Below, piece after piece: positions 1 through 64,000 of a stretch of DNA of 64,000 nt. The position numbers and the translations under genes are program-made. Source of the DNA: Thioalkalivibrio nitratireducens DSM 14787. GTDB lineage: Bacteria > Pseudomonadota > Gammaproteobacteria > Ectothiorhodospirales > Ectothiorhodospiraceae. Every line of letters starts with the position of its first letter. Positions within the stretch are counted from its first letter, which is position 1. The notes beneath the pieces were generated by a model. That model was not told the DNA's origin and did not search any database. It saw only the letters and a program-made list of their open reading frames with translations. The stretch lies in NCBI RefSeq assembly GCF_000321415.2, contig NC_019902.2, positions 744,001 through 808,000 on the forward strand. Reading direction: 5' to 3'.

Positions 1-441
1 GCTCTGCCGCCGATCGTTGGGCGTACCCCGGTCGATTCCGAGGTCGAGGTCGACGTGCGGCGCGGCAGTGAGGAGATCGTGATCGAGGTCACGATCGATG
101 CGTTGCCCGAGGAGGTTGCGGCCGGTCGAGGGATGCCGCCGCGTGCCACCGAACCTCAGACCCTGCTCGGCATGCAGATCGAGCCGCTGGGTGCCGAAGA
201 GCGCTCGGCGCTAGGTCTGGGCGAGACCGGGGTCCGGGTGCGCGGGGTCACCGGCAACCCGGCGCGCGCCGCCGGGATCGCCGCCGGCGACGTAATCGCG
301 CAGTTCGCGGGGGAGGCGGTGAGTTCGCCGGAAGATCTCGAGGAAAAGGCGAACGCGGCAGAGCCGGGCCGCTCGGTTGCCGTGCTGATCCACCGCGACG
401 GCAACCCGGTGTTCATCGCCTTGCGCATTCCCAACCCGTGA
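1..441 (+). CDS. DegP/MucD-type periplasmic serine protease, C-terminal part (partial)
   Basis: The reading frame is open from the first base to the TGA at 439-441, so only about 146 C-terminal residues are present. The first residues, ALPPIVGRTPVDSEVEV, match the end of the first PDZ domain of the Do/DegQ/MucD protease family. After an acidic linker, a second PDZ domain runs from about residue 50 to the end. The catalytic His-Asp-Ser domain lies upstream of the window. The family degrades or refolds damaged envelope proteins in the periplasm. A mucD/degP gene just before lepA is common in gammaproteobacteria, which supports the call. Confidence 0.85.
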   Translation, partial: ALPPIVGRTPVDSEVEVDVRRGSEEIVIEVTIDALPEEVAAGRGMPPRATEPQTLLGMQIEPLGAEERSALGLGETGVRVRGVTGNPARAAGIAAGDVIAQFAGEAVSSPEDLEEKANAAEPGRSVAVLIHRDGNPVFIALRIPNP

Positions 442-508
442 TCGCCGGGCCGTACCGGGGCGCTGCCGGAACCCGCCGGCGGCAGCCCGGGCCCGCGGGC
501 GGCTGACC

Positions 509-784
509 ATGCCCGATTCCGGCGGGACCGGTTGCCAGCAGGTCCCGCGCCTGACGCTGTACTTCCGGGAAGGCTGCGGACTCTGCGAGCAGATGCACGC
601 AGAGCTTTCCGTGCTCGAAAGCCGGTATACTTTCGCGCTTGAGCGTATCGACATCGATGAAGATCCACGCCTGGTGGCCCGTTTCAATGCGAAGGTCCCG
701 GTGCTGGCGGTGGACGGTGAGATCCTCTGCTGCCACTACCTCGATACGTCCGCACTGATCGACGAGCTGACCCGGCATGACTGA
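509..784 (+). CDS. Glutaredoxin-like thioredoxin-fold protein
   Basis: A 91-residue protein of the small glutaredoxin family that often sits before lepA. The strand [16 protein letters not shown] carries a CGLC dithiol motif (about residues 24-27), followed by [13 protein letters not shown] and the cis-proline strand KVPVLAVDG, as in the thioredoxin fold. The likely role is cytoplasmic thiol-disulfide exchange; the partner is unknown. The stop overlaps the lepA start by 8 bases, so the two are probably translationally coupled. The ATG at 509 follows a GGCTGACC stretch with only a weak ribosome site. Confidence 0.8.
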
Positions 785-2585
785 GACCCGACTGACACGC
801 AACTTTTCCATCATCGCGCATATCGACCATGGCAAGTCGACGCTCGCGGACCGACTCATCCAGGTCTGCGGCGGGCTGACCGAGCGTGAAATGGCCGAGC
901 AGGTGCTGGATTCGATGGATCTCGAGCGCGAGCGCGGCATCACCATCAAGGCCCAGAGCGTGTCGCTGTTCTACGACGCGGCTGATGGCCAGCGCTACCA
1001 GCTGAACTTCATCGACACACCTGGGCATGTCGACTTCTCCTACGAAGTCTCACGCTCGCTCGCCGCCTGCGAGGGTGCGCTGCTGGTGGTCGATGCGTCC
1101 CAGGGTGTCGAGGCACAGAGCGTCGCCAACTGTTACACCGCGATCGACCAGGGCCTGGAGGTCGTGCCGGTACTGAACAAGATCGATCTGCCGGCCGCGG
1201 AGCCCGACCGGGTCGCGACTGAGATCGAGGACGTGATCGGTATTGAGGCGGCGAACGCGATCCAGGTCTCTGCGAAGACCGGGGCAGGCGTGCCGGAACT
1301 GTTGGAGGAACTGGTGCGTCGGATCCCGCCGCCGGAAGGCCGTGCGGACGCTCCGCTGCAGGCGCTGGTCATCGACTCCTGGTACGACAACTACCTCGGC
1401 GTGGTGGCGCTGGTACGGGTCAAGGTCGGCCAGCTGCACGCAAAGCGCCGGATCATCGCGATGTCGGTCGGACGTGCCTACGAAGTGGACCGGGTCGGCG
1501 TGTTCACCCCGAAGCCGGTGGACCGGCCGTTCCTCGACGTCGGCGATGTCGGTTATGTGATCGCGAGCATCAAGGACATCACCGGGGCAAAGGTCGGCGA
1601 CACCTTCACCGACGCGCAGAACCCGGCCACCACCCCGCTGCCGGGTTTCCAGGAGGTGCAGCCGCGCGTCTTCGCCGGGCTGTTCCCTATCAGCGCCGAG
1701 GCCTTCAACGACCTGCGCGACGCCCTGGACAAGCTGCGCCTGAACGACGCCTCCCTGCAGTTCGAGCCGGAGACCTCGCAGGCGCTGGGATTCGGATTCC
1801 GCTGCGGTTTCCTCGGGATGCTGCACATGGAGATCGTGCAGGAGCGATTGGAGCGCGAGTACAACCTGGATCTCATCACTACCGCGCCCACGGTGGTCTA
1901 CGAGGTCGAGAAGACCGACGGCGAAGTGGTGCCGGTGCACAATCCGTCGGAACTTCCGCCTGCCAACGAGGTGGCGGAGATCCGTGAACCGGTGATCCTG
2001 GCCAACATCCTGGTGCCGCAGGAATTCGTCGGCGCGGTGATGACGCTCTGCCAGGAGAAGCGGGGCGTCCAGACGAAGATGCAGTACCTCGGGCGGCAGG
2101 TTGCACTCGCCTACGAGATGCCGATGTCCGAGGTGGTGCTGGACTTCTTCGATCGCCTCAAGTCCTCCACCAAGGGGTATGCCTCCTTTGACTATCAGCC
2201 CCTGCGTTTCCAGGCGGCACCACTGGTCCGGGTCGACATTCTGATCAACGGCGAGCGGGTCGATGCCCTATCGGTGATCCTGCACCGCGACCAGGCCCAG
2301 ACGCGCGGTCGCGAACTGACCGAGCGCATGTGTGGCATCATCCCACGCCAGATGTTCGAGGTCGCGATCCAGGCGGCGATCGGTTCCAAGGTGATCGCCC
2401 GTTCGACGGTGAAGGCGCTGCGCAAGAATGTCCTTGCGAAGTGCTACGGCGGCGATGTCAGCCGCAAGCGCAAGCTGCTGGAGAAGCAGAAGGCGGGCAA
2501 ACGCCGCATGAAGCAGATCGGCCGCGTCGATGTGCCGCAGGAGGCCTTCCTGGCCGTGCTGTCGACCGGGGAGAAGCAGGGGTGA
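777..2585 (+). CDS. lepA: Elongation factor 4 (LepA), back-translocating GTPase
   Basis: 602 residues, normal family length. The G1 motif is AHIDHGKST, with DTPGHVDF (G3) and NKIDLP (G4). The LepA-specific C-terminal region ends in basic residues ([23 protein letters not shown]...). EF4 binds the ribosome and can reverse translocation on stalled ribosomes. It lies between the glutaredoxin gene, which it overlaps by 8 bases, and lepB, in the usual degP-lepA-lepB order. Recognition is secure from sequence motifs and context. Confidence 0.98.
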
Positions 2586-2646
2586 TCCACTGGGCAGCGC
2601 GGGTTCCCTGGGACAGCGGGTTCGTTCACCACAACAGGGTTATGCT

Positions 2647-3420
2647 ATGACGTTCAGCCTGGAGCTGATTTTGGTGCTGGGCACGCTGGTGACGGGGCTG
2701 ATCTGGCTGGGCTGGGCCGTGCTCCGGCGGCTGGGCAGCGTCGACCGGCGCAGGAGCATGCCGTGGTACGTCGACTACTCGCGCTCGTTCTTTCCTGTAT
2801 TGCTGATCGTGCTGGTGCTGCGCTCCTTCGTCGCGGAGCCGTTCCGGATCCCGTCGGGGTCGATGATGCCGACGCTGCTGGTCGGCGATTTCATCCTGGT
2901 GAACAAGTTCTCCTACGGCGTGCGCCTGCCCGTCACCCGCAGCGTGATCCTGGACAGCGGGAAGCCCGAACGGGGTGATGTCGCGGTGTTCAAGTACCCG
3001 CGCAATCCCGCCGAGGACTACATCAAGCGGGTGATCGGCGTGCCGGGCGATGTGATCGAGTTCCGCGATCGCACGCTCTACGTGAACGGCGAGCCGCAGG
3101 AAACCGAGCGGCTCGGCACATATACCGGCGTAGGTTCGGGAAGCATGATGACCGGCGCACTGCGCTACCGCGAACACCTTGGTGACACCCCGCACGAGAT
3201 CCTGATGTGGGAGGGCAGCCCGGGGCTCAGTGGCTCGGTGCGGGTTCCCGAAGGGCATTACTTCATGGTGGGCGACAACCGCGACAACAGCAACGACAGC
3301 CGGATGTGGGGCTTCGTGTCCGAGGATCTGCTGGTCGGCCGCGCGCTCTTCATCTGGCTGAACTGGGATTACAATGGCGGGCACTGGGACTTTTCCCGGA
3401 TCGGCAATCGGATTCGTTGA
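2647..3420 (+). CDS. lepB: Signal peptidase I (LepB)
   Basis: 257 residues. The ATG at 2647 is chosen over an in-frame start at 2530 inside lepA because the protein then begins with a hydrophobic segment (residues 3-25), as in LepB. A second membrane helix lies at about residues 47-61. The S26 catalytic pair is visible: Ser72 in IPSGSMMPT and Lys127 in EDYIKRVIGVPGD. The later GDNRDNSNDSR motif is the conserved box E. The enzyme cleaves signal peptides at the outer face of the inner membrane. It is followed by DUF4845 and rnc, the typical order. Confidence 0.97.
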   Translation: MTFSLELILVLGTLVTGLIWLGWAVLRRLGSVDRRRSMPWYVDYSRSFFPVLLIVLVLRSFVAEPFRIPSGSMMPTLLVGDFILVNKFSYGVRLPVTRSVILDSGKPERGDVAVFKYPRNPAEDYIKRVIGVPGDVIEFRDRTLYVNGEPQETERLGTYTGVGSGSMMTGALRYREHLGDTPHEILMWEGSPGLSGSVRVPEGHYFMVGDNRDNSNDSRMWGFVSEDLLVGRALFIWLNWDYNGGHWDFSRIGNRIR

Positions 3421-3444
3421 CTCGAGACGGCGGGGGCGGCCGCA

Positions 3445-3822
3445 ATGATGACAAGCAGACGACAGATGCAGGGCGCCGGTGTGCTGACGGTGATTGCGCT
3501 TCTGCTGTTTGCCCTGCTGATCGGGACTTTCGTTCTGACCATGGGCAAGGACTACATGCAGTACTGGACGGTGCGCAGCATCGTGATCGACGTCGCGAAG
3601 ACACCGGGTGCCGCGGAGCGCACTCCACACCAGATCTGGAACGAAATCGAGCGGCGCTTCACGATCAATTCGATCTACGACAACGTGGAGCGCGAAAACT
3701 TCACGTTCGAGGAGGATGGCGGCGGGCGCTACATGTTGTTGTCCTACGAGGTGCGCCGGCCGTTTTTCGGCAACCTCGATCTGGTGGCCAATTTCAACCG
3801 CCGCGAAACCCTCGCGCCCTGA
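3445..3822 (+). CDS. DUF4845 single-pass membrane protein
   Basis: 125 residues with one membrane helix near the N-terminus (about residues 12-33, GVLTVIALLLFALLIGTFVL) and a small soluble domain with ARTPHQIWNEIERRF-like character and a terminal beta-hairpin. This matches DUF4845 proteins, which nearly always lie between lepB and rnc in gammaproteobacteria and beta-proteobacteria. The function is not known; position next to signal peptidase suggests an envelope role. Start ATG at 3445, with a second ATG immediately after it. Confidence 0.8.
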   Translation: MMTSRRQMQGAGVLTVIALLLFALLIGTFVLTMGKDYMQYWTVRSIVIDVAKTPGAAERTPHQIWNEIERRFTINSIYDNVERENFTFEEDGGGRYMLLSYEVRRPFFGNLDLVANFNRRETLAP

Positions 3823-3834
3823 CCATGACCCTGC

Positions 3835-4584
3835 GTGCACACGGCGTTGCCAATGCCACTGTCCCGGGCTGAGTCTCGATCACACGCGCGCCCTGCAGCA
3901 GCGATCGGTGCGGGCGATTTTCGCAGCCTGCTTCCAGAGGCGCTGCGTGCGGGTGACGCCCTGGAGCAGGCGTTGACCCACCGCAGCGCCGGTAGTCGTC
4001 ACAACGAGCGCATGGAGTTCCTCGGCGACGCGGTGTTGGGTCTGGTGATCGCCGATGCCTTGTACGAACGCCTGCCCGACGCCCCGGAAGGGGACCTGAC
4101 ACGCCTGCGCGCGGCGCTGGTCAACCGGACAGCGCTCGCGGAACTCGCGCGCGGTGCCGGTCTGGAGGGGGCGCTGACGCTCGGGCAAGGGGAGCGCAAA
4201 AGTGGCGGCCAGCGCCGCGAATCGATCCTCGCCGACACGCTCGAGGCGCTGATCGGTGCCACCTACCATGCCGCGGGCTTCGAGGCAGCCCGCGCGTTCG
4301 TGCTGCGGCTCTATGCCGAGCGGCTGGCCCACCTGCCGAGCGCCGAGTCCCTGAAGGATCCGAAGACCCGCCTGCAGGAGTGGCTGCAGGGGCGTGGCGA
4401 GGCCCTGCCCGAATACCGGGTGCTGGAGGTGTCCGGTCCGGATCACCGGCGCCAGTTCGTGGTCGAGGTCTGGCTGCCGAGCCAGTCTTGGGGACAGCGC
4501 GGCGCCGGTTCCGGCCGACGCCGGGCCGAGCAGGCGGCGGCCGAGGCGGCGCTGGACCGGCTGCGGCGGGAACCGCTGCGATGA
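3835..4584 (+). CDS. rnc: Ribonuclease III
   Basis: 249 residues. The RNase III signature NERMEFLGDAVLGLVI contains the catalytic acidic residues; ADTLEALIGA is the second metal-ligand motif. A double-stranded-RNA-binding domain follows from about residue 175 (DPKTRLQEWLQGRG...). The enzyme cuts double-stranded RNA in rRNA precursors and mRNAs. An internal ATG at 3847 could be the true start; the N-terminal 20 residues are not conserved in the family. The stop overlaps the era start (ATGA), implying coupled translation. Confidence 0.96.
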   Translation: MHTALPMPLSRAESRSHARPAAAIGAGDFRSLLPEALRAGDALEQALTHRSAGSRHNERMEFLGDAVLGLVIADALYERLPDAPEGDLTRLRAALVNRTALAELARGAGLEGALTLGQGERKSGGQRRESILADTLEALIGATYHAAGFEAARAFVLRLYAERLAHLPSAESLKDPKTRLQEWLQGRGEALPEYRVLEVSGPDHRRQFVVEVWLPSQSWGQRGAGSGRRRAEQAAAEAALDRLRREPLR

Positions 4585-5492
4585 CGGATCGGGAAACGAA
4601 CGCTACACGCTGCGGGCTGGTGGCCCTGGTCGGGCGACCGAACGTTGGCAAGACCACCCTGATGAACCGCATGGTCGGGGAGAAGCTGGCCGCGATCACG
4701 CGCAAGCCGCACACGACGCGTCATCGGATCCTCGGGATCGTGACGCAGGGTGCCGACCAGATGGTCCTGATGGATACGCCGGGCATCGATGTCGAGCCCC
4801 GGAAGCGGATGAACCAGCTGCTCACCCGGACCGCGGTGCAGGCACTGGGAGAGGCAGATGTCGTCTGCTTCATCGTCGAAGCGCTGCGCTTCGACGCTGG
4901 CGACGAGCACGTACTGAGGTTGCTGCAGGCCTCGGGCCGGCCCGCGCTGCTGGTGGTGAACAAGGTCGACCGCGTCGCCGATAAGTCCGCGCTGCTGCCG
5001 TTCATCGATGTACGGGCGCTGGAGTACGATTACCTCGGCGTGGTGCCGCTTTCCGGACGGACCGGTCAGAACCTGCAGGGGCTGGTCGACGAGTTGCGCC
5101 GGCATCTGCCGCCCGGGCCGTTCCTCTATGACCCGGATCAGCTCAGCGATCGCTCTGAGCGTTTCCGTGCCGAGGAGATGATCCGCGAGGCCCTGCTCGA
5201 ACGCCTCGGGCAGGAGGTTCCCTACGCGGTCGCGGTGCGGGTGGAAGGCTGGGAGGACCGCCCTGGAATTACCCACATCGATGCGCTGATCCTGGTCGAA
5301 CGCGACAGCCAGAAGGGGATCGTGATCGGCAAGGGTGGCCACATGCTGAAACGGGTCGGGCAGGCCGCCCGTGAGCAACTGGAGGCGCTGCTCGGACGCA
5401 AGATCATGCTGCGCCTGACCGTGCGCGTCGAGGCTGGCTGGCCGCAGAGTGAACGCGCGCTGCGCGAACTGGGCATCGACGAAACGCGGTGA
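4581..5492 (+). CDS. era: GTPase Era
   Basis: 303 residues from the ATG at 4581, which overlaps the rnc stop; longer in-frame starts inside rnc are rejected. GRPNVGKTTL (G1), DTPGID (G3) and NKVD (G4) form the GTPase domain. The C-terminal KH domain carries QKGIVIGKGGHMLKRVG. Era binds the 3' end of 16S rRNA and acts in 30S subunit maturation. The rnc-era-recO order with overlapping ends is standard. Confidence 0.98.
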   Translation: MTDRETNATRCGLVALVGRPNVGKTTLMNRMVGEKLAAITRKPHTTRHRILGIVTQGADQMVLMDTPGIDVEPRKRMNQLLTRTAVQALGEADVVCFIVEALRFDAGDEHVLRLLQASGRPALLVVNKVDRVADKSALLPFIDVRALEYDYLGVVPLSGRTGQNLQGLVDELRRHLPPGPFLYDPDQLSDRSERFRAEEMIREALLERLGQEVPYAVAVRVEGWEDRPGITHIDALILVERDSQKGIVIGKGGHMLKRVGQAAREQLEALLGRKIMLRLTVRVEAGWPQSERALRELGIDETR

Positions 5493-6151
5493 CCGGCGGG
5501 CAAAGGGAACTGGTGCCGGGCTTCGTGCTGCACGCCCGCCCGTTTCGGGAGAACAGCCGCGTCCTGGAACTGATTACTGCCAGCGCCGGGCGGGTCACCG
5601 TGCTGGCGCGCGGCCGTACCGGAAGCCTGCGGCCGTTCGTGCTGCTGGACGTGGCGTGGCGCGGGCGCGGCGAACTGCCGAACCTGGCGGTGGGCGAAGA
5701 GCGGCGGGTGTTCCCGCTGGCCGGGCGCGCGCTGGTCTGCGCACTGTACCTGAACGAACTGGTGCTCCGACTGATTCCCCGGGATGCTGGGGAAGGCGGG
5801 ATCGTGGCCGTACTGGAGAAGGCCTATGGCGGCCTGCTGACCGCCGATCGACCGGAGCATCCGTTACGCGTTGCGGAGTGGTCGCTGCTGTGCCTGGTGG
5901 ATTCGGGACTCGAGCACCTCGCGTCGGAGGGTGTGAATCCGGCCGCGCACTACGCCTACCGGCCCGAGCAGGGGCTGAGCGGTCCGCTGCCCTGGAACAG
6001 CCCCGGTGCGGTGCCGGGCGCGGTACTGCTCGCGCTCGCCAGCGGTGCCGGCGTCCCCGATAATGCCCAGCGCGCGGCGCGTGATTTCATGCGCCGCCTG
6101 ATCGATGCACACCTGGACGGCCGGGAGATCCACACCCGCCGTCTGCTCTAA
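5489..6151 (+). CDS. recO: DNA repair protein RecO
   Basis: 220 residues. Translation starts at a GTG that overlaps the era stop (GTGA). The N-terminal OB-fold has GFVLHARPFRENSRVLELITASAGRV..., typical of RecO, followed by a helical region. RecO helps RecA displace SSB in RecF-pathway gap repair. No zinc-binding cysteine cluster is apparent, as usual for gammaproteobacterial RecO. A short GC-rich hairpin (6178-6196) follows the stop. Confidence 0.92.
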   Translation: MTGGQRELVPGFVLHARPFRENSRVLELITASAGRVTVLARGRTGSLRPFVLLDVAWRGRGELPNLAVGEERRVFPLAGRALVCALYLNELVLRLIPRDAGEGGIVAVLEKAYGGLLTADRPEHPLRVAEWSLLCLVDSGLEHLASEGVNPAAHYAYRPEQGLSGPLPWNSPGAVPGAVLLALASGAGVPDNAQRAARDFMRRLIDAHLDGREIHTRRLL

Positions 6152-6177
6152 CTGTCATACCCTGGGGCGCGAGCCAC

Positions 6178-6196
6178 CCCGAGGGATGACCTCGGG
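6178..6196 (+). terminator. Hairpin after recO, possible terminator without a T tract
   Basis: CCCGAGG-gatga-CCTCGGG forms a perfect 7-bp stem 27 bases after recO. No T run follows, so intrinsic termination is uncertain. It directly abuts the inverted repeat at 6196-6274. Confidence 0.35.
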
Positions 6197-6274
6197 CCAC
6201 GGATGAACACGGAAACACACCGAAATGACGTTGAATACCCTTCATTTTTCCTGATGTCCGTGTTCTTCCGTGGC
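6196..6274. repeat. Imperfect 18-bp inverted repeat flanking an AT-rich 43-bp core
   Basis: The left arm GCCACGGATGAACACGGA (6196-6213) and right arm TCCGTGTTCTTCCGTGGC (6257-6274) are reverse complements with one mismatch. The core is clearly poorer in G+C than the surroundings. Arms built on CCACGGATGAACACGGA resemble dispersed intergenic palindromes known from many bacterial genomes; that comparison is from memory. It separates recO from pdxJ. Confidence 0.7.
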
Positions 6275-6306
6275 TGTATCTTTCACGTTCACAGGAAGAC
6301 TGCCCC

Positions 6307-7071
6307 ATGCGTTCCGCCACCGCCAGCGATCCCGGCCACCTCCGGCTCGGGGTCAACCTCGACCACATCGCCACCATTCGCCAGGCGCGCCGGACACGCT
6401 ATCCGGATCTTATGCACGCGGTGCGTCTCGCCGAGGCCAGTGGAGCCGATTCCATCACGCTGCACCTGCGCGAGGACCGGCGCCATATCCAGGACGACGA
6501 CGTGTTCGGGATCAAGCCGCGGCTGCTGCGGCCGCTGAACCTGGAGATGGCGGCGACCGGGGGGATGCAGGCCATTGCGCTTAAGCTGCGGCCCGAGGCC
6601 TGCTGCATCGTGCCGGAACGGCGCGAGGAGCTCACCACCGAGGGTGGTCTGGACGCACACGGCCAGCGCGAGCGGCTCCGCCCGTTCGTGCAGCCGCTGA
6701 CCGCCGCTGGAATCGAGGTATCCCTGTTCGTCGAGCCGGATATCCGCCAGCTCGAGGCTGCGGTCGCGATCGGTGCGCCGGTGGTCGAGCTGCACACCGG
6801 CGCCTACGCCAACGCCACGACCGCGGACGATCGCGAACGGCTGCTGCACGACCTGTTCGATGCGGCGCGCGCCGGCTACGAGATGGGACTGGTGATCAAC
6901 GCGGGGCACGGGTTGGACTACGACAACGTGCGGCCGATTGCCGCCCATCGGCTGTTTCACGAGCTGAATATCGGCCATTCGATCATCGCGCGCGCGCTGT
7001 TCACGGGCCTTCCGGAGGCGGTGAGTCACATGCGCAGCATCATGGATGCCGCGCGCCGCAGTGGGAACTGA
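6307..7071 (+). CDS. pdxJ: Pyridoxine 5'-phosphate synthase
   Basis: 254 residues. GVNLDHIATIRQARRTRYPD near the N-terminus, HLREDRRHIQDDD and ELHTGAYAN are hallmark PdxJ segments of a TIM barrel. The enzyme condenses 1-deoxyxylulose 5-phosphate with 3-amino-2-oxopropyl phosphate to give pyridoxine 5'-phosphate. It follows recO, and acpS comes 21 bases later, the classic recO-pdxJ-acpS order, though here interrupted by a palindromic repeat. Confidence 0.97.
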   Translation: MRSATASDPGHLRLGVNLDHIATIRQARRTRYPDLMHAVRLAEASGADSITLHLREDRRHIQDDDVFGIKPRLLRPLNLEMAATGGMQAIALKLRPEACCIVPERREELTTEGGLDAHGQRERLRPFVQPLTAAGIEVSLFVEPDIRQLEAAVAIGAPVVELHTGAYANATTADDRERLLHDLFDAARAGYEMGLVINAGHGLDYDNVRPIAAHRLFHELNIGHSIIARALFTGLPEAVSHMRSIMDAARRSGN

Positions 7072-7092
7072 CGTGTCCGGGCATCCGCTGCG

Positions 7093-7491
7093 ATGATCCT
7101 TGGGGTCGGGACCGACGTGGTCCGGGTGGAACGCCTCGGTTCGATGCTGCAGCGCCACCGGGCGCGGCTGCTGCAGCGGGTGCTGCATCCGCAGGAGCAG
7201 GCGGAGCTGCCCGTGATGCGTCCGGAGGCGTTTGTCGCCCGCCGGTTTGCCGCGAAGGAGGCCCTGGCCAAGGCCCTGGGCTGTGGGATCGGCCGCGACA
7301 TGGCGTTGCACGAGGTGCGCGTCGCGCACGATGCGAGGGGGCGGCCGGAGTTCGAACTGACGGGTGCGGCCGCGCGCACCGCGGCGCGCCTGGGCGTGAC
7401 CCGTATTCATCTCAGCATCAGCGACGAGCACGAATACGCCCAGGCCTTCGTGGTCGTGGAAGGCGGAACGGACGCCGAGTCCACGTCGTAG
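7093..7491 (+). CDS. acpS: Holo-[acyl-carrier-protein] synthase
   Basis: 132 residues. It starts MILGVGTDVVRVERL, with the metal-binding Asp of the GTD motif, and contains RRFAAKEALAKALG, the second conserved AcpS motif with the Glu ligand. It transfers 4'-phosphopantetheine from CoA to apo-acyl carrier protein, needed for fatty acid synthesis. Short spacing to pdxJ suggests a shared transcript. Confidence 0.96.
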   Translation: MILGVGTDVVRVERLGSMLQRHRARLLQRVLHPQEQAELPVMRPEAFVARRFAAKEALAKALGCGIGRDMALHEVRVAHDARGRPEFELTGAAARTAARLGVTRIHLSISDEHEYAQAFVVVEGGTDAESTS

Positions 7492-7535
7492 GCGCACGCC
7501 TCGCGTCGGCGTCGATGCCGGTATACTGTCGCACC

Positions 7536-8444
7536 ATGACGCATTCGAGCCCCCATTCCTATCCGACGCTGGAACAGTTCGTCGGCAATACGCCACTGGT
7601 GCGCCTGCAGCGCCTTGCAGCGGGCCTTCCGTCCACAGTGCTGGTGAAGCTCGAGGGCAACAACCCGGCGGGCTCGGTGAAGGACCGTCCGGCGCTGAAC
7701 ATGATCCTGGGGGCCGAGGAACGCGGCGAGATCCACCCGGGCGACACGCTGATCGAGGCGACCAGCGGCAACACCGGGATCGCGCTGGCGATGGTGGCCG
7801 CGATCAAGGGCTACCGGATGCTCCTGATCATGCCCGAGCACATGTCCGCCGAACGGCGTGCCGCGATGAAAGCCTTTGGCGCCGAGATCGTGCTGGTCAG
7901 TCGTGAGCAGGGCATGGAGGGCGCCCGCGACCTGGCCCAGCAAATGGCGCGCGAAGGCCGTGGCCGCGTGCTGGACCAGTTCGCGAACCCCGACAACCCG
8001 GACGCCCATTACCATGGCACCGGCCCCGAGATCTGGCGCGACACCCGTGGCGAAGTCACGCATTTCGTGTCCTCGATGGGCACCACCGGCACGATCATGG
8101 GCACCTCGCGCTACCTGAAGGAGCGGAACCCCGCGGTGCAGGTCGTCGGTGTGCAGCCGACCGAAGGATCCTCGATCCCGGGAATCCGGCGCTGGCCGAA
8201 GGAATATCTCCCCTCGATCTTCGAGCCCGCGCGGGTCGATCGTACGCTGGATGTGAGCCAGCACGATGCCGAGACCACGATGCGCCGCCTGGCGGCCGAC
8301 GAGGGGATCTTCTCCGGCGTTTCGTCGGGCGGCGCGGTCGCCGCGGCATTGCGCGTGGCCGCGGAGGTCGAGGGTGGCACCGTGGTGGCGATCGTCTGCG
8401 ACCGGGGCGACCGCTACATCTCGACCGGAGTGTTCCCCGCATGA
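7536..8444 (+). CDS. cysM: Cysteine synthase B (CysM)
   Basis: 302 residues from ATG 7536; an in-frame start 21 bases earlier would overlap a promoter-like TATACT (7522-7527). The PLP lysine is Lys49 in NNPAGSVKDRPAL. TSGNTG is the substrate/phosphate loop and ISTGVFP ends the protein, as in CysM. The enzyme makes L-cysteine from O-acetylserine and sulfide, or S-sulfocysteine from thiosulfate. CysM rather than CysK is favoured by the short length and the ending. The serine acetyltransferase that feeds it (cysE) lies at 38.3 kb. Confidence 0.92.
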   Translation: MTHSSPHSYPTLEQFVGNTPLVRLQRLAAGLPSTVLVKLEGNNPAGSVKDRPALNMILGAEERGEIHPGDTLIEATSGNTGIALAMVAAIKGYRMLLIMPEHMSAERRAAMKAFGAEIVLVSREQGMEGARDLAQQMAREGRGRVLDQFANPDNPDAHYHGTGPEIWRDTRGEVTHFVSSMGTTGTIMGTSRYLKERNPAVQVVGVQPTEGSSIPGIRRWPKEYLPSIFEPARVDRTLDVSQHDAETTMRRLAADEGIFSGVSSGGAVAAALRVAAEVEGGTVVAIVCDRGDRYISTGVFPA

Positions 8445-9232
8445 GCGGGCCAGTGCTGGTCTTCGACCTCGAGACGGTTCCCGACATCGAGGGAGGCCGG
8501 CGGCTGCACGATTTCGACGGTCTGTCGGACGCCGAGGTGGCCGAGGCCCTGTTCGCGCTGCGCCGGATCAAGACCGGCTCGGAGTTCCTGGCCCACCCGC
8601 TGCACCGGGTCGTGTCGATCGGAGTGCTGTATCAGGGCGGCGACCAGATGAAACTTTCGGCCTTCGGGCGCGATACCGAGGACGAGGCGGAGGTGCTGCG
8701 CCAGTTCTTCGACGTGATCGAGAAGCGCACGCCGACGCTGGTCAGCTGGAACGGCGGCGGCTTCGACCTGCCGGTGCTGCACTATCGGGCATTGCTGCAC
8801 GGCGTGCAGGCGCCGCGCTACTGGGACCAGGGCGACGACGATCGCAGCTTCCGGTACAACAACTACCTGAACCGTTTCCACTGGCGCCATGTCGATCTGA
8901 TGGACGTGCTCGCCGCCTACCAGGCCCGTGCCTGCGCAGGGCTGGACATGATCGCGTCGCTGCTGGGCTTTCCCGGCAAGCTGGGGATGGACGGCAGCCA
9001 GGTCTGGCCTGCCTGGCGCGACGGCGACCGCGAGTGCATCCACGACTACGTGGAACATGACGTACTGAACACTTACCTGGTCTACCTGCGCTTCGAACGG
9101 ATGCGCGGCGGGCTCAGCTCCGAGATGCACGGGCGCCGGGAAGCGCAGCTGCGCGACTACCTCGCCACGGCCGGACGCCCGAACCTCGATGCTTTTCTCG
9201 CTGCCTGGGACGGCGCATCCCCCGTTTCCTGA
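8441..9232 (+). CDS. Predicted 3'-5' exonuclease of the PolB-like exo2 family
   Basis: 263 residues. The start overlaps the cysM stop by 4 bases. VFDLETVPD carries the DxE metal-binding pair of DEDD exonucleases. LVSWNGGGFDLPVL supplies the second Asp, and IHDYVEHDVLNTYLVYLR the final Y/D motif. This matches PF10108-type proteins resembling the proofreading domain of DNA polymerase B, but lacking a polymerase domain. The substrate is unknown. In several gammaproteobacteria it sits next to cysM and rlmD, as here. Confidence 0.85.
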   Translation: MSGPVLVFDLETVPDIEGGRRLHDFDGLSDAEVAEALFALRRIKTGSEFLAHPLHRVVSIGVLYQGGDQMKLSAFGRDTEDEAEVLRQFFDVIEKRTPTLVSWNGGGFDLPVLHYRALLHGVQAPRYWDQGDDDRSFRYNNYLNRFHWRHVDLMDVLAAYQARACAGLDMIASLLGFPGKLGMDGSQVWPAWRDGDRECIHDYVEHDVLNTYLVYLRFERMRGGLSSEMHGRREAQLRDYLATAGRPNLDAFLAAWDGASPVS

Positions 9233-9237
9233 AGTAC

Positions 9238-10554
9238 ATGAAGATCGACCACAATCCCTTTGAACTGGTGATCGAGGATCTGACCCTGGACGGGCAGGGT
9301 GTCGGCCGGCGCGGGGGCAAGGCCTGTTTCGTCGACGGTGCGCTGCCCGGCGAGCGGGTGCGCGCGGTGCAGACCGGGCGCAAGCGCAACTTCGACATCG
9401 CGCGCCTGGAAGCGGTCCTCGAACCCGCGCCCGAGCGCGTCGAGCCAAGCTGCACCTGGTTCGGGATCTGCGGCGGCTGCCGGCTGATGCATGCCGACAT
9501 CGCGCTGCAGCGGCGCCTGAAGGAACGCAGCCTGTTCGAGGCGCTGGCGCGGATCGGCCATGTGCAGCCCGAGCGCCGGCTGGAACCGCTGACCGGGGCC
9601 GATCTCGGCTACCGGCGCACCGCCCGGCTGGGGGTCAAGTATGTCGCGAAAAAGGGCGGAACCCTGGTCGGCTTCCGCGAACGGGGCGGGCGCTACCTGG
9701 CCGACATGCGCGACTGCCCGGTGCTGCACCCGGCGCTCGGAGGGCGGATCGAGAAGTTGCGGGAGTTCATCGACGGACTCGATGCCCGCGAGCGGATTCC
9801 CCAGATCGAGGCCGCGGTGGATGACGTCGGCACCACCGTACTGGTGTTCCGCCATCTGCAGCCACTGTCGGCACAGGATCGGGATCGGTTGGCCACGTTT
9901 GCCGATGCCGAGGGCGTACAACTGTACCTGCAGCCCGGCGGACCCGGTACCGTGCACTTTCACGCCGGCCCTGACGCAGCGCTGCGCTACACCCACCCGG
10001 AACTCGGGCTGCACGTGGATTTCCAGCCGCTGGATTTCATCCAGGTGCACGCCGGAATCAACCGGGACATGGTGCGCCGGGCGATCGATCTGCTCGCATT
10101 GACACCGCAGTCGCGCGTGCTGGACCTGTTTTGCGGGTTGGGCAATTTCACGCTGCCGCTGGCGCTCCGGGCGCACGAGGTGCTGGGCGTGGAAGGGGAT
10201 GCGGCGATGCTCGACCGGGCGCGTGCCAATGCCGAGACGCAGGGAATCGGCAACACCCGCTATCGGCGCGCCAACCTTGATGACCCGGCGCTGGCCGATG
10301 CGGCCTGGCTGCAGGAGTCGTTCGACCGGGTGCTGCTGGATCCGCCGCGTGCCGGCGCCGCGGCGGTCGTGCAGGCGCTGGGGCCGCGCGCGATCCCGCG
10401 GCTCGTCTACGTGTCCTGCAACCCGGCGACGCTGGCCCGCGACGCGGGCGAACTGGTGCAGCATTTCGGTTACCGCCTCGAGGCCGCGGGGATCATGGAC
10501 ATGTTCCCGCATACCGCGCACGTCGAGTCGATGGCGCTGTTCACCCGTGAGTGA
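9238..10554 (+). CDS. rlmD: 23S rRNA (uracil-1939-C5)-methyltransferase RlmD
   Basis: 438 residues. An N-terminal TRAM domain (residues 5-60) is followed by the iron-sulfur cysteines CTWFGICGGC (about residues 78-87). The SAM-binding motif is VLDLFCGLGNFTLPL, and the catalytic region has DPPRAG and the nucleophile motif SCNPATLARD. This identifies RlmD (RumA), which methylates U1939 using a [4Fe-4S] cluster. It starts 5 bases after the exonuclease stop. Confidence 0.95.
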   Translation: MKIDHNPFELVIEDLTLDGQGVGRRGGKACFVDGALPGERVRAVQTGRKRNFDIARLEAVLEPAPERVEPSCTWFGICGGCRLMHADIALQRRLKERSLFEALARIGHVQPERRLEPLTGADLGYRRTARLGVKYVAKKGGTLVGFRERGGRYLADMRDCPVLHPALGGRIEKLREFIDGLDARERIPQIEAAVDDVGTTVLVFRHLQPLSAQDRDRLATFADAEGVQLYLQPGGPGTVHFHAGPDAALRYTHPELGLHVDFQPLDFIQVHAGINRDMVRRAIDLLALTPQSRVLDLFCGLGNFTLPLALRAHEVLGVEGDAAMLDRARANAETQGIGNTRYRRANLDDPALADAAWLQESFDRVLLDPPRAGAAAVVQALGPRAIPRLVYVSCNPATLARDAGELVQHFGYRLEAAGIMDMFPHTAHVESMALFTRE

Positions 10555-10802
10555 TCCCGGTGTCGAGTTTCGTGGGATCGGGGCAGTGGGTATCATCAGC
10601 ACTCCGGACGCCAGAGCATGGCGTCTGCGCGCTGCGCCCGGGTGCCGCGACGGCACCGCAGTTGACTCTGCAACGCACCATCGCCCGGCGCCGGGACGGG
10701 TTCCGGTACCGTTGCATGCAGGGGTCTACGGCCTGCGTGCCGGGTCGGTGATGGATCGGGGCACCGGCGTCGGTGTCCTGTGCGTGTTCTTGGGAGATCC
10801 GA
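10555..10802. other. Non-coding interval between rlmD and exbB
   Basis: 248 bases with no convincing gene; short open frames here have no recognisable protein character. A hairpin GGTGCC-gcgac-GGCACC lies at 10641-10657 without a T tract. No clear -10/-35 pair was found, so the promoter of the lipid A operon is unassigned. Confidence 0.5.
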
Positions 10803-11435
10803 ATGCTGGAGATCGTGAAGGCAGGTGGCTGGCTGATGGTGCCGATCCTGCTTTGTTCGGTAATCGCGCTGGCCATCGTGCTCGAGCGCCTGTGGTCGCT
10901 GCGCCGTGCCCGGGTGGTGCCGCGTGGCCTGCTGCTGACGGTCTGGGAACAGATTCGGGGCAGCGGCCCCGGCGGGGAGATCCAGCTACAGCGCCTGCGT
11001 GCCCGCTCGCCGCTGGGTCAGGTGCTCGCGGCCGGCTTGGCCGCGCAGAACCATTCGCGCGAGGTGATGAAGGAAACCATCGAGGAAACCGGCCGGCGCG
11101 TGGCGCACGAACTCGAGCGGTTCCTGAATACGTTGGGCACGATCGCGATGATCACGCCGCTGCTGGGTCTGCTGGGCACGGTGGTGGGCATGATCGAGGT
11201 CTTCACCGTGATTACCGACGTCGGGGTCGGCAGCCCCCGGGATCTGGCCGGGGGCATCTCGCAGGCCCTGGTGACCACTGCGACGGGCATCGGCGTTGCG
11301 ATCCCGACGCTGATCTTTCATCGCTATTTCCGCGGGCGGGTCGATGAACTCGTACTGGAGATGGAAATGGAGGCCGTGAAACTGGTCGAGGTGATCCACG
11401 GCGAGCGCAGCGCCTCGGTCGGGGTCGGTGCGTGA
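10803..11435 (+). CDS. exbB: MotA/TolQ/ExbB proton-channel family protein
   Basis: 210 residues from ATG 10803, preceded by GGGAG. Three membrane helices are visible: an N-terminal one (about residues 8-28), and LGTIAMITPLLGLLGTVVGM and the QALVTTATGIGVAIPTLIF region, which carry the conserved ExbB/TolQ motifs. With ExbD it forms an energy-coupling proton channel. The exbBD pair ahead of msbA/lpxK is common in Pseudomonas-like gammaproteobacteria, usually without a tonB gene nearby; the outer-membrane partner is unknown. Confidence 0.9.
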   Translation: MLEIVKAGGWLMVPILLCSVIALAIVLERLWSLRRARVVPRGLLLTVWEQIRGSGPGGEIQLQRLRARSPLGQVLAAGLAAQNHSREVMKETIEETGRRVAHELERFLNTLGTIAMITPLLGLLGTVVGMIEVFTVITDVGVGSPRDLAGGISQALVTTATGIGVAIPTLIFHRYFRGRVDELVLEMEMEAVKLVEVIHGERSASVGVGA

Positions 11436-11857
11436 ATTTCCGGCGGCGCAGGGACGACGAGGCGGGGATCAACCTGACACCGCTGATCGACGTGGTGTTC
11501 CTGCTGTTGATCTTCTTCATGGTTTCGACCACCTTCGACCGACACGCCGACATCCAGCTGCAGCTGCCGTCGGCCGACCGCGAGCCGGCGCTCGCGGAGC
11601 GTGCCTGGATCGATATACTGATCGATGCGACCGGGGAGTATTACGTCGATGGGCAGGAACTCGTGAACCGCCGTCCGGAGACGCTCGAACGGATGCTGGA
11701 GCAGGTGCTGCGCGACCGGGCCGGGGATCCGGTGCTGATCCGGGCCGATGCGCATGCCAGCCATCAGTCGGTGGTTACCGCGCTGGATGTGGTCGGCCGT
11801 CTCGGGATCACTGCGGTCTCGATCGCGACCATCGGCCGGGTTGCGGATGATGACTGA
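11432..11857 (+). CDS. exbD: ExbD/TolR biopolymer transport protein
   Basis: 141 residues. The GTG start overlaps the exbB stop (GTGA). The helix PLIDVVFLLLIFFMVSTTF (about residues 15-33) contains the conserved membrane Asp in LIDVVF, which carries protons in this family. A periplasmic domain follows. It works with ExbB. The stop lies inside the msbA start (8-base overlap), showing tight coupling. Confidence 0.93.
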   Translation: MNFRRRRDDEAGINLTPLIDVVFLLLIFFMVSTTFDRHADIQLQLPSADREPALAERAWIDILIDATGEYYVDGQELVNRRPETLERMLEQVLRDRAGDPVLIRADAHASHQSVVTALDVVGRLGITAVSIATIGRVADDD

Positions 11858-13616
11858 CCGGGAGCGGGCAGGTTACGACACGGGGTGGCGCGTCTACAGG
11901 CGCCTGCTGTCCTACGCGTTCCAGTACTGGCCGTTGCTGATTACCGCCACGGTCACGATGGTGATCATGGCGGCGACCGAGGCGGGGTTCGCCGCGTTGA
12001 TGAAGCCGCTGATGGACGAGTCCTTTGGTGCCGACGAGAGCCAGCTCTCGCGCTGGATCCCGCTGCTGCTGATCGGCCTGTTTGCGGTCCGCGGCGTCGC
12101 CGAGTTCGGTGCGACCTACTCGATGCGCTACGTCGGCCGCCAAGTCGTGAAACGCCTGCGCACGGAACTGTTCGAGCGTCTGCTGGTGATGCCGGTGCAG
12201 CGCTTCCAGCACCAGTCCAGCGGCGAGCTGATTTCCCGCCTTACCTACAATGTGGAACAGGTGGCCAGTGCCGCGACCGATGGCTTCAGCGTGCTGGTGA
12301 AGGACAGCCTGACGATTCTGGTGCTGCTCGCCTGGATGCTCTACCTCAGTGCGGCGCTGACGATGACCGTCCTGGTGATCGTGCCGGCGGTCGTGCTGCT
12401 GGTGAACGTGGTCACGAGGCAGTTCCGGCGCCTGTCGCACCGTATCCAGGGCAACATGAGCGACGTGACCCACGTGACCCAGGAAGTGATCGAGGGCCAT
12501 CGGGTCGTTCGGATCTTCGGCGGCGAACCCTTCGAACGCGAACGTTTCGAGGGGATCAACGAAGGCAACCGCCGGCTGCACATGCGCATGGAGGGCGTCA
12601 AGGCAGCGTATGTGCCGATCATCCAGTTCATCGTTGCACTGGTGCTGGCCTTTATCATCTGGATGGCGACTTCCGACACCCTCGGGGACGAGGTCACGGC
12701 CGGAACCTTCGTTTCGTTCCTGACCGCGATGCTGCTGCTGCTGACCCCGATCCGGCGTCTGAGCACGATCAACGCGACCCTGCAGCGGGGCATCGCGGCT
12801 GGCCAGAACATCTTCGCCGTGCTCGACGAGGTGCCGGAGCGCGATACCGGACATACCCCGATGGAGCGTGCCCGCGGGGCGCTGCGCTTCGAGCAGGTGA
12901 GCTTCCGGTACGAGCCCGGTGGCCCGGACGTGCTGAAGGACATCGACCTGGCGATCGAGCCCGGCGAGAATGTGGCGCTGGTCGGACGCTCCGGCAGCGG
13001 CAAGACGACGCTGGTCAACCTGCTGCCGCGGTTCTTCCAGCCGACCCGGGGGCGGATTTTCCTGGACGGCCACGATCTCTCCGATCTGCGCCTGCGCGAT
13101 CTGCGCCGCCAGATCGCTTACGTGGGCCAGCATGTCACGCTGTTCGCGGACACGGTCGCGAACAACATCGCCTACGGTCGCGTCGGAACGACCCTGGACG
13201 AGATCCGCGAGGCTGCGGCGGCGGCGCATGCGCTGGACTTCATCGAGCAGCTGCCGGACGGGTTCGATACCGAAATCGGCGAGAACGGGGTACTGCTGTC
13301 CGGTGGCCAGCGGCAGCGGCTGGCCATCGCTCGGGCCCTGCTGCGGGACGCGCCGCTGCTGATCCTGGACGAGGCGACTTCGGCGCTGGACAACGAGTCC
13401 GAGCGCAAAGTGCAGGCGGCCCTGGCCAATCTGATGCATACCCGAACGACGCTGATCATCGCCCACCGCCTGTCGACGATCGAACACGCCGATCGCATCC
13501 TGGTGCTCGATGCGGGACGCATCGTCGAACAGGGGCAGCATGCGGATCTGCTTGCCCGCGACGGCATCTACACGCACCTGTACCGGCTCCAGTTCCGCGA
13601 AGCCGAGGCGGGGTAG
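11850..13616 (+). CDS. msbA: Lipid A export ATP-binding/permease MsbA
   Basis: 588 residues from the second of two adjacent ATGs (11847 and 11850). The N-terminal half holds six membrane helices. The ATPase half has Walker A GRSGSGKTT, ABC signature LSGGQRQRLAIARALL and Walker B LLILDEATSALD. MsbA flips core-lipid A across the inner membrane as a homodimer. The gene is embedded with lpxK and kdsB, so the operon covers lipid A phosphorylation, Kdo activation and export. Confidence 0.95.
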   Translation: MTDRERAGYDTGWRVYRRLLSYAFQYWPLLITATVTMVIMAATEAGFAALMKPLMDESFGADESQLSRWIPLLLIGLFAVRGVAEFGATYSMRYVGRQVVKRLRTELFERLLVMPVQRFQHQSSGELISRLTYNVEQVASAATDGFSVLVKDSLTILVLLAWMLYLSAALTMTVLVIVPAVVLLVNVVTRQFRRLSHRIQGNMSDVTHVTQEVIEGHRVVRIFGGEPFERERFEGINEGNRRLHMRMEGVKAAYVPIIQFIVALVLAFIIWMATSDTLGDEVTAGTFVSFLTAMLLLLTPIRRLSTINATLQRGIAAGQNIFAVLDEVPERDTGHTPMERARGALRFEQVSFRYEPGGPDVLKDIDLAIEPGENVALVGRSGSGKTTLVNLLPRFFQPTRGRIFLDGHDLSDLRLRDLRRQIAYVGQHVTLFADTVANNIAYGRVGTTLDEIREAAAAAHALDFIEQLPDGFDTEIGENGVLLSGGQRQRLAIARALLRDAPLLILDEATSALDNESERKVQAALANLMHTRTTLIIAHRLSTIEHADRILVLDAGRIVEQGQHADLLARDGIYTHLYRLQFREAEAG

Positions 13617-13621
13617 AGTCG

Positions 13622-14743
13622 GTGGTCGTGGCGGATCCCGGATACGGGACCCGGTTCTGGCCGGTGTGGCGCGCGGCATGGCGCGATCACCGGGCCGGCG
13701 ACCGGCGCCGGGCGCGCGCCCGGCTGGGCTTTCTGAGCCCGCCGGAGGGACGCGGTCGACTGATCTGGATCAAGGCAGGGGCCAGCCGGGAGGCACTGCA
13801 ACTGGGGGTGGAACTGCTGGGGGCGGTGCGCGACCGGCGCCGTGACGTTCGCATCGTGCTGACCTTCGAACGCGATGATCCCGATCTGTTGCGCGCCCTC
13901 TTGCGGTCCTGGCCTCGGGTCGGTCTCGGCTACGGGCCCAGTGACCGGCCGCGGGTGGTGCGCCGCGTCCTGGCCCGGTTCCGGCCCGCGGGCGTCCTGC
14001 TGGCGGAATCGGCACCTCCGGAAACGCTGCTGCAGCGGTTGTCGGCGCCGGTGGCCGCAATCGGCACCGGCCCGGCGCGGACGAGGGTAACCGCGGCGTG
14101 GCCACTGTCCGCCACGGAATACCGTGTCTGGCAGGGATCCGGGGCGGTGCAGGACCTGCTGCCGGCGGCGGATCCGCAGGCCCGGTTCGCCGAGGCCCGG
14201 GCCGACGTAGTGTTGCGCACGCTCGCGGGCGGGGGCACGCGCCGACTCTGGTGGTGGCATGGCGACAGCGCCGGCTGGGACGCCTGGTGGGCCCACTGGC
14301 GCGCCGCCCCGCTGGCCGACGACATCCTGCTGGTCAGCCTGGAAGACGGCGGCGCCCCGGCTACGGCTACGCTGGCAGCGAGCAGCTGGGATCGGCGGCC
14401 GCTGCCTGGCGGGACGGTAGTGCATCTGGACGACCGGCGTTGGTGGGCCGCTGCGGCGAGTGCCGCCGATGGAATCCACCTTGCGGGCGCGTCGCGTGGC
14501 GCGCTGTGGCAGGCCCTGGCCGCGGGTTCCGCGGTCAGCATGGGTGTCTCGTCGCCGATCGCGGATCTGCCGGTGTCGGCGCTCGTGCAGCCGGAGCGCG
14601 TGCTCGCCCACTGGCAGACACTGCGTGGCGACACACAACGCAGGCGCGGCCTCGGCGATGCGGCGCGGCGCCGCTTCTGGACGGAGCGGCGCCAGGTCGA
14701 TCGCAACCTGGCGGCACTGATGGACCGGGTCTGGGTATGGTAG
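13622..14743 (+). CDS. Divergent WaaA/KdtA-like glycosyltransferase-fold protein
   Basis: 373 residues from GTG 13622 (GTG 13628 is an alternative). The same frame stays open far upstream through msbA, but that part has no protein character. Residues around 40-110 follow the pattern of the Kdo-transferase N-terminal domain: LIWIKAGASREAL in place of the usual IW.HAVSVGE, then an FRPAGVLLAES segment where WaaA has its second conserved Glu. The C-terminal half is rich in Trp and Ala and poorly recognisable, and there is no N-terminal membrane anchor. Position between msbA and lpxK suggests a role in lipid A/Kdo assembly. It may be a sequence-degenerate WaaA or a regulator derived from it. Confidence 0.5.
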   Translation: MVVADPGYGTRFWPVWRAAWRDHRAGDRRRARARLGFLSPPEGRGRLIWIKAGASREALQLGVELLGAVRDRRRDVRIVLTFERDDPDLLRALLRSWPRVGLGYGPSDRPRVVRRVLARFRPAGVLLAESAPPETLLQRLSAPVAAIGTGPARTRVTAAWPLSATEYRVWQGSGAVQDLLPAADPQARFAEARADVVLRTLAGGGTRRLWWWHGDSAGWDAWWAHWRAAPLADDILLVSLEDGGAPATATLAASSWDRRPLPGGTVVHLDDRRWWAAAASAADGIHLAGASRGALWQALAAGSAVSMGVSSPIADLPVSALVQPERVLAHWQTLRGDTQRRRGLGDAARRRFWTERRQVDRNLAALMDRVWVW

Positions 14744-15741
14744 AGCAGTGGCTGTGGCGCCAGTGGAGTCATCGCGGACCGTTCGCGGCCGCGATGTTTC
14801 CGCTGTCGCTGTTGTATGCCGGGCTCGCGGGCTGGCGGCGCAGCCGGCTCGAGGACACCCAGCGCCACGTGGTGCTGCCGCTGAAGGCGGTGATCGTCGT
14901 CGGCAACCTGACCGTGGGAGGCAGCGGCAAGACGCCGATGACCGCCTGGCTGGCGCAGAGTCTCAAGCGGGCCGGCTATTGGCCGGGCATCGTCAGCCGC
15001 GGCTATGGTCGCCGCAACGCGCACGCGAGTCTCCCGGTGCACCCTGGTGCGGACCCGTCGGCGGTCGGTGACGAGCCGATTCTGCTGGCCCGCCGCACCG
15101 GCGTGCCCGTCTGGGTCGACCGGGACCGGGTGCGTGCCGCGCGTGCACTCGCGGCGCAGGGAGTGGACGTAGTGATCTCGGACGACGGCCTGCAGCACCA
15201 CCGGCTTCCGCGTGATATCAGCATCCTGATGCTGGATGGCAAACGCCGCCTGGGGAATGGCCTGTGTCTGCCTGCAGGGCCGCTGCGCGAACCCGGGTCC
15301 GCGGTCGCGTGTGCCGATTTCGTCGTAGTCACCGGCGGCAGCCCGCAGGGCGGCGAGTACGCGATGCGCCTGGAAACGCCGGGCACGGTATCGAGCGTGG
15401 GCCGGCATGGCGTCCAGCGTCCGCAGCGCGAGTTTGCCGGCCGGCCGGCCCACGCGGTGGCGGGCATCGCCGATCCCGAGCGCTTTTTCACCGCGCTGGA
15501 GGCCGCGGGCGTTGACGTGATCCGGCACCCGTTCCCCGACCACCACCGCTTTCACGCTCGGGACATCGACTTCGATGACCAGCACCCGGTACTGATGACG
15601 GAGAAGGATGCCGTAAAATGCCGGGAGTTTGCCGATGAGCGCCACTGGTACTGGCCGGTGTCGGCGCGGCCCGATCCCGCCTTCGAACCGGCGCTCTTGA
15701 GGCGCCTGGAATCCATGATACGGCTGAAATACCTGGGGTAA
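14737..15741 (+). CDS. lpxK: Tetraacyldisaccharide 4'-kinase (LpxK)
   Basis: 334 residues from ATG 14737, which overlaps the previous stop. The N-terminal membrane-associated segment ([19 protein letters not shown]) precedes the P-loop [19 protein letters not shown] and DDGLQHH are LpxK signatures, as is TEKDAVKC near the end. It phosphorylates the 4' position of lipid A precursor at the inner membrane. Coupled with msbA upstream and ycaR-kdsB downstream. Confidence 0.96.
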
Positions 15742-15746
15742 TCACG

Positions 15747-15941
15747 ATGGACAAGCGTTTGCTCGAAATTCTCGTCTGCCCGGTCACGAAGGGACCGCTC
15801 CACTACGACCGCGAAGCGAACGAGTTGATCTCGGTGGCGGCTGGACTGGCCTATCCGATTCGGGACGACATCCCGGTGATGCTCGAGGAGGAAGCCCGCG
15901 TACTGTCTGAAGAAGAGAAGAAGCGCTGGCGCGGGAAGTGA
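15747..15941 (+). CDS. ycaR: Trm112/YcaR family small protein
   Basis: 64 residues, starting [18 protein letters not shown] and containing [15 protein letters not shown], the family hallmark. The usual second zinc-type cysteine is absent; only one Cys is present. These proteins are nearly always between lpxK and kdsB. In eukaryotes and archaea the fold activates methyltransferases; the role of the short bacterial form is unclear. Confidence 0.92.
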
Positions 15942-15997
15942 TGCCGGCCACGGGTGAACGCAAGGGCGGCGGGCACGGCGCTGGCTCCGGGAGCGGC

Positions 15998-16771
15998 ATG
16001 AGCGCCGAGCCCTTCATCGTCGTGATTCCCGCCCGGATGGCGTCCAGCCGGCTGCCCGGAAAGCCGCTGGTCGCGATCGCTGGGCGTCCGCTGATCGCCC
16101 ATGTCGTCGCGCGTGCGCGCGAGAGCCGCGCGCAGCGCGTCATCGTCGCCAGCGACGACGCCCGTGTGCTGGACGTGGCCCGTGCCAGTGGTGCGGAGGC
16201 CTGCTGGACGCCGGCGGAACTACCCTCCGGAACCGACCGGATCGCGGCGGTCGCGGCACAGCAGCGCTGGCCCGATGAGACCTGCGTGGTCAACCTGCAG
16301 GGCGATGAGCCGCTGACACCGGGCACGCTTCTGGACGAACTCGCGGCATTGCTCGCGCGTCATCCCGGCGCCGACATGGCGACCCTCGGGGTTCCGATCC
16401 GCAGCGCCGACGATCTGCGCGATCCGAACCAGGTGAAGCTGGTGACCGATGCCGCCGGTCGGGCGCTGTACTTTTCGCGGGCGCCGATTCCCTGGGACCG
16501 CGAGGCCGCGCACGCCGGGCACAGCCCCGACCTGACGCAGGCGCGCAGGCACCTGGGGCTCTATGCCTACCGGGTCGGCTTCCTCCGGCAGCTGACCGAG
16601 CAGCCGCCCGCGGCGCTGGAGCGGATCGAACAGCTCGAGCAACTGCGCGCGCTGGCCATCGGCGCCTGGATCCAGGTCGGGATCGTCGATGCGCCGGTGC
16701 CCGCCGGGGTGGACACCCCGGAGGACGTCGACCGGCTGGAGCGGCTTATGGCCGCAACGGCGCAGGCCTGA
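15998..16771 (+). CDS. kdsB: CMP-Kdo synthetase (3-deoxy-manno-octulosonate cytidylyltransferase)
   Basis: 257 residues from ATG 15998, which has a GGGAG site 5 bases ahead and gives the normal family N-terminus FIVVIPARMASSRLPGKPL. Upstream in-frame starts (GTG 15938, ATG 15941) would add a low-complexity Gly-rich leader. NLQGDEPL and the C-terminal GVDTPEDVDRLE are diagnostic. The enzyme activates Kdo with CTP for WaaA. Its 3' end overlaps the convergent HAD gene by 26 bases. Confidence 0.95.
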   Translation: MSAEPFIVVIPARMASSRLPGKPLVAIAGRPLIAHVVARARESRAQRVIVASDDARVLDVARASGAEACWTPAELPSGTDRIAAVAAQQRWPDETCVVNLQGDEPLTPGTLLDELAALLARHPGADMATLGVPIRSADDLRDPNQVKLVTDAAGRALYFSRAPIPWDREAAHAGHSPDLTQARRHLGLYAYRVGFLRQLTEQPPAALERIEQLEQLRALAIGAWIQVGIVDAPVPAGVDTPEDVDRLERLMAATAQA

Positions 16772-17495
16772 TCAATCCGAGCCGGACCGGTATCTGGCCC
16801 AGCCGGCCGAAGGTGATGTCCGGCCGGGCCTCGCGGTGCGCCCAGGGTTCGGTGCCGGGGTTGAACCAGCCCGCATGCAGTCCGGCGTTGCGCGCACCCA
16901 GGACGTCGCAGACGGCGTCGTCGCCGATGTGCAGCATGGATTCGGGGCGGACCCCCGCGCGGCGGGCGGCCGCGCGGAAGATCGCAGGGTCCGGCTTGGC
17001 AGTACCGGCCTCGGCCGCCGGCAAGGCGAAATCGAAGTACGGTCCGAGCGAGGTGCGGAACACGTCCGCGTTGCCGTTGCTGACGGCACCGATCCGGAAA
17101 TGGCGGGACAGCGTTTCCAGCACCGACGCGGCTTCGGGGTCAGGGTCGACTTCGTTGCGGGCCTCCCAGAAGACCTCGAAGCCTTCCGATTCCAGGCGTG
17201 CGGGGCTGCTGCCGGTCTCCAGCGCGAGGGCGCGCAGCCAGCGCTTGCGCAGCCGGGTCAGGTCGTGGCGCTCCGATGCCGGTGCGGCCTGCATGAAACG
17301 GCTGCGCGCGTCGATCAGTGCCTGCGGCGTATAGCATTCACAGACCTGCGGGGCGTGTCCCTGCAGCCATTCGTAGAAGCGCGCCTCGGCGCGGTGGATC
17401 GCAGGCATCACCGGCCAGAGGGTGTCGTCCAGATCGAAAGTGATGCAGCGCACGCGCGCCTGGATGCGGGCCGCCGCAGCAGGATGGGCGTTCAT
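16746..17495 (-). CDS. HAD-superfamily phosphatase, YigB-like
   Basis: 249 residues from ATG 17495. HAD motif I is FDLDDTLWPV, motif II VSNGN, motif III/IV KPDPAIF and HIGDDAVCDVLGARNAG. The helical cap between residues 35 and 120 is typical of subfamily IA. The closest known type is YigB, a phosphatase of the riboflavin precursor 5-amino-6-ribitylamino-uracil phosphate, but the substrate cannot be told from sequence. It is transcribed towards kdsB and overlaps it by 26 bases. Confidence 0.8.
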   Translation of the reverse strand: MNAHPAAAARIQARVRCITFDLDDTLWPVMPAIHRAEARFYEWLQGHAPQVCECYTPQALIDARSRFMQAAPASERHDLTRLRKRWLRALALETGSSPARLESEGFEVFWEARNEVDPDPEAASVLETLSRHFRIGAVSNGNADVFRTSLGPYFDFALPAAEAGTAKPDPAIFRAAARRAGVRPESMLHIGDDAVCDVLGARNAGLHAGWFNPGTEPWAHREARPDITFGRLGQIPVRLGLIRPAPLRP

Positions 17496-17890
17496 GGGCC
17501 GGGATTCTAGCGAGTTTCCGCAGAATCTTCGCGAAACCCACACGGATCGCCCGCCGGCTTCCGGTGACCAGGACGACGGTGACCAGGACGACGGAAGACG
17601 GTGTCGGGTGGAACACGCACTGGCGGCAGGGGTGGGTTTTCATGCTCCGGGCCATCGGTCAGAATACGTCCAGCACTTGTGACCATACCCCCTGCCGTGG
17701 CGGGACGACCCTGAACCTCTGTGCAGCGGGGCGCGGGGTGCACAGGAGCCCGCGTGCCTGGCGGGGCCTGCGCAGGGCGTTTCCGGGTGCCGCAACGCCG
17801 CCGGGCGCGTGCACTGGCAGCCGCAGCAGGCAAGCGGGGTATGGGCACGTGCGCGCAGACCGGGGCCCAACAGCAGGGGCGTAGTCACCG
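17496..17890. other. 395-base non-coding interval
   Basis: Lies between the divergently transcribed HAD gene and the 17891 gene, so it should hold both promoters; no convincing hexamer pair was found. Contains the 15-bp tandem repeat at 17563-17592. Open frames here look random. Confidence 0.5.
17563..17592. repeat. 15-bp tandem duplication
   Basis: GGTGACCAGGACGAC occurs twice in immediate succession (17563-17577 and 17578-17592). It lies in non-coding DNA about 70 bases upstream of the HAD gene and looks like a recent slippage duplication. Confidence 0.85.
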
Positions 17891-18976
17891 ATGACCCAAC
17901 CGACTTTCGAATCCGTGCTTTCCGGGGAAGGGCTGAGCGAACTGCGCGCGGCGGTGCAGCGCAACTGCGACATCGCCGACGCCCAGCATGCGGGGAACTA
18001 TTCCCTGTGCACGTACCTGCTGAAGATGCGCGAGTTCTACCGCTGGGAGCGGCGCCTGCCGTTCTCGGCCGCGCTGAATCACCAAGAGGTGGGCGACTGG
18101 GTAAGCCGCCGCGAGCAGGGCTGGGAACAGCTGGAAGGGCTTTCCCCAGGGGCTCTGCCGCTCGGTGCGGCACGCCACGACCCGTTCGATCAGGATGCGG
18201 TGAACCGCCGCCTGGATCCGCACGGGCTGGTGTACGGGGCGGGCTATGGGCGCGGGGCGCGTCCGCTGTTCTTCCTGGGCGCGCTGCTGCGGCGCGAGGA
18301 TTTCGACGGCTACCGGGTCTACGTGGTCGGCGAGGAAACCGCGCGTGATCTGGCGGCGCCTCCGGCGATGTCGCGCGGGGATCTGATTTTCGTGCGCCGC
18401 GAGTCGGTGCGCCGGTTACTGTTCGAGACGGTCGAGGCCTGGCAGATGCGCGGGGCGCCGGCGGACGATCCGCTGGCGCGTGCGCTTCGCGCCTACGGCT
18501 ACGACGCGGCGGAGCCCGAAACGCTGGAGCGAATGACCGACAGCGAGGTCGAGTCGGCTGTCTGGCACGAGGTCGGCGAGGTGCTCGCGGGGCAGCGGCT
18601 GGGGCCGGGCTGGCAGCAACGCGTGCTGGAGGTCGCGGGCAGCCGGGGCGAAGTCGTAGCCCGGGCAGTGCGGGACCACTTGGCCGACTGCCTGACCACA
18701 CTCCCGGCGCTGCTGGACGACGGGACGGATGGCGCCATTCACTTCTACTTCGCCAATCTGACGGGTATGCGCGCGCTGCTGTTCCCGCAGCTGCGCGCCG
18801 CCTACGACCGCTGGGTGGACGGTGCGCCGCTGGCGGTGCTGAAGGCTCAAGTGGGCCCGGCACGCGAACACTGGCTGGCCGTCGCGCGCCGCTTACTGGA
18901 CGAGGCCCCGAACACCTGGCCGGTCGAGGACGACCAGCTGGAGGCGTTGCAGCCGGACCTGCGGGTTCGGACCTGA
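17891..18976 (+). CDS. Unrecognised soluble protein, possibly DsrS-like by position
   Basis: 361 residues, no signal peptide or membrane helix, mixed alpha-helical character, start ATG 17891 (MTQPTFESVL). The N-terminal part contains ADAQHAGNYSLCTYLLKMREFYRWE, which reads like a real conserved block, and the codon use fits the neighbours. I do not recognise the family. In Allochromatium vinosum a gene of unknown function, dsrS, follows dsrR; here the gene next to the dsrR end encodes this protein, with piuC between them, in the opposite orientation. Homology to DsrS is untested. It may form an operon with the PiuC gene 55 bases downstream. Confidence 0.6.
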   Translation: MTQPTFESVLSGEGLSELRAAVQRNCDIADAQHAGNYSLCTYLLKMREFYRWERRLPFSAALNHQEVGDWVSRREQGWEQLEGLSPGALPLGAARHDPFDQDAVNRRLDPHGLVYGAGYGRGARPLFFLGALLRREDFDGYRVYVVGEETARDLAAPPAMSRGDLIFVRRESVRRLLFETVEAWQMRGAPADDPLARALRAYGYDAAEPETLERMTDSEVESAVWHEVGEVLAGQRLGPGWQQRVLEVAGSRGEVVARAVRDHLADCLTTLPALLDDGTDGAIHFYFANLTGMRALLFPQLRAAYDRWVDGAPLAVLKAQVGPAREHWLAVARRLLDEAPNTWPVEDDQLEALQPDLRVRT

Positions 18977-19031
18977 GCCGCATTTTGCAGCGCCGGGCGG
19001 CATGTCCTCGGCACCACCGCGGAGAGCGACG

Positions 19032-19706
19032 ATGCTGATCACCCTGTCCAAGGTTCTCGATGCCGGACAACTCGAGCGCGTGCGGACCCTGCTGGCGGAC
19101 ATGCCGTTCGTCGACGGTCGGGTCTCGGCGGGCGGCGACGCGCGCCGTGTGAAGCAGAACCAGGAGGCCGATCCGGAAGACCAGCGCATCGCGCAGCTGA
19201 ACCAGTGGGTGTTGCTCCCGCTGTACCACCACCCGCAGTTCCAGGCGGCGGCGCAGCCCCGGCGCCTGTCCGGAGCGTTCTTCGCGCGCTATCGACCGGG
19301 CATGAGCTACGGCCCGCATGTGGACGATCCGGTAATGGGGCCGGAGGGCGGCCGCTACCGCTCCGATGTCTCGGTAACGGTATTCCTGAACGAGGCGCAC
19401 GCCTATGGCGGCGGCGAACTCGTGATCGAAACCGAGTTCGGCGAGCGGCAGGTGAAACTGGGGGCTGGCGATGCGGTGATCTACCCGTCATCGAGCTTGC
19501 ACCGGGTGGCAGCGGTCACCCACGGCGAGCGGCTGGTCGCGGTGGCCTGGGCTGAATCGATGGTGCGCGAGCCGGAACGCCGGCGGCTGTTGTTCGATCT
19601 CCAGCAGGTGGAGGACGCTCTCCGCGAAAGCGACCCCGAGGGCGAACTGACGCGCCGGACCGGCCGGATCCGCGCGAACCTGATGCGGATGTGGGCGGAG
19701 GTCTGA
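19032..19706 (+). CDS. PiuC/YbiX-type Fe(II)/2-oxoglutarate-dependent dioxygenase
   Basis: 224 residues from ATG 19032, preceded by GGAGAG. The double-stranded beta-helix carries the iron-binding HxD in YGPHVDDPVMG, the distal His in SSLHRVAAVTHGER and a 2-oxoglutarate-binding Arg shortly after. MLITLSKVLDAGQLERVRTLLAD at the N-terminus is typical of PKHD-type hydroxylases such as PiuC. These are often iron-regulated and tied to siderophore uptake; no TonB receptor gene is next to it here. It converges on dsrR. Confidence 0.85.
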   Translation: MLITLSKVLDAGQLERVRTLLADMPFVDGRVSAGGDARRVKQNQEADPEDQRIAQLNQWVLLPLYHHPQFQAAAQPRRLSGAFFARYRPGMSYGPHVDDPVMGPEGGRYRSDVSVTVFLNEAHAYGGGELVIETEFGERQVKLGAGDAVIYPSSSLHRVAAVTHGERLVAVAWAESMVREPERRRLLFDLQQVEDALRESDPEGELTRRTGRIRANLMRMWAEV

Positions 19707-19783
19707 CGGCTCCCGAGCGCGTTCCGCGGTCGGTGGCGGCGGCCAACCCCGGCGCCGGCTGGTGCACCGTGCCGGGGGTGAAT

Positions 19784-19802
19784 CGCGGGACCGCGTCCCG
19801 CG
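19784..19802. terminator. Hairpin between convergent piuC-like gene and dsrR
   Basis: CGCGGGAC-cgc-GTCCCGCG is a perfect 8-bp stem in the 103-base gap where the PiuC gene and the dsr operon converge. It has no T tract on either strand, so it may act with Rho or as an RNA 3'-end stabiliser. Confidence 0.4.
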
Positions 19803-19809
19803 GCAGACG

Positions 19810-20148
19810 TCAGTCCTTCAGCGGCGGGGCGTTGAGTCCGTCCGGCGGACTGTAATTCGGATCGTTCGGGTTCATGAAGATGAAGCGGTGCTCCCCGGGT
19901 TCCATCTCGACGTAATCGAGCACGGCATTTTTCAGTAGTTCGACACTGCCCGGTTCGATCACCAGGTTCACGCCACTGCTCTTGAACGTCAGATCGCTGT
20001 CCTTCTCGTGTTCCTCGAAGCCCATGCCGTAATCGATGCCGCCGTCCGGGGTGCGTTTCGCCGCGAGGCGCAGCGAGGCCCCCTCAAGGCCGTTCTGCTG
20101 GGCCGACTCCTTGATCTGCTTCGCAGCCGCAGGGGTGATCGTGATCAT
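19810..20148 (-). CDS. dsrR: DsrR, A-type carrier-like protein lacking cluster cysteines
   Basis: 112 residues. MITITPAAAKQIKESAQQ and the later VNLVIEPGSVELLKNAVLDY follow the IscA/SufA A-type scaffold fold. All three cysteines used for Fe-S binding are missing; the C-terminal CxC is replaced within NPNDPNY. This is the known feature of DsrR from sulfur oxidisers, which affects DsrE/dsr expression rather than carrying clusters. The ATG overlaps the dsrN stop by 4 bases, making it the last gene of the operon. Confidence 0.92.
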   Translation of the reverse strand: MITITPAAAKQIKESAQQNGLEGASLRLAAKRTPDGGIDYGMGFEEHEKDSDLTFKSSGVNLVIEPGSVELLKNAVLDYVEMEPGEHRFIFMNPNDPNYSPPDGLNAPPLKD

Positions 20149-21578
20149 GCGTTGCTCCTTGTTCCGTTGTGGGTTCGCCCCGGTCGGCCCGCGGCCACGT
20201 CGCGTACGAAGGCGACGAAACGGTCGGCCCAGGGATTCTGCGCACTGTGGCGCAGATGGCTGTAGCTGGCCAGCAGGTTGCGGTACACGATGCCGTCGTG
20301 GCTGCCGTCGACCCCGTGCCCCCGCAGTACCCGGTAGGCATAGACGGTATCGGAGGGCATCGGTTCCAGTGCCGAGTAATGAAACTCATGCGCGCCGAAC
20401 GCGAACGGAGCGGCGCCGGTGACGCCGGGCGCCGCATCGGCGGGCGGCCAGGGCAGTTGGCCGGTCTCTTCCAGGCGCACATAGCCGCGGCCCTGGGGCC
20501 GGGCATGCATCACCACCTCGCCGGGCAATACGCCGGCCATCGCGCAGCGTTCTCCGTTCCAGGTGATGCCCCGGGCCAGGTACATCAGTCCGCCGCACTC
20601 GACGTAGGCCGGCAGGCCGGATTCGATCGCGGTGCGCACGGACTCCCGCATCGATGCGTTGGCTTCGAGTTCGCGCATGCGGCTCTCGGGAAACCCGCCG
20701 CCGATGAACAGGCCGTCTGCCGGCGGCAGCGCCGTGTCCTGCAATGCGTCGAAGAACAGTAGGTCCGCGCCGGCCTGCTCGAGTGCCTCGAGATCGGTCG
20801 CGTAGTAGAAACCGAAGGCCGCGTCACGGGCGACCGCGATCCGGACACGCGCCCCGCTGGATCCGGTGGCCGCGGTGGGTGCACGGGGCAGAGGCGGAGC
20901 CTCTTGGCCCAGCGCGCCGATCCGCTCGACGTCGACTTCGGTTGCGATCGCCCGTGCGAGGCGCTGGATCTGCGCGTCGGCCGTCGCGTGCTCGTTGCTC
21001 GGGATCAGACCGAGGTGACGTTCCAGGATCTGAAGGTCCGCGTTCGCGGAGACCATGCCCAGCACCGGGATGTCGGTGTAGTGCTCGATCACCGCGCGCA
21101 GCTTGGAGCCGTGGCGGCTACCGCCGACCCGGTTCAGGATTACGCCGGCGATGCGGATGTCGCGTTCGAACGCCTGGTAACCGAGCAGCAACGGAGCCAC
21201 GCCCCGGGTCATGCCGCGGCTGTCGATCACCAGCACCACCGGAGCCTGTAGCAGCCGGGCGAGCGCGGCATTGCTGTTCGAGCCCTCGAGGTCCAGCCCG
21301 TCGTACAGCCCCTTGTTGCCCTCGATCAGCGCGATATCGTCCGGGTCGGTCCGGGTGCCGACGGCCTCGCGGATCTCCTGGTGCGACATGGTGTTGAAAT
21401 CGAGATTGACACAGGCCCGGCCAGCGGCCCGGCCGAGCCACAGTGGATCGATGTAGTCGGGGCCCTTCTTGAACGGCTGCACCCGATGCCCGCGCGCGGC
21501 GAGCGCCGCGCACAGGCCGGTGGAGATCGTGGTCTTCCCGGACGACTTGTGCGCGGCGGAGATCAGCACTCGCGCCAT
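20145..21578 (-). CDS. dsrN: DsrN, sirohaem amidase (CobB/CbiA-type glutamine amidotransferase)
   Basis: 477 residues. The N-terminal ATP-binding domain begins VLISAAHKSSGKTTISTGL, as in cobyrinic acid a,c-diamide synthases; the C-terminal class I amidotransferase domain has the nucleophile in AYVECGGLMYLA. Within dsr clusters this protein is known to amidate sirohaem to the sirohaem amide of DsrAB. Its place between dsrP and dsrR, with no cobalamin genes nearby, supports that role over B12 synthesis. Confidence 0.94.
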   Translation of the reverse strand: MARVLISAAHKSSGKTTISTGLCAALAARGHRVQPFKKGPDYIDPLWLGRAAGRACVNLDFNTMSHQEIREAVGTRTDPDDIALIEGNKGLYDGLDLEGSNSNAALARLLQAPVVLVIDSRGMTRGVAPLLLGYQAFERDIRIAGVILNRVGGSRHGSKLRAVIEHYTDIPVLGMVSANADLQILERHLGLIPSNEHATADAQIQRLARAIATEVDVERIGALGQEAPPLPRAPTAATGSSGARVRIAVARDAAFGFYYATDLEALEQAGADLLFFDALQDTALPPADGLFIGGGFPESRMRELEANASMRESVRTAIESGLPAYVECGGLMYLARGITWNGERCAMAGVLPGEVVMHARPQGRGYVRLEETGQLPWPPADAAPGVTGAAPFAFGAHEFHYSALEPMPSDTVYAYRVLRGHGVDGSHDGIVYRNLLASYSHLRHSAQNPWADRFVAFVRDVAAGRPGRTHNGTRSNA

Positions 21579-21612
21579 GCTCAGCGGCTCGCCGCGGGCG
21601 CACCGCCCGGGG

Positions 21613-22869
21613 TCATGCCCCGGCGGTCGCCGGCCGCGTCGCGGTCGAGACGCCGGCAGCGTGCGGATCGACCTTGTCGTCGGCGAGGCTGGTCGGCAGG
21701 AAGCGCAGGAACTTCAGCGCGATCGCGAACAGCAGGAACGCGAATCCGGTGCCGCCGATGCCCAGCATCCACTCGACCAGCGACGGCGTATAGCCGGCGA
21801 CCACGCCGTCGAAGAATGCGCTGCTCATGTCGTAGCCGGGGAACAGCTCGAGCGGATAGGCCTGGCCTCCGACCACGATCACGTACAGCTGGGCGAAGCC
21901 GCCGACCAGCACCAGGCCGGACGCCGCGGCGATGACCTTGCGCGACTGGCTCCACACGGGGTGGAACAGCAGCAATAGCGGGATCAGGCTGCCGATCAGG
22001 ATCTGCACGAACCAGAACAGGAAGGTGTAGATGCCCCCGTGCAGCAGCACGAAGGCCTCGATGCCGTGCAGCCGCGTCGCGTACAGGTTGGTCAAGTGAT
22101 AGACCAGCACGAAGTACAGTACGCCAGCGACGAAGATTCCAAGCAGGTTCTTCATGCGGCGCAGGACCAGGTCACCGAGCGGGCGGCCGGTGCCCAGGAA
22201 GCTGGCCAGGGTCACCAGGATGAACACGGCCATGCCCAGCGAGAACGACATTGCGATGAACAGCGGCGCGAGGATCGCGGCGTCGTAGGCCTCGCGCGCG
22301 ACCAGGAATCCGAAGATCGAGCCGGTACCGGTGGTCAGGATCAGCCGCCAGAGGAACGCGGCATAGCCGGCGACCGGCACGTAGCGGTTCATGCGCTTCT
22401 CCATCATGAACCAGAGGTAGACCGCGACGATGGCGAGGAAGCCCGTGTACAGGAAGATGTTCCAGGCGAAGATCGACTTGAAGTTGTAATGCGTCATCGC
22501 GACGATCAGCCGGTCCGGCCGGCCGAGGTCGAGCACGAGGATCACCAGGCCGCCGATCAGCAGCGTCATCGCAAGCAACGCGGAAACGCGGGCCAGAGGC
22601 TTGTACACGACGCGTCCGAACACCGAAGCGAACGAGGCCGCGTTGAGCGCCCCTGACGCCGCCACGATCAGCAGGATGGCGAAGATATGGGGCAGGCCCC
22701 AGACCACCTGGTTGTTCATGCCGGTGATGTGGTGCCCGTACGTCCCCTTCATGAACGCGGCGAGGAGCCCGAGCCCGACCAGCACGAGCAGGCCGCCGAG
22801 TAACGCCAGGTACAGCGGGCTGCGCCCTTCGATCTCCCGGAAATGGGTCTTGATTGTGGTCTGACTCAT
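21613..22869 (-). CDS. dsrP: DsrP, NrfD/PsrC-type quinone-interacting membrane subunit
   Basis: 418 residues with about ten hydrophobic helices, starting after a short cytoplasmic segment that contains RSPLYLALLGGLLVLVGLGL. This is the NrfD-like subunit of the DsrMKJOP complex, which exchanges electrons with the quinone pool. The C-terminal ~20 residues are polar. The gene lies directly between dsrO (5-base gap) and dsrN. Confidence 0.95.
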   Translation of the reverse strand: MSQTTIKTHFREIEGRSPLYLALLGGLLVLVGLGLLAAFMKGTYGHHITGMNNQVVWGLPHIFAILLIVAASGALNAASFASVFGRVVYKPLARVSALLAMTLLIGGLVILVLDLGRPDRLIVAMTHYNFKSIFAWNIFLYTGFLAIVAVYLWFMMEKRMNRYVPVAGYAAFLWRLILTTGTGSIFGFLVAREAYDAAILAPLFIAMSFSLGMAVFILVTLASFLGTGRPLGDLVLRRMKNLLGIFVAGVLYFVLVYHLTNLYATRLHGIEAFVLLHGGIYTFLFWFVQILIGSLIPLLLLFHPVWSQSRKVIAAASGLVLVGGFAQLYVIVVGGQAYPLELFPGYDMSSAFFDGVVAGYTPSLVEWMLGIGGTGFAFLLFAIALKFLRFLPTSLADDKVDPHAAGVSTATRPATAGA

Positions 22870-22874
22870 CGGTC

Positions 22875-23615
22875 TCAGATTCCCTGATAGCGTACGCCCG
22901 GGTTCAGGCGCAGGTCGGCTCGGATGGCGGTGCTGCCGTACTGCTTCAGCCGCTGCGAGATCTCGCTGTCCGGGTCATTCAGGTCGCCGAACACCATCGC
23001 GCCGTGTCCATCCCGGTTGCAGGCCTCGGCGCAGGCGGTCGTCCCGTCTCCGCGATCGACCTTGTGGACGCACAGCGTGCAGCTCTCGACCGTGCCCTTG
23101 CCGCGCGGAGCGTGTGGCTTCTGATCGGTCAGCGGCTCGTGAATGAACGAGCGGGCCTTGTAGGGGCAGGCCATCATGCAGTACCGGCAGCCGATGCAGG
23201 TGTGCTTGTCCACCAGCACGATACCATCCGGCCGGATGAACGACGCCTTGGTCGGGCAGACATCGACACAGGGCGGGTGCTCGCAGTGCTGGCACATCAC
23301 CGGCAGCGAGTGCTCGTGGCCCGACGCCTGGTCGGTCAGGTTCACCTTGCGGATCCACTGGGCATCGGTCTTGGGCCGGCCGAGGCTGCGCACGCCGTTT
23401 TCCTCGTGGCATGCGCGCACGCAGGCGGTGCAGCCGTCGGCGCACTTGCTGGTGTCGATCAGCAGTCCCCAGCGTGGCTTATCGGAATTGGGGCTGGCGG
23501 CGTCCGCGGGTTTCAGCAGGAAGACGCCTGGGGCGACGGTCAGCCCGGCCACCGCCGCGGCGGCGCCGGTGATGAACTGCCGTCGCGACAGTTTCGCGCT
23601 GCTCTCGTTGCTCAT
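22875..23615 (-). CDS. dsrO: DsrO, periplasmic iron-sulfur subunit with Tat signal
   Basis: 246 residues from ATG 23615, chosen because it gives a twin-arginine signal SRRQFITGAAAAVAGL at residues 9-24; longer starts add a random leader overlapping dsrJ. Ferredoxin cysteines include CADGCTACVRACHEENG, CQHCEHPPCVDVCP, CIGCRYCMMACPYKAR and a later CTLCVHKVDRGDGTTACAEACNR-type segment, enough for several [4Fe-4S] clusters. It belongs to the NrfC/PsrB family and pairs with DsrP. The start overlaps the dsrJ stop by 4 bases. Confidence 0.95.
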   Translation of the reverse strand: MSNESSAKLSRRQFITGAAAAVAGLTVAPGVFLLKPADAASPNSDKPRWGLLIDTSKCADGCTACVRACHEENGVRSLGRPKTDAQWIRKVNLTDQASGHEHSLPVMCQHCEHPPCVDVCPTKASFIRPDGIVLVDKHTCIGCRYCMMACPYKARSFIHEPLTDQKPHAPRGKGTVESCTLCVHKVDRGDGTTACAEACNRDGHGAMVFGDLNDPDSEISQRLKQYGSTAIRADLRLNPGVRYQGI

Positions 23616-24106
23616 GGTGTCGATATCTCCTGGACGGACAGTGGCCCGCCGGCATCCTGCGCCGCGAGATGGCCTTCGAGCAGGCCGTCGGCGTCCGCGC
23701 TCTGGCGCGGCATCGGCGCGCTGTCCGACGGCCGGTCGGTGTGGCACTGGAAACAGTCCATCTTCACCGCGTTGAACTGGTGACAGGCCAGGCAGAAGTG
23801 GGTCGAAGGGTCGTCACGGCTTGCGGTCGGAGACACGTGGCAGTCGATGCAGCCGACGAAGCTGTGGTCGGGGTTGCGCCGGCCGAAGCGTTTCGCCTCG
23901 TCGCGTTCGTGCATCAGGATCTTCATGTGATCCCGGCGCATCACGTCGGTGTCCTCAACGCATTGATCGCCACGGGCTTCCGCGAGCAGTTCCGGTGCCG
24001 GGACTTCCACCTTGCCGCAGGCGGCAAGCGTCAGGGCCAGCCCTGCCAGCACCAGGGCTGGCAGGGGAAGGCCAAACGGGGTGAATCTGCGCCGCACGTT
24101 ACTCAC
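23612..24106 (-). CDS. dsrJ: DsrJ, triheme cytochrome c with a lipobox-like signal
   Basis: 164 residues from GTG 24106, inside the end of dsrL (8-base overlap); no ATG gives a sensible N-terminus. Three haem motifs are present: CIDCH, CLACH and CFQCH. The upstream conserved Cys in DQCVEDTDVMRRDHM is the residue proposed as an unusual axial ligand in A. vinosum DsrJ. The signal segment ends LALTLAAC-GK, a good lipoprotein signal peptidase II site, so the protein may be lipid-anchored in the periplasm. Part of DsrMKJOP. Confidence 0.93.
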   Translation of the reverse strand: MSNVRRRFTPFGLPLPALVLAGLALTLAACGKVEVPAPELLAEARGDQCVEDTDVMRRDHMKILMHERDEAKRFGRRNPDHSFVGCIDCHVSPTASRDDPSTHFCLACHQFNAVKMDCFQCHTDRPSDSAPMPRQSADADGLLEGHLAAQDAGGPLSVQEISTP

Positions 24107-26045
24107 CCATGGCCATGTCGATGTAGCCGGTCGGGCAGACCTCGGCGCAGATGTGGCAGCCGATGCACTTCGCATAGTCGGTCGCTACATAGCGGCCGGT
24201 TGCGGACTCCTTCTTCGGCACCCGGTATACCGCAGTCTGCGGGCAGTAGATCACGCAGTTGTCACACTCGAAGCACATGCCGCAGCTCATGCAGCGCTTG
24301 GCCTCGGCCTGCGCGTCTTCCGTGCTGAGCGATTTCATTCGCTCCTCGAAATGCCCGATGACTTCGCTGGCGTCCGGACCGTGCTCTTGGCGGCGGTTGC
24401 GCGGGGTGAACGGGAAGTGGCCCTTGAACAGCTTCTCGTGCGAGATGATCTCGTGCGCCGAGCGGTCCTCGTAGTTGTGCACCGCGAACCGGCTGTCGGA
24501 GGTTCCGCGGAGCTGCTCGCCGCTGTAGTCCTCGGGCGTCAGACCGGTCTCCTTCAGCTTGCCGAGCAGATTGAAGTGGTGCACGTCGACGCGCGGGCGC
24601 TTGATCGGCTCCTCGTGGCGCAGGTAGTGATCGATGCTGTCCGCGGCGATGCGGCCATGGCCGATGGCGGTGGTCAGCAGGTGCGGACGGATGATGTCGC
24701 CGATCACGAAGTGGCCTTCGTTGCCCGGCACCTGGTAGAACTTGTCGCTGTTGATGAAGCCCCGGCCGTTGTCGAGTGCCTCGAGGCCGGTCAGGTCACC
24801 GCCCTGGCCGATCGCCGAGATGATCAGGTTCGCCTCGAGCACGAACTCGGTGCCGTCGATCGGCTTCGGCGTGTTGCCTTCGAACTCGCACTTGGCCATC
24901 TTCAGACCGGTCGCGCGGCCCTTGTCGTTCAGCACGACCTCGACCGGGATCACGCCGTCGAGGATCGTCACGCCCTCGCGCAGCGCATCCTGCACCTCGT
25001 GCTCGGCTGCGGTCATCTTCTCCTTCGCGAACAACGAGGTCAGCGTGACCTCGGCGCCGGTGCGCACCGCGGCGGTCGCGGAGTCGTGCGCGACGTAGCC
25101 GTGGATCGCGTCTTCCGGATTGTCGACCGGGTTGTCGGTCTCGATCTTGCCGAGGCGGCGGGCCACGGACACGACGTCGATCGAGGTGTCACCGCCACCC
25201 ACGCAGACGATCTTGTCGGTGGGCAGCACTTTCAGCCGGCCGGTGTTGAACGCGGACAGGAACTGGACGCCGGCGATGCAGTTCGGCGCGTTCGCACCCG
25301 GAACCGGCAGCGGGCGTCCGGTCTGGCAGCCGACGGCCCAGACGACGGCATCGAATTCCTTCTCGACGTCTTCCATCGAGACGTCCTTACCGACACGGGT
25401 GTTCAGACGCAGGTCGATGTCGCCGAGCGCCAGAATGCGGTTCATCTCCGCGCGCAGCCGGTCGCGGGGAACGCGATACTCGGGGATTCCGTACATCATC
25501 ATCCCGCCCAGCTCTTCGTGGTCGTCGAAGATCGTCGACGCGTGGCCTCGACGGCGCAGGTGGTAGGCCGCCGACATGCCGCCAGGGCCGCCGCCGATGA
25601 TCGCGACTTTTTTGCCCGACAGCGCCGGCGCGGGATCGTAGGTGAAGCCTTCGTCCAGCGCGGTGTCGCCGATGTACTGCTCGACCGAGTTGATGCCGAC
25701 GAAGTCCTCGACCTCGTTGCGGTTACAGCCGGATTCGCAGGGGGCGGGGCAGACCCGGCCCATCACCGACGGGAACGGGTTGGCGTCGGTCGCGCGGCGG
25801 AACGCGTATTCCTGCCAGCTCATGTCGCCCGCGGGCTTCTCGATGCCGCGGACGATCTGCAGCCAGCCACGGATGTCTTCGCCCGCCGGGCAGGAGCCCT
25901 GGCAGGGCGGAGTGCGGTGCACGTAGACCGGGCACTTGTGGGAATGGTCGCCCTCGAAAATGGCCTCCTTCCAGTCGCGGCGCTCGTGGTCGCCGTCGCG
26001 GAACTTCCGGAAAGTCAGTTTCATGTCTTCGCTTGAAGTTGCCAT
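24099..26045 (-). CDS. dsrL: DsrL, iron-sulfur flavoprotein NAD(P)H oxidoreductase
   Basis: 648 residues from ATG 26045, with AGGAG 8 bases upstream; an earlier in-frame start inside dsrK's flank is rejected. The N-terminal GltD-like Fe-S region (CQGSCPAGEDIRGW) is followed by FAD-binding VAIIGGGPGGMSAAYHLRRRG, NAD(P)-binding IVCVGGGDTSIDV, and a C-terminal two-cluster ferredoxin domain (CMSCGMCFECDNCVIYCP, CIGCHICAEVCPTG). In sulfur oxidisers DsrL takes electrons from DsrAB/DsrC and reduces NAD+. Essential for stored-sulfur oxidation in A. vinosum. Confidence 0.96.
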   Translation of the reverse strand: MATSSEDMKLTFRKFRDGDHERRDWKEAIFEGDHSHKCPVYVHRTPPCQGSCPAGEDIRGWLQIVRGIEKPAGDMSWQEYAFRRATDANPFPSVMGRVCPAPCESGCNRNEVEDFVGINSVEQYIGDTALDEGFTYDPAPALSGKKVAIIGGGPGGMSAAYHLRRRGHASTIFDDHEELGGMMMYGIPEYRVPRDRLRAEMNRILALGDIDLRLNTRVGKDVSMEDVEKEFDAVVWAVGCQTGRPLPVPGANAPNCIAGVQFLSAFNTGRLKVLPTDKIVCVGGGDTSIDVVSVARRLGKIETDNPVDNPEDAIHGYVAHDSATAAVRTGAEVTLTSLFAKEKMTAAEHEVQDALREGVTILDGVIPVEVVLNDKGRATGLKMAKCEFEGNTPKPIDGTEFVLEANLIISAIGQGGDLTGLEALDNGRGFINSDKFYQVPGNEGHFVIGDIIRPHLLTTAIGHGRIAADSIDHYLRHEEPIKRPRVDVHHFNLLGKLKETGLTPEDYSGEQLRGTSDSRFAVHNYEDRSAHEIISHEKLFKGHFPFTPRNRRQEHGPDASEVIGHFEERMKSLSTEDAQAEAKRCMSCGMCFECDNCVIYCPQTAVYRVPKKESATGRYVATDYAKCIGCHICAEVCPTGYIDMAMGE

Positions 26046-26097
26046 GCCGTGTCTCCTGTGGAATCGGGCCATGGCCCGACTGTGCTTCGGTTCGTGG

Positions 26098-27594
26098 TTA
26101 TTGTTTGGCGTCGAGAACGAGGGCGTCGCTGACGAGCTGGTGGACGCTGACGATCTGGTCCATCTGGAAGCCATAATAGGGCAGCACCTTGCTGAACTGG
26201 CTCTTGCAGATTGCGCAGATCGCGGCCATGTGCGTGACTTCGTGTTCGTCGACCACGTCTTTCAGTGCATTCATGCGGGGCAGTGCGCCCTTGACCCGAA
26301 GTTCCATCAGGTCGTCGGTCAGCAGACCCCCGCCGCCGCCGCAGCAGAACGTGCCTTCGCCGATGGTGTCGGGCGCCATGTCGTAGAAATGGTTGCAGGT
26401 GGCCTTGATGATCTCGCGCGGAATGATGAACTGCCCGCCCGGCATGTCGCCCATGCGGGAGGCACGGGCGACGTTGCAGGAATCGTGGAAAGTCACCCGG
26501 CGGTGGTCGTTGCGGCTCTTGTCCAGCGTCAGCACGCCGCGCTGGATGAGGTCGTAGGTGAACTCGCAGATGTGCTGCGGCACCGGGTAGCGCGGATCCA
26601 GGAAGTCGAACGGACCGGCGAGCGTGTTCAGGTAGCTGTAGGCCACGCGCCAGGCGTGGCCGCACTCGCCGAAGACGATGCGCTTCACGCCGAGGTCCAG
26701 CGCTGCCTCGCGGATGCGCATCGCGATGCGTTTCATGTTTTCGCCGGAGCCGATGAACAGACCGAAGTTCGCGGCCTCGGACGCGTGCGACGACAACGTC
26801 CAGGAGATGCCGGCGGCGTGGAAGACCTTCGCATACCCGATCAGACCGTCGATGTGCGGCTCGGCGAAGAAGTCGGCCGACGGCGTGACCACCAGGACTT
26901 CGGCGCCCTTCTCGTCGAGCGGGAAGCGCACGTCGATGCCGGTGTCATCCTTCACGTCCTCCTCGAGGCCGAGCAGGGTGTCTTCCAGCGCGGGCTGCGG
27001 CAGGCCAAGGTTGTTGCCGATCTTGAAGACCTTGCCGATGATCTCGTTGCTGTATTTCTGGCCCTTGCCGACCGCGTTCATGATGTCGCGGGTGGCCATC
27101 GTGATCTCGGCGGTATCGATTCCGTAGGGGCAATAGACGGAGCAGCGGCGGCACTCCGAGCACTGGTGGAAGTAGCTGTACCACTGGTCGAGCACGTCCT
27201 CGGTCAGGTCGGTCGCACCGACCAGCTTCGGGAAGTACTTCCCCGGGAGCGTGAAGTAGCGGCGGTAGACGCTGCGCAGCAGATCCTGGCGGGCGACCGG
27301 CATGTTGCGCGGATCGGAGGTGCCAAGGAAGTAGTGGCACTTGTCGGTGCAGGCGCCGCATTTCACGCAGGAATCCATGAACACCTGGAGCGCGCGGTTG
27401 GTCTGCAGCAGCTCGCCGAGCTTGTTGACCGCCACGTCCTTCCAGTTGTCGACCAGCTCGCCGGGGAAGCCGAGCGGTTCCTGGAACTGTTCCTTCGAAA
27501 CGAAAGGCTTGCTGTGGGACATGACCCCGCTTTTCAGTGCGGGGATCTCCACGGTATCGCTTTCGGTGAGTTCCGGGGTATCGAAATTGGCCAT
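26098..27594 (-). CDS. dsrK: DsrK, HdrD-like iron-sulfur catalytic subunit
   Basis: 498 residues. Two ferredoxin motifs (CVKCGACTDKCH and CSECRRCSVYCP) precede CCG-type motifs, including the CCGGGGGLLT segment near the C-terminus, which hold the non-cubane [4Fe-4S] site of heterodisulfide reductases. DsrK is the cytoplasmic subunit that acts on the DsrC trisulfide/disulfide and passes electrons to DsrM. ATG 27594 has AGGA upstream. 52 bases separate it from dsrL. Confidence 0.96.
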   Translation of the reverse strand: MANFDTPELTESDTVEIPALKSGVMSHSKPFVSKEQFQEPLGFPGELVDNWKDVAVNKLGELLQTNRALQVFMDSCVKCGACTDKCHYFLGTSDPRNMPVARQDLLRSVYRRYFTLPGKYFPKLVGATDLTEDVLDQWYSYFHQCSECRRCSVYCPYGIDTAEITMATRDIMNAVGKGQKYSNEIIGKVFKIGNNLGLPQPALEDTLLGLEEDVKDDTGIDVRFPLDEKGAEVLVVTPSADFFAEPHIDGLIGYAKVFHAAGISWTLSSHASEAANFGLFIGSGENMKRIAMRIREAALDLGVKRIVFGECGHAWRVAYSYLNTLAGPFDFLDPRYPVPQHICEFTYDLIQRGVLTLDKSRNDHRRVTFHDSCNVARASRMGDMPGGQFIIPREIIKATCNHFYDMAPDTIGEGTFCCGGGGGLLTDDLMELRVKGALPRMNALKDVVDEHEVTHMAAICAICKSQFSKVLPYYGFQMDQIVSVHQLVSDALVLDAKQ

Positions 27595-27628
27595 CGTGCG
27601 GGTTCCTGTCTAAGGGGCGCCGTTCGGG

Positions 27629-28381
27629 TTATTGATCCGCGCTCGCCGCGGGTTTTTCGCTCCGGACCATCCATTTCACGTTCGTGAGATGGCGCTTTTC
27701 GCGCGGATTGTCGACCTGGTTGCGGGTCGGGCTGAAGAATACGCCCGGCGCGTGCAGCAGCTTGCTGAACGGAAAAATGATCATCAGCCCGGCGACCAGC
27801 AGCAGATGCAGCAGCAGCATCGGGTGCGCGGGGAGCGGGTTGAAGTCGAACCGCATCAGTCCGGTGAAGAACAGCTTCACCGCGGTGATGTCGACGTGCC
27901 AGAGGTAGGTCATCGCGAGGCCGGTCAGGCCGATGCCCAGCAGCAGCGCCAGCATCAGGTGATCCGACGGCGAGGAGATGTAGCGAATGCGTTCCACGAA
28001 AACCCGTCGGGCCCAGAGTCCCGCGAGTCCGAGCACCATCGCGAACGCGGCATACTTGCCGAAGGGCTGAATCATCACGACCCAGGCGGGCACGGGATCG
28101 AGGAAGTAGCGCAGGTGGCGCAGCAGCACCAGTGCAAGCGCAACATGAAACACGATGCCGAAGATCCAGATCCATTTGTTGGCCTTGAACAGGCTGTTGA
28201 AAAGCACGACTTCAGTCACCATCCGCAGCACGACACCGCCACGGGTCGTCGGCGCCGGGGTAGTCGGAATCTTCAGCGGTGCCGGTGTCCGTGCATAACG
28301 TGCGATGCGCATGCCGATCCCGGCCAGAAAAATGGCCGTGGCCGCATAGAAGAGCAGGGCAAAGAGCACGGTGACAAACAC
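27629..28381 (-). CDS. dsrM: DsrM, membrane cytochrome b subunit
   Basis: 250 residues. The start is taken as GTG 28381, because a perfect GGAGG lies 7 bases upstream; a TTG two codons earlier (28387) would sit only one base after the same site. Five to six membrane helices are visible, with His residues in helices suited to haem b (FHVALALVLLRHLRYF, TYLWHVDITAVK). It is the NarI-like partner of DsrK and links it to quinone. It follows dsrC, from which it is separated by a strong hairpin. Confidence 0.94.
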   Translation of the reverse strand: MFVTVLFALLFYAATAIFLAGIGMRIARYARTPAPLKIPTTPAPTTRGGVVLRMVTEVVLFNSLFKANKWIWIFGIVFHVALALVLLRHLRYFLDPVPAWVVMIQPFGKYAAFAMVLGLAGLWARRVFVERIRYISSPSDHLMLALLLGIGLTGLAMTYLWHVDITAVKLFFTGLMRFDFNPLPAHPMLLLHLLLVAGLMIIFPFSKLLHAPGVFFSPTRNQVDNPREKRHLTNVKWMVRSEKPAASADQ

Positions 28382-28405
28382 GGGCAATCCTCCGGGTCAG
28401 GAAAA

Positions 28406-28430
28406 CCGGGTGGGGTGGGACCCCACCCGG
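28406..28430 (-). terminator. Strong intrinsic terminator-like hairpin between dsrC and dsrM
   Basis: On the minus strand CCGGGTGGGG-tccca-CCCCACCCGG forms a perfect 10-bp GC-rich stem, followed at once by TTTT. It begins 18 bases after the dsrC stop and ends 24 bases before the dsrM start. It fits a partial terminator or 3'-end stabiliser that sets dsrC mRNA above the downstream genes. Confidence 0.75.
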
Positions 28431-28448
28431 AGGGGTCGTGCAGATGGT

Positions 28449-28781
28449 TCAGACGCAGCCGGTCGGCTTCGGCAGCCCGGCGTATTTGCAGGCCTGCTTC
28501 GCGGGGCCGTACGGGAACAACTCGTACAGGTACTTGCTGTTGCCCTTGTCCGGCCCGAGCTTCTTGCCGATCGCCTTGGTCAGCACGCGGACGGCCGGGG
28601 CAATCTGGTATTCCTCGTAGTACTCGCGCAGGAAGTTGATGACTTCCCAATGGTTTTCGTCGAGGTCGGCACCGTCGGCCTTGGCCATCGCGGTGGCCAG
28701 GTCGGGGTTCCAGTCGTTCAGGTTGGCGAGGTAGCCCTCTTCGTCGGTTTCGTAGGTCTTGCCGTTGACTTCGATTGGCAT
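28449..28781 (-). CDS. dsrC: DsrC, sulfur-carrier protein
   Basis: 110 residues, family length. The C-terminal arm KQACKYAGLPKPTGCV carries both conserved cysteines: Cys98 and the penultimate Cys109. These form the bacterial heterodisulfide or carry the persulfide/trisulfide presented to DsrAB and DsrMK. A helix-turn-helix-like core is known for the family and DNA binding upstream of dsr has been proposed in A. vinosum. AGGAG lies 7 bases before the ATG. Contrast the cysteine-free paralogue at 35.0 kb. Confidence 0.97.
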   Translation of the reverse strand: MPIEVNGKTYETDEEGYLANLNDWNPDLATAMAKADGADLDENHWEVINFLREYYEEYQIAPAVRVLTKAIGKKLGPDKGNSKYLYELFPYGPAKQACKYAGLPKPTGCV

Positions 28782-28833
28782 GAGAGACTCCTGTTTGCTT
28801 GCGTTTCGGATGGATGTGCGGACCGGTCCGGAC

Positions 28834-29142
28834 TCAGAGCCAAGCCTGAACCTTGTCGTGCTTTGCGGTCAGGTCGACGAAATCGCCGTAGTCCACGACC
28901 GCTATGCCCTCGATGAGCTGTTCGGGGTTCATGCCGCGGGCGAGCAGATCCGGCCCGAGGACGAATACATTGTGCTGACCTACGGCACTACGGACCATAT
29001 CCTCGTGGGAGGTACCCCGGACGGACGCGTAGACGCCGTCCTCGATCAGCAGGATGTCGGAACCGGCTTTCGCGTGACCCAGGCAGGACGCGAGGGTATT
29101 GCGCTCGAACGGCGATTTGTTGACGGTGTGCAGCATGCTCAT
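28834..29142 (-). CDS. dsrH: DsrH, TusB-like sulfur-transfer subunit
   Basis: 102 residues. The conserved Cys20 falls in TLASCLGHAKAGSDILLIEDGVY, as expected for DsrH. It forms a hexameric DsrE2F2H2 complex that passes sulfane sulfur to DsrC. A GGGAG site is just upstream of the ATG, and dsrF ends 10 bases earlier. Confidence 0.95.
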   Translation of the reverse strand: MSMLHTVNKSPFERNTLASCLGHAKAGSDILLIEDGVYASVRGTSHEDMVRSAVGQHNVFVLGPDLLARGMNPEQLIEGIAVVDYGDFVDLTAKHDKVQAWL

Positions 29143-29152
29143 GACAACTCCC

Positions 29153-29545
29153 TCAGAAACTCAGAATGACGTCCTGCTCTTCCATCAGCTCGGTCAGGGC
29201 CTCGCGCCCCATGACCTCGACCGGGACCAGCAGGTCATCCTCGGAGAGTCCACGTTCGGCCAGTGACTCGGCTTCGACGTAGAGCTTCTCGACGTCGTAG
29301 CCCTCCAGGGCGCGGTAGGTGGGCGAGAAGTTCTTCATCCCGATTCCCTGCGTTTCCTGCCCCTTCTTCAGCTGGTACACGCCGTCGTCCAGGAAGACCA
29401 TGCTGACGTCCTGTTCGAAGGCGGCTGCGATCAGCACGACTTCCAGCGATTCCAGCGCATAGATGGTTCCGTACGGTGCCTTGCGGTTCACGTACATGAA
29501 CTTCTTGATCGTGCCTGGACCTTCTTCTTCCCAAGGTTCTGACAT
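29153..29545 (-). CDS. dsrF: DsrF, TusC-like sulfur-transfer subunit
   Basis: 130 residues of the DsrE/F fold (IKKFMYVNRKAPYGTIYALESLEVVLIAAAF). It contains no cysteine at all, so it cannot itself carry persulfide; its role in DsrEFH would be structural. It is spaced 97 bases from dsrE by a hairpin-containing gap and 10 bases from dsrH. Confidence 0.95.
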   Translation of the reverse strand: MSEPWEEEGPGTIKKFMYVNRKAPYGTIYALESLEVVLIAAAFEQDVSMVFLDDGVYQLKKGQETQGIGMKNFSPTYRALEGYDVEKLYVEAESLAERGLSEDDLLVPVEVMGREALTELMEEQDVILSF

Positions 29546-29576
29546 TTCGTTCTACCTTCGATGATGATGGTTGCGT

Positions 29577-29618
29577 GGCCGGCTCCCCGGATGCGGGCGC
29601 ACCAGCACGAAGCCGGCC
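29577..29618 (-). other. Long-loop hairpin in the dsrE-dsrF gap
   Basis: GGCCGGCT (29577-29584) pairs with AGCCGGCC (29611-29618), an 8-bp stem around a 26-base loop. No T tract; could affect mRNA processing or stability within dsrEFH. Confidence 0.4.
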
Positions 29619-29642
29619 GGTGCGGGTCGGCCCGTTGCGGTG

Positions 29643-30035
29643 TCAGTCGCCGAACACCACCAGGCGGTCGCACTGGATCCCTGCCTCGATCAGCTGGCCG
29701 AGGCCGGAGATCCGAAAACCGGGGGCGATGTTGTCACCGTCCTTGCCCTGACGCTTGGCCTCGCCCTCATCGAGCAGACCGCGGCGCTGTGCGGCGGCGA
29801 TGCAGATTACCATGTCGACACCATGCTGTTCGGCCATTTCGGTCCAACGCGTGGTGATGTTGCGGTCATCTTGCGGTGGCACGCCGAAGCGGGTGCCGTT
29901 GTTCACGCCGTCATGATAAAAGAACACGCGGAAGACCTCGTGGCCCTTGTCGAGCGCGGCCTTCGCGAACTGGTAGGCGGTGTCCGAGGCCTGGTGCTGA
30001 TACGGGCCCTCGTTGACCAGAATTCCGTATTTCAT
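29643..30035 (-). CDS. dsrE: DsrE, TusD-like sulfur-binding subunit
   Basis: 130 residues from ATG 30035, chosen over an in-frame start three codons earlier because AGGA is 9 bases upstream and because the active Cys then becomes Cys78 (VDMVICIAAAQRRG), the number in A. vinosum DsrE. DsrE receives persulfide sulfur and hands it to DsrC. The presence of dsrEFH separates oxidative from reductive Dsr systems. Confidence 0.96.
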   Translation of the reverse strand: MKYGILVNEGPYQHQASDTAYQFAKAALDKGHEVFRVFFYHDGVNNGTRFGVPPQDDRNITTRWTEMAEQHGVDMVICIAAAQRRGLLDEGEAKRQGKDGDNIAPGFRISGLGQLIEAGIQCDRLVVFGD

Positions 30036-30063
30036 TCGGTGCATTCCTGTTGAGCCTGTTGAC

Positions 30064-30092
30064 GAACCGGCGGCCCTGGGGGCCGCCGGTTC
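30064..30092 (-). other. 12-bp perfect hairpin in the dsrB-dsrE gap
   Basis: GAACCGGCGGCC and GGCCGCCGGTTC enclose a 5-base loop, 31 bases after the dsrB stop. It has no U tract, so a stabilising 3' structure for dsrAB mRNA is more likely than termination. Confidence 0.7.
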
Positions 30093-30123
30093 AACCTCTG
30101 CCGGGTCGGGGATTCGGCCCGGA

Positions 30124-31200
30124 TCAGAACCGGATGTGGGTCGACGCGTTCAGGCTGTTGCGCGCGCCGCGCCAGTTCTCGATGTGGTACCGGGTGAACG
30201 GCAGCCCGGTCTTTTCGAAGAACGCGGGCCAGCCGATGCGCTCGATCCAGTCGTTGATGCGCTCCCAGTCCTGACCGTCTTCCTGGTACACCTTCAGGAT
30301 CCGCTTCACGATCGCGGTGGCCTCCGGCCAGCGCGGCGGGTTGTTCGGAATCCCGGACGCGACCAGCTTCTGGAACGTCGGCTTGCCGCGGGCGTTGGAG
30401 TGGTTGCCGCCGACCCAGATCGCGAACTTGGTGTGCTCGGCATCGTTGATCTGCATCGGGGGGCAGGGCGGGTAGCAGGCGCCACAGCAGATGCACTTCT
30501 TCTCGTCGACTTCGAGCGACGGCTTGCCGTTCACCAGTGCCGGGCGGATTGCGGCGACCGGGCAGCGGGCGACGACCGACGGGCGTTCGCAGACGTTGGC
30601 CACCAGGTCGTGGTTGATCTTCGGGGGCTTGGTGTGCTGGACGTTGATCGCGATGTCGCCCTGGCCGCCGCAGTTGATCTGGCAGCACGAGGTGGTGATG
30701 TGCACGCGGTTCGGCATGTTGCAGTTGCGGAACTCGTCGATCAGTTCGTCCATCATCGCCTTCACCACGCCGGAAGCGTCGGTGCCGGGGATGTCGCAGT
30801 GCAGCCAGCCCTGGGTGTGCGAGATCATCGATACGGAGTTGCGCGTGCCGCCCACGACGAACCCGGCATCTTCCAGTGCGTTGATCAGCGGCTCGACCTT
30901 GGCCTCGTCGGCGACCATGTACTCGAGGTTCGAGCGGATGGTGAAGCGCACGTAGCCGTCGGCGTACTGGTCACCGATATCGCAAAGCTTGCGCAGCGTG
31001 AACACGTCAAGGATGCGCTGGGTTCCGGCCTTGACGGTCCAGATCTTCTCGCCCATGTCGGAAACGTGAAGCAGGACGCCGGGCCGGGGATGCTCGTGGT
31101 ACTTCCACATGCCGAAGTTGCGGCGCATCACCGGATGCATGTACTGGAAACCGTCCGGGCAACCGGATTCGATCGGCGGACGCATGGCTGGTTGTGACAT
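30124..31200 (-). CDS. dsrB: Reverse-type dissimilatory sulfite reductase beta subunit
   Basis: 358 residues. Sirohaem/[4Fe-4S] motifs are present (for example HITTSCCQINCGGQGDIAI), plus an inserted ferredoxin domain with CICCGACYPPCPPMQIND. With DsrA it forms the alpha2beta2 enzyme that oxidises sulfane sulfur delivered by DsrC to sulfite, using a sirohaem amide. A GGGAG site precedes ATG 31200. Confidence 0.98.
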   Translation of the reverse strand: MSQPAMRPPIESGCPDGFQYMHPVMRRNFGMWKYHEHPRPGVLLHVSDMGEKIWTVKAGTQRILDVFTLRKLCDIGDQYADGYVRFTIRSNLEYMVADEAKVEPLINALEDAGFVVGGTRNSVSMISHTQGWLHCDIPGTDASGVVKAMMDELIDEFRNCNMPNRVHITTSCCQINCGGQGDIAINVQHTKPPKINHDLVANVCERPSVVARCPVAAIRPALVNGKPSLEVDEKKCICCGACYPPCPPMQINDAEHTKFAIWVGGNHSNARGKPTFQKLVASGIPNNPPRWPEATAIVKRILKVYQEDGQDWERINDWIERIGWPAFFEKTGLPFTRYHIENWRGARNSLNASTHIRF

Positions 31201-31251
31201 CGATTACTCCCGCTATCTCTCTAATGCGTTGGGTTCGGTCAGGGTGGAGAA

Positions 31252-31270
31252 CCGCGGGATCAACCCGCGG
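31252..31270 (-). other. Hairpin overlapping the dsrA stop codon
   Basis: CCGCGGG-atcaa-CCCGCGG gives a 7-bp perfect stem whose loop contains the dsrA stop codon region. It may slow ribosomes or protect the dsrA 3' end. Confidence 0.45.
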
Positions 31271-32525
31271 CGGCCTGCCGCTGTTCCATCTTGTGGCGCA
31301 GGTAGTTCTCCGCAGCCTCGTCGTACTCGTCCATGCGGATGTAGGAGCTCAGGCGCGGATGGTTGACCATGTTCGGGTCGGCCTCCAGGCCCATGCCCTT
31401 CAGGAAGTTCACCAGGCCGATGCGCTCGATCATCTCGCCGCAGCGCTCGTGTTCCAGTCCGTTCTCCGCCCAGAAGTCGATGATGTTCTCGGCGAGTTCG
31501 ACCAGACCCTGGTAGTCCTCTTCGGTCTCGAGCTTCATGAACGGCACGATCACGGTACCCATCAGGTCGCCGATCTTCAGCGTGCGCTTGCCGCCGACGA
31601 GGATAGTCACGCCCTGGTCGTCCCCGGGGGACAGTGCCTTGGTCATCACGTTGATGCAGTGCATGCAGCGCACGCAGTTGCCATTGTCGATGGACAGGGT
31701 GTTGTCCTCGTTCAGCGTCATGCACTTGCTGGGACAGCGGTTGATCACGTCCAGGTGGACTTTGTCGCGGCCGTACTCGGCGACGAAGTTCTTGACCTCT
31801 TCCTGGTCGATCTTGATGTCGTCGCGCCAGGTGCCGATCACCGCAAAGTCGGAGCGCTCGATCGCGTTCACGCAGTCGTTCGGGCAGCCGGACACCTTGA
31901 ACTTGAACTTGTACGGCAGCGACGGGCGGTGCACGTCGTCGGTGAAGCGGTTCAGCAGCGTGCGGTGGATGCGCTGCTCGTTCGCGCAGGACTGCTCGCA
32001 GCGCGCCGCGCCAACACAGGACATGCCGGTACGCACGCAGGGGCCGGCGCCGCCGAGGTCGAAGCCGTATTCGTTGATTTCGTCAAAGAAGGACTGGGTG
32101 TTCGTGGTGTTCACGCCGATGAACATCGCGTTGCCGGTCTGGCCATGGAAGGTCACCAGGCCCGACCCGAACTTCTCCCAGCTGTTGGCGAGCTGGCGCA
32201 GAATGTCGGTGGTGTAGAAGTTGCCGGCCGGCGGCTGTACCCGCACGGTGTGGAACTCGCGCGACTCGGGGAACGACTTGGCGACCTCGGAGAAGCGCGG
32301 GATGATCCCGGAACCGTAGCCGAATACCGACACCGTGCCGCCCTTCCAGTAGCCCTTGCGGGTTTCGTAGGAATGCTCGAGCTGACCCAGCAGGTCGTTG
32401 CTCACGTTCTTGATCCGGTCATCCGGATGTTCGTCACGAAGGCGCTTGATTCCCGAGATGAAGCTCGGCCAGGGGCCGTTTTCCAACTCGTCGAGCATGG
32501 GGGTCGGATGATGTTGGTTCGCCAT
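31260..32525 (-). CDS. dsrA: Reverse-type dissimilatory sulfite reductase alpha subunit
   Basis: 421 residues. Cysteine-rich segments for sirohaem-[4Fe-4S] coupling (CVGAARCEQSCANEQRIH, FKVSGCPNDCVNAIERSDF) and a ferredoxin insert (NRCPSKCMTLNEDN..., GNCVRCMHCINVM) are present. It is the catalytic partner of DsrB. First gene of the operon; AAGGAG lies 5 bases before the ATG. The oxidative assignment comes from dsrEFH and dsrL in the same operon and the absence of dsrD. Confidence 0.98.
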   Translation of the reverse strand: MANQHHPTPMLDELENGPWPSFISGIKRLRDEHPDDRIKNVSNDLLGQLEHSYETRKGYWKGGTVSVFGYGSGIIPRFSEVAKSFPESREFHTVRVQPPAGNFYTTDILRQLANSWEKFGSGLVTFHGQTGNAMFIGVNTTNTQSFFDEINEYGFDLGGAGPCVRTGMSCVGAARCEQSCANEQRIHRTLLNRFTDDVHRPSLPYKFKFKVSGCPNDCVNAIERSDFAVIGTWRDDIKIDQEEVKNFVAEYGRDKVHLDVINRCPSKCMTLNEDNTLSIDNGNCVRCMHCINVMTKALSPGDDQGVTILVGGKRTLKIGDLMGTVIVPFMKLETEEDYQGLVELAENIIDFWAENGLEHERCGEMIERIGLVNFLKGMGLEADPNMVNHPRLSSYIRMDEYDEAAENYLRHKMEQRQAAAG

Positions 32526-33023
32526 GGCGGTCTCCTTGTTCGGGTTCTGGATGCGGGCCGGCTCGAGTCACTCGGGTCGACACGTTGCGATAGTTTAGCC
32601 GGTTCGAGCCCGTCGTCGAGGGTTCGGCTTGGCCGCTTTTGCCACTGCGGAGGCGATCCCGCGGCGAGGATCCCTCGTCACACGGTCGGTTACTCTAGGA
32701 TCCAGCGAGCGGCGAAAACATCCTACTCATGGGGGAGGGTAATGGGGGGGCTCTATCCCTCCCGAGATATACGGGGCCCGGGGAATGCCGAGGCGCGGTG
32801 TCGAGGCGTCGCGACGGGGTCGCCCGGCCCGCATCAATTCCGCGTCGGCGGCGGGGTCGGGGCGCCATCCGCCCGCCGGAAAGCCCTCTATCCCGGAAGG
32901 ATAGTTGTGGTGATCCTGCAGCGCACTACACTGCGCCCACCGCAGGCCGCGTCCTGCTTTCGGGAGGTCCGCGCCCGATGGTCGGCTCGATGTGCGGCCA
33001 GAAGACCATAACGCGTCGAACAA
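32526..33023. promoter_or_regulatory. 498-base divergent intergenic region between dsrA and the accessory cluster
   Basis: Holds the promoters of the dsr operon (leftwards) and of the TauD gene (rightwards). For dsr, a -10-like TAAACT is readable on the minus strand at 32598-32593, but no good -35 goes with it. A CTATCCC heptamer occurs at 32754-32760 amid G-runs, and again in the palindrome at 32888-32904. No gene is seen; overlapping long frames on both strands are noise. Confidence 0.5.
32888..32932 (+). promoter_or_regulatory. Palindrome plus sigma70-type promoter for the TauD operon
   Basis: A perfect palindrome CTATCC-cggaa-GGATAG (32888-32904) is followed at 32905 by -35 TTGTGG, a 16-base spacer, and -10 TACACT (32927-32932). 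The palindrome centre is 9 bases before the -35 hexamer, about -43 from the expected start, where class II activators bind. The same arrangement is at 35380-35425. Confidence 0.5.
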
Positions 33024-33950
33024 ATGATGACCAGTGCCACACCTCAACACCAGCACGCTGCGCCCGCCGGGAGGCCTTTTGACCTCGGTGACGATGCAGC
33101 CTATCGACGCTGGCGGGCCGACAAGCTGCGCCGCTTTCCGCAAGCGCTGGGCGCGGTGACGGTGGACGTGGAAGACATCGCCCGCCCGAGCGCCGGGGAA
33201 CGCGCGGCGCTGACCGACGCGATCCAGCGGGCGAACATGGTGATCTACCGGTGCCGGGCGCCCGGCACCGACCGAGGGTCGGTGCGTGCGTTCGGGCGGG
33301 CGCTGGGGCTGGAGCGCGTCGACGAGCACCTGTGTGCCGACGACGACGGGGTCAGCGAATTGCAGGTCAGCGACGGCAATGGTCACCAGGCCGACTACAT
33401 CCCCTATACCGATCGCCCGCTGAGCTGGCATTGCGACGGCTACTACAACGAGTCGGCACGGACCATCCGCGCGATGCTGCTGCACTGCGCACGCGATGCG
33501 GCTGAAGGTGGCGAGAACGGACTCGTCGACCACGAGATGCTGTACATTGCGCTGCGCGACCGCTATCCCGAGTACCTGGCGGCGCTGATGCACCCCGAGG
33601 CACTGACGATTCCCGCCAATGTCCAGGATGGGCAGGTGCTGCGTCCGGAGCGGACCGGTCCGGTGTTCAGCGTGGATCCGGCGACTGGGGCGCTGCACAT
33701 GCGTTATACCGCGCGCGGACGGAACGTGCGCTGGCGCGACGACGCAACGACGCGGGAGGCGGCCGCTCGGATCACGCAGATGCTCGAGTCGGAAGACGTT
33801 CCGGTGTTCCGGTGCCGGCTCGCACCCGGCGAGGGACTCCTTTGTAATAATGTGCTGCACAACCGTACGGGGTTCCGGGACGATGCGGAGGGCGGCCGGC
33901 AGCGACTGGTCTACCGTGTCCGATTCCTGGACCGTGTGGCGGAAACCTGA
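33024..33950 (+). CDS. TauD/TfdA-family Fe(II)/2-oxoglutarate dioxygenase
   Basis: 308 residues. The iron-binding facial triad is visible: LSWHCDGYYNES (HxD) and NNVLHNRTGF (distal His), with RLVYRVRF providing the 2-oxoglutarate Arg. The N-terminal 45 residues are less conserved. TauD itself releases sulfite from taurine; this homologue lacks an adjacent taurine transporter and is placed beside dsrA, so its substrate is open. It starts MMTSATPQ with a weak ribosome site and is followed 9 bases later by a 63-residue gene, likely the same operon. Confidence 0.8.
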   Translation: MMTSATPQHQHAAPAGRPFDLGDDAAYRRWRADKLRRFPQALGAVTVDVEDIARPSAGERAALTDAIQRANMVIYRCRAPGTDRGSVRAFGRALGLERVDEHLCADDDGVSELQVSDGNGHQADYIPYTDRPLSWHCDGYYNESARTIRAMLLHCARDAAEGGENGLVDHEMLYIALRDRYPEYLAALMHPEALTIPANVQDGQVLRPERTGPVFSVDPATGALHMRYTARGRNVRWRDDATTREAAARITQMLESEDVPVFRCRLAPGEGLLCNNVLHNRTGFRDDAEGGRQRLVYRVRFLDRVAET

Positions 33951-33959
33951 GGTATTGCG

Positions 33960-34151
33960 ATGATTTGGCTGAGCGAGATGCTGATGCAGAACCAGGATCT
34001 CGAATCCTTCGAACAGCTGCTGGAACTCGTGCGTGAGCGTGCCCGCGAGGGGGAACGCTTCCTGAGTTCCGATGTGCGGCCCCCGTTCCCGGACACGCCG
34101 ATGGACTGGGAGGAGCGCATCGAGGCGGCCTTTACCTCGGCGAGCGGCTGA
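33960..34151 (+). CDS. Small acidic protein of unknown function (63 residues)
   Basis: Starts ATG 33960 with TGAGGT 7 bases upstream. It is predicted to be helical in its first half (MLMQNQDLESFEQLLELVRERAREG) and then proline-rich (SSDVRPPFPDTPMDWEERIEAAF). No signal peptide, no cysteine. The stop codon is immediately followed by the ATG of the Cas6-like gene, which argues that it is a real, coupled gene. Not recognised. Confidence 0.6.
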   Translation: MIWLSEMLMQNQDLESFEQLLELVRERAREGERFLSSDVRPPFPDTPMDWEERIEAAFTSASG

Positions 34152-34844
34152 ATGGGAGCCGGGATGTTCTGGGACGATTCGCCGCGGGACGAACTCGCCG
34201 GGCTGCGTGACGTCGTCGACGTCGCGTATCGGATCGACTGCCCCCGCCTGCCTCTGGATCATGCGCATGCGTTGTCTTCGGCGCTGCTCGAGCTGCTGCC
34301 CTGGCTGGGCACCGAGGACCACGCGGGCGTGCATCTGATTCACGGCGCGGAGTCCGGCAACGGGTGGATGCGTCCGCAGGATCCGGAGCGCGACCTGCTG
34401 CACCTGTCCCGGCGGGCCCGGCTGCGGCTGCGCGTGCCCGTGGCGCGCGTCGACGAGGCCGCGACGCTGATCGGCCGGACGCTCGAGGTGTCGGGGTTCG
34501 GGATCGGCGTGGGGCCGATGAATGTGATTCCGCTGGAACCCTTGCCGGTGGTGTTCGCCCGCCACGTCGTTGCGGATCCGGAACAGGACGAGCCGGCGTT
34601 CCTTGCCGAGATGGCGGCCGAACTGGGGCGCATCGGCGTGCCGGCTTCCAAGCTGCTGAGTGGCCTGAGTCACGTGCTGCGGGTGCCGGGCGGATTGCTG
34701 CACACGCGCAGCCTGATGGTCGCGGAACTCGACGCCCAGTCGTCGCTGCGACTGCAGCGCAGCGGCGTCGGATCCGATCAGGCGCTGGGTTGTGGCCTGT
34801 TCATCGGGCACAAGGACATTGCGCCGGTTCCCGGGGCGGGATAA
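34152..34844 (+). CDS. Orphan Cas6/Cmx6-like (RAMP-fold) protein
   Basis: 230 residues; ATG 34164, with GGGAG 5 bases ahead, is an alternative start. The sequence follows the Cas6 variant called Cmx6 (MYXAN type): the N-terminal RIDCPRLPLDHAHALSSALLELLPWL, with His37/His39 where family members have a conserved His; the mid segment LHLSRRARLRLRVP; and a C-terminal LRLQRSGVGSDQALGCG-LFIGHKDI with the glycine-rich loop of RAMP proteins. Cas6 enzymes cut CRISPR precursor RNA. No CRISPR array or other cas gene is visible in the 64 kb. A role as an RNA-binding protein in sulfur metabolism is inference from context. Confidence 0.7.
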   Translation: MGAGMFWDDSPRDELAGLRDVVDVAYRIDCPRLPLDHAHALSSALLELLPWLGTEDHAGVHLIHGAESGNGWMRPQDPERDLLHLSRRARLRLRVPVARVDEAATLIGRTLEVSGFGIGVGPMNVIPLEPLPVVFARHVVADPEQDEPAFLAEMAAELGRIGVPASKLLSGLSHVLRVPGGLLHTRSLMVAELDAQSSLRLQRSGVGSDQALGCGLFIGHKDIAPVPGAG

Positions 34845-35017
34845 CCGGGGTGCCCGTCATCTGTGAGGCATGCTCCGCCGGGCCTCGGCATGCGTGTCCG
34901 GCGGTTTCAACGCAGTAGCAGTATCCGGGATCTGGGGCTGCCCGGGGGAGTTTCCCGGGGACGGATCCCGAACCCACCGTGAAACCTGTATGACCGAAGT
35001 CAAGGGAGGAAGACCAG

Positions 35018-35359
35018 ATGAGTCTGGAAGTCGATGGCAACACCATCGCCACGAACGCGAACGGGTATCTCGAGGAACTGTCGGACTGGAGCGAGAAGGT
35101 TGCGGAAGCCATCGCCGCGAAGGAAGGCATCACGCTGACTCAGCGGCACTGGGACCTGATCCGCTACCTTCGCGACGAGTACGTCAACAATGGCGAAAAC
35201 CAGCCCAACACGCGGACCATCGTCAAGGCCATGCAGCAGCTCTGGAGCGACAAGAGCGTCGATGCCAAGACCGTCTATGACCTCTTCCCGCTCGATCCCA
35301 GCAAGCAGGGTGGCCGTATCGCCGGCCTGCCCGAGAGCCGGCGCAAGGGCGGATACTGA
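35018..35359 (+). CDS. RspA-type DsrC/TusE paralogue lacking both cysteines
   Basis: 113 residues with clear DsrC similarity (MSLEVDGNTIATNANGYLEELSDWSEKV; LTQRHWDLIRYLRDEY). The C-terminal arm reads KQGGRIAGLPESRRKGGY where DsrC has KQACKYAGLPKPTGCV, so both redox cysteines are gone and no other cysteine is present. Such forms have been named RspA and proposed to be regulatory. It cannot carry sulfur. A strong AGGGAGG site is 9 bases before the ATG. A regulatory, DNA- or protein-binding role is inference. Confidence 0.85.
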   Translation: MSLEVDGNTIATNANGYLEELSDWSEKVAEAIAAKEGITLTQRHWDLIRYLRDEYVNNGENQPNTRTIVKAMQQLWSDKSVDAKTVYDLFPLDPSKQGGRIAGLPESRRKGGY

Positions 35360-35379
35360 CGCAACCCCGCGCCGGCGAC

Positions 35380-35425
35380 CTATCCCCTAAGGGAGGTTAA
35401 GCGCCCCGTCGGCCGGTGTTAGAGT
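35380..35425 (+). promoter_or_regulatory. Second palindrome plus promoter, upstream of the 67-residue gene
   Basis: Imperfect palindrome CTATCC-cctaa-GGGAGG (35380-35396), then -35 TTAAGC at 35397-35402, a 17-base spacer and -10 TAGAGT (35420-35425). The palindrome centre is again 9 bases before the -35, as at 32888-32932. Transcription would start near 35432 and read the genes from 35483. Confidence 0.5.
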
Positions 35426-35482
35426 CGCGCTGGCCACGGGGTTTGTGCGACTGCCACCCCACCACCTTGGAGACACGCAACC

Positions 35483-35686
35483 ATGAGCAATAAGCAGGCA
35501 CTGATCAAGGAAATGCTGGAAATGCAGAAGCGTTTCATGGAATACGAGCACCAGAACGGTGTCGATCCGGTCGACTACTACATTGCGCCCGAGGGTCATC
35601 CCCTTCATGGCTACCACAAGCGTTATCGCGACATCGCGATGCAGCTGGTGGATATTGCCCACGAGGATAAGGGCTCGCACCGCTGA
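35483..35686 (+). CDS. Small conserved-looking protein (67 residues)
   Basis: ATG 35483 has GGAG 10 bases upstream. MSNKQALIKEMLEMQKRFMEYEHQNG forms a helix, followed by VDPVDYYIAPEGHPLHGYHKRYRDIAMQLVDIAHEDKG, with four His and several Tyr that could bind metal. No signal sequence, no cysteine. It has its own promoter. I do not recognise the family; its placement between rspA and the DUF3050 gene suggests a role in the same module. Confidence 0.65.
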   Translation: MSNKQALIKEMLEMQKRFMEYEHQNGVDPVDYYIAPEGHPLHGYHKRYRDIAMQLVDIAHEDKGSHR

Positions 35687-35796
35687 GTTCCGACCGGATG
35701 GATGCGGACGGTATGCAACCGGGCCGCATCCACCGTGTTCCCGGCACCTCCACGTTGCCGTCTTGCCCCGCAATGCCCACCGCCCAGGGTATCCCC

Positions 35797-36576
35797 ATGC
35801 CCCAGCCTACCGGTTTCGACCCGAAGGTTCTCGAGCCGCTGCGCAAGCGCCTCGACGAGCATCCGGTCTATGGTCTGCGCGATCTCGATGCGCTGCGCCA
35901 TTTCATGGAACATCATGTCTATTCGGTCTGGGATTTCATGTCCCTGATCAAGTACCTGCAAGGGCATCTGGCACCAGTGCGGCAGCCGTGGACGCCAAGC
36001 GGAGATGCCGCGGTACGCCGGTTCATCAACGAACTCGTGCTGGAAGAGGAGTCCGACGCGGTGCCGGGTCCCGGCGGCGTGGACCGCCACATGAGTCACT
36101 TCGAACTGTACTGTGAAGCGATGGAGGAACTTGGTGCGGATCCCGAACGCCCGCGGCGATTCGTGGCGATGGCCTCGGAACGGGGGATCGATGCAGCGCT
36201 GGCTGCGGGGATCGCACCGGAACCGGCGGCCCGTTTCATGCGTTCCACCTTTGACTTCATCGCCAGTGGCAAGCCGCACGTGGTGGCCGCCGCGCTGGCC
36301 CTCGGGCGTGAACACGTGATTCCGGGGATGTTCCGCAGCTTCCTGCGCGAGATGGGGGTCGGGTCCGGCGCGGCCCCGCAGTTCCATTTCTATCTCAACC
36401 GGCACATCCACCTCGACGAGGACTTTCACGGGCCGATGTCGCTGCGGATGCTGGATCTGCTGTGCGCCGGGGACCCGACCAGGCTCGCCGAGGCCCGAGC
36501 TGCGGCCGGCACTGCGCTGGAGGCGCGAATCGAGTTCTGGGACGGGGTCCACGCCCGGTTGCGGGAGGCCGCATGA
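35797..36576 (+). CDS. DUF3050 family protein, haem-oxygenase-like fold
   Basis: 259 residues from ATG 35797; ATG 35773 and 35698 are in frame and possible. The helical repeats MEHHVYSVWDFMSLIKYLQ, NELVLEEESD, HMSHFELYCEAME and FHFYLNRHIHLDEDFHGPMSLRML match DUF3050, which belongs with haem-oxygenase-like di-iron oxidases; the His/Glu residues are spaced as possible di-iron ligands. The substrate is unknown. Its stop overlaps the start of the next gene by 4 bases. Confidence 0.75.
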   Translation: MPQPTGFDPKVLEPLRKRLDEHPVYGLRDLDALRHFMEHHVYSVWDFMSLIKYLQGHLAPVRQPWTPSGDAAVRRFINELVLEEESDAVPGPGGVDRHMSHFELYCEAMEELGADPERPRRFVAMASERGIDAALAAGIAPEPAARFMRSTFDFIASGKPHVVAAALALGREHVIPGMFRSFLREMGVGSGAAPQFHFYLNRHIHLDEDFHGPMSLRMLDLLCAGDPTRLAEARAAAGTALEARIEFWDGVHARLREAA

Positions 36577-37187
36577 GCCTGCGCCTGAGGGGGCGGTGGA
36601 AGCAGGGCGGACGCGAGCGCAGTCTTGAGGATCTGGCGACCGCGGCTGCGTCGAACGCGTGGCGCGCCGCCTGCAACGGCGTGCTGAACCTCGAAAACGA
36701 GGGGTTCGAGACGACGTCGCGGGCCCAGCGGCTGGACATCATCGAAGAGTTCGTCGCCTTCCTGGTGCTGGTGGCGGATCGCGTGGCCTACGAGCGGCTG
36801 GACGACGACGAGCGCGGCCGCTTCATCACGGCGATGGCGCTGCGGCTGTCGGGGCTGGTCGATGAGAACCGCAGCGATGCCCAGGGGCCGGGGCAATACC
36901 GGGAGCAGTTCATCGACAAGCTGAACGAACGCACGGGCCTCTATGCCGAGTGCAGCTACAGCGAGCAGGAAGGCCCCGGGTTTTCGATGCTCTGCGTGCT
37001 CGGAGACCGGGTCACCGATGTGCTTGGCCCGACCAACCGCAAGTGGGCCCAGGACCAGGTCGTGGCGATCGACGGTCCGGAGGCCGCGCAGGCTTTCACG
37101 CGGGCGCTGAAGTCGCTGCTGGGGGCCGCTGCTGCCAGTGGCCCCCGTGCCGGCGATGGACCGACGCGGCCCCTGGCCGACGACTGA
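36573..37187 (+). CDS. Unrecognised helical cytoplasmic protein
   Basis: 204 residues from ATG 36573, overlapping the DUF3050 stop (ATGA), so translation is coupled. Mostly alpha-helical with no membrane segment: LEDLATAAASNAWRAACNG, RLDIIEEFVAFLVLVADRVAYERL, GRFITAMALRLSGLVDENR. The end is low-complexity. I do not recognise the family. Tight coupling to a di-iron oxidase suggests a partner or substrate-binding role. Confidence 0.65.
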   Translation: MSLRLRGRWKQGGRERSLEDLATAAASNAWRAACNGVLNLENEGFETTSRAQRLDIIEEFVAFLVLVADRVAYERLDDDERGRFITAMALRLSGLVDENRSDAQGPGQYREQFIDKLNERTGLYAECSYSEQEGPGFSMLCVLGDRVTDVLGPTNRKWAQDQVVAIDGPEAAQAFTRALKSLLGAAAASGPRAGDGPTRPLADD

Positions 37188-37489
37188 GTGCGGCCAACTG
37201 GCGTTCCGGTCCCGGGCGGGGGCGTTCGATTCAGGGATTCGCGACGCTGCAGCGGTTCCGGTGCAGCAGTCAGGACGCCGCCGGCCCGTGGCGTTCGCAT
37301 CTCGGCGTACCATTTCTGGGCTGTGGCGCCGCGCGTCGTTCGGCGCTCGCCGCTCCCGCGACCATGCGCTGTCCCGCCGGCCGCGCACCGGGACCGTCAT
37401 CCGGATCTCCGCCGCGGGGCGGGGCATCCCGGCGCCGGTAGCCCCGATGAACCCTTCCGGATCACGTAACAGGGGGAGTGTACGGCGCC
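37188..37489. other. 302-base interval before trmJ
   Basis: No gene is supported. In many gammaproteobacteria suhB lies divergently beside trmJ; it is absent here. A GGGGGAG ribosome site for trmJ is near 37471-37477. No clear promoter hexamers were found. Confidence 0.5.
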
Positions 37490-38239
37490 ATGGAGGATCA
37501 ACTCGGCCGCATCCGTGTGGTGCTGGTGGGTACATCGCACCCGGGTAACATCGGTTCCGTGGCCCGGGCGATGAAGGCCATGGGGTTGTCGGATCTGGTA
37601 CTGGTGGATCCGCAGCGTTTCCCCGCAGCCGAGGCGACAGCACTGGCGGCAGGCGCGGACGACCTGCTGGCGCGGGCCCGGGTGCTGACGCGGCTTGAGG
37701 ATGCGGTCGCCGATTGCGTCTGGGTGGTCGGAACCAGCGCCCGGCGGCGCGGCCATTCGGTGCCGGTGTTCGATCCCGAGCCGGCGGCGCGGGAACTGAT
37801 CGCCCGTGCATCCGGGGGATCCGTGGCGCTCGTCTTCGGCCGGGAAAGCAGCGGGCTGACCAACGCCGAACTGGATCGCTGCACCGCGCTTGTGCAGATT
37901 CCCACCGACCCAGGTTTCAGCTCGCTCAATCTTGCGGCCGCCGTCCAGGTGCTGGCGTACGCCTGCCGGACCGCGGCGCTGGTGGGAGATTCCGGCAGCG
38001 CGCCCGGCGGCGGCGTGGAACGCCACGCGACGCAGGCCGAAATGGAGGCCCTGTTCGAGCACTATCAGCGGGTGTTGGTGCAGATCGAATTCCTCGATCC
38101 GGAGAAACCGCGCCACCTGATGCGCCGGTTGCGGCATCTGTATCAGCGTGCCGGTCTCACGGCCAACGAGGTGCGCATCCTGCGCGGGATCCTGACGCAC
38201 ACGGAACGCGGTGGAGGACGCCCGCGAACCGGGTCGTGA
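37490..38239 (+). CDS. trmJ: tRNA (cytidine/uridine-32-2'-O)-methyltransferase TrmJ
   Basis: 249 residues from ATG 37490 (a GTG at 37478 is in frame). The SPOUT domain has RVVLVGTSHPGNIGSVARAMKAMG, motif 2 ALVFGRESSGLTNAEL with the catalytic Arg/Glu region, and motif 3 SSLNLAAAVQVLAYA. It methylates position 32 of tRNAs. The trmJ-cysE-iscR order is common in gammaproteobacteria. Confidence 0.93.
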   Translation: MEDQLGRIRVVLVGTSHPGNIGSVARAMKAMGLSDLVLVDPQRFPAAEATALAAGADDLLARARVLTRLEDAVADCVWVVGTSARRRGHSVPVFDPEPAARELIARASGGSVALVFGRESSGLTNAELDRCTALVQIPTDPGFSSLNLAAAVQVLAYACRTAALVGDSGSAPGGGVERHATQAEMEALFEHYQRVLVQIEFLDPEKPRHLMRRLRHLYQRAGLTANEVRILRGILTHTERGGGRPRTGS

Positions 38240-38277
38240 TATCGTAGAATCCTGTCCCGATTGCGATGGCGCTCCCC

Positions 38278-39075
38278 ATGTTCCAGCGGCTACGTGAAGA
38301 CATCCAGTGTGTATTCGCTCGCGACCCGGCCGCGCGGAACTCGTTCGAAGTGTTCACGGCTTACCCCGGCCTTCATGCCGTCTGGGTGCATCGTCTCGCC
38401 CACGGACTCTGGCGCTGGAAGCTCCGCTGGCTGGCCCGGGTGCTGGCAAACGTCGGGCGCCTGATTACCGGCATCGAGATTCACCCCGGGGCACGGATCG
38501 GGCGCCGCTTCTTCATCGACCACGGTATGGGTGTGGTGATCGGGGAGACCGCCGAGATCGGCGACGACTGCACGCTGTACCACCAGGTGACCCTCGGCGG
38601 GACCAGTTGGGACAAGGGCAAGCGTCACCCGACGCTGGACGATGGCGTGGTGATCGGTGCCGGCGCGAAGGTGCTGGGGCCGGTCCACATCGGGACGCGG
38701 GCGCGGATCGGGTCGAACGCGGTGGTGCTGCGAGACGTGCCCGCCGACGCAACGGCCGTCGGGATCCCCGCGCGGGTGCTCGGTCCACGGCCGGAGCCGA
38801 ATCCTCGGTTCAAGGCGATGGCCGACCGGATGGGTTTCGATGCCTACGGTCTGACCCGCGACATGCCGGACCCGGTGGCCAACGCGATTCACCGGATCGT
38901 GGATCACCTGCACGAGGTCGACGAGCGGATGGAACGCGCCTGTGAAGCGCTGAAAAAGGCGGGGATCGACATCGGGGCCGATGAAGAACTGCATCCGATT
39001 TCCAACTGCGATCTCGAGGGGCTTGAACCCGAGGAGTGCGAAATTCCCCCACGCAAGACCTCGGGAAATACCTGA
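38278..39075 (+). CDS. cysE: Serine O-acetyltransferase (CysE)
   Basis: 265 residues from ATG 38278 (ATG 38266 is an alternative). The left-handed beta-helix hexapeptide repeats run from about residue 60 ([33 protein letters not shown]), with the catalytic His in IDHGMG. This shorter SAT type lacks the long N-terminal helical domain of E. coli CysE; it carries a longer C-terminal tail instead. It makes O-acetylserine, the substrate of CysM (7.5 kb). A -10-like TAGAAT lies at 38245-38250. Confidence 0.95.
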
Positions 39076-39127
39076 TCGACTCCATTCGGTACCATTCTCT
39101 GCCTGGATACCGGAGTGCGTGACCGCG

Positions 39128-39628
39128 ATGAAACTGACCACGAAGGGACGTTACGCCGTGACTGCAATGCTCGATGTCGCGATGCATGCGGAGCAGCGGC
39201 CGGTGTCCCTTGCCGACGTGGCCAGGCGGCAGCACCTGTCGCTCTCCTACCTCGAGCAGCTCTTCGCGCGCCTGCGGCGCAAGGGGCTGGTGAGCAGCAG
39301 CCGGGGGCCCGGTGGCGGCTATCGCCTGAGTCGCCGGTCCGACGCGATCACGGTGGCCGAGATCATCCTGGCGGTTGACGAACCGGTGGACGTGACCCGT
39401 TGCGGAGGGCAGGCCAACTGTACCCATCGCTCGCAGTGCCTGACGCATGACCTGTGGACTGACTTGAGCCAACAGGTCGAAAGCTTCCTGAGCGAGCGCT
39501 CGCTGGCCGACGTGCTGCACCGGTATCGGGAGGCGCGCGCGGCGCGCGAACGTGTACCGGAATCCGGCGATGGCCAGGCGGCCATTCCGATCGCGGCCTC
39601 GGCCGACACTGGCTCCAAGTCCCGATAA
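39128..39628 (+). CDS. iscR: Fe-S cluster assembly transcriptional regulator IscR
   Basis: 166 residues from ATG 39128. The winged-helix Rrf2 domain begins [19 protein letters not shown]. The [2Fe-2S] ligands Cys92, Cys98, Cys104 and His107 are all present ([16 protein letters not shown]). IscR represses the isc operon when it carries a cluster. Unusually, the next gene is ndk; iscS, iscU, iscA, hscBA and fdx, which normally follow, are not here. Confidence 0.95.
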
Positions 39629-39692
39629 CGTCGGTCATAACCCGTTCCAACGCATCCTCGCGCGAGTTCGGGGCCTGCCTGCGTCCGGTTCG

Positions 39693-39721
39693 TTGCCCTG
39701 CGTCCGGGCTGCCGCTAGACT
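39693..39721 (+). promoter_or_regulatory. Candidate ndk promoter
   Basis: -35 TTGCCC (39693-39698), 17-base spacer, -10 TAGACT (39716-39721). The expected start near 39728 gives a 68-base leader that contains the hairpin at 39745-39762. Confidence 0.45.
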
Positions 39722-39744
39722 ACGCCGCGATTGCAGCGTTATGG

Positions 39745-39771
39745 ACCCGCCGCCTGGCGGGTTCTTGTTTT
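39745..39771 (+). terminator. Terminator-like hairpin 25 bases before ndk
   Basis: ACCCGCC-gcct-GGCGGGT (39745-39762) is followed by TTCTTGTTTT. It may end the iscR transcript, be a remnant of a lost isc operon terminator, or attenuate ndk if the promoter at 39693-39721 is real. Confidence 0.6.
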
Positions 39772-39795
39772 CAAACACCATCGAGGAGATCACCT

Positions 39796-40227
39796 GTGGC
39801 CCAGGAGCGTACCCTGTCCATCATCAAGCCCGACGCGGTCGCCAAGAACGTGATCGGCGACATCTACAGCCGGTTCGAGAAGGGGGGGCTGCGGATCGTG
39901 GCCGCGCGCATGCTGCACCTGAGCCGCGACCAGGCCGAGGGCTTCTACGCGGTGCACCAGGAACGCCCGTTTTTCCGGGATCTGGTGGATTTCATGATCT
40001 CGGGTCCGGTGATGGTGCAGGTGCTGGAAGGTGACGATGCGATTCGGCGGCATCGTGACATCATGGGCGCCACCAACCCGAAGGAAGCGGCCCCGGGAAC
40101 CATCCGGGCGGACTTCGCGACCAGCATCGACGAGAACGCAGTCCACGGCTCCGATGGCCCGGATACCGCGAAGACCGAGATCGCCTTCTTTTTCGACGAC
40201 AGCGCCATTTGTCCACGCACCCGCTAG
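39796..40227 (+). CDS. ndk: Nucleoside diphosphate kinase
   Basis: 143 residues from GTG 39796, with GAGGAG 8 bases upstream. [15 protein letters not shown] at the N-terminus and the active-site His117 in NAVHGSDG are diagnostic. It equalises nucleoside triphosphate pools. The ndk-rlmN-pilW-rodZ block normally follows the isc operon in gammaproteobacteria, which is why its direct contact with iscR is notable. Confidence 0.97.
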
Positions 40228-40385
40228 CGGGAAGAGGCCCCGGGTCCCTGATGGCGGTATGTACCCCGGGGTCCGGTCGGATACGGCCAGCGGGTCTGGC
40301 GGTCAAGCACCGTCTGCCGGTGGCCGCGAATGCGCTCGAGCCTTCGGTGCATTACACTAGCGCTCTCGCTGCCTGAACAGAAGCC

Positions 40386-41519
40386 ATGTCAGTATCGCCC
40401 GCCAACCGACTGAATTTGCTGGGAATGCCGCGCCAGCGCCTTGCCGGCCAGTTCGAGAGCTGGGGTGAGCGCGGGTTTCGTGCGACCCAGCTGGTCAAAT
40501 GGATCCACCAGCGTGGCGTCACCGACTTTGCCGCAATGACCGACCTTTCCAAGACGCTGCGCGAGCAACTTGGTCTGCTGGCGGCTGTCGAACTGCCCGA
40601 GATCGCGCTGGAGCGGCGCTCGGATGACGGTACGGTGAAGTGGGTGCTGCGTCTGGCGGACGGGAACGCTATCGAGACCGTCTACATCCCGGAAGACGAC
40701 CGCGGAACGCTGTGCATCTCTTCGCAGGTCGGATGTGCGCTCGACTGTACGTTCTGCTCGACCGCGCAGCAGGGGTTCAACCGCAACCTGAGCGCGCACG
40801 AGATCATCGGGCAGCTGTGGCTGGCCAACCAGCGTGTTCCGGTTCCGGAAGGCCGCTCGCGGGCGGTTACCAACGTGGTGTTCATGGGCATGGGGGAGCC
40901 GCTGGCGAACCTCGATGCGGTTGTCGACGCGATCGACCTGATGCTGGACGATAACGCCTACGGGCTCAGCAAGCGGCGGGTCACGGTGAGCACGTCGGGC
41001 CTGGTGCCGGCGCTGGATCGCCTGGGTGCGGCCACCGACGTGGCGCTGGCGGTGAGCCTGCATGCGCCGAACGACGCCCTGCGTAACCGCCTGGTACCGA
41101 TCAATCGCAAGTATCCGATCCACGAGCTGCTCAATGCCTGCCGGCGCTATACCCGTGACGGGGCACGGCACCATCGGGTGACCTTTGAGTACGTGCTGCT
41201 GGCTGGGATCAACGATCAGCCCAGGCATGCGCGGGAGTTGATGGCGCTGCTCAGGGATGTTCCTTGTAAAATCAACCTGATCCCGTTTAATCCTTTCCCT
41301 GGTTCTCCGTTCGTTCGGCCGTCGTCGAACGCGGTGCGCGTGTTCGAGAAGCTGCTCGACGATGCCGGTTTCGTGACGATCGTGCGCCGGACGCGCGGCG
41401 ACGACATCGATGCAGCCTGCGGGCAGTTGGTCGGCGAGGTCGCCGACCGCAGCGGACGCGGAGCGCGCATGATCCGGCTCCACGCGGATCTTCCGCAGCC
41501 GATGGGTGTCCGCGCATGA
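40386..41519 (+). CDS. rlmN: Dual-specificity 23S rRNA/tRNA adenine C2-methyltransferase RlmN
   Basis: 377 residues. The radical SAM triad CALDCTFC lies in [27 protein letters not shown] is the SAM-binding motif. It methylates A2503 of 23S rRNA and A37 of some tRNAs. ATG 40386 is likely; the stop overlaps the pilW start by 4 bases. Confidence 0.96.
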
Positions 41520-42307
41520 GCCGGCTGCACGCGCTACGGTCGGGCGGCCGGGCATTCGCCACCGGATCCTGGCTGCTGGCCGCTGGGTTGCTCGCAGGCT
41601 GCGCGGGACTGCAGCCGCAGGCCTCGGTGGACCAGCGTCGGGCAGCAGAGATCAACGCGGAGCTGGGGATCAGTTACCTACGTCAGAACGAGCTGACCCA
41701 GGCCCAGCGCTCGCTGGATCGCGCGCTGCAGTTCAATCCCAACCTCGCACTGGCGCATCTGGGCATGGCCTCGCTGCGCGAACGGCAGGGGGCGCTGGAC
41801 TCTGCCGAGGAACATTACCGGCGCGCGTTGTCGCTGGATCGCCGCGACCCCTATGTGCAGACCAACCTGGGCGATCTGCTCTGCCGCCAGGGCGAGGTTC
41901 GCGAGGGCCTCGAATTGCTGGAACGGGCGACCGCCAACCCGTCGTATTCCGCGCGCGCTGTCGCGCTACTGAACGCAGGGAAATGTCATGCGCGTGCCGG
42001 CGACACCGAACGAGCGGAAGAACGCATGCGCGAAGCACTCCGGATCGATCCGCAATTCCCGGATGCCCTGTACGAACTGGCGCTGTTGACTTTCGAGGAC
42101 GGGCGGCCGTTCCAGACCCGGGCGTTCCTGTCCCGGCTCGAGGCCCAGGGGATCGTGACGCCGGAGTCGCTGCTTCTCTGTTACCAGTCCGAGAGGCAGC
42201 TGGGCAATGCCGAGGATGCGCGGCGCTGCGCCGACCGCCTGAAGCGGGACTTCCGGGACAGCGACGAGGCGGCAAGACTCCTGCGCGAGGAACCGGGCCG
42301 TGGTTGA
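41516..42307 (+). CDS. pilW: PilW/PilF-type tetratricopeptide lipoprotein
   Basis: 263 residues with a lipoprotein signal ending LLAGC-AG and at least five tetratricopeptide repeats ([23 protein letters not shown]..., [25 protein letters not shown]). In type IV pilus systems PilF/PilW is the pilotin for the PilQ secretin. The rlmN-pilW-rodZ context is conserved. No other pilus genes are present here. Confidence 0.9.
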
Positions 42308-43661
42308 ACGCAGGGAGAAGGAGCCAGTGTTCGGGCATCTCGACGACGTCGACGACACGGGCGACCTGTCCGCCGGCACGCGGCTGCACAGCGGCAACCC
42401 GCGCAGCGAGGACGAGTATGCCGCAGCGGTCGTGACCGGGCTTTCCGCAGACCGGAGCAAGCGGGACCGGGTGCCGACTCCCGACGCATCCGACGCGGGC
42501 ATACCGGCGGTAGGTGGGTTGAATACCCGCGTGCCTCAGCCGACGCCACCGACAGGAGATCAGGACCCCCTTGCCGGCAGTCCGGGCGCGGGCATGCGCG
42601 GCGCCCGCGAACGTCGCGGGCTGGACGTTGGGACCCTTGCGATGCGTACCCGCCTGTCACGACGCATCATCGAGGCGATGGAAGCCAACCGCTTCGATTC
42701 GATTCCCCCGGCGTATGTGCGCGGCTACCTGCGTGCGGTTGCACGGGAACTGGGGGCCGACGCCGAGGGCTGGATCCGGGCTTACGAGGGGATGGGATAT
42801 GCCGACCCGGTGGTACGGCCCACGGTGCAGCGCAACCCTTCCGGGCATTGGGGGCTCAGCGGGGCGGTCTGGTACACGATGGTGGCTGCGATCCTTGTGA
42901 CCGCATTCGGCCTCGGCATCTATGCCTGGACCGAGGGCGAGCCGGAACGAACGAATCCGCTGGCCCGCCTCGTGACCTGGGTTGGCGAGATTCCGTCCCG
43001 GTTCGCGTCCGCGCCGCCTGAACCGGTGGCGCCCGACCACGAGCCCCTTGCCGGCGTATCGCCTGCCCCGGCAGTGCCCTCGGACGAAGGCATCGGCGTC
43101 ACCCGGGGAGAGGATGGACGACCCCCGGGCCCGGTGACCGAGCCCCTGGTTCTGGAGCCGCTTTCGGGGCCGATTGCACCGTCTGCCGAGTTGGAGACCG
43201 CTCCGCCGCTTCAGGATCCCGCGCCGGCGGGCGCGCGCTCCCCGGCAGCGCCGCAAACGGTCGCGCCACCACGGCAACCGGAGCCCGCGGGCACCGACCC
43301 GGCTCCCGCGACGCCCCCCGGGGTCGAGACTGACGCGCCTTCGCCGGAAGTGCCCGTACCGGATACGGCGGTGACAGAAGCGCTGGAACCCGCTGTGGCG
43401 CGGCCGGACACGGAGAGCGCCGTTCTGAGCCTGATGTTCGAGGACACCTCGTGGGTGGAAGTCCGTTCGGCATCCGACCGCGTCGAACTTCGCGGTATCT
43501 ACCATGCGGGCGACGAGCAGCGCGTGGTCGTGGAACTGCCGGCGCGGGTGGTGCTGGGCAACGCACCGGGCGTGCGCCTGGTGCGCGACGCCGCGCCCCT
43601 CGATCTGGCGCCGCACACGCGCGGCGACCGCACCGCCCGATTCAGCGTGGAAGTCGAATGA
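42300..43661 (+). CDS. rodZ: Cytoskeletal protein RodZ with a long N-terminal extension
   Basis: 453 residues from GTG 42300, overlapping the pilW stop. The HTH_25 domain starts only at about residue 98 (GARERRGLDVGTLAMRTRLSRRIIEAMEANRF). The first ~95 residues are acidic and polar, unlike E. coli RodZ. A start at ATG 42594 would remove them but leave a 290-base gap. One membrane helix (WYTMVAAILVTAFGLGIYAW), a Pro/Ala-rich periplasmic linker and a C-terminal DUF4115 domain follow. RodZ links MreB to the elongasome. The usual downstream ispG is absent. Confidence 0.85.
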   Translation: MVERREKEPVFGHLDDVDDTGDLSAGTRLHSGNPRSEDEYAAAVVTGLSADRSKRDRVPTPDASDAGIPAVGGLNTRVPQPTPPTGDQDPLAGSPGAGMRGARERRGLDVGTLAMRTRLSRRIIEAMEANRFDSIPPAYVRGYLRAVARELGADAEGWIRAYEGMGYADPVVRPTVQRNPSGHWGLSGAVWYTMVAAILVTAFGLGIYAWTEGEPERTNPLARLVTWVGEIPSRFASAPPEPVAPDHEPLAGVSPAPAVPSDEGIGVTRGEDGRPPGPVTEPLVLEPLSGPIAPSAELETAPPLQDPAPAGARSPAAPQTVAPPRQPEPAGTDPAPATPPGVETDAPSPEVPVPDTAVTEALEPAVARPDTESAVLSLMFEDTSWVEVRSASDRVELRGIYHAGDEQRVVVELPARVVLGNAPGVRLVRDAAPLDLAPHTRGDRTARFSVEVE

Positions 43662-43704
43662 TGGTCGCCCGCACCCGTACCGGGGGTGGTAGGAGCTGCC
43701 AACC

Positions 43705-44979
43705 ATGAAGGCGATCCAATCGATCCGGGGGATGCACGACACCCTGCCCGAAACCGTCCACGTGTGGCAGCACCTCGAGGGGCGGCTCCGTGCGCTGCTC
43801 GATGCCTACGGCTACCAGGAGATCCGCCTTCCGGCGGTCGAGTTCACCGAACTGTTCGCGCGTTCCATCGGTGATGTCACCGATATCGTCGAGAAGGAAA
43901 TGTACACCTTCGAGGACCGCAACGGCGACCGGCTCAGCCTGAGGCCGGAGGGCACCGCGGGCTGCGTGCGCGCAGGCATCGAGCATGGCCTGCTGCACAA
44001 CCAAGTACAGCGTCTCTGGTATCAGGGGCCGATGTTCCGGCACGAGCGGCCCCAGAAGGGGCGCTACCGGCAGTTCCACCAGGTAGGCATGGAGGTCTTC
44101 GGGTTGCAGGGGCCGGACGTGGACGCCGAGATGCTGGCGTTCACCGCGCGGCTGTGGAAAGCGCTCGGTCTCCGGAACCTGCGCCTCGAGCTCAACACAC
44201 TCGGTACGCCGGCGAGCCGGCTTCGGTATCGGGAACGCCTGATCGGCTATTTCGAGGCGCGCCGGGACGGTCTGGATCCGGAAGCGCTGCGGCGCCTGCA
44301 CGAGAACCCGCTGCGTCTGCTCGACAGCAAGCATCCGGATACCGCGGCAATCGCACGCGAGGCGCCGACGCTGCTGGACGATCTCGACGCCGACTCGCGT
44401 GCACACTTCGAGGGGCTGCGTGCGCATCTGGATGCGCTGGGGATCGCGTACACCCATAACCCCCGGCTGGTCCGTGGCCTGGATTACTACACCCATACCG
44501 TGTTCGAGTGGATCACCGACGAACTTGGTGCGCAGGGGACTGTCTGTGCCGGAGGGCGCTACGACGGCCTGGTCGAACAGCTGGGCGGGCGTGCTACTCC
44601 GGCGATCGGGTTGGCCATGGGCCTCGAACGCTTGGTCAGCCTGCTGACCGGGCAGTCCGCGGCGCCGGCGCCGGAAGGCCCCGACATCTATCTTGTGGTA
44701 CCCGGCGACGATGCCCGGATCCAGGCGCTGGTGCTGGCCGAGCGCTTGCGAGATACGCTGCCCCGGCTGCGTCTGGTGCTCAACTGCGGTGGCGGCAGCA
44801 TCAAGGCGCAGATGAAGAAGGCGGACAGGACCGGCGCTCGCTACGCGGTGATCCTCGGACCGGACGAAATCGCTGCCGGTACCGCTGTGGTCAAGGCGTT
44901 GCGCGATCCCGGGGCGGGTCAACTGACCGTGTCCCAGGACGACCTGGCCGCCCTGATGCAGGCCCGGCTGGACCGATGA
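43705..44979 (+). CDS. hisS: Histidyl-tRNA synthetase
   Basis: 424 residues. Class II motifs are visible: [19 protein letters not shown] at the N-terminus, motif 2 [24 protein letters not shown], and the histidine-A/B loops [15 protein letters not shown] and [15 protein letters not shown]-terminal anticodon-binding domain ends the protein. ispG, normally between rodZ and hisS, is missing. Confidence 0.98.
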
Positions 44980-45007
44980 ACCGGAATCACTCCGGAGGAA
45001 ACAGACG

Positions 45008-45622
45008 ATGAGTTACCTCACCGACGAGGAAAAAGCGGAGGCCATCAAGAAATGGTGGTCGGACAACGGTGCGGCCGTGATCGGCGGGCTGGTGCTCGGC
45101 ATCGCCGGACTGTTCGGGTGGAACTGGTGGACCGACCGTCAGGCCTCCAAGGCCGAGGTTGCTTCGGAGATCTACATGGCGGTGCTGTCGCATGTCAATG
45201 CCGGCCAGCATGCGCAGGCTTCCGCCCTGGCCACGGAACTGGTGGAGAAGGGGCGCCGTACCCCGTATGCCGCGATGGGGTGGTCGCTGATCGCCGATCT
45301 GGCGGTACGGCAGGAGGATGACCAGCGCGCGATCCATGCCCTGGAACAGGCACGGGAGGCCGCCCGCGACAAGGGCTACCGGCAGGTGGTCACTCTGCGC
45401 CTGGTCCGGCACCTGGTGGTTGGGGAACGGTTCGATGAGGCCGAGGCGCTGCTGGGCGAGATCCGTGACGAGCCGTTCGCCGGTCTGCGGGCCGAACTCC
45501 ACGGTGACGTTGCCCGGGCCCGCGGGCAAACCGAGCGTGCGCGGGAGTTCTACGAAGAGGCCCTCGCGGCAGGGCACAATACCGAATATCTCCGCCTGAA
45601 GCTCGATGAACTGTCCGCATAA
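45008..45622 (+). CDS. yfgM: YfgM-like tetratricopeptide membrane protein
   Basis: 204 residues. A short cytoplasmic tail (MSYLTDEEKAEAIKKWWSDN) precedes a membrane helix (about residues 22-40) and a periplasmic TPR-like region. YfgM is a periplasmic-facing accessory of the Sec translocon that works with PpiD. Conserved between hisS and bamB. AGGAAAC precedes the ATG. Confidence 0.93.
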   Translation: MSYLTDEEKAEAIKKWWSDNGAAVIGGLVLGIAGLFGWNWWTDRQASKAEVASEIYMAVLSHVNAGQHAQASALATELVEKGRRTPYAAMGWSLIADLAVRQEDDQRAIHALEQAREAARDKGYRQVVTLRLVRHLVVGERFDEAEALLGEIRDEPFAGLRAELHGDVARARGQTERAREFYEEALAAGHNTEYLRLKLDELSA

Positions 45623-45637
45623 GGGGAACCCGACGCC

Positions 45638-46810
45638 ATGATCTCCGTTGCGCTGCGTCTTTCGCTGGCGGCCGTGCTGGTCCTGTCTCTGGCGGCCTGT
45701 GGTCTGTGGTCCAGGGATACGACCGAACCGCCCGCTCCGCTACCGGAGTTCGCGGCGCTGGGTAACCCGGTAACACTATGGTCGCGCTCGATCGGAGGCA
45801 GTGGTGACCGCTACCTTTGGCAGGTGCAGCCGGGCGTGACCGACCGTCTGGTGGTGGCCGCCGATGCCAGGGGGCGTGTGACCGCGCTGGACCGTGATTC
45901 GGGCAGCCCGCGCTGGGAGACGCGGCTGCGCGATGTGCGCATCTCGTCCGGGGTCGGTGTCGGCGGCGGCGTCGCCGTCGTCGGCACGCTGGACGGCGAG
46001 GCGATCGCGCTGAACCTCGACAATGGCGATGAGATCTGGCGTGCCGAACTCTCGAGCGAGGTGCTCGGGATCTCGGAGGTGGCCGGCGGATTGGTGGTCG
46101 CGCGTACCAACGATGGACGTCTGCATGCGCTGGATGCGGCCTCGGGTTCCGCCCAGTGGACCGTGCTGCGGACGACGCCCGCACTGAGCCTGCGTGGTGC
46201 CCAGGTGCCGCTGATGTTGCCCGGGCGGGTGCTCGCGAGTTTCGACAACGGGCGCATGATGATGCTCGGGGCCGGGCGCGGGAACGCGCTGTGGGAGGCG
46301 ACGCTGGCGGTACCGTCGGGGCGTTCGGATTTGGAACGCCTGATCGATGCCGACGGCCACATCCCGCTGTACCGGGGCGTGGCCTTCGCTGCCACCTACC
46401 AGGGCCGGCTGGCCGCAGTGGCGCTGGACAGCGGTGACCTGATCTGGGCCCGGGAGTTCTCGTCCTATCAGGGTGGTGATATCGATCCCGAACTCGAGAC
46501 CCTGGTGATGACGGCGAGCGACAGTCACGTCTGGGGCCTAGATCCGCGCAACGGCGGCGATCTCTGGCAGCAGCGGGATCTGCGTCTGCGCGGCCTGACC
46601 GCGCCGGTGGTGGTCGGAGACCAAGCCGTGGTGGGCGACTACCAGGGTTATCTGCACTGGCTCAGCGTCCGCGACGGCGGCATCGTGGCACGCACCCGTC
46701 CAGGTTCGGGGGCGATCGTGAGCCGGCCGGTGCTGCGTGACGGCGTGCTGTACGTGCTGGCCGCCAATGGCCAACTCAGTGCGGTCCGTGCGCGCGTCGG
46801 CGATGACTGA
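45638..46810 (+). CDS. bamB: Outer membrane assembly lipoprotein BamB
   Basis: 390 residues. The lipobox SLAAC-GLW is at the N-terminus; eight PQQ-like beta-propeller blades follow, each with GxLxALDxxSGxxxW-type repeats (for example [38 protein letters not shown]). It supports the BAM complex in the outer membrane. The order yfgM-bamB-der is standard. Confidence 0.95.
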
Positions 46811-46859
46811 GATCGCTTCCGGTGCCGGGCTGTCCGACCCGGCGCTCCGGACCCTTGCG

Positions 46860-48281
46860 ATGATACCGGTGATCGCCCTGGTTGGGCGACCCAATGTAGG
46901 CAAGTCCACGCTGTTCAACCAGCTGACCCGTTCCCGGGACGCGTTGGTCGCGGATCTCCCGGGCCTGACGCGTGATCGGCAGTACGGGATCGGCCGCGTC
47001 GGCGGCTTCCCGTACATGGTCGTCGATACCGGCGGACTCTCGGGCGACGACGACGCGATGGACGCGGCGATGGCCCAGCAGACGCGGCAGGCGGTCGGCG
47101 AGGCCGACCTGGTGCTGCTGTTGGTCGACGCGCGCGCGGGCCTGACCGCACAGGATGAGGCGATCGCCCGCGATCTCCGCGCTCAGGGCGCACGCGCCCT
47201 CCTGGTCGCGAACAAGACCGACGGACTCGACATCGACTCGGCGACCGCGGAGTTCCATGCTCTGGGTCTGGGTGCCATCGTACCGATTGCGGCCGCGCAC
47301 GGGCGTGGTGTCGCTGGGCTGATGCAGCGCGTGCGCGACACGCTGGTTGCGGACGCTGGAGAAGTGGCCGGGGCCGCCGTTCCCGGTTCCGACGAGGCGC
47401 TGGACCGCTGGCCCGGGATCCGCGTCGCGCTGGTGGGCCGCCCGAACGTCGGCAAGTCCACGCTGATCAACCGGCTGCTGGGCGAGGTACGGGTTGTCGC
47501 GACGCCGATCGCGGGAACCACGCGTGACAGCATCTTCATTCCGTTCGAGCGCGACGGCCAGGACTACACGCTGATCGACACCGCCGGTGTGCGGCGCCGG
47601 GCCCGCGTGCAGGACACGGTCGAGAAGTTCAGTGTCGTCAAGACGCTGCAGGCGATCGAGGCGGCGCACGTGGTGATCATGGTGCTCGACGCGCAGGCGG
47701 GGATCGCGGATCAGGATGCGCACCTGCTGGGCATGGTGCTGGATGCGGGCCGGGCGCTGGTGCTGGCGGTGAACAAGTGGGATGGGCTGGAACCGGATCT
47801 GCGCGAACGCGTGCGCGTCGACCTCGAGCGCAAGCTGGGCTTTCTGCGCTTCGCGCGCATGCGGCTGGTCTCGGCGCTGCACGGCACCAATGTCGGCCAC
47901 CTGCTCGAAGACGTGCGCGAGGCCTACGCCAGCGCGTTCGCCGAGCTGTCCACGCCGCGGCTTTCGCGTCTGCTCGAGTCGGCGGTGGCCGAGCATGCAC
48001 CGCCGCTGGTGGGGCACCACCGCATCAAGCTGCGATACGCGCACCAGGGCGGCCAGAATCCGCCGGTGATCGTGATCCACGGCAACCAGACCGAGTCGCT
48101 TCCGGGTAGCTACAGGCGTTTCCTCGAAAATTTCTTCCGCACGCACCTGGGGCTGGTCGGCACGCCGCTGCGCCTCGAGTTCCGCAGCGGCAAGAACCCG
48201 TTTGCCGGGCGCAGGAACGTGCTGACCGAACGCCAGCAGCGCAAGCGCAAGCGGCTGCTTCGGCACGTGAAGCGGCGCTGA
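46860..48281 (+). CDS. der: Ribosome-associated GTPase Der (EngA)
   Basis: 473 residues from ATG 46860 ([17 protein letters not shown]), the usual Der start; ATG 46803, overlapping the bamB stop, would add 19 residues. Two G domains are present, each with GRPNVGKST, a DTGG/DTAG motif and an NK(T/W)D motif. A C-terminal KH-like domain and a basic end ([16 protein letters not shown]) follow. It acts in 50S subunit assembly. Confidence 0.97.
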
Positions 48282-48290
48282 GGGCGACCG

Positions 48291-49451
48291 ATGACGACGT
48301 TGTCCGCGCGAGCACAGGCGCTGGAACCGTTCCGGGTGATGCAGATTCTGTCGCAGGCGCAGGAGCGCGAGGCGGCGGGCGCCGACGTGATCCACTTGGA
48401 GGTGGGCGAACCCGATTTCCCGACGCCCGGACCGATCGTGGCCGCCGCGCAGCGGGCGCTCGCCGCCGGCCGCACGAGGTACACCGCTGCGCACGGCACT
48501 ACGGCGCTGCGCAGGGCGATCGCGGACGACTACTGGCGCCGGTTCGGGCTGGACCTGGATCCCGAGCGGGTGGTAGTGACCGCGGGTGCGTCGGCGGCGA
48601 TCTTGCTGGCGCTCGCGGCCGGAACCGACCCGGGTGACGGCGTGCTGCTGCCTGACCCGGGCTATGCCTGCAACCGCCAGTTCGTGCATGCGCTGGGTGC
48701 GCGCGCGGAGCTGCTCCCGGTCACTGCGGAACAGGACTTTCAGCCGACCGCGGGACATATCGCCGCGGCCTGGAGCGCGGAGACCCGGGCGGTGATGCTC
48801 GCATCACCGTCGAACCCGACCGGCACCCTGCTGCCCGCTGCCGAGATCGCCGCGATCTCGGAAACGGTGTGCGCCCGCGACGGGGTGCTGATCGTCGACG
48901 AAATCTACAGCCGGCTGGTATTCGACGGTCCGCCGCAGACCGCGCTCGCAGTTGCGCCGAACGCGCTGATCCTGAACAGCTTTTCCAAGTACTACGCGAT
49001 GACCGGCTGGCGGCTGGGCTGGATGATCGTTCCCGAGACCTGGACCGAGCCGGTACGCAGGCTGGCGCAGAACCTGTTCGTGGCCCCGTCGACGCTCGCC
49101 CAGGAGGCGGCGCTCGCGGCCTTCGATCCCGAGACCGAGGCGTTGCTGCAGGCCCAGGTGCGGGAACTCGGTGATCGCCGCGACTTCCTGCTGTCGACCC
49201 TTCCGTCGCTGGGGCTGCCGGTGCGCGCGCGGCCCGGGGGCGCGTTCTACATCTACGCCGACAGCACCGGCCATGGCCTCGACTCCGATGCACTCTGCGC
49301 CCGGCTGCTGCAGGAGGCCGCGGTCGCGCTCACGCCCGGAACCGACTTCAGTCCAAGCAGCGGCGCCGACCATCTCCGGGTCGCGTACACGCAGCCTCGG
49401 GAGCGCCTCGCCGAGGCCGTGGCGCGCATCGACCGGGTACTCGCACGCTGA
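48291..49451 (+). CDS. PLP-dependent class I aminotransferase
   Basis: 386 residues. Fold type I features: HLEVGEPDFPTP, SPSNPTGTLLP, DEIYSRLVF and the PLP-lysine motif NSFSKYYAMTGWRLG. It starts 9 bases after der, suggesting co-transcription. The amino acid specificity cannot be read from sequence; aspartate/aromatic-type is likely. Confidence 0.88.
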   Translation: MTTLSARAQALEPFRVMQILSQAQEREAAGADVIHLEVGEPDFPTPGPIVAAAQRALAAGRTRYTAAHGTTALRRAIADDYWRRFGLDLDPERVVVTAGASAAILLALAAGTDPGDGVLLPDPGYACNRQFVHALGARAELLPVTAEQDFQPTAGHIAAAWSAETRAVMLASPSNPTGTLLPAAEIAAISETVCARDGVLIVDEIYSRLVFDGPPQTALAVAPNALILNSFSKYYAMTGWRLGWMIVPETWTEPVRRLAQNLFVAPSTLAQEAALAAFDPETEALLQAQVRELGDRRDFLLSTLPSLGLPVRARPGGAFYIYADSTGHGLDSDALCARLLQEAAVALTPGTDFSPSSGADHLRVAYTQPRERLAEAVARIDRVLAR

Positions 49452-49492
49452 ATCGCTGGACCACCCGTTCGGTTCTGGCGCGCTTCAGAAGA

Positions 49493-51307
49493 TCAGCTTT
49501 CCGCGTAGTCCGCGTACATCCGCTCCACGTCGTCCCGGTGGCGGGCCAGAATGCGTTCGCGCTTCATCTTCAGCGTGGGGGTCAGCAGGCCATCGTCGAT
49601 CGTCCAGGGCTCGCGCAATGCCGTCAGCCGCCGGATCCGCGCATAGCCGGGAAAGTCCTTGAGCTGTGCCTGCACGCGTGCCAGCAGACTGCGTTCGACG
49701 AAACGGCTGCGAAGGTCGTCGTCACCGTCCGGGTTCACGTCGAGCTCGCGTGCGTACTCGCGCCAGGCGGCGGCATCGAGCACCACCAGCGCGGACAGGA
49801 ACGCACGCCCCTCGCCGATCACCAGTACCTGGTCGAACAGCGGGTCGAGCTGGATGGACATTTCCATGTCGGCGGGCGGCACCTTTTCGCCGTTGCCGAG
49901 CACGATGATGTCCTTGATGCGCCCGGTAATGAACACGAAGCCCTGTGCGTCGATCCGCGCCTTGTCGCCGGTATGCAGCCAGCCGTCGGGGTCGATCGTG
50001 GCTGCGGTGGCCTCGTCGTCCCGCCAGTAGCCGAGCATCACGCTGGGACTGCGGGTGAGCAGTTCGTCCTGCTCGCCGATCCGGATCTCGACGCCCGGCA
50101 GCGGCTTGCCGATCGACGCGGGCAGGTTTTCATCGGGACGGTTCACCGTGACCACCGGGCTGGCCTCGGTGAGTCCGTAGCCGTGGTACACCGGCAGCCC
50201 CAGTCCGATGAAGAAGCGAGCGATGGACGGGGGCAGCGGCGCACCGCCGCAGACGGCGTACTCCAGGCGCCCGCCCAGGCGTTCCAGTACCTTGTGCGCG
50301 ACCAGGCGCCCGAGCAACGGCCAAAGCAGCAGGCGGGGCGACCAGCCGGCACGTTGCTGGATGTGTTCGAATCGCGCCCATCCGGCATCGACCGTGGTTC
50401 GGAACAGGAGCCGGGCCAGAGCCGATTTCTGCTTCAGGCCGGCCTGGATCTTCGCGTAGACGCTCTCGTAGATGCGCGGCACGGACACCAGCACCGTCGG
50501 CTGCACGACCCGCAGGTCTTCGGCGAGCTGCGGGATCGAGCGCGCAAACACCACCTCCGCGCCGACGACCATGGGCAGGAAACACCCCGCGGTGCGTTCC
50601 AACGTATGTGACAGCGGCAGGAACGAGAGGAAGACGTCTTCGCCCCCCAGGGGCGCGCACCGGGAAGCCGCGTGCGCATTGAACAGCAGCGCGCGGTGGG
50701 ACAGCATCACGCCCTTCGGGCGCCCGGTGGTTCCCGAGGTATAGACGATCGTGGCGAGGCTGTCCGGTTCCTCCAGCCGCGTGACGAGGTCACCTTCGAG
50801 TCCGAACAGCCAGTCGGCAGCGGCTGTCAGGCGGGGGTCCCCGGGGACGCTGTCGTCATCGAAACCGCGCAGCGAGACGATTGTGGTGACCGTCTGTAGC
50901 CGGTCCCGCACCGGCAGCAGCCGTTGCCATTGCGTCCTGTCCTCCAGCAGCAGGAGCTTCACCCCGGCCTGCTCGACGATATAGGCGACATTGTCCGGAC
51001 GATCGTCGGTGTACAGCGGAACCGTGACCAGGCCCAGCCCCAGCGCTGCCTGGTCGAACGTGATCCATTCGCGACAGTTGCGCAGCATCATCGCCACCCG
51101 GTCGCCGGGTTCCAGTCCCTCGCGTTTCAGGGCCATCTGCCAGCGCCCGACTTCGCACGCCATTTCGGCCCAGGTGCTTCGCGTCCAGGAGCCCCGGGCT
51201 GCGTCGAACTGCCGGTAGGCCACCTTGTGCGGGCTGGCCTCGACGCGTTCCCGGAACAGCCCCGCCAGGCTGCCCGCGCGCTCCGGCGTGATCACGGTCG
51301 TGGTCAT
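49493..51307 (-). CDS. Long-chain acyl-CoA synthetase (AMP-forming)
   Basis: 604 residues from ATG 51307 (AGGAG 6 bases upstream). AMP-binding motifs: TIVYTSGTTGRPKGVMLSH, YGLTEASPVVTVN and DKARIDAQGFVFITGRIKDIIV. The long insert resembles eukaryote-like FAA1/FadD15-type synthetases rather than E. coli FadD. It activates fatty acids with CoA. It converges on the aminotransferase gene. Confidence 0.88.
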   Translation of the reverse strand: MTTTVITPERAGSLAGLFRERVEASPHKVAYRQFDAARGSWTRSTWAEMACEVGRWQMALKREGLEPGDRVAMMLRNCREWITFDQAALGLGLVTVPLYTDDRPDNVAYIVEQAGVKLLLLEDRTQWQRLLPVRDRLQTVTTIVSLRGFDDDSVPGDPRLTAAADWLFGLEGDLVTRLEEPDSLATIVYTSGTTGRPKGVMLSHRALLFNAHAASRCAPLGGEDVFLSFLPLSHTLERTAGCFLPMVVGAEVVFARSIPQLAEDLRVVQPTVLVSVPRIYESVYAKIQAGLKQKSALARLLFRTTVDAGWARFEHIQQRAGWSPRLLLWPLLGRLVAHKVLERLGGRLEYAVCGGAPLPPSIARFFIGLGLPVYHGYGLTEASPVVTVNRPDENLPASIGKPLPGVEIRIGEQDELLTRSPSVMLGYWRDDEATAATIDPDGWLHTGDKARIDAQGFVFITGRIKDIIVLGNGEKVPPADMEMSIQLDPLFDQVLVIGEGRAFLSALVVLDAAAWREYARELDVNPDGDDDLRSRFVERSLLARVQAQLKDFPGYARIRRLTALREPWTIDDGLLTPTLKMKRERILARHRDDVERMYADYAES

Positions 51308-51406
51308 GGTGCTCCTGTGGTCGCTGTCGGGTGCCGGGTGTCTCCGCCGTTCGCGGCTGGAGGCGCCCATAGTGCTACAGGAACGCCACTGCTGCCAGCC
51401 GACGGG

Positions 51407-52552
51407 TCAGAGTCCCAGCGGATGGCGCACGGGTTCGATCGCGAGCGTGCCCTGGAACAATGTCCAGCCGACGAAGAAGATCACCGCGCCGCCGGCGAGG
51501 CCGACCGCGGGTCCAGCGTAGCGCAGTCCGGAGAGGGGGGTGGGGCGCAGCAGGCGCCGGGTCCAGTCCCGGGCCTGGACCGCAAGGAATGCGAGGACCG
51601 ATACCGTGATCGCGGTGCCCAGCGACATGGCCAGCACCGCCGCGATCCCCGCGGCCCAGATGCCGAGCAGATACGACACGGCCATTACCAGCACCGCTCC
51701 CGAGCACGGGCGAATCCCGACCGCGAACACCGTCGCGTACCAGGGGCCGCGCTGGGTCGGGTCGACGTGGTGCGGTGTGCCGCAGCCGCAACCCGGGTGA
51801 TGGACATGGCCCGGGCCGCCCGGGGCCGGAGCCAGCCGGGGTGCTGAGGAAGGACCGGTCTCGTCCGGGGCGATGCGCGCGAACCGTGGAGCGGAAGGGT
51901 CGTCCTTGTCGGGAGTCGCCCGTGGAGCCCCGACCGGCAGGCCGACACCAGCGGACCGCGCCTCCCGCCGCAAGCGCCAGATCGCGCGCAGCGCGCGGGC
52001 GATCAGCCAAAGGCCGAGCAGTGCCACGAGCAGGAAACTCGCGAGCTCCAGGCTGCGCACCTGGCCCATCGCGTCGCGTGCGAGCCAGCCGAGCACACCG
52101 ATCAGCATCAGCACCACGACGATCGCTGTGACGCCCTGCATCAGTGCGGCTGCGGTCGACAGCCCGATGCCCCGCATCAGCGTGTGCGGGTGCGTCAGCA
52201 GGTAGGTGCTGATCACGGCCTTGCCATGTCCGGGGCCGGCGGCATGGAAGATGCCGTAGAGGAAACTTGCCAGGATCAGCGCCCCGGCGGTGCGCGCGGT
52301 GGGCGCCTCGTCCAGCTGGTGCAGCACCCCGGTGAGCTGCCGGTGCAGGTTCCGCTGCGTCTGGATGATCCAGCCGGATACGCGTTCCATGACCCCGGCC
52401 TGCTGCTCGGTCGCTTCCGGGGCAGCGGATGCGAACGGGCTGGACACGGCCGGCATGGGTGCAAGCAGCGCAAACAGCAGCAGCCATGCTGCCCCGATCA
52501 ACGCGGGCAGTGGATGGCCGGAGAAAAGTGGTGAGCGTTTGCAGCGTCGCAT
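51407..52552 (-). CDS. NicO/RcnA-type nickel/cobalt transporter
   Basis: 381 residues, about seven membrane helices. The first metal motif is in FLYGIFHAAGPGHGKAVI (H-x4-D-like/HAxGPGHGK), the second in AVGIRPCSGAVLVM. A His/Cys-rich cytoplasmic loop (HVHHPGCGCGTPHHVD) could bind metal. It is 27 bases from the DUF1007 gene, a frequent pairing. Direction of transport (uptake or export) and metal are uncertain. Confidence 0.85.
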   Translation of the reverse strand: MRRCKRSPLFSGHPLPALIGAAWLLLFALLAPMPAVSSPFASAAPEATEQQAGVMERVSGWIIQTQRNLHRQLTGVLHQLDEAPTARTAGALILASFLYGIFHAAGPGHGKAVISTYLLTHPHTLMRGIGLSTAAALMQGVTAIVVVLMLIGVLGWLARDAMGQVRSLELASFLLVALLGLWLIARALRAIWRLRREARSAGVGLPVGAPRATPDKDDPSAPRFARIAPDETGPSSAPRLAPAPGGPGHVHHPGCGCGTPHHVDPTQRGPWYATVFAVGIRPCSGAVLVMAVSYLLGIWAAGIAAVLAMSLGTAITVSVLAFLAVQARDWTRRLLRPTPLSGLRYAGPAVGLAGGAVIFFVGWTLFQGTLAIEPVRHPLGL

Positions 52553-52579
52553 CGGGCTACCGTGGATCGGATCGTGTGG

Positions 52580-53242
52580 TCAGGAGTCGCAGAGGATCAG
52601 CACGCGTTCGGCGAATGCCCGGCCGAGATCCTCGACCGGGGTGCGCTGCTTGCGGTCCAGCGTCGCGGCATAGCCGACCAGCCAGGGCTCGGGGCGCGGC
52701 GGATCCATCCGCGTGGTGCATCCCTGCCCGCCGTCTAGATGGATCACATCATCCGGGTCGTGCAGCACTTCGATCCAGTAACCGGGATCGTAGACCCGGT
52801 ATTCGAGCGGCGTCTCCGCATCCGGGCGCCGCTGTTGCAGCGGCAGCTCGAAGGAAAGATGCAGGCGCCGCTGACGCCACTCCAGGCGCCCTTCGCGGGC
52901 ATCGGGGATGGCCAGCCGATCACCGGCGCGGCGCATCTCGGTGAAGTAGTCGTAGTCGCGCAGATCCGCGAGCATGCGGGTGCCGATCTCGTCCAGTGCG
53001 GTGTCCAGATCCAGTCCTGGATGGGAGGCTTCCATGTCCTGCAGCAGCAGGTGGCTGTAGGTGGGGTCCAGGATCCATTCCTGCCGCATCGCCCGCAGGT
53101 CACCCCGGGGTTCGAAGTGCAGGCTGACCCGCAGGTCGATCCAGGCATGCGGATGCGTTTGCACCGGGCCCGCCGCGAGCAGCAGCGCCGCCAACGTCAG
53201 CCAGCGGCCGGGGCTTGGGGGGCGCAGCCCGCGCCGGCTCAT
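52580..53242 (-). CDS. DUF1007 periplasmic protein
   Basis: 220 residues with a signal peptide (LTLAALLLAAGPVQT-HPHA) and the metal-binding THPHAWID motif at the mature N-terminus, hallmarks of DUF1007. It is the usual partner of NicO/ZnuABC-like transporters and likely binds the metal in the periplasm. Its start overlaps the cysS stop by 4 bases (ATGA). Confidence 0.85.
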   Translation of the reverse strand: MSRRGLRPPSPGRWLTLAALLLAAGPVQTHPHAWIDLRVSLHFEPRGDLRAMRQEWILDPTYSHLLLQDMEASHPGLDLDTALDEIGTRMLADLRDYDYFTEMRRAGDRLAIPDAREGRLEWRQRRLHLSFELPLQQRRPDAETPLEYRVYDPGYWIEVLHDPDDVIHLDGGQGCTTRMDPPRPEPWLVGYAATLDRKQRTPVEDLGRAFAERVLILCDS

Positions 53243-54648
53243 GATTCTTCGGCTGATACCGCCTCCGTGCGCTGCCAGCGCGTGCCCTCCGCCGTGTCTT
53301 CCAGCTGGACCCCGGCGGCTGCGAGCTCGTCGCGGATCGCATCCGAGCGTGCGAAATCGCGTGCCTTGCGCGCGGCCTGCCGCTCAGCGATGCGCTGCTC
53401 GATCCACTCGGCATCCGGACCCGTGTCGGCTCCCGCGTGAAACCAGGCGCCGGGATCCTGTTGCAGCAGTCCCAGCGTCTCACCGGCAGCGACGAGTTCC
53501 CCCTTGCGCCGGGCGGCCTCGTCCGGCGACGTCGCGCTGGCCAGTGCGTCGGCCATGCGGTGCAGTTCGGCGATGGCCTCAGGGGTGTTCAGGTCGTCGA
53601 GCAAGGCCTCGAAGACCGGTGACTCGCGTCCGTCCGCCTCGGCGGCGGGGGTGCCGGCATGGTCGCGCAGCACCCGGTACATGCTGTTCAACGCGTTGCG
53701 CGCCTGGGTCAGGCCGCGCTCGGAGAAGTTCAGCGGTGCCCGGTAGTGTCGGGCGAGCAGTGCCAGCCGCAGCACTTCACCGGGGTAGGCCGCCAGCAGT
53801 TCGCGCAGCAGACGGAAGTTGCCGAGCGACTTGGACATTTTCTCGCCGTCGACGGTCACGTGCCCGTTGTGGACCCAGAAACGCGCGTATTCGACGCCAT
53901 GGGCGCCGCAACCCTGCGCGATCTCGTTTTCGTGGTGAGGGAACACCAGGTCATGCCCGCCGCCGTGGATGTCGATTGTGTCGCCCAAGTGCGTCTCGAT
54001 CATCGCCGAGCACTCCAGGTGCCAGCCCGGCCGGCCTGGGCCCCAGGGGCTCTCCCACGCGGGCTCGCCGGGCTTCGACGGTTTCCAGAGCACGAAGTCC
54101 GCGGGATCCTTCTTGTATTCCGCCACCTCGACGCGGGCACCGGCGCGCATGTCGTCGAGGCTGCGGCCGGACAGGCGCCCGTACCCGGGGTATGAATGCA
54201 CCGCGTACAGGGCATGGTGGTCCGCCAGGTAGGCGTGCCCGCGCGCGATCAGGCGCTCGATCAGTGAGATCATCTGCGGGATATGCTTGGTGGCGCGCGG
54301 CTCCAGCGTCGGTGGCAAGGCGCCCAGCCCGGCCACGTCCTCGTGAAATGCGTGCGCGTAGCGCGCGGTGAGCACGCCGATGTCCTCGTGGTTTTCGGCC
54401 GCGGCCTGGTTGATCTTGTCGTCGACATCGGTGATGTTGCGCGCGTAGAGCACGTGATCCGCCCCGTACAGCGCCCGCAGCACGCGGAACAACACGTCGA
54501 ACACCACGATCGGGCGGCCGTTGCCGATGTGTACGAAGTTGTATACGGTCGGCCCGCAGACATACATCGTGACCCGTTCCGGGTCGCCGGGAACGAAGGG
54601 CTCGAGCGCTCCGCCCAGGGTGTTGTGCAGGAACAGGGTCTTCGTCAT
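53239..54648 (-). CDS. cysS: Cysteinyl-tRNA synthetase
   Basis: 469 residues from ATG 54648; upstream in-frame codons lie inside hisI and are rejected. The class I motifs are [11 protein letters not shown] (HIGN) and KMSKSLGN. Zinc ligands include [17 protein letters not shown] and [14 protein letters not shown]. It overlaps hisI upstream by 4 bases. Confidence 0.97.
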
Positions 54649-55115
54649 TTCGACCCTCCGGACGTGGCCCCGGGCGGCGTTTTCCCGGTGCCGCCGTACA
54701 GGGTCTCCGGGTCGATCAGCGGGTTCGCGGTGATCACGACCTCGTCGCCGTCCACTCGCAGGAAGAAGCAGCTGGAACGCCCGGTATGACAGGCGGGCCC
54801 GGTCTGGTCCACCCGCAGCAGCAGTGTGTCGCCGTCGCAGTCGATGTGCAGGGCTTTCAGGTGCTGCACTTGACCCGAGCTCTCGCCTTTGCGCCAGAGG
54901 CGCCCGCGGGAGCGCGAGAAATAGCACACACGCCCGGTCGCAAGGGTTTCCTCGAGGGCCTCGTCGTTCATCCAGGCCATCATCAGCACTTCGCCGGTGT
55001 CGTGCTGCTGTGCGATGGCGGGGATCAGGCCATCGGCATTCCGCTTGAGCCCGGCCAGCAATTCGGCACGGGGGAAACGGGTGCCTCGGGGCTGTTTTCC
55101 GATATTCTTGAACAT
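54645..55115 (-). CDS. hisI: Phosphoribosyl-AMP cyclohydrolase
   Basis: 156 residues from ATG 55115. [29 protein letters not shown] and [28 protein letters not shown] are HisI signatures with the Zn/Mg ligand residues. It opens the purine ring in histidine biosynthesis. Unusually it lies away from the other his genes and without hisE, in an operon with cysS. Confidence 0.95.
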
Positions 55116-55300
55116 GTCAGGGGTCTGGCTCCGCCTGGGAGGAATCGCCCGGAGCGGACCAACAGGGTAACACTCCGTGGTCGTGTCTCCGGGGTCGATG
55201 TGGGAGTGTACTTGCTCGGCGGGTGCCGCGCATGCGGTTGCCCGGCGGGGTAGTCCGCGGAGGGAAAGGGGCAGCATGGACCGAAGGGATGGCGGGCAGA

Positions 55301-58300
55301 ATGAAGCGCGGTGATGAACGGCGAGCACTACGGATGGCCCTTCTGGTCGCAGGGATATACGGGCTGGTGTCGCTGCTCTGGATCCTGTTTTCCGACCACC
55401 TGCTGCTGTTGCTGGCCAACGGTGATGCCGTGCGTCTCGGCCGCCTGCAGAGTCTGAAGGGCGGGTTCTTCGTTGCGGTGACCGCGTTGCTGCTGTTCGT
55501 GCTGGTGCGGCAGGTTCTGGTCCGTCAGGCCGAGGTCACCCGTGACGCCCGACGGCTGGCCCAGCTCATTGATCGTTCTCCGGTGGTCGGTATGGAATGG
55601 CAGGCGTCCGATGGCTGGCCGGTGACCTTCGTCAGCGACAACATCCGGGCATGGGGCCACGACCCGTTGCATCTGGCCACGGGTCGGTTGAACCATGTCG
55701 ACCTGATCCATCCCGAGGATCGTGCGCGGGTCTCGGCGGCCGTGTCCCGGCATCTGGCGCAGGGTCCGGACCGCTGGCGACAGGAATACCGGCTGCAGCA
55801 CGGCGACGGACACTGGCTCTGGATCGACGACCAGACCTCGCTCATCCGGGATGCCGAAGGCGGAGCGATGCTGCTGCAGGGAGTGCTGGTGGACGTTACC
55901 GCGCAAGTCGCCGACCGTCTGCTGGAACAGGCTCGGGTGCAGGTCTTCAGCGACTTGGTGTCGGGTGGTGCCCTCGAGGATCTGCTGGTCTCGATCTGCA
56001 CGCGGCTGGAGGCCGTATATCCGGGGCTGCGGGCCGCGATCCTGCTGGGGGACGCGGACGATGAAGATACACTTCGTTTCGGTGCAGCCCCGAGCCTGCC
56101 CGAAGGGCTGGTCGTGCACATGGCGGAAAGCACGCCAGGGCCCTGCGCGCTGGCGGTCGCCAGCGGCGAGCCGGTCTACTTCGATGACCTGGACGACGCG
56201 TCGATCGATCAGGCGATCGTCTCGGCGGCGCTGGCAGCGGGTTGCCGGACCTGCTGGGCGATACCGTTCCAGGATGGCAACGGGCAGGTCATCGGTGCGC
56301 TGGCCGCATTCGGCAGCGAACGCCGCGGGCCGACCGACCGCGAGGAACAGGTGCTGGGCCAGTTTGCCGGCATCGCCGGGTTGGCGGTGGACAAGAGCCG
56401 TTCCGCCCAGGCGCTGCGCGAACGTGAGCATGCGCTCCAGATCGTCGCGGCGATGACGCTGAACCTGCTGCGCGAGGAGGATGTCGCGGCGGTCATCGAG
56501 GAGGCACTGGCCGCGCTGGGATCGATTGCAGGAGCCGATCGGGTGTATGTGTTCGAATCGCACGACGCCTGCAGCCCGGAACGTCCAATCTGCAGTCAGC
56601 GGCACGAATGGGTGCGCGAGGGCGTGACGCCCCAGCTGCAGAACCCCGAGTTGCAGAACGTCGATCTGGTCAAGACGTTGCCGCGCTGGTACGAGCATCT
56701 GCGCAAGGGCGAGTTGATCAAGGGCTACGTCCGCGATTTTCCCGCAAACGAGCGTCAGTGGCTCGAGCCCCAGGAGATCTCGAGCATGCTGGTCGTTCCG
56801 ATCCTGGTCGAGGGGCGTTTCTGGGGGTTCCTGGGGTTCGACGCGGTGACCCGCAATCGGGCCTGGGGCCGTGTCGAGGAACACATTCTGCGGATCGTGG
56901 CGGCAAGCATCGGTGCCGCGATCGAACGCCGGCGGGCCGCCGAGGGGCAGCGTCGGGCCGCGGCCGTGATCCAGAGCACCCGGGACGGCGTGATGATCAC
57001 CGATCTGTCGCCGCGAATCGTCTCGGTCAACCCCGCGTTCACGCAGATCACTGGGTATCCCGAGGCGGAAGTCGTCGGCCGGAATCCTCGTTTCCTGCAA
57101 TCCGGGCGCCATGGCCCGGAGTTCTTCGCGGCCCTGTGGAAGTCCGTGCAGGCGGAGGGGCACTGGCGCGGCGAGATCTGGAATCGGCGGCGCGACGGCA
57201 AGGTCTATCCGCAGTGGCTGAGTATCAGCCGCGTCCTCGATGAGCACGGCCGGCCCATCCACTACACGGGCGTGTTTACCGACATCAGCGAGATCAAGCG
57301 GACCGAAGAACAACTGGAGCACCTGGCGCATCACGACCCGCTGACCGATCTCCCGAACCGCCTGATGGCCCAGATCCGCTTGGAGCAGGCGATTGCACGG
57401 GCGCGCCGCAACCGCGATCGGGTGGCGGTGCTGTTTCTGGATCTCGATCGCTTCAAGACCATCAACGACAGCTTGGGCCATCCGGTGGGGGATCGCCTGC
57501 TGGTCAAGGTCGCCCAGCGGCTTTCGGGGCGCCTGCGGGACCAGGACACGTTGGCGCGGCTGGGCGGCGACGAGTTCCTCCTGACCCTTGAGCAGCTGGG
57601 TGATCCCGATGCCGCGGGACAATTGGCCGATGTATTGCTGAAACTCCTGGAGGAGCCGTTCGCGATGGAGAACGACCGCGAACTGTTCGTCAGCGCCAGC
57701 ATCGGCATCAGCCTGTTTCCGGACGATGGCGCCACGGTGACCGAACTGATCCAGCATGCCGATGCCGCGATGTACCAGGCGAAGTCGCAGGGCCGCAACA
57801 CCTACCAGTTCTACACCGAGGCGCTGACCCGGTCGGCGAATCTGCGGCTCAGTATGGAGGCTCGGCTGCGCCGTGCGATCGAGCGCGACGAACTGCTGCT
57901 CCACTACCAGCCCCAGGTGGAACTCGCGACCGGTACCCCGGTGGGGGTCGAGGCGCTGGTGCGCTGGCGCAGCGCGGAAGGGCGGATCGTGCCACCGGGC
58001 GAGTTCATCCCGATCGCGGAGGACAGCGGTCTGATCATCCCGCTGGGCTACTGGGTGCTCCGTGAGGCCTGCAGCCAGGGGCGCAGCTGGCTGGATGCCG
58101 GCGGGGCCGCGATGCGGCTGGCAGTCAACCTGTCCGCGGTCCAATGGGGTCACAAGGGTCTGTTCGGCCGGATCCGGGAGATCCTGGACGAGACCCGGTT
58201 CCCGCCAGAGCAGCTGGAATTCGAGATCACCGAGACGACGTTGATGGAGGGCGGCGGGCCGGAAACCGGGGTGCTGGTCGCGCTCCGAGATCTCGGCGTT

Positions 58301-58633
58301 CGCGTCGCGATCGACGATTTCGGAACCGGCTACTCGTCGCTTGCGGCGCTGAAGCGGTTCCCGGTGGACGTGGTCAAGATCGACCGCGCGTTCGTGGACG
58401 GCCTGCCGGACGATCCGGACGATCAGGAGATCACCTCTGCGATCATCGCGATGGCCCGCAACCTGCACCTGGAGCTGGTGGCAGAAGGCGTCGAGACCCG
58501 GGCGCAGCGTGATTTCCTGCTGCAAAGGGGTTGCCGTACCGGCCAGGGATTCCTGTTCGCCCGCCCGTTGCCGGTCGCCGAGTGTATGCAGTGGCTTGCC
58601 CGGGCACTGCGGGGGAAGGAGCCGCTATCATGA
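55301..58633 (+). CDS. PAS-GAF-GAF-PAS-GGDEF-EAL c-di-GMP signalling protein
   Basis: About 1110 residues from ATG 55301 (ATG 55289 is an alternative). Order: two N-terminal membrane helices; a PAS domain near 90-190; two GAF-like domains (about 200-370 and 390-555); a second PAS near 565-690; a GGDEF domain with intact RLGGDEF; an EAL domain with [10 protein letters not shown] and intact [10 protein letters not shown]. Both cyclase and phosphodiesterase motifs are complete. The sensory ligand is unknown. It probably controls motility or biofilm. Confidence 0.92.
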
Positions 58634-58686
58634 CGCCTGCAGGCGGGCCGGGTGCCCGCCGTCACGACTGCTGATGGAGTGTTCCG

Positions 58687-59703
58687 ATGGTATCGAACCC
58701 CGCGACTTCCCCGCCGACCATGCTGCGAACGATGGCCTACGAGGGTCTGCACGAGGGGCCGCGTCTGATCGTGCTAGGAGCGGTGCACGGGAACGAAACC
58801 TGCGGTCCCCGTGCGATTCTGCGTCTGGCCGGTGAACTGGAACGTGTCGAACGGCAGCTGCTGCGCGGCACGCTGACTCTGGTCCCCGTTGCAAATCCGC
58901 TCGCGTACCAGCGCGGGGAACGCATGGGCGAGCGCAACCTGAACCGCAATTTCCGGGTGACCACAGACCCGCAAGACTTCGAAGATCGCGTTGCGAACCG
59001 GCTTGCGCCGCTGCTCGCCCGGCACGACGTGCTGCTGGATCTGCACTCGTTCCACACTCCGGGTGAACCCTTCGTGATGCTCGGTCCGCAGGACAACGCG
59101 TCCGGCCTCGAGCCGTTCCGCCAGGCCGCGGCAGAGGAGGCGCTGGTGCGGCGCCTGGGGCCGCGACGGGTCGTCGAGGGTTGGCTCGATACCTATGCGC
59201 GGGGTGTCGCGCGGCGGATGCGCAATCCGAATGCCAGCCTGCGCGCCCAAATGCTCAGCACCGATCCGAGTTACGGAATCGGGACCACCGAGTACATGCG
59301 CGGCCACGGGGGGTACGGGGTGACACTGGAATGTGGCCAGCATGACGATCCGGAGGCCCCGGAGGTGGGTTATCGCGCGATCCTGGCGGCGCTGGCGCAC
59401 CTTGAGATGCTGGATCTGCCCCCGCCGCCGCCCCGTGCCGACCTCGAGATTCTGCGTCTGGTCGAGGTCATCGACCGGGACCATCCGGACGACCGATTCG
59501 CACGTCCCTGGCAGAGTTTCGACCGGGTCTGTGCGGGCGAGGCCATCGGCGTTCGCGCGGATGGCGAGGTGGTCCGCTCGCCGGCCGATGCTTTCATCGT
59601 GTTTCCGAACCCTAGAGCGCTTCCGGGCAACGAGTGGTTCTACCGCGCCGAGGTCAGCGACCGGCCGGTGGACGGAGTGAAGTCGCGGGATCTGCCGTCC
59701 TGA
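58687..59703 (+). CDS. M14-like succinylglutamate desuccinylase/aspartoacylase family protein
   Basis: 338 residues. The metallopeptidase zinc site is visible as GAVHGNETCG (H and E) and DVLLDLHSFHTPG (second His). A catalytic Glu is in GVTLECGQHD. This is the AstE/aspartoacylase family. The true substrate is unknown; the gene stands between two signalling proteins. Confidence 0.85.
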   Translation: MVSNPATSPPTMLRTMAYEGLHEGPRLIVLGAVHGNETCGPRAILRLAGELERVERQLLRGTLTLVPVANPLAYQRGERMGERNLNRNFRVTTDPQDFEDRVANRLAPLLARHDVLLDLHSFHTPGEPFVMLGPQDNASGLEPFRQAAAEEALVRRLGPRRVVEGWLDTYARGVARRMRNPNASLRAQMLSTDPSYGIGTTEYMRGHGGYGVTLECGQHDDPEAPEVGYRAILAALAHLEMLDLPPPPPRADLEILRLVEVIDRDHPDDRFARPWQSFDRVCAGEAIGVRADGEVVRSPADAFIVFPNPRALPGNEWFYRAEVSDRPVDGVKSRDLPS

Positions 59704-59775
59704 GCCCGCACCCGGTGCCGGTCCCGGATTGCTGCCAGCGGGTGGTGCCGGGCCCGAATCCGGGCAGGTGAGGAC

Positions 59776-60204
59776 ATGGCGCTGGAGTGGGGCCCGCTGC
59801 TGCTGGTCACGGTGGCCGCGTTCTTTGCGGGAAGCATCAATGCCCTCGCGGGAGGCGGGAGCTTTATCACGTTGTCGGCGCTGGTGTTCGTCGGCGTGCC
59901 GCCGGTGCCCGCGAATGCCACCGGAACCGCCGCGCTGCTTCCGGGGTACATCGCCAGTGCCTGGAGCGACCGCAACCTGATCCGCGCGCCGGCGGGCCTG
60001 TCGCTGCGCGCGGTGTTACTGCTCGCAACCGGGGGCGGGGCCGCGGGGGCCGTTCTGCTGCTGGCCACGACCGACGCGGCGTTCCGGGGGATCGTGCCCT
60101 GGCTGCTGCTGTTCGCGACGCTGCTGTTTGCGTTCGGGCCGGCGCTGCAGCGCCGGCTGCCGCGTGGCGAGGGTGCTGGCGGCGTGGGTTGTTGTGCCTC
60201 CTGA
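59776..60204 (+). CDS. Half-length TauE/SafE-type membrane protein
   Basis: 142 residues. It begins LLLVTVAAFFAGSINALAGGGSFITLSALVFVGVPPVPANATGT, the typical N-terminal half of TauE/SafE sulfite/anion exporters, then has two more helices, and stops where the second repeat should begin. Full proteins are about 250 residues. Other frames in 60205-60470 do not show the missing half. It may be a truncated pseudogene or a half-size subunit. Confidence 0.7.
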   Translation: MALEWGPLLLVTVAAFFAGSINALAGGGSFITLSALVFVGVPPVPANATGTAALLPGYIASAWSDRNLIRAPAGLSLRAVLLLATGGGAAGAVLLLATTDAAFRGIVPWLLLFATLLFAFGPALQRRLPRGEGAGGVGCCAS

Positions 60205-60470
60205 GTCGGCACAACCTGCGGCAATTCTGTCATGGTGCCCCGCGCATCATTGTCGGGTGGCGCGAACGGCTCCGCTCGCCAGAGACTTTCGCGAGAACGG
60301 GCCGCGCCGTGTACCCCCGAGCAGTGCGGGCCTTCTTGCGTTAAGGTGTAGCCTGTGCCCAAGGTGCGGATCACGTGCGCAGGGTCGTTATGCTGTCCCT
60401 CGAACGGCGCTGAAATGGAGAATGGAGGATGGGCCGTCGCCTTGGATCCACCGATCGGAGGATGTTCGCG

Positions 60471-61733
60471 ATGTCCGTCAGCACTTGGCTGGAGGATCAC
60501 AGCACCATCGATACCCTGATGGACCTGCCGTTGGCCGTGGCCGTGGTACATCGTGCCGGTTCGGTGGATCTGGTCAACCGGCGGTTCTCGGCCGAGATGG
60601 ATACCGAGGCGCTGACCCCGGAGGTGATCGCGGGGCTGGCCGCGCGCGACGCGCCGTCCAACGTGACCTTGCCAAACACGAATGGCGACGGCGAAAGGGT
60701 CGGTGCGTTCGTGCTGCCGCTGGGCGATCGCCTGATGCTGATCCTCGAGAACGGGGATCGGGCCGTCGAGATCCTGCAGGAACGGCTGCGGGAGCTGGAA
60801 CGCCTGAGCACGAAAGATCGTCTGACCGGCGCCTGGAACCGGATGCACCTCGAACGAACGGTCGAATCCGAGACGGCGCGTGCTGCGCGGTATCGTCAGC
60901 CCCTCTCCCAGATCCTGCTCGATGTGGATCATTTCAAGCGGATCAACGACGGATTCGGCCACTCGGTGGGCGACGAGGTGCTGAAGAAACTGGTCGGCCG
61001 GGTGCAGAACGTGCTTCGGCTCACGGATGGGCTCTATCGCTGGGGCGGCGAGGAGTTCGTGGTGCTGGCGCCCGAAACCGACGCTGTTGGCGCCGCGGTC
61101 CTGGCCGAGCGCCTGCGCCAGGTCGTTGCTGCTCAACCCTTTCCGGTGGTGGGTGCGGTCACGGTCAGCCTCGGCGTTGCCGAGTATCTGCCCGAGGGCT
61201 CGAGCGATGAATGGTTTGACCGCTGCGACCGGGCGATGTACCGCGCGAAAGCCGAGGGACGCGACCGGGTGGTCGTCGACCCGCTGCGTCCGGCAGCGGA
61301 TCCAGCTGCTGGATCCGCCCGAACCCGATCGCTCGTGGAACTGGTCTGGGAGAGCGACTACGCCTCGGGCCATCCGGTGATCGATGCGGAACATCGCCGG
61401 CTGTTCGAACTGGCGAACCGGGTACTGGCAGAGGCGCTGTCGTCCCGCTCCGAGCCGGATCGGCTGGCCGACGCCGTGTCAACCCTGGTCCGCGAGGTCG
61501 AGCGGCATTTCGGGCACGAGGAGCGGATTCTGGAGGACTGCGGGTTCCCGGGCCTGCAAGGGCACAGCAAGGCGCATCAGGCACTGCTGCGCCGGGCGCG
61601 CGAGGTCGAGGCGGCGGTTCGGAACGGCCCGGTTTCGGTGGCGACGCTGGTCGAATTCCTGGCACAGGATCTGGTATTGCGGCACATCCTCACCGCGGAC
61701 CGGCAGTTCTTCGGCCTGGTCCGGGCCTGCTGA
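60471..61733 (+). CDS. Diguanylate cyclase fused to bacteriohaemerythrin
   Basis: About 420 residues from ATG 60471, which has GGAGG 9 bases upstream; ATG 60429 and 60462 are in frame. A short PAS-like region, then a GGDEF domain with RWGGEEFVVL (cyclase-competent), then a C-terminal haemerythrin with GHPVIDAEHRRLFELAN, HFGHEERILED, HSKAHQ and LVLRHILTADRQFF, giving the His/Glu/Asp di-iron ligands. Likely senses O2 or redox and adjusts c-di-GMP. Confidence 0.9.
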   Translation: MSVSTWLEDHSTIDTLMDLPLAVAVVHRAGSVDLVNRRFSAEMDTEALTPEVIAGLAARDAPSNVTLPNTNGDGERVGAFVLPLGDRLMLILENGDRAVEILQERLRELERLSTKDRLTGAWNRMHLERTVESETARAARYRQPLSQILLDVDHFKRINDGFGHSVGDEVLKKLVGRVQNVLRLTDGLYRWGGEEFVVLAPETDAVGAAVLAERLRQVVAAQPFPVVGAVTVSLGVAEYLPEGSSDEWFDRCDRAMYRAKAEGRDRVVVDPLRPAADPAAGSARTRSLVELVWESDYASGHPVIDAEHRRLFELANRVLAEALSSRSEPDRLADAVSTLVREVERHFGHEERILEDCGFPGLQGHSKAHQALLRRAREVEAAVRNGPVSVATLVEFLAQDLVLRHILTADRQFFGLVRAC

Positions 61734-61748
61734 GACGCGCGCCTGCCC

Positions 61749-62501
61749 TCAGTCGCCGGCCCGGGTTCCGACGAAGGCCTGTTCCACGGTGAAGTTGCCG
61801 ACGCCCTTGTAGTTGGTCATCGTCCAGCCTGCCGCCTTCAGGAAATCGGTCATCTCGCGGTTCATGTCCGGGTTGCCGCAGAGCATCACCCGGTCCTGGT
61901 CCGGGTCTGCGGGCGGCAGATCCAGCATCCGGAACAATTCGCCGTTGCGAAAGAGTTCGGCACCGCGCCGGTTGTTCGCGTGCGCCTCTCGGGTCACTGT
62001 GGGCACATAGCGCAGCCGGTCGCCGGCCCGGTGTTCGATCTCCTGTCGGTAACTGAGCTCCGGCGCGGTACGCACGCTATGCACCAGAATCACCCGTTCG
62101 AAATGCTCGAAGACCTGATCGCCCCGTATCAGGGAAATGAACGGTGCGATTCCAGTCCCGGTGGCCAGCAGGTAGAGGTTGCGGCCGGGCAGCACGTGAT
62201 CGAGCGTCAGCGAGCCGGTGACCTTGCTGTTGATCCAGACACTGTCTCCGACCTCCAGCTCGGCGAGCTGGCTGGTCAGTTGGCCGTCCGGCACGTGGAT
62301 GCTCAGGAACTCGAGGTCCGGCTCGCGCGGATCGGACACGATCGAGTAGGCACGCGGGATCAGCCTGCCTTCGCGCCGCAGGCCCAGCGTCACGAACTGG
62401 CCGTTCTCGAAATGGAATCCCTCGGGGCGCGTGGTGGTGAAGCTGAAGGTCTTGGGCGACCAGCGCCGGACCGAGGTAATGCTCTGTTCGTTGTACGGCA
62501 A
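61749..62501 (-). CDS. fpr: Ferredoxin-NADP(+) reductase (Fpr)
   Basis: 250 residues. The best start is TTG 62501, 7 bases after a perfect GGAGG; the longer frame upstream has no family similarity, and a 250-residue length fits Fpr. FAD motif RAYSIVSDP, NAD(P) motifs GTGIAPFISLIRG and CGNPDMNREMTDFL, ending GVGNFTVEQAFVG. Transfers electrons between NADPH and ferredoxin/flavodoxin. Confidence 0.92.
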   Translation of the reverse strand: MPYNEQSITSVRRWSPKTFSFTTTRPEGFHFENGQFVTLGLRREGRLIPRAYSIVSDPREPDLEFLSIHVPDGQLTSQLAELEVGDSVWINSKVTGSLTLDHVLPGRNLYLLATGTGIAPFISLIRGDQVFEHFERVILVHSVRTAPELSYRQEIEHRAGDRLRYVPTVTREAHANNRRGAELFRNGELFRMLDLPPADPDQDRVMLCGNPDMNREMTDFLKAAGWTMTNYKGVGNFTVEQAFVGTRAGD

Positions 62502-62797
62502 TGCGATGCCTCCGGTTGCACACCCGGTCACGCTAGCAGCTTTGGTGCCACGACTGCATGAACGGCCGGCTGCGATACGGAATTGCCCAGCCGCGGCCCA
62601 CATCGCTATTGGTGACCACGGGGCCGCGGCTGCCCGAGCGGCTTGCGTTCGCGCCTGTACTGGCTACCAGCCGATTGCGTCGGGAAGCCGCGGCGCGATC
62701 CCCGGGAACACGATCAGCAGGCCCAGCGTGTCCGACGCGCAGATCGTGTCGCAGGCGATGGTGCGGCGATAGCCGCGCGCAGTCGGTCGGGTGCTCG

Positions 62798-62826
62798 TTG
62801 TAAAATTTGTGTAACGTACCTGTTAT
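62798..62826 (+). promoter_or_regulatory. Pho box with three 11-bp-phased half-sites upstream of phoB
   Basis: TTGTAAA (62798-62804), GTGTAAC (62809-62815) and CTGTTAT (62820-62826) begin exactly 11 bases apart and are separated by 4-base spacers, the geometry of PhoB half-sites (consensus CTGTCAT). This implies autoregulation of phoB. Confidence 0.7.
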
Positions 62827-62845
62827 CTAATGCCGGTACGTTACA
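62810..62845. repeat. 11-bp perfect inverted repeat in the phoB leader
   Basis: TGTAACGTACC (62810-62820) and GGTACGTTACA (62835-62845) flank a 14-base loop; it overlaps the Pho box and ends 15 bases before the phoB start. It could be a second regulator site or an mRNA hairpin near the ribosome site GGAAG. Confidence 0.7.
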
Positions 62846-62860
62846 GACCGGAAGACGATC

Positions 62861-63550
62861 ATGGCACTCGACATCCTCCTGGTGGAGGACGACGCGGCGG
62901 TCAGGGAGGTACTCGCCGTCCCGCTGCAGAAGGCAGGATTCAACGTGATCGAGGCGGCCGACGTGCGCGAGGCGCGCGCGGCACTGCTGCAGCAGTTGCC
63001 GGATCTGATCCTGCTCGACTGGATGCTGCCCGATGTCAGCGGGGTCGAGTGGGCAAGGTCGCTCAAGAGTGCTCCGCACACCCGGAACATCCCGATCATC
63101 ATGCTCACCGCGCGCGGAGAGGAAGAGGATCGTGTCAAGGGTCTCGAAGTCGGTGCCGACGATTACGTGACCAAGCCGTTCTCCCCGCGGGAGCTGATCG
63201 CGCGCATACGGGCGGTACTCCGCCGAACCACCCCGACCAGCAGCGACGAGCCGGTGGAGGTCGACGGGCTGCGACTGGATCCCGTGAGCCACCGCGTGAC
63301 CGCCCATGGCGCGAACGTGGAAGTCGGCCCGACCGAGTACCGCCTGCTGCATTTTTTCATGACGCACCAGGATCGAGTGTTCACGCGCGGGCAATTGCTC
63401 GATAACGTATGGGGTACCAACGTCTACGTCGAGGAGCGCACGGTCGATGTACATATCCGTCGCCTGCGGATTGCATTGTCGGGTTCCGGTCATGATGCCC
63501 TGGTACAAACGATCCGCGGTGCCGGATATCGCTTTTCCAGGCAGCCCTGA
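62861..63550 (+). CDS. phoB: Phosphate regulon response regulator PhoB
   Basis: 229 residues. Receiver domain with VEDD, phospho-acceptor Asp53 in [10 protein letters not shown], and Lys in VTKPFS; then an OmpR-type winged helix ([30 protein letters not shown]). PhoB activates phosphate-starvation genes. Directly followed by phoR and preceded by a Pho box. Confidence 0.96.
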
Positions 63551-63629
63551 ACCGCGTCCCGGCGCATTGCGCGGGCGTCGTTCCTGTGTGCTCGGGTAAT
63601 CGCCCGGTGCAACCGGCATTCGGCCAGCG

Positions 63630-64000
63630 ATGATCCCCCGAAATCCGTGGCCCCTGTGGCTGGCCCGCTCGGCGCTGGCACTGCTGGGTCTGCTTCTGAT
63701 CGGATGGTGGACCGCGCAATGGCTGCTGGTGTTTCTGCTCGGTGCGCTTGCGGCACTGGCCTGGAACTTCCATAACCTGCGGCGCCTGGAGCGCTGGCTG
63801 CGCCTGACCCGGAAGCTGGATCCGCCCCGGTCGCTGGGGCTGTGGGGGGAAATCTTCGACGGACTGTACCGAATGCGCCGCCGCAGCCGGGAGCGGGACA
63901 AGCGCCGGCGCAATCTGGTCCGCAACTATCGCGACTCGATCAGGGCGATGCCGGACGCGACCGTGGTGCTGCGAGGCGATTATGCCATCGAGTGGTGCAA
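63630..64000 (+). CDS. phoR: Phosphate regulon sensor kinase PhoR, N-terminal part (partial)
   Basis: Starts ATG 63630 (MIPRNPWPLWLARSALALL) and runs off the window after about 123 residues. Two membrane helices near residues 9-45 flank a very short periplasmic turn, followed by a basic juxtamembrane stretch and the beginning of a PAS domain (MPDATVVLRGDYAIEW). This matches PhoR; the kinase domain is outside. phoB-phoR is the standard pair. Confidence 0.9.
   Translation, partial: MIPRNPWPLWLARSALALLGLLLIGWWTAQWLLVFLLGALAALAWNFHNLRRLERWLRLTRKLDPPRSLGLWGEIFDGLYRMRRRSRERDKRRRNLVRNYRDSIRAMPDATVVLRGDYAIEWC

Follow-up and report, generated by a model that had tools for sequence, protein, structure and literature searches.

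A Cas6-family protein probably exapted alongside oxidative Dsr sulfur metabolism in Gammaproteobacteria

The gene at positions 34152 to 34844 (forward strand) of the 64,000-nucleotide stretch of Thioalkalivibrio nitratireducens DNA analyzed here (the window) encodes a 230-residue protein that profile matches and a modelled fold place in the Cas6 family (PF09559). A role outside CRISPR and a linkage to the Dsr system can be assigned to this protein with high confidence. It is likely, if less certain, that Cas6 has been exapted in Gammaproteobacteria to assist the oxidative (reverse) Dsr pathway as an accessory protein, probably together with the DsrQ oxygenase; the step on DsrAB is one that we infer.

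Family, fold and CRISPR context

The product of the gene matched PF09559 with 182.9 bits (gathering score 26.7; E = 8.5e-54; residues 22–221) and TIGR02807 (cas6_cmx6) with 128.3 bits (cut-off 98.85; E = 3.5e-37), and PADLOC Cas6 models matched as well. The Cas6/Cmx6-like RAMP identity put forward in the original prediction was therefore borne out well above curated cut-offs, and the DHAHAL segment and C-terminal glycine-rich stretch on which it had been based are both present in the 230-residue translation. Among solved sequences, the sole match was a type I-B CAST Cas6 (8fcj_B, E = 7e-6). A structure predicted from 45 aligned homologues (pLDDT 88.4, pTM 0.83) displayed the double ferredoxin-like arrangement of Cas6, and comparison of this model using Foldseek returned 8fcu_B and 8fcj_B as the best matches (E = 4e-16; TM 0.74/0.79), with all of the 45 top matches being Cas6 or Cascade entries. 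Since the profile and structure-model matches were all to Cas6, nothing was found that speaks against the family or the fold, and the sequence and the model together indicate a true Cas6-family member. The gene is present as a single copy in the complete 4.0 Mb host genome, and its real start is probably the ATG at 34164, four codons in, because most relatives open with MFW or MYW.

No direct-repeat family was detected in the window at the settings used, and a tblastn search of it with 12 Cas queries gave no match, in agreement with the earlier statement that the 64 kb contain neither an array nor another cas gene. Those CRISPR-free surroundings do not extend to the genome, which has arrays about 0.67 Mb away. 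A type III-B-like locus encoding Cas10, Cmr and CARF proteins and Cas1 lies ~ 0.67–0.69 Mb from the Cas6-like gene, and two regions of 36-nt repeats (31 and 32 copies in the respective families, partial ones included) were found at the same distance. This distant locus encodes its own Cas6, which matched a Cas6 model other than that of the window gene (E = 1e-93), gave no blastp match to the window protein, and has a pI of 9.8 over its Cas6 part, compared with 5.6 for the window protein.

It could be asked whether the window gene supplies the crRNA-processing Cas6 of the host CRISPR in trans, given that it belongs to the right family and that arrays exist in the genome. The arrays, however, have their own Cas6 beside the Cas10, Cmr and Cas1 genes, 67 of 118 genomes bearing a window-type gene gave no cas1 match, neither a match to six type I-MYXAN Cas queries nor a convincing array adjoined the gene in 117 homologous loci, and the distribution of the family tracks dsrA (below). 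With a dedicated Cas6 at the arrays and a dsrA-like distribution, this explanation was rejected as extremely improbable.

The surroundings of these 117 loci were searched with six Cas queries, all of type I-MYXAN, and no match was obtained. No convincing CRISPR array was found beside any of them; the one repeat flagged, near locus L190, proved to be a 54-nt repeat in three copies and was rejected. In these loci, and with these queries, the gene was not found encoded with cas genes and an array. A separate Cas6/Cmx6 gene without annotated cas neighbors in the displayed stretch was observed on the cyanobacterial (Gloeobacter) plasmid pGMOR1, where it sits beside PAPS-reductase-family genes.

A conserved cassette and its distribution

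The gene lies 1.6 kb from the start of dsrA (31260 to 32525, reverse strand, starting at 32525), which is transcribed divergently from a set of forward-strand genes. These encode a TauD-family 2-oxoglutarate/Fe(II) oxygenase with the HxD...H residues kept (33024 to 33950; the dsrQ of the literature), an unannotated protein of 63 amino acids (33960 to 34151), the Cas6-like protein, and a DsrC paralogue of the C-terminal RKGGY type (35018 to 35359; PF04358/TIGR03342). The canonical dsrC, by contrast, encodes both C-terminal cysteines and is located at 28449 to 28781 on the reverse strand. The gene had been placed between tauD and the DsrC paralogue, 1.6 kb from dsrA; this placement was right, but the 63-residue gene lying in between had been overlooked. 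Farther downstream on the forward strand are genes for a DUF3050 protein with a weak haem-oxygenase-like match (35698 to 36576) and for a protein of about 241 amino acids without assigned function (36462 to 37187). Same-strand relatives of the DUF3050 protein were found in none of the 117 gammaproteobacterial loci, and downstream same-strand relatives of the ~ 241-residue protein in 39 of them.

The same arrangement, with dsrA on one strand and tauD, the Cas6-like gene and the DsrC paralogue on the other, was found wherever the contig extends far enough in a separate collection of 46 loci, which was gathered using peptides of the host Cas6-like protein and is biased to near kin; the exceptions were two loci (L039 and L042) without dsrA in their stretch. 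The 117 class loci, 84 of which are 12 kb or longer, gave a broader picture, with counts that depend on contig edges using 113 or 86 loci. A DsrC-like gene was present no more than 1.3 kb downstream of the Cas6-like gene in 87/113, a same-strand tauD in 80/117, and an upstream, divergent dsrA in 70/86. The 63-residue gene was found in 97/117, every time in the same orientation as the Cas6-like gene. At least one of tauD, the DsrC paralogue, dsrA and the 63-residue gene was nearby in 109/117. The remaining eight loci had none of these four nearby; seven have full flanks and one (L177) begins at a contig end. The 10 neighbors scanned in six loci to which the gene has moved included sulfur-related genes (a YeeE-type Sulf_transp protein, TauE and a thioredoxin) as well as those for a glycosyltransferase, a SpoU methylase, RNase III, a 5'-nucleotidase, a peptidase and others.

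Additional genes were observed in or near the cassette. In 44 loci, tauD is separated from the Cas6-like gene by a gene for a protein of ~ 235 amino acids, here gene X (for example L103:3767-4450, reverse strand); its product had no Pfam match at 0.1, and its fold model is all-helical, with weak best matches mostly to TPR-type helical repeats and none at E ≤ 0.001. Further 2OG-Fe(II) oxygenases (PF13640) are encoded near the cassette, one cluster in L133 and 53 other loci and another in L106 and 33 more. Most members of the two clusters (49/55 and 27/34, respectively) are on the opposite strand.

The phyletic distribution of the family was explored by searching 369 genomes of Gammaproteobacteria with profiles for PF09559, dsrA (TIGR02064) and Cas1. 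A dsrA match was called strong at E < 1e-30, a cut-off of our own choosing, and 98 weaker matches, which we interpret as assimilatory-type reductases, were not counted. PF09559 was found in 118 genomes, strong dsrA in 119 and Cas1 in 136, with one PF09559 match per genome except in G264, where two pieces resemble one broken gene. The two distributions nearly coincided: 111 genomes had both PF09559 and strong dsrA, seven had PF09559 only, eight had dsrA only and 243 had neither (odds ratio 482, p = 7e-75). Strong dsrA is thus present in 111/118 genomes with the family, and the family in 111/119 genomes with strong dsrA. The association of PF09559 with Cas1 was weak (51 genomes with both, 67 with PF09559 only, 85 with Cas1 only and 166 with neither; Fisher p = 0.08), Cas1 being found in 51/118 genomes with the family versus 85/251 without it, and co-occurrence of the family with CRISPR was not borne out by this marker. 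For dsrA and Cas1 the corresponding counts were 53, 66, 83 and 167 (p = 0.04), with Cas1 in 53/119 strong-dsrA genomes. Note that the p values from this survey are descriptive because related genomes are not independent. Taken with the cassette and with the separate clade described below, these counts indicate that the suspected link of a repurposed Cas6-type fold to sulfur oxidation is far stronger than had been supposed. The survey of dsr-positive genomes proposed as a check on that idea had the gene tracking dsrA and only weakly cas1.

The exceptions were few. The eight strong-dsrA genomes without the gene have completeness values from 55 to 99%; three have tauD, and in one of these three (G123) the 63-residue gene stands at the end of its contig, at the expected site of the Cas6-like gene. 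Conversely, six of the seven genomes with the gene but without strong dsrA have a same-strand tauD and/or DsrC paralogue adjoining it, and in the seventh (locus L158) the 63-residue gene is directly upstream and a DsrC-like gene is on the other strand. The Cas6-like gene was found to be kept in five genomes of only 1.0–1.1 Mb.

A second draw covered 299 genomes of the phylum (Pseudomonadota). PF09559 was found in four of these, the host genome and three new ones, and these four were every gammaproteobacterial strong-dsrA genome in that draw. A hand count from the same table gave 48 strong-dsrA genomes in other classes of Pseudomonadota, none with PF09559; Dsr therefore works without the Cas6-like gene in those classes. 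The link to dsr is strong, yet confined to Gammaproteobacteria among the genomes drawn.

Synteny with oxidative dsr genes and a matching distribution were thus both observed, and a stray orphan or a recent transfer was rejected on the grounds of the synteny and the co-occurrence with dsrA. The word 'orphan', used in the original prediction, understated the case, since the gene belongs to a conserved cassette. A second full-length dsrA (570 bits) was also noted ~ 1 Mb away in the host genome (G000:C1:1765000-1784000), with no second Cas6-like gene.

Sequence divergence from CRISPR-linked Cas6 and the question of RNA

The closest known systems are the Cas6/Cmx6 proteins of type I-MYXAN (I-B-like) and of type I-B CAST (PDB 8fcj, 8fcu), with which the dsr-linked family has in common the Pfam and NCBIfam models, the fold, the DH motif, core arginines and the C-terminal glycine-rich loop. 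The dsr-linked family differs in standing outside cas operons, in forming its own clade and in several features of its sequence. The CRISPR-linked comparison set consisted of seven cyanobacterial proteins, and a tree was prepared from these, one cyanobacterial orphan, 49 of the 118 dsr-linked class sequences and the three from the phylum draw. The dsr-linked and cyanobacterial proteins fell on opposite sides of a branch with support of 100/98 from a bootstrap that had not settled. We infer that the dsr-linked family descends from a CRISPR Cas6 and not the other way round.

Among 121 dsr-linked sequences, H37 was conserved in 99%, R94 in 100% and R137 in 94%. H37 stands at the start of helix 1, the position of the Cas6 histidine that we take to be catalytic, and a histidine was also present in 6/6 CRISPR-linked rows covering that position. 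Its conservation calls for caution, as the residue could equally well reflect a retained RNase. Another conserved feature, N70, G71 and W72 (94–99% of the 121), belongs to a loop that the dsr-linked family has mostly gained. All 45 aligned homologues share the segment AESGNGW unchanged; of the 118 class proteins, 94 have GNGW exactly and 53 have ESGNGW. This loop is missing from the CRISPR-linked members and also from the proteins of G596, G569 and G620, and its prediction in the model was poor, with pLDDT values under 50 for residues 68–72.

One alternative interpretation is that the Cas6-like protein still binds or cuts RNA, such as a hairpin of a dsr-related transcript or a small RNA, and in this way tunes dsr expression. 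The protein retains the Cas6 fold, the histidine position and several arginines, a possible stem was seen by eye in the dsrA leader of one subgroup, and two moved copies adjoin RNA genes (RNase III and SpoU methylase). However, several basic positions of the CRISPR type have mostly been lost from the dsr-linked family (69, 135, 142, 156, 173, 179, 180 and 209); positions 90, 94, 137 and 210 have stayed basic, and 177, 200 and 211 have done so in part. The dsr-linked proteins are neutral to acidic. Their median pI was 5.9 for the whole protein (118 sequences) versus 9.3–10.2 for eight cyanobacterial proteins, and 6.8 from the DH motif onwards versus 9.4 for the CRISPR-linked relatives, with a core net charge of about −1. 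The argument from charge is only a moderate one because acidity is shared by other proteins encoded in these loci (pI of 5.2 for DsrA, 5.2 for the DsrC paralogue and 6.6 for TauD). The dsr genes outside Gammaproteobacteria, moreover, are without the gene in the genomes drawn.

The action on dsr mRNA, with its intergenic hairpins, that had been proposed found no support either. No Rfam match was obtained at the gathering threshold in positions 22000 to 40000 of the window. The gap between dsrA and tauD contains a palindrome of the type TATCYC-N-GRGATA (32754 to 32769), which is conserved upstream of dsrA and lies inside the sole match to MTATCYCNNNNRGGATA in the 4.0 Mb genome, and a second palindrome, CTATCCCGGAAGGATAG (32888 to 32904), which adjoins a −35-like TTGTGG of a tauD-side promoter recognized by eye. 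The strict TATCYC-N-GRGATA pattern, which was picked after examples had been seen, occurred in 36/85 dsrA upstream regions, from related loci that are not independent, and in none of 50 rounds of shuffling; a fuzzy version, run with no control, occurred in 61/85. In the window, a looser pattern picked out the MTATCYCNNNNRGGATA site again, in both orientations, where 0.19 matches were expected; 5/100 shuffles gave as many. As judged by eye, the well-conserved palindromes stand upstream of the apparent promoters of both dsrA and tauD, and they therefore look like DNA operators, probably those of a dsr regulator, rather than parts of an mRNA. The earlier suggestion of RNA binding or processing was consequently left unsupported. 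Binding of RNA by the Cas6-like protein is possible from its sequence, but we regard the tuning of dsr expression through RNA as a rather unlikely account of the family.

Partners of the Cas6-like protein and a proposed role

The 63-residue protein had no match in Pfam or NCBIfam. The frame at 33960 to 34151 is nevertheless coding, because differences among eight loci of the Thioalkalivibrio group fell 142/29/596 on the three codon positions, and 18 columns are invariant in 23 sequences of the family. Its presence was also checked in 45 chosen genomes. The gene was found in 5/5 cassette controls, in 6/8 genomes with the Cas6-like gene away from dsrA, in 1/8 dsrA genomes without the Cas6-like gene and in 0/17 Gammaproteobacteria with neither. 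In other classes, it was found in 4/5 genomes with a high-scoring dsrA and in 0/2 with a lower-scoring one. These four other-class genomes have it between tauD and a gene for a DUF6967 protein, and in the three that were scanned a siroheme synthase is encoded next to DUF6967 and no Cas6-like match was found. DUF6967 is also encoded directly upstream of the Cas6-like gene in G596, G569 and three class loci, and in G620 it is fused to the N terminus of the Cas6-like protein.

The DsrC paralogue shares PF04358 and TIGR03342 with the DsrC/TusE family but has a KGGY tail in place of the cysteine arm of canonical DsrC. Among 89 collected relatives, the C terminus contains KGGY in all and RKGGY in 86, and a cysteine within the last 20 residues in six, whereas 69/70 canonical DsrC neighbors carry one among their three final residues.

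The relationship between the Cas6-like protein and the other cassette products was further examined using pairwise distances in 52 loci containing all six genes. The correlation was 0.76 for Cas6-like/TauD, close to that for DsrA/DsrB (0.78), and 0.37 for Cas6-like/DsrA and 0.27 for Cas6-like/DsrC paralogue, although correlations with DsrC are lowered by its short length and others may be raised by the shared transfer of linked genes. Given DsrA, DsrB and DsrE, the Cas6-like/TauD value was 0.73. In loci with gene X the values were 0.64 with TauD versus 0.53 with DsrA, and in loci without gene X they were 0.78 versus 0.63. The divergence of the Cas6-like protein thus follows that of TauD more closely than that of DsrA, with a lead that shrinks within subgroups.

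The place occupied by the cassette tauD is that of dsrQ, a gene similar to tauD and located upstream of dsrA (Lenk et al. 2012, cited in PMC7596348), for which a release of sulfite from sulfonates has been the subject of published speculation (PMC7596348). By extension, the whole cassette could free sulfite from organosulfonates for use by Dsr, with the Cas6-like protein being an enzyme subunit or a regulator. Conservation of the oxygenase residues in TauD (HxD in 96% and the distal histidine in 100% of 81 sequences) and the joint divergence of the Cas6-like protein and TauD are compatible with that idea, which for tauD/dsrQ alone is the one already in print. TauD scores, however, far under the NCBIfam equivalog cut-offs of the models that it matched. 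Moreover, tauD was not nearby in 37/117 loci with the Cas6-like gene (eight of the 37 have less than 2.5 kb of upstream sequence), 22 of which do have the 63-residue gene, and the cysteine-less DsrC would be left unexplained. Release of sulfite from organosulfonates by the cassette therefore appears improbable.

The reading that we prefer is that Cas6 left CRISPR and became an accessory of Dsr-based sulfur oxidation in its oxidative direction. The Cas6-like protein would partner the DsrQ oxygenase and the 63-residue protein at the protein level, and this partnership would serve to mature, protect or gate DsrAB in a step that depends on oxygen. The cysteine-less DsrC paralogue with its RKGGY tail would be a non-catalytic stand-in for DsrC, and the retained pocket, with its histidine and the GNGW loop gained since, would have switched from a CRISPR repeat to a new ligand or a protein tail. 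The siroheme synthase link in other classes and the DsrC-like tail are the grounds on which DsrAB or its cofactor is suggested as the target. In this specific form, an oxygen-dependent module of DsrQ, the 63-residue protein and the RKGGY-type DsrC that matures or gates DsrAB, with the old Cas6 pocket acting on a protein or cofactor target, the proposal is put forward tentatively, as a possibility with somewhat less than an even chance.

Parts of this picture have appeared in print. 'DsrQ/DsrU (unknown functions)' are named in PMC6018796, and DsrU could be either the Cas6-like gene or the 63-residue gene; neither of these genes appears in the passage of PMC7596348 that concerns dsrQ. In PMC10989796, the legend to Figure 3B includes the entry 'purple: cas6' for the dissimilatory sulfur metabolism gene clusters drawn for proteobacterial MAGs from mangrove. 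The same cas6–dsr adjacency was therefore shown there, without comment; the word CRISPR is not in the main text, and the portions of that paper that were consulted do not treat distribution, cassette, clade or role. Other papers naming both 'DsrC' and 'Cas6' mention, in the excerpts retrieved, ordinary CRISPR loci or proteins only. No treatment of the Cas6-like protein as a Dsr component was found in the parts of the literature searched, where the gene may have had an earlier name (DsrU; Lenk et al. 2012). The protein family and a printed adjacency are thus known, and treatment as a component of Dsr is what was not found reported.

In Gammaproteobacteria, then, a family annotated as CRISPR Cas6 is distributed like a Dsr gene. 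The two members scanned against NCBIfam, the host protein and a divergent one in L209, both exceed the equivalog cut-off of TIGR02807 and would accordingly receive the name 'type I-MYXAN CRISPR-associated protein Cas6/Cmx6'. If the proposed role is correct, CRISPR surveys using TIGR02807 would overcount cas6 in sulfur oxidizers. The oxidative Dsr set would grow by two or more components, namely the Cas6-like protein and the small protein that is also encoded beside dsr in other classes, and the family would offer a testable case of a CRISPR-type protein in central metabolism.
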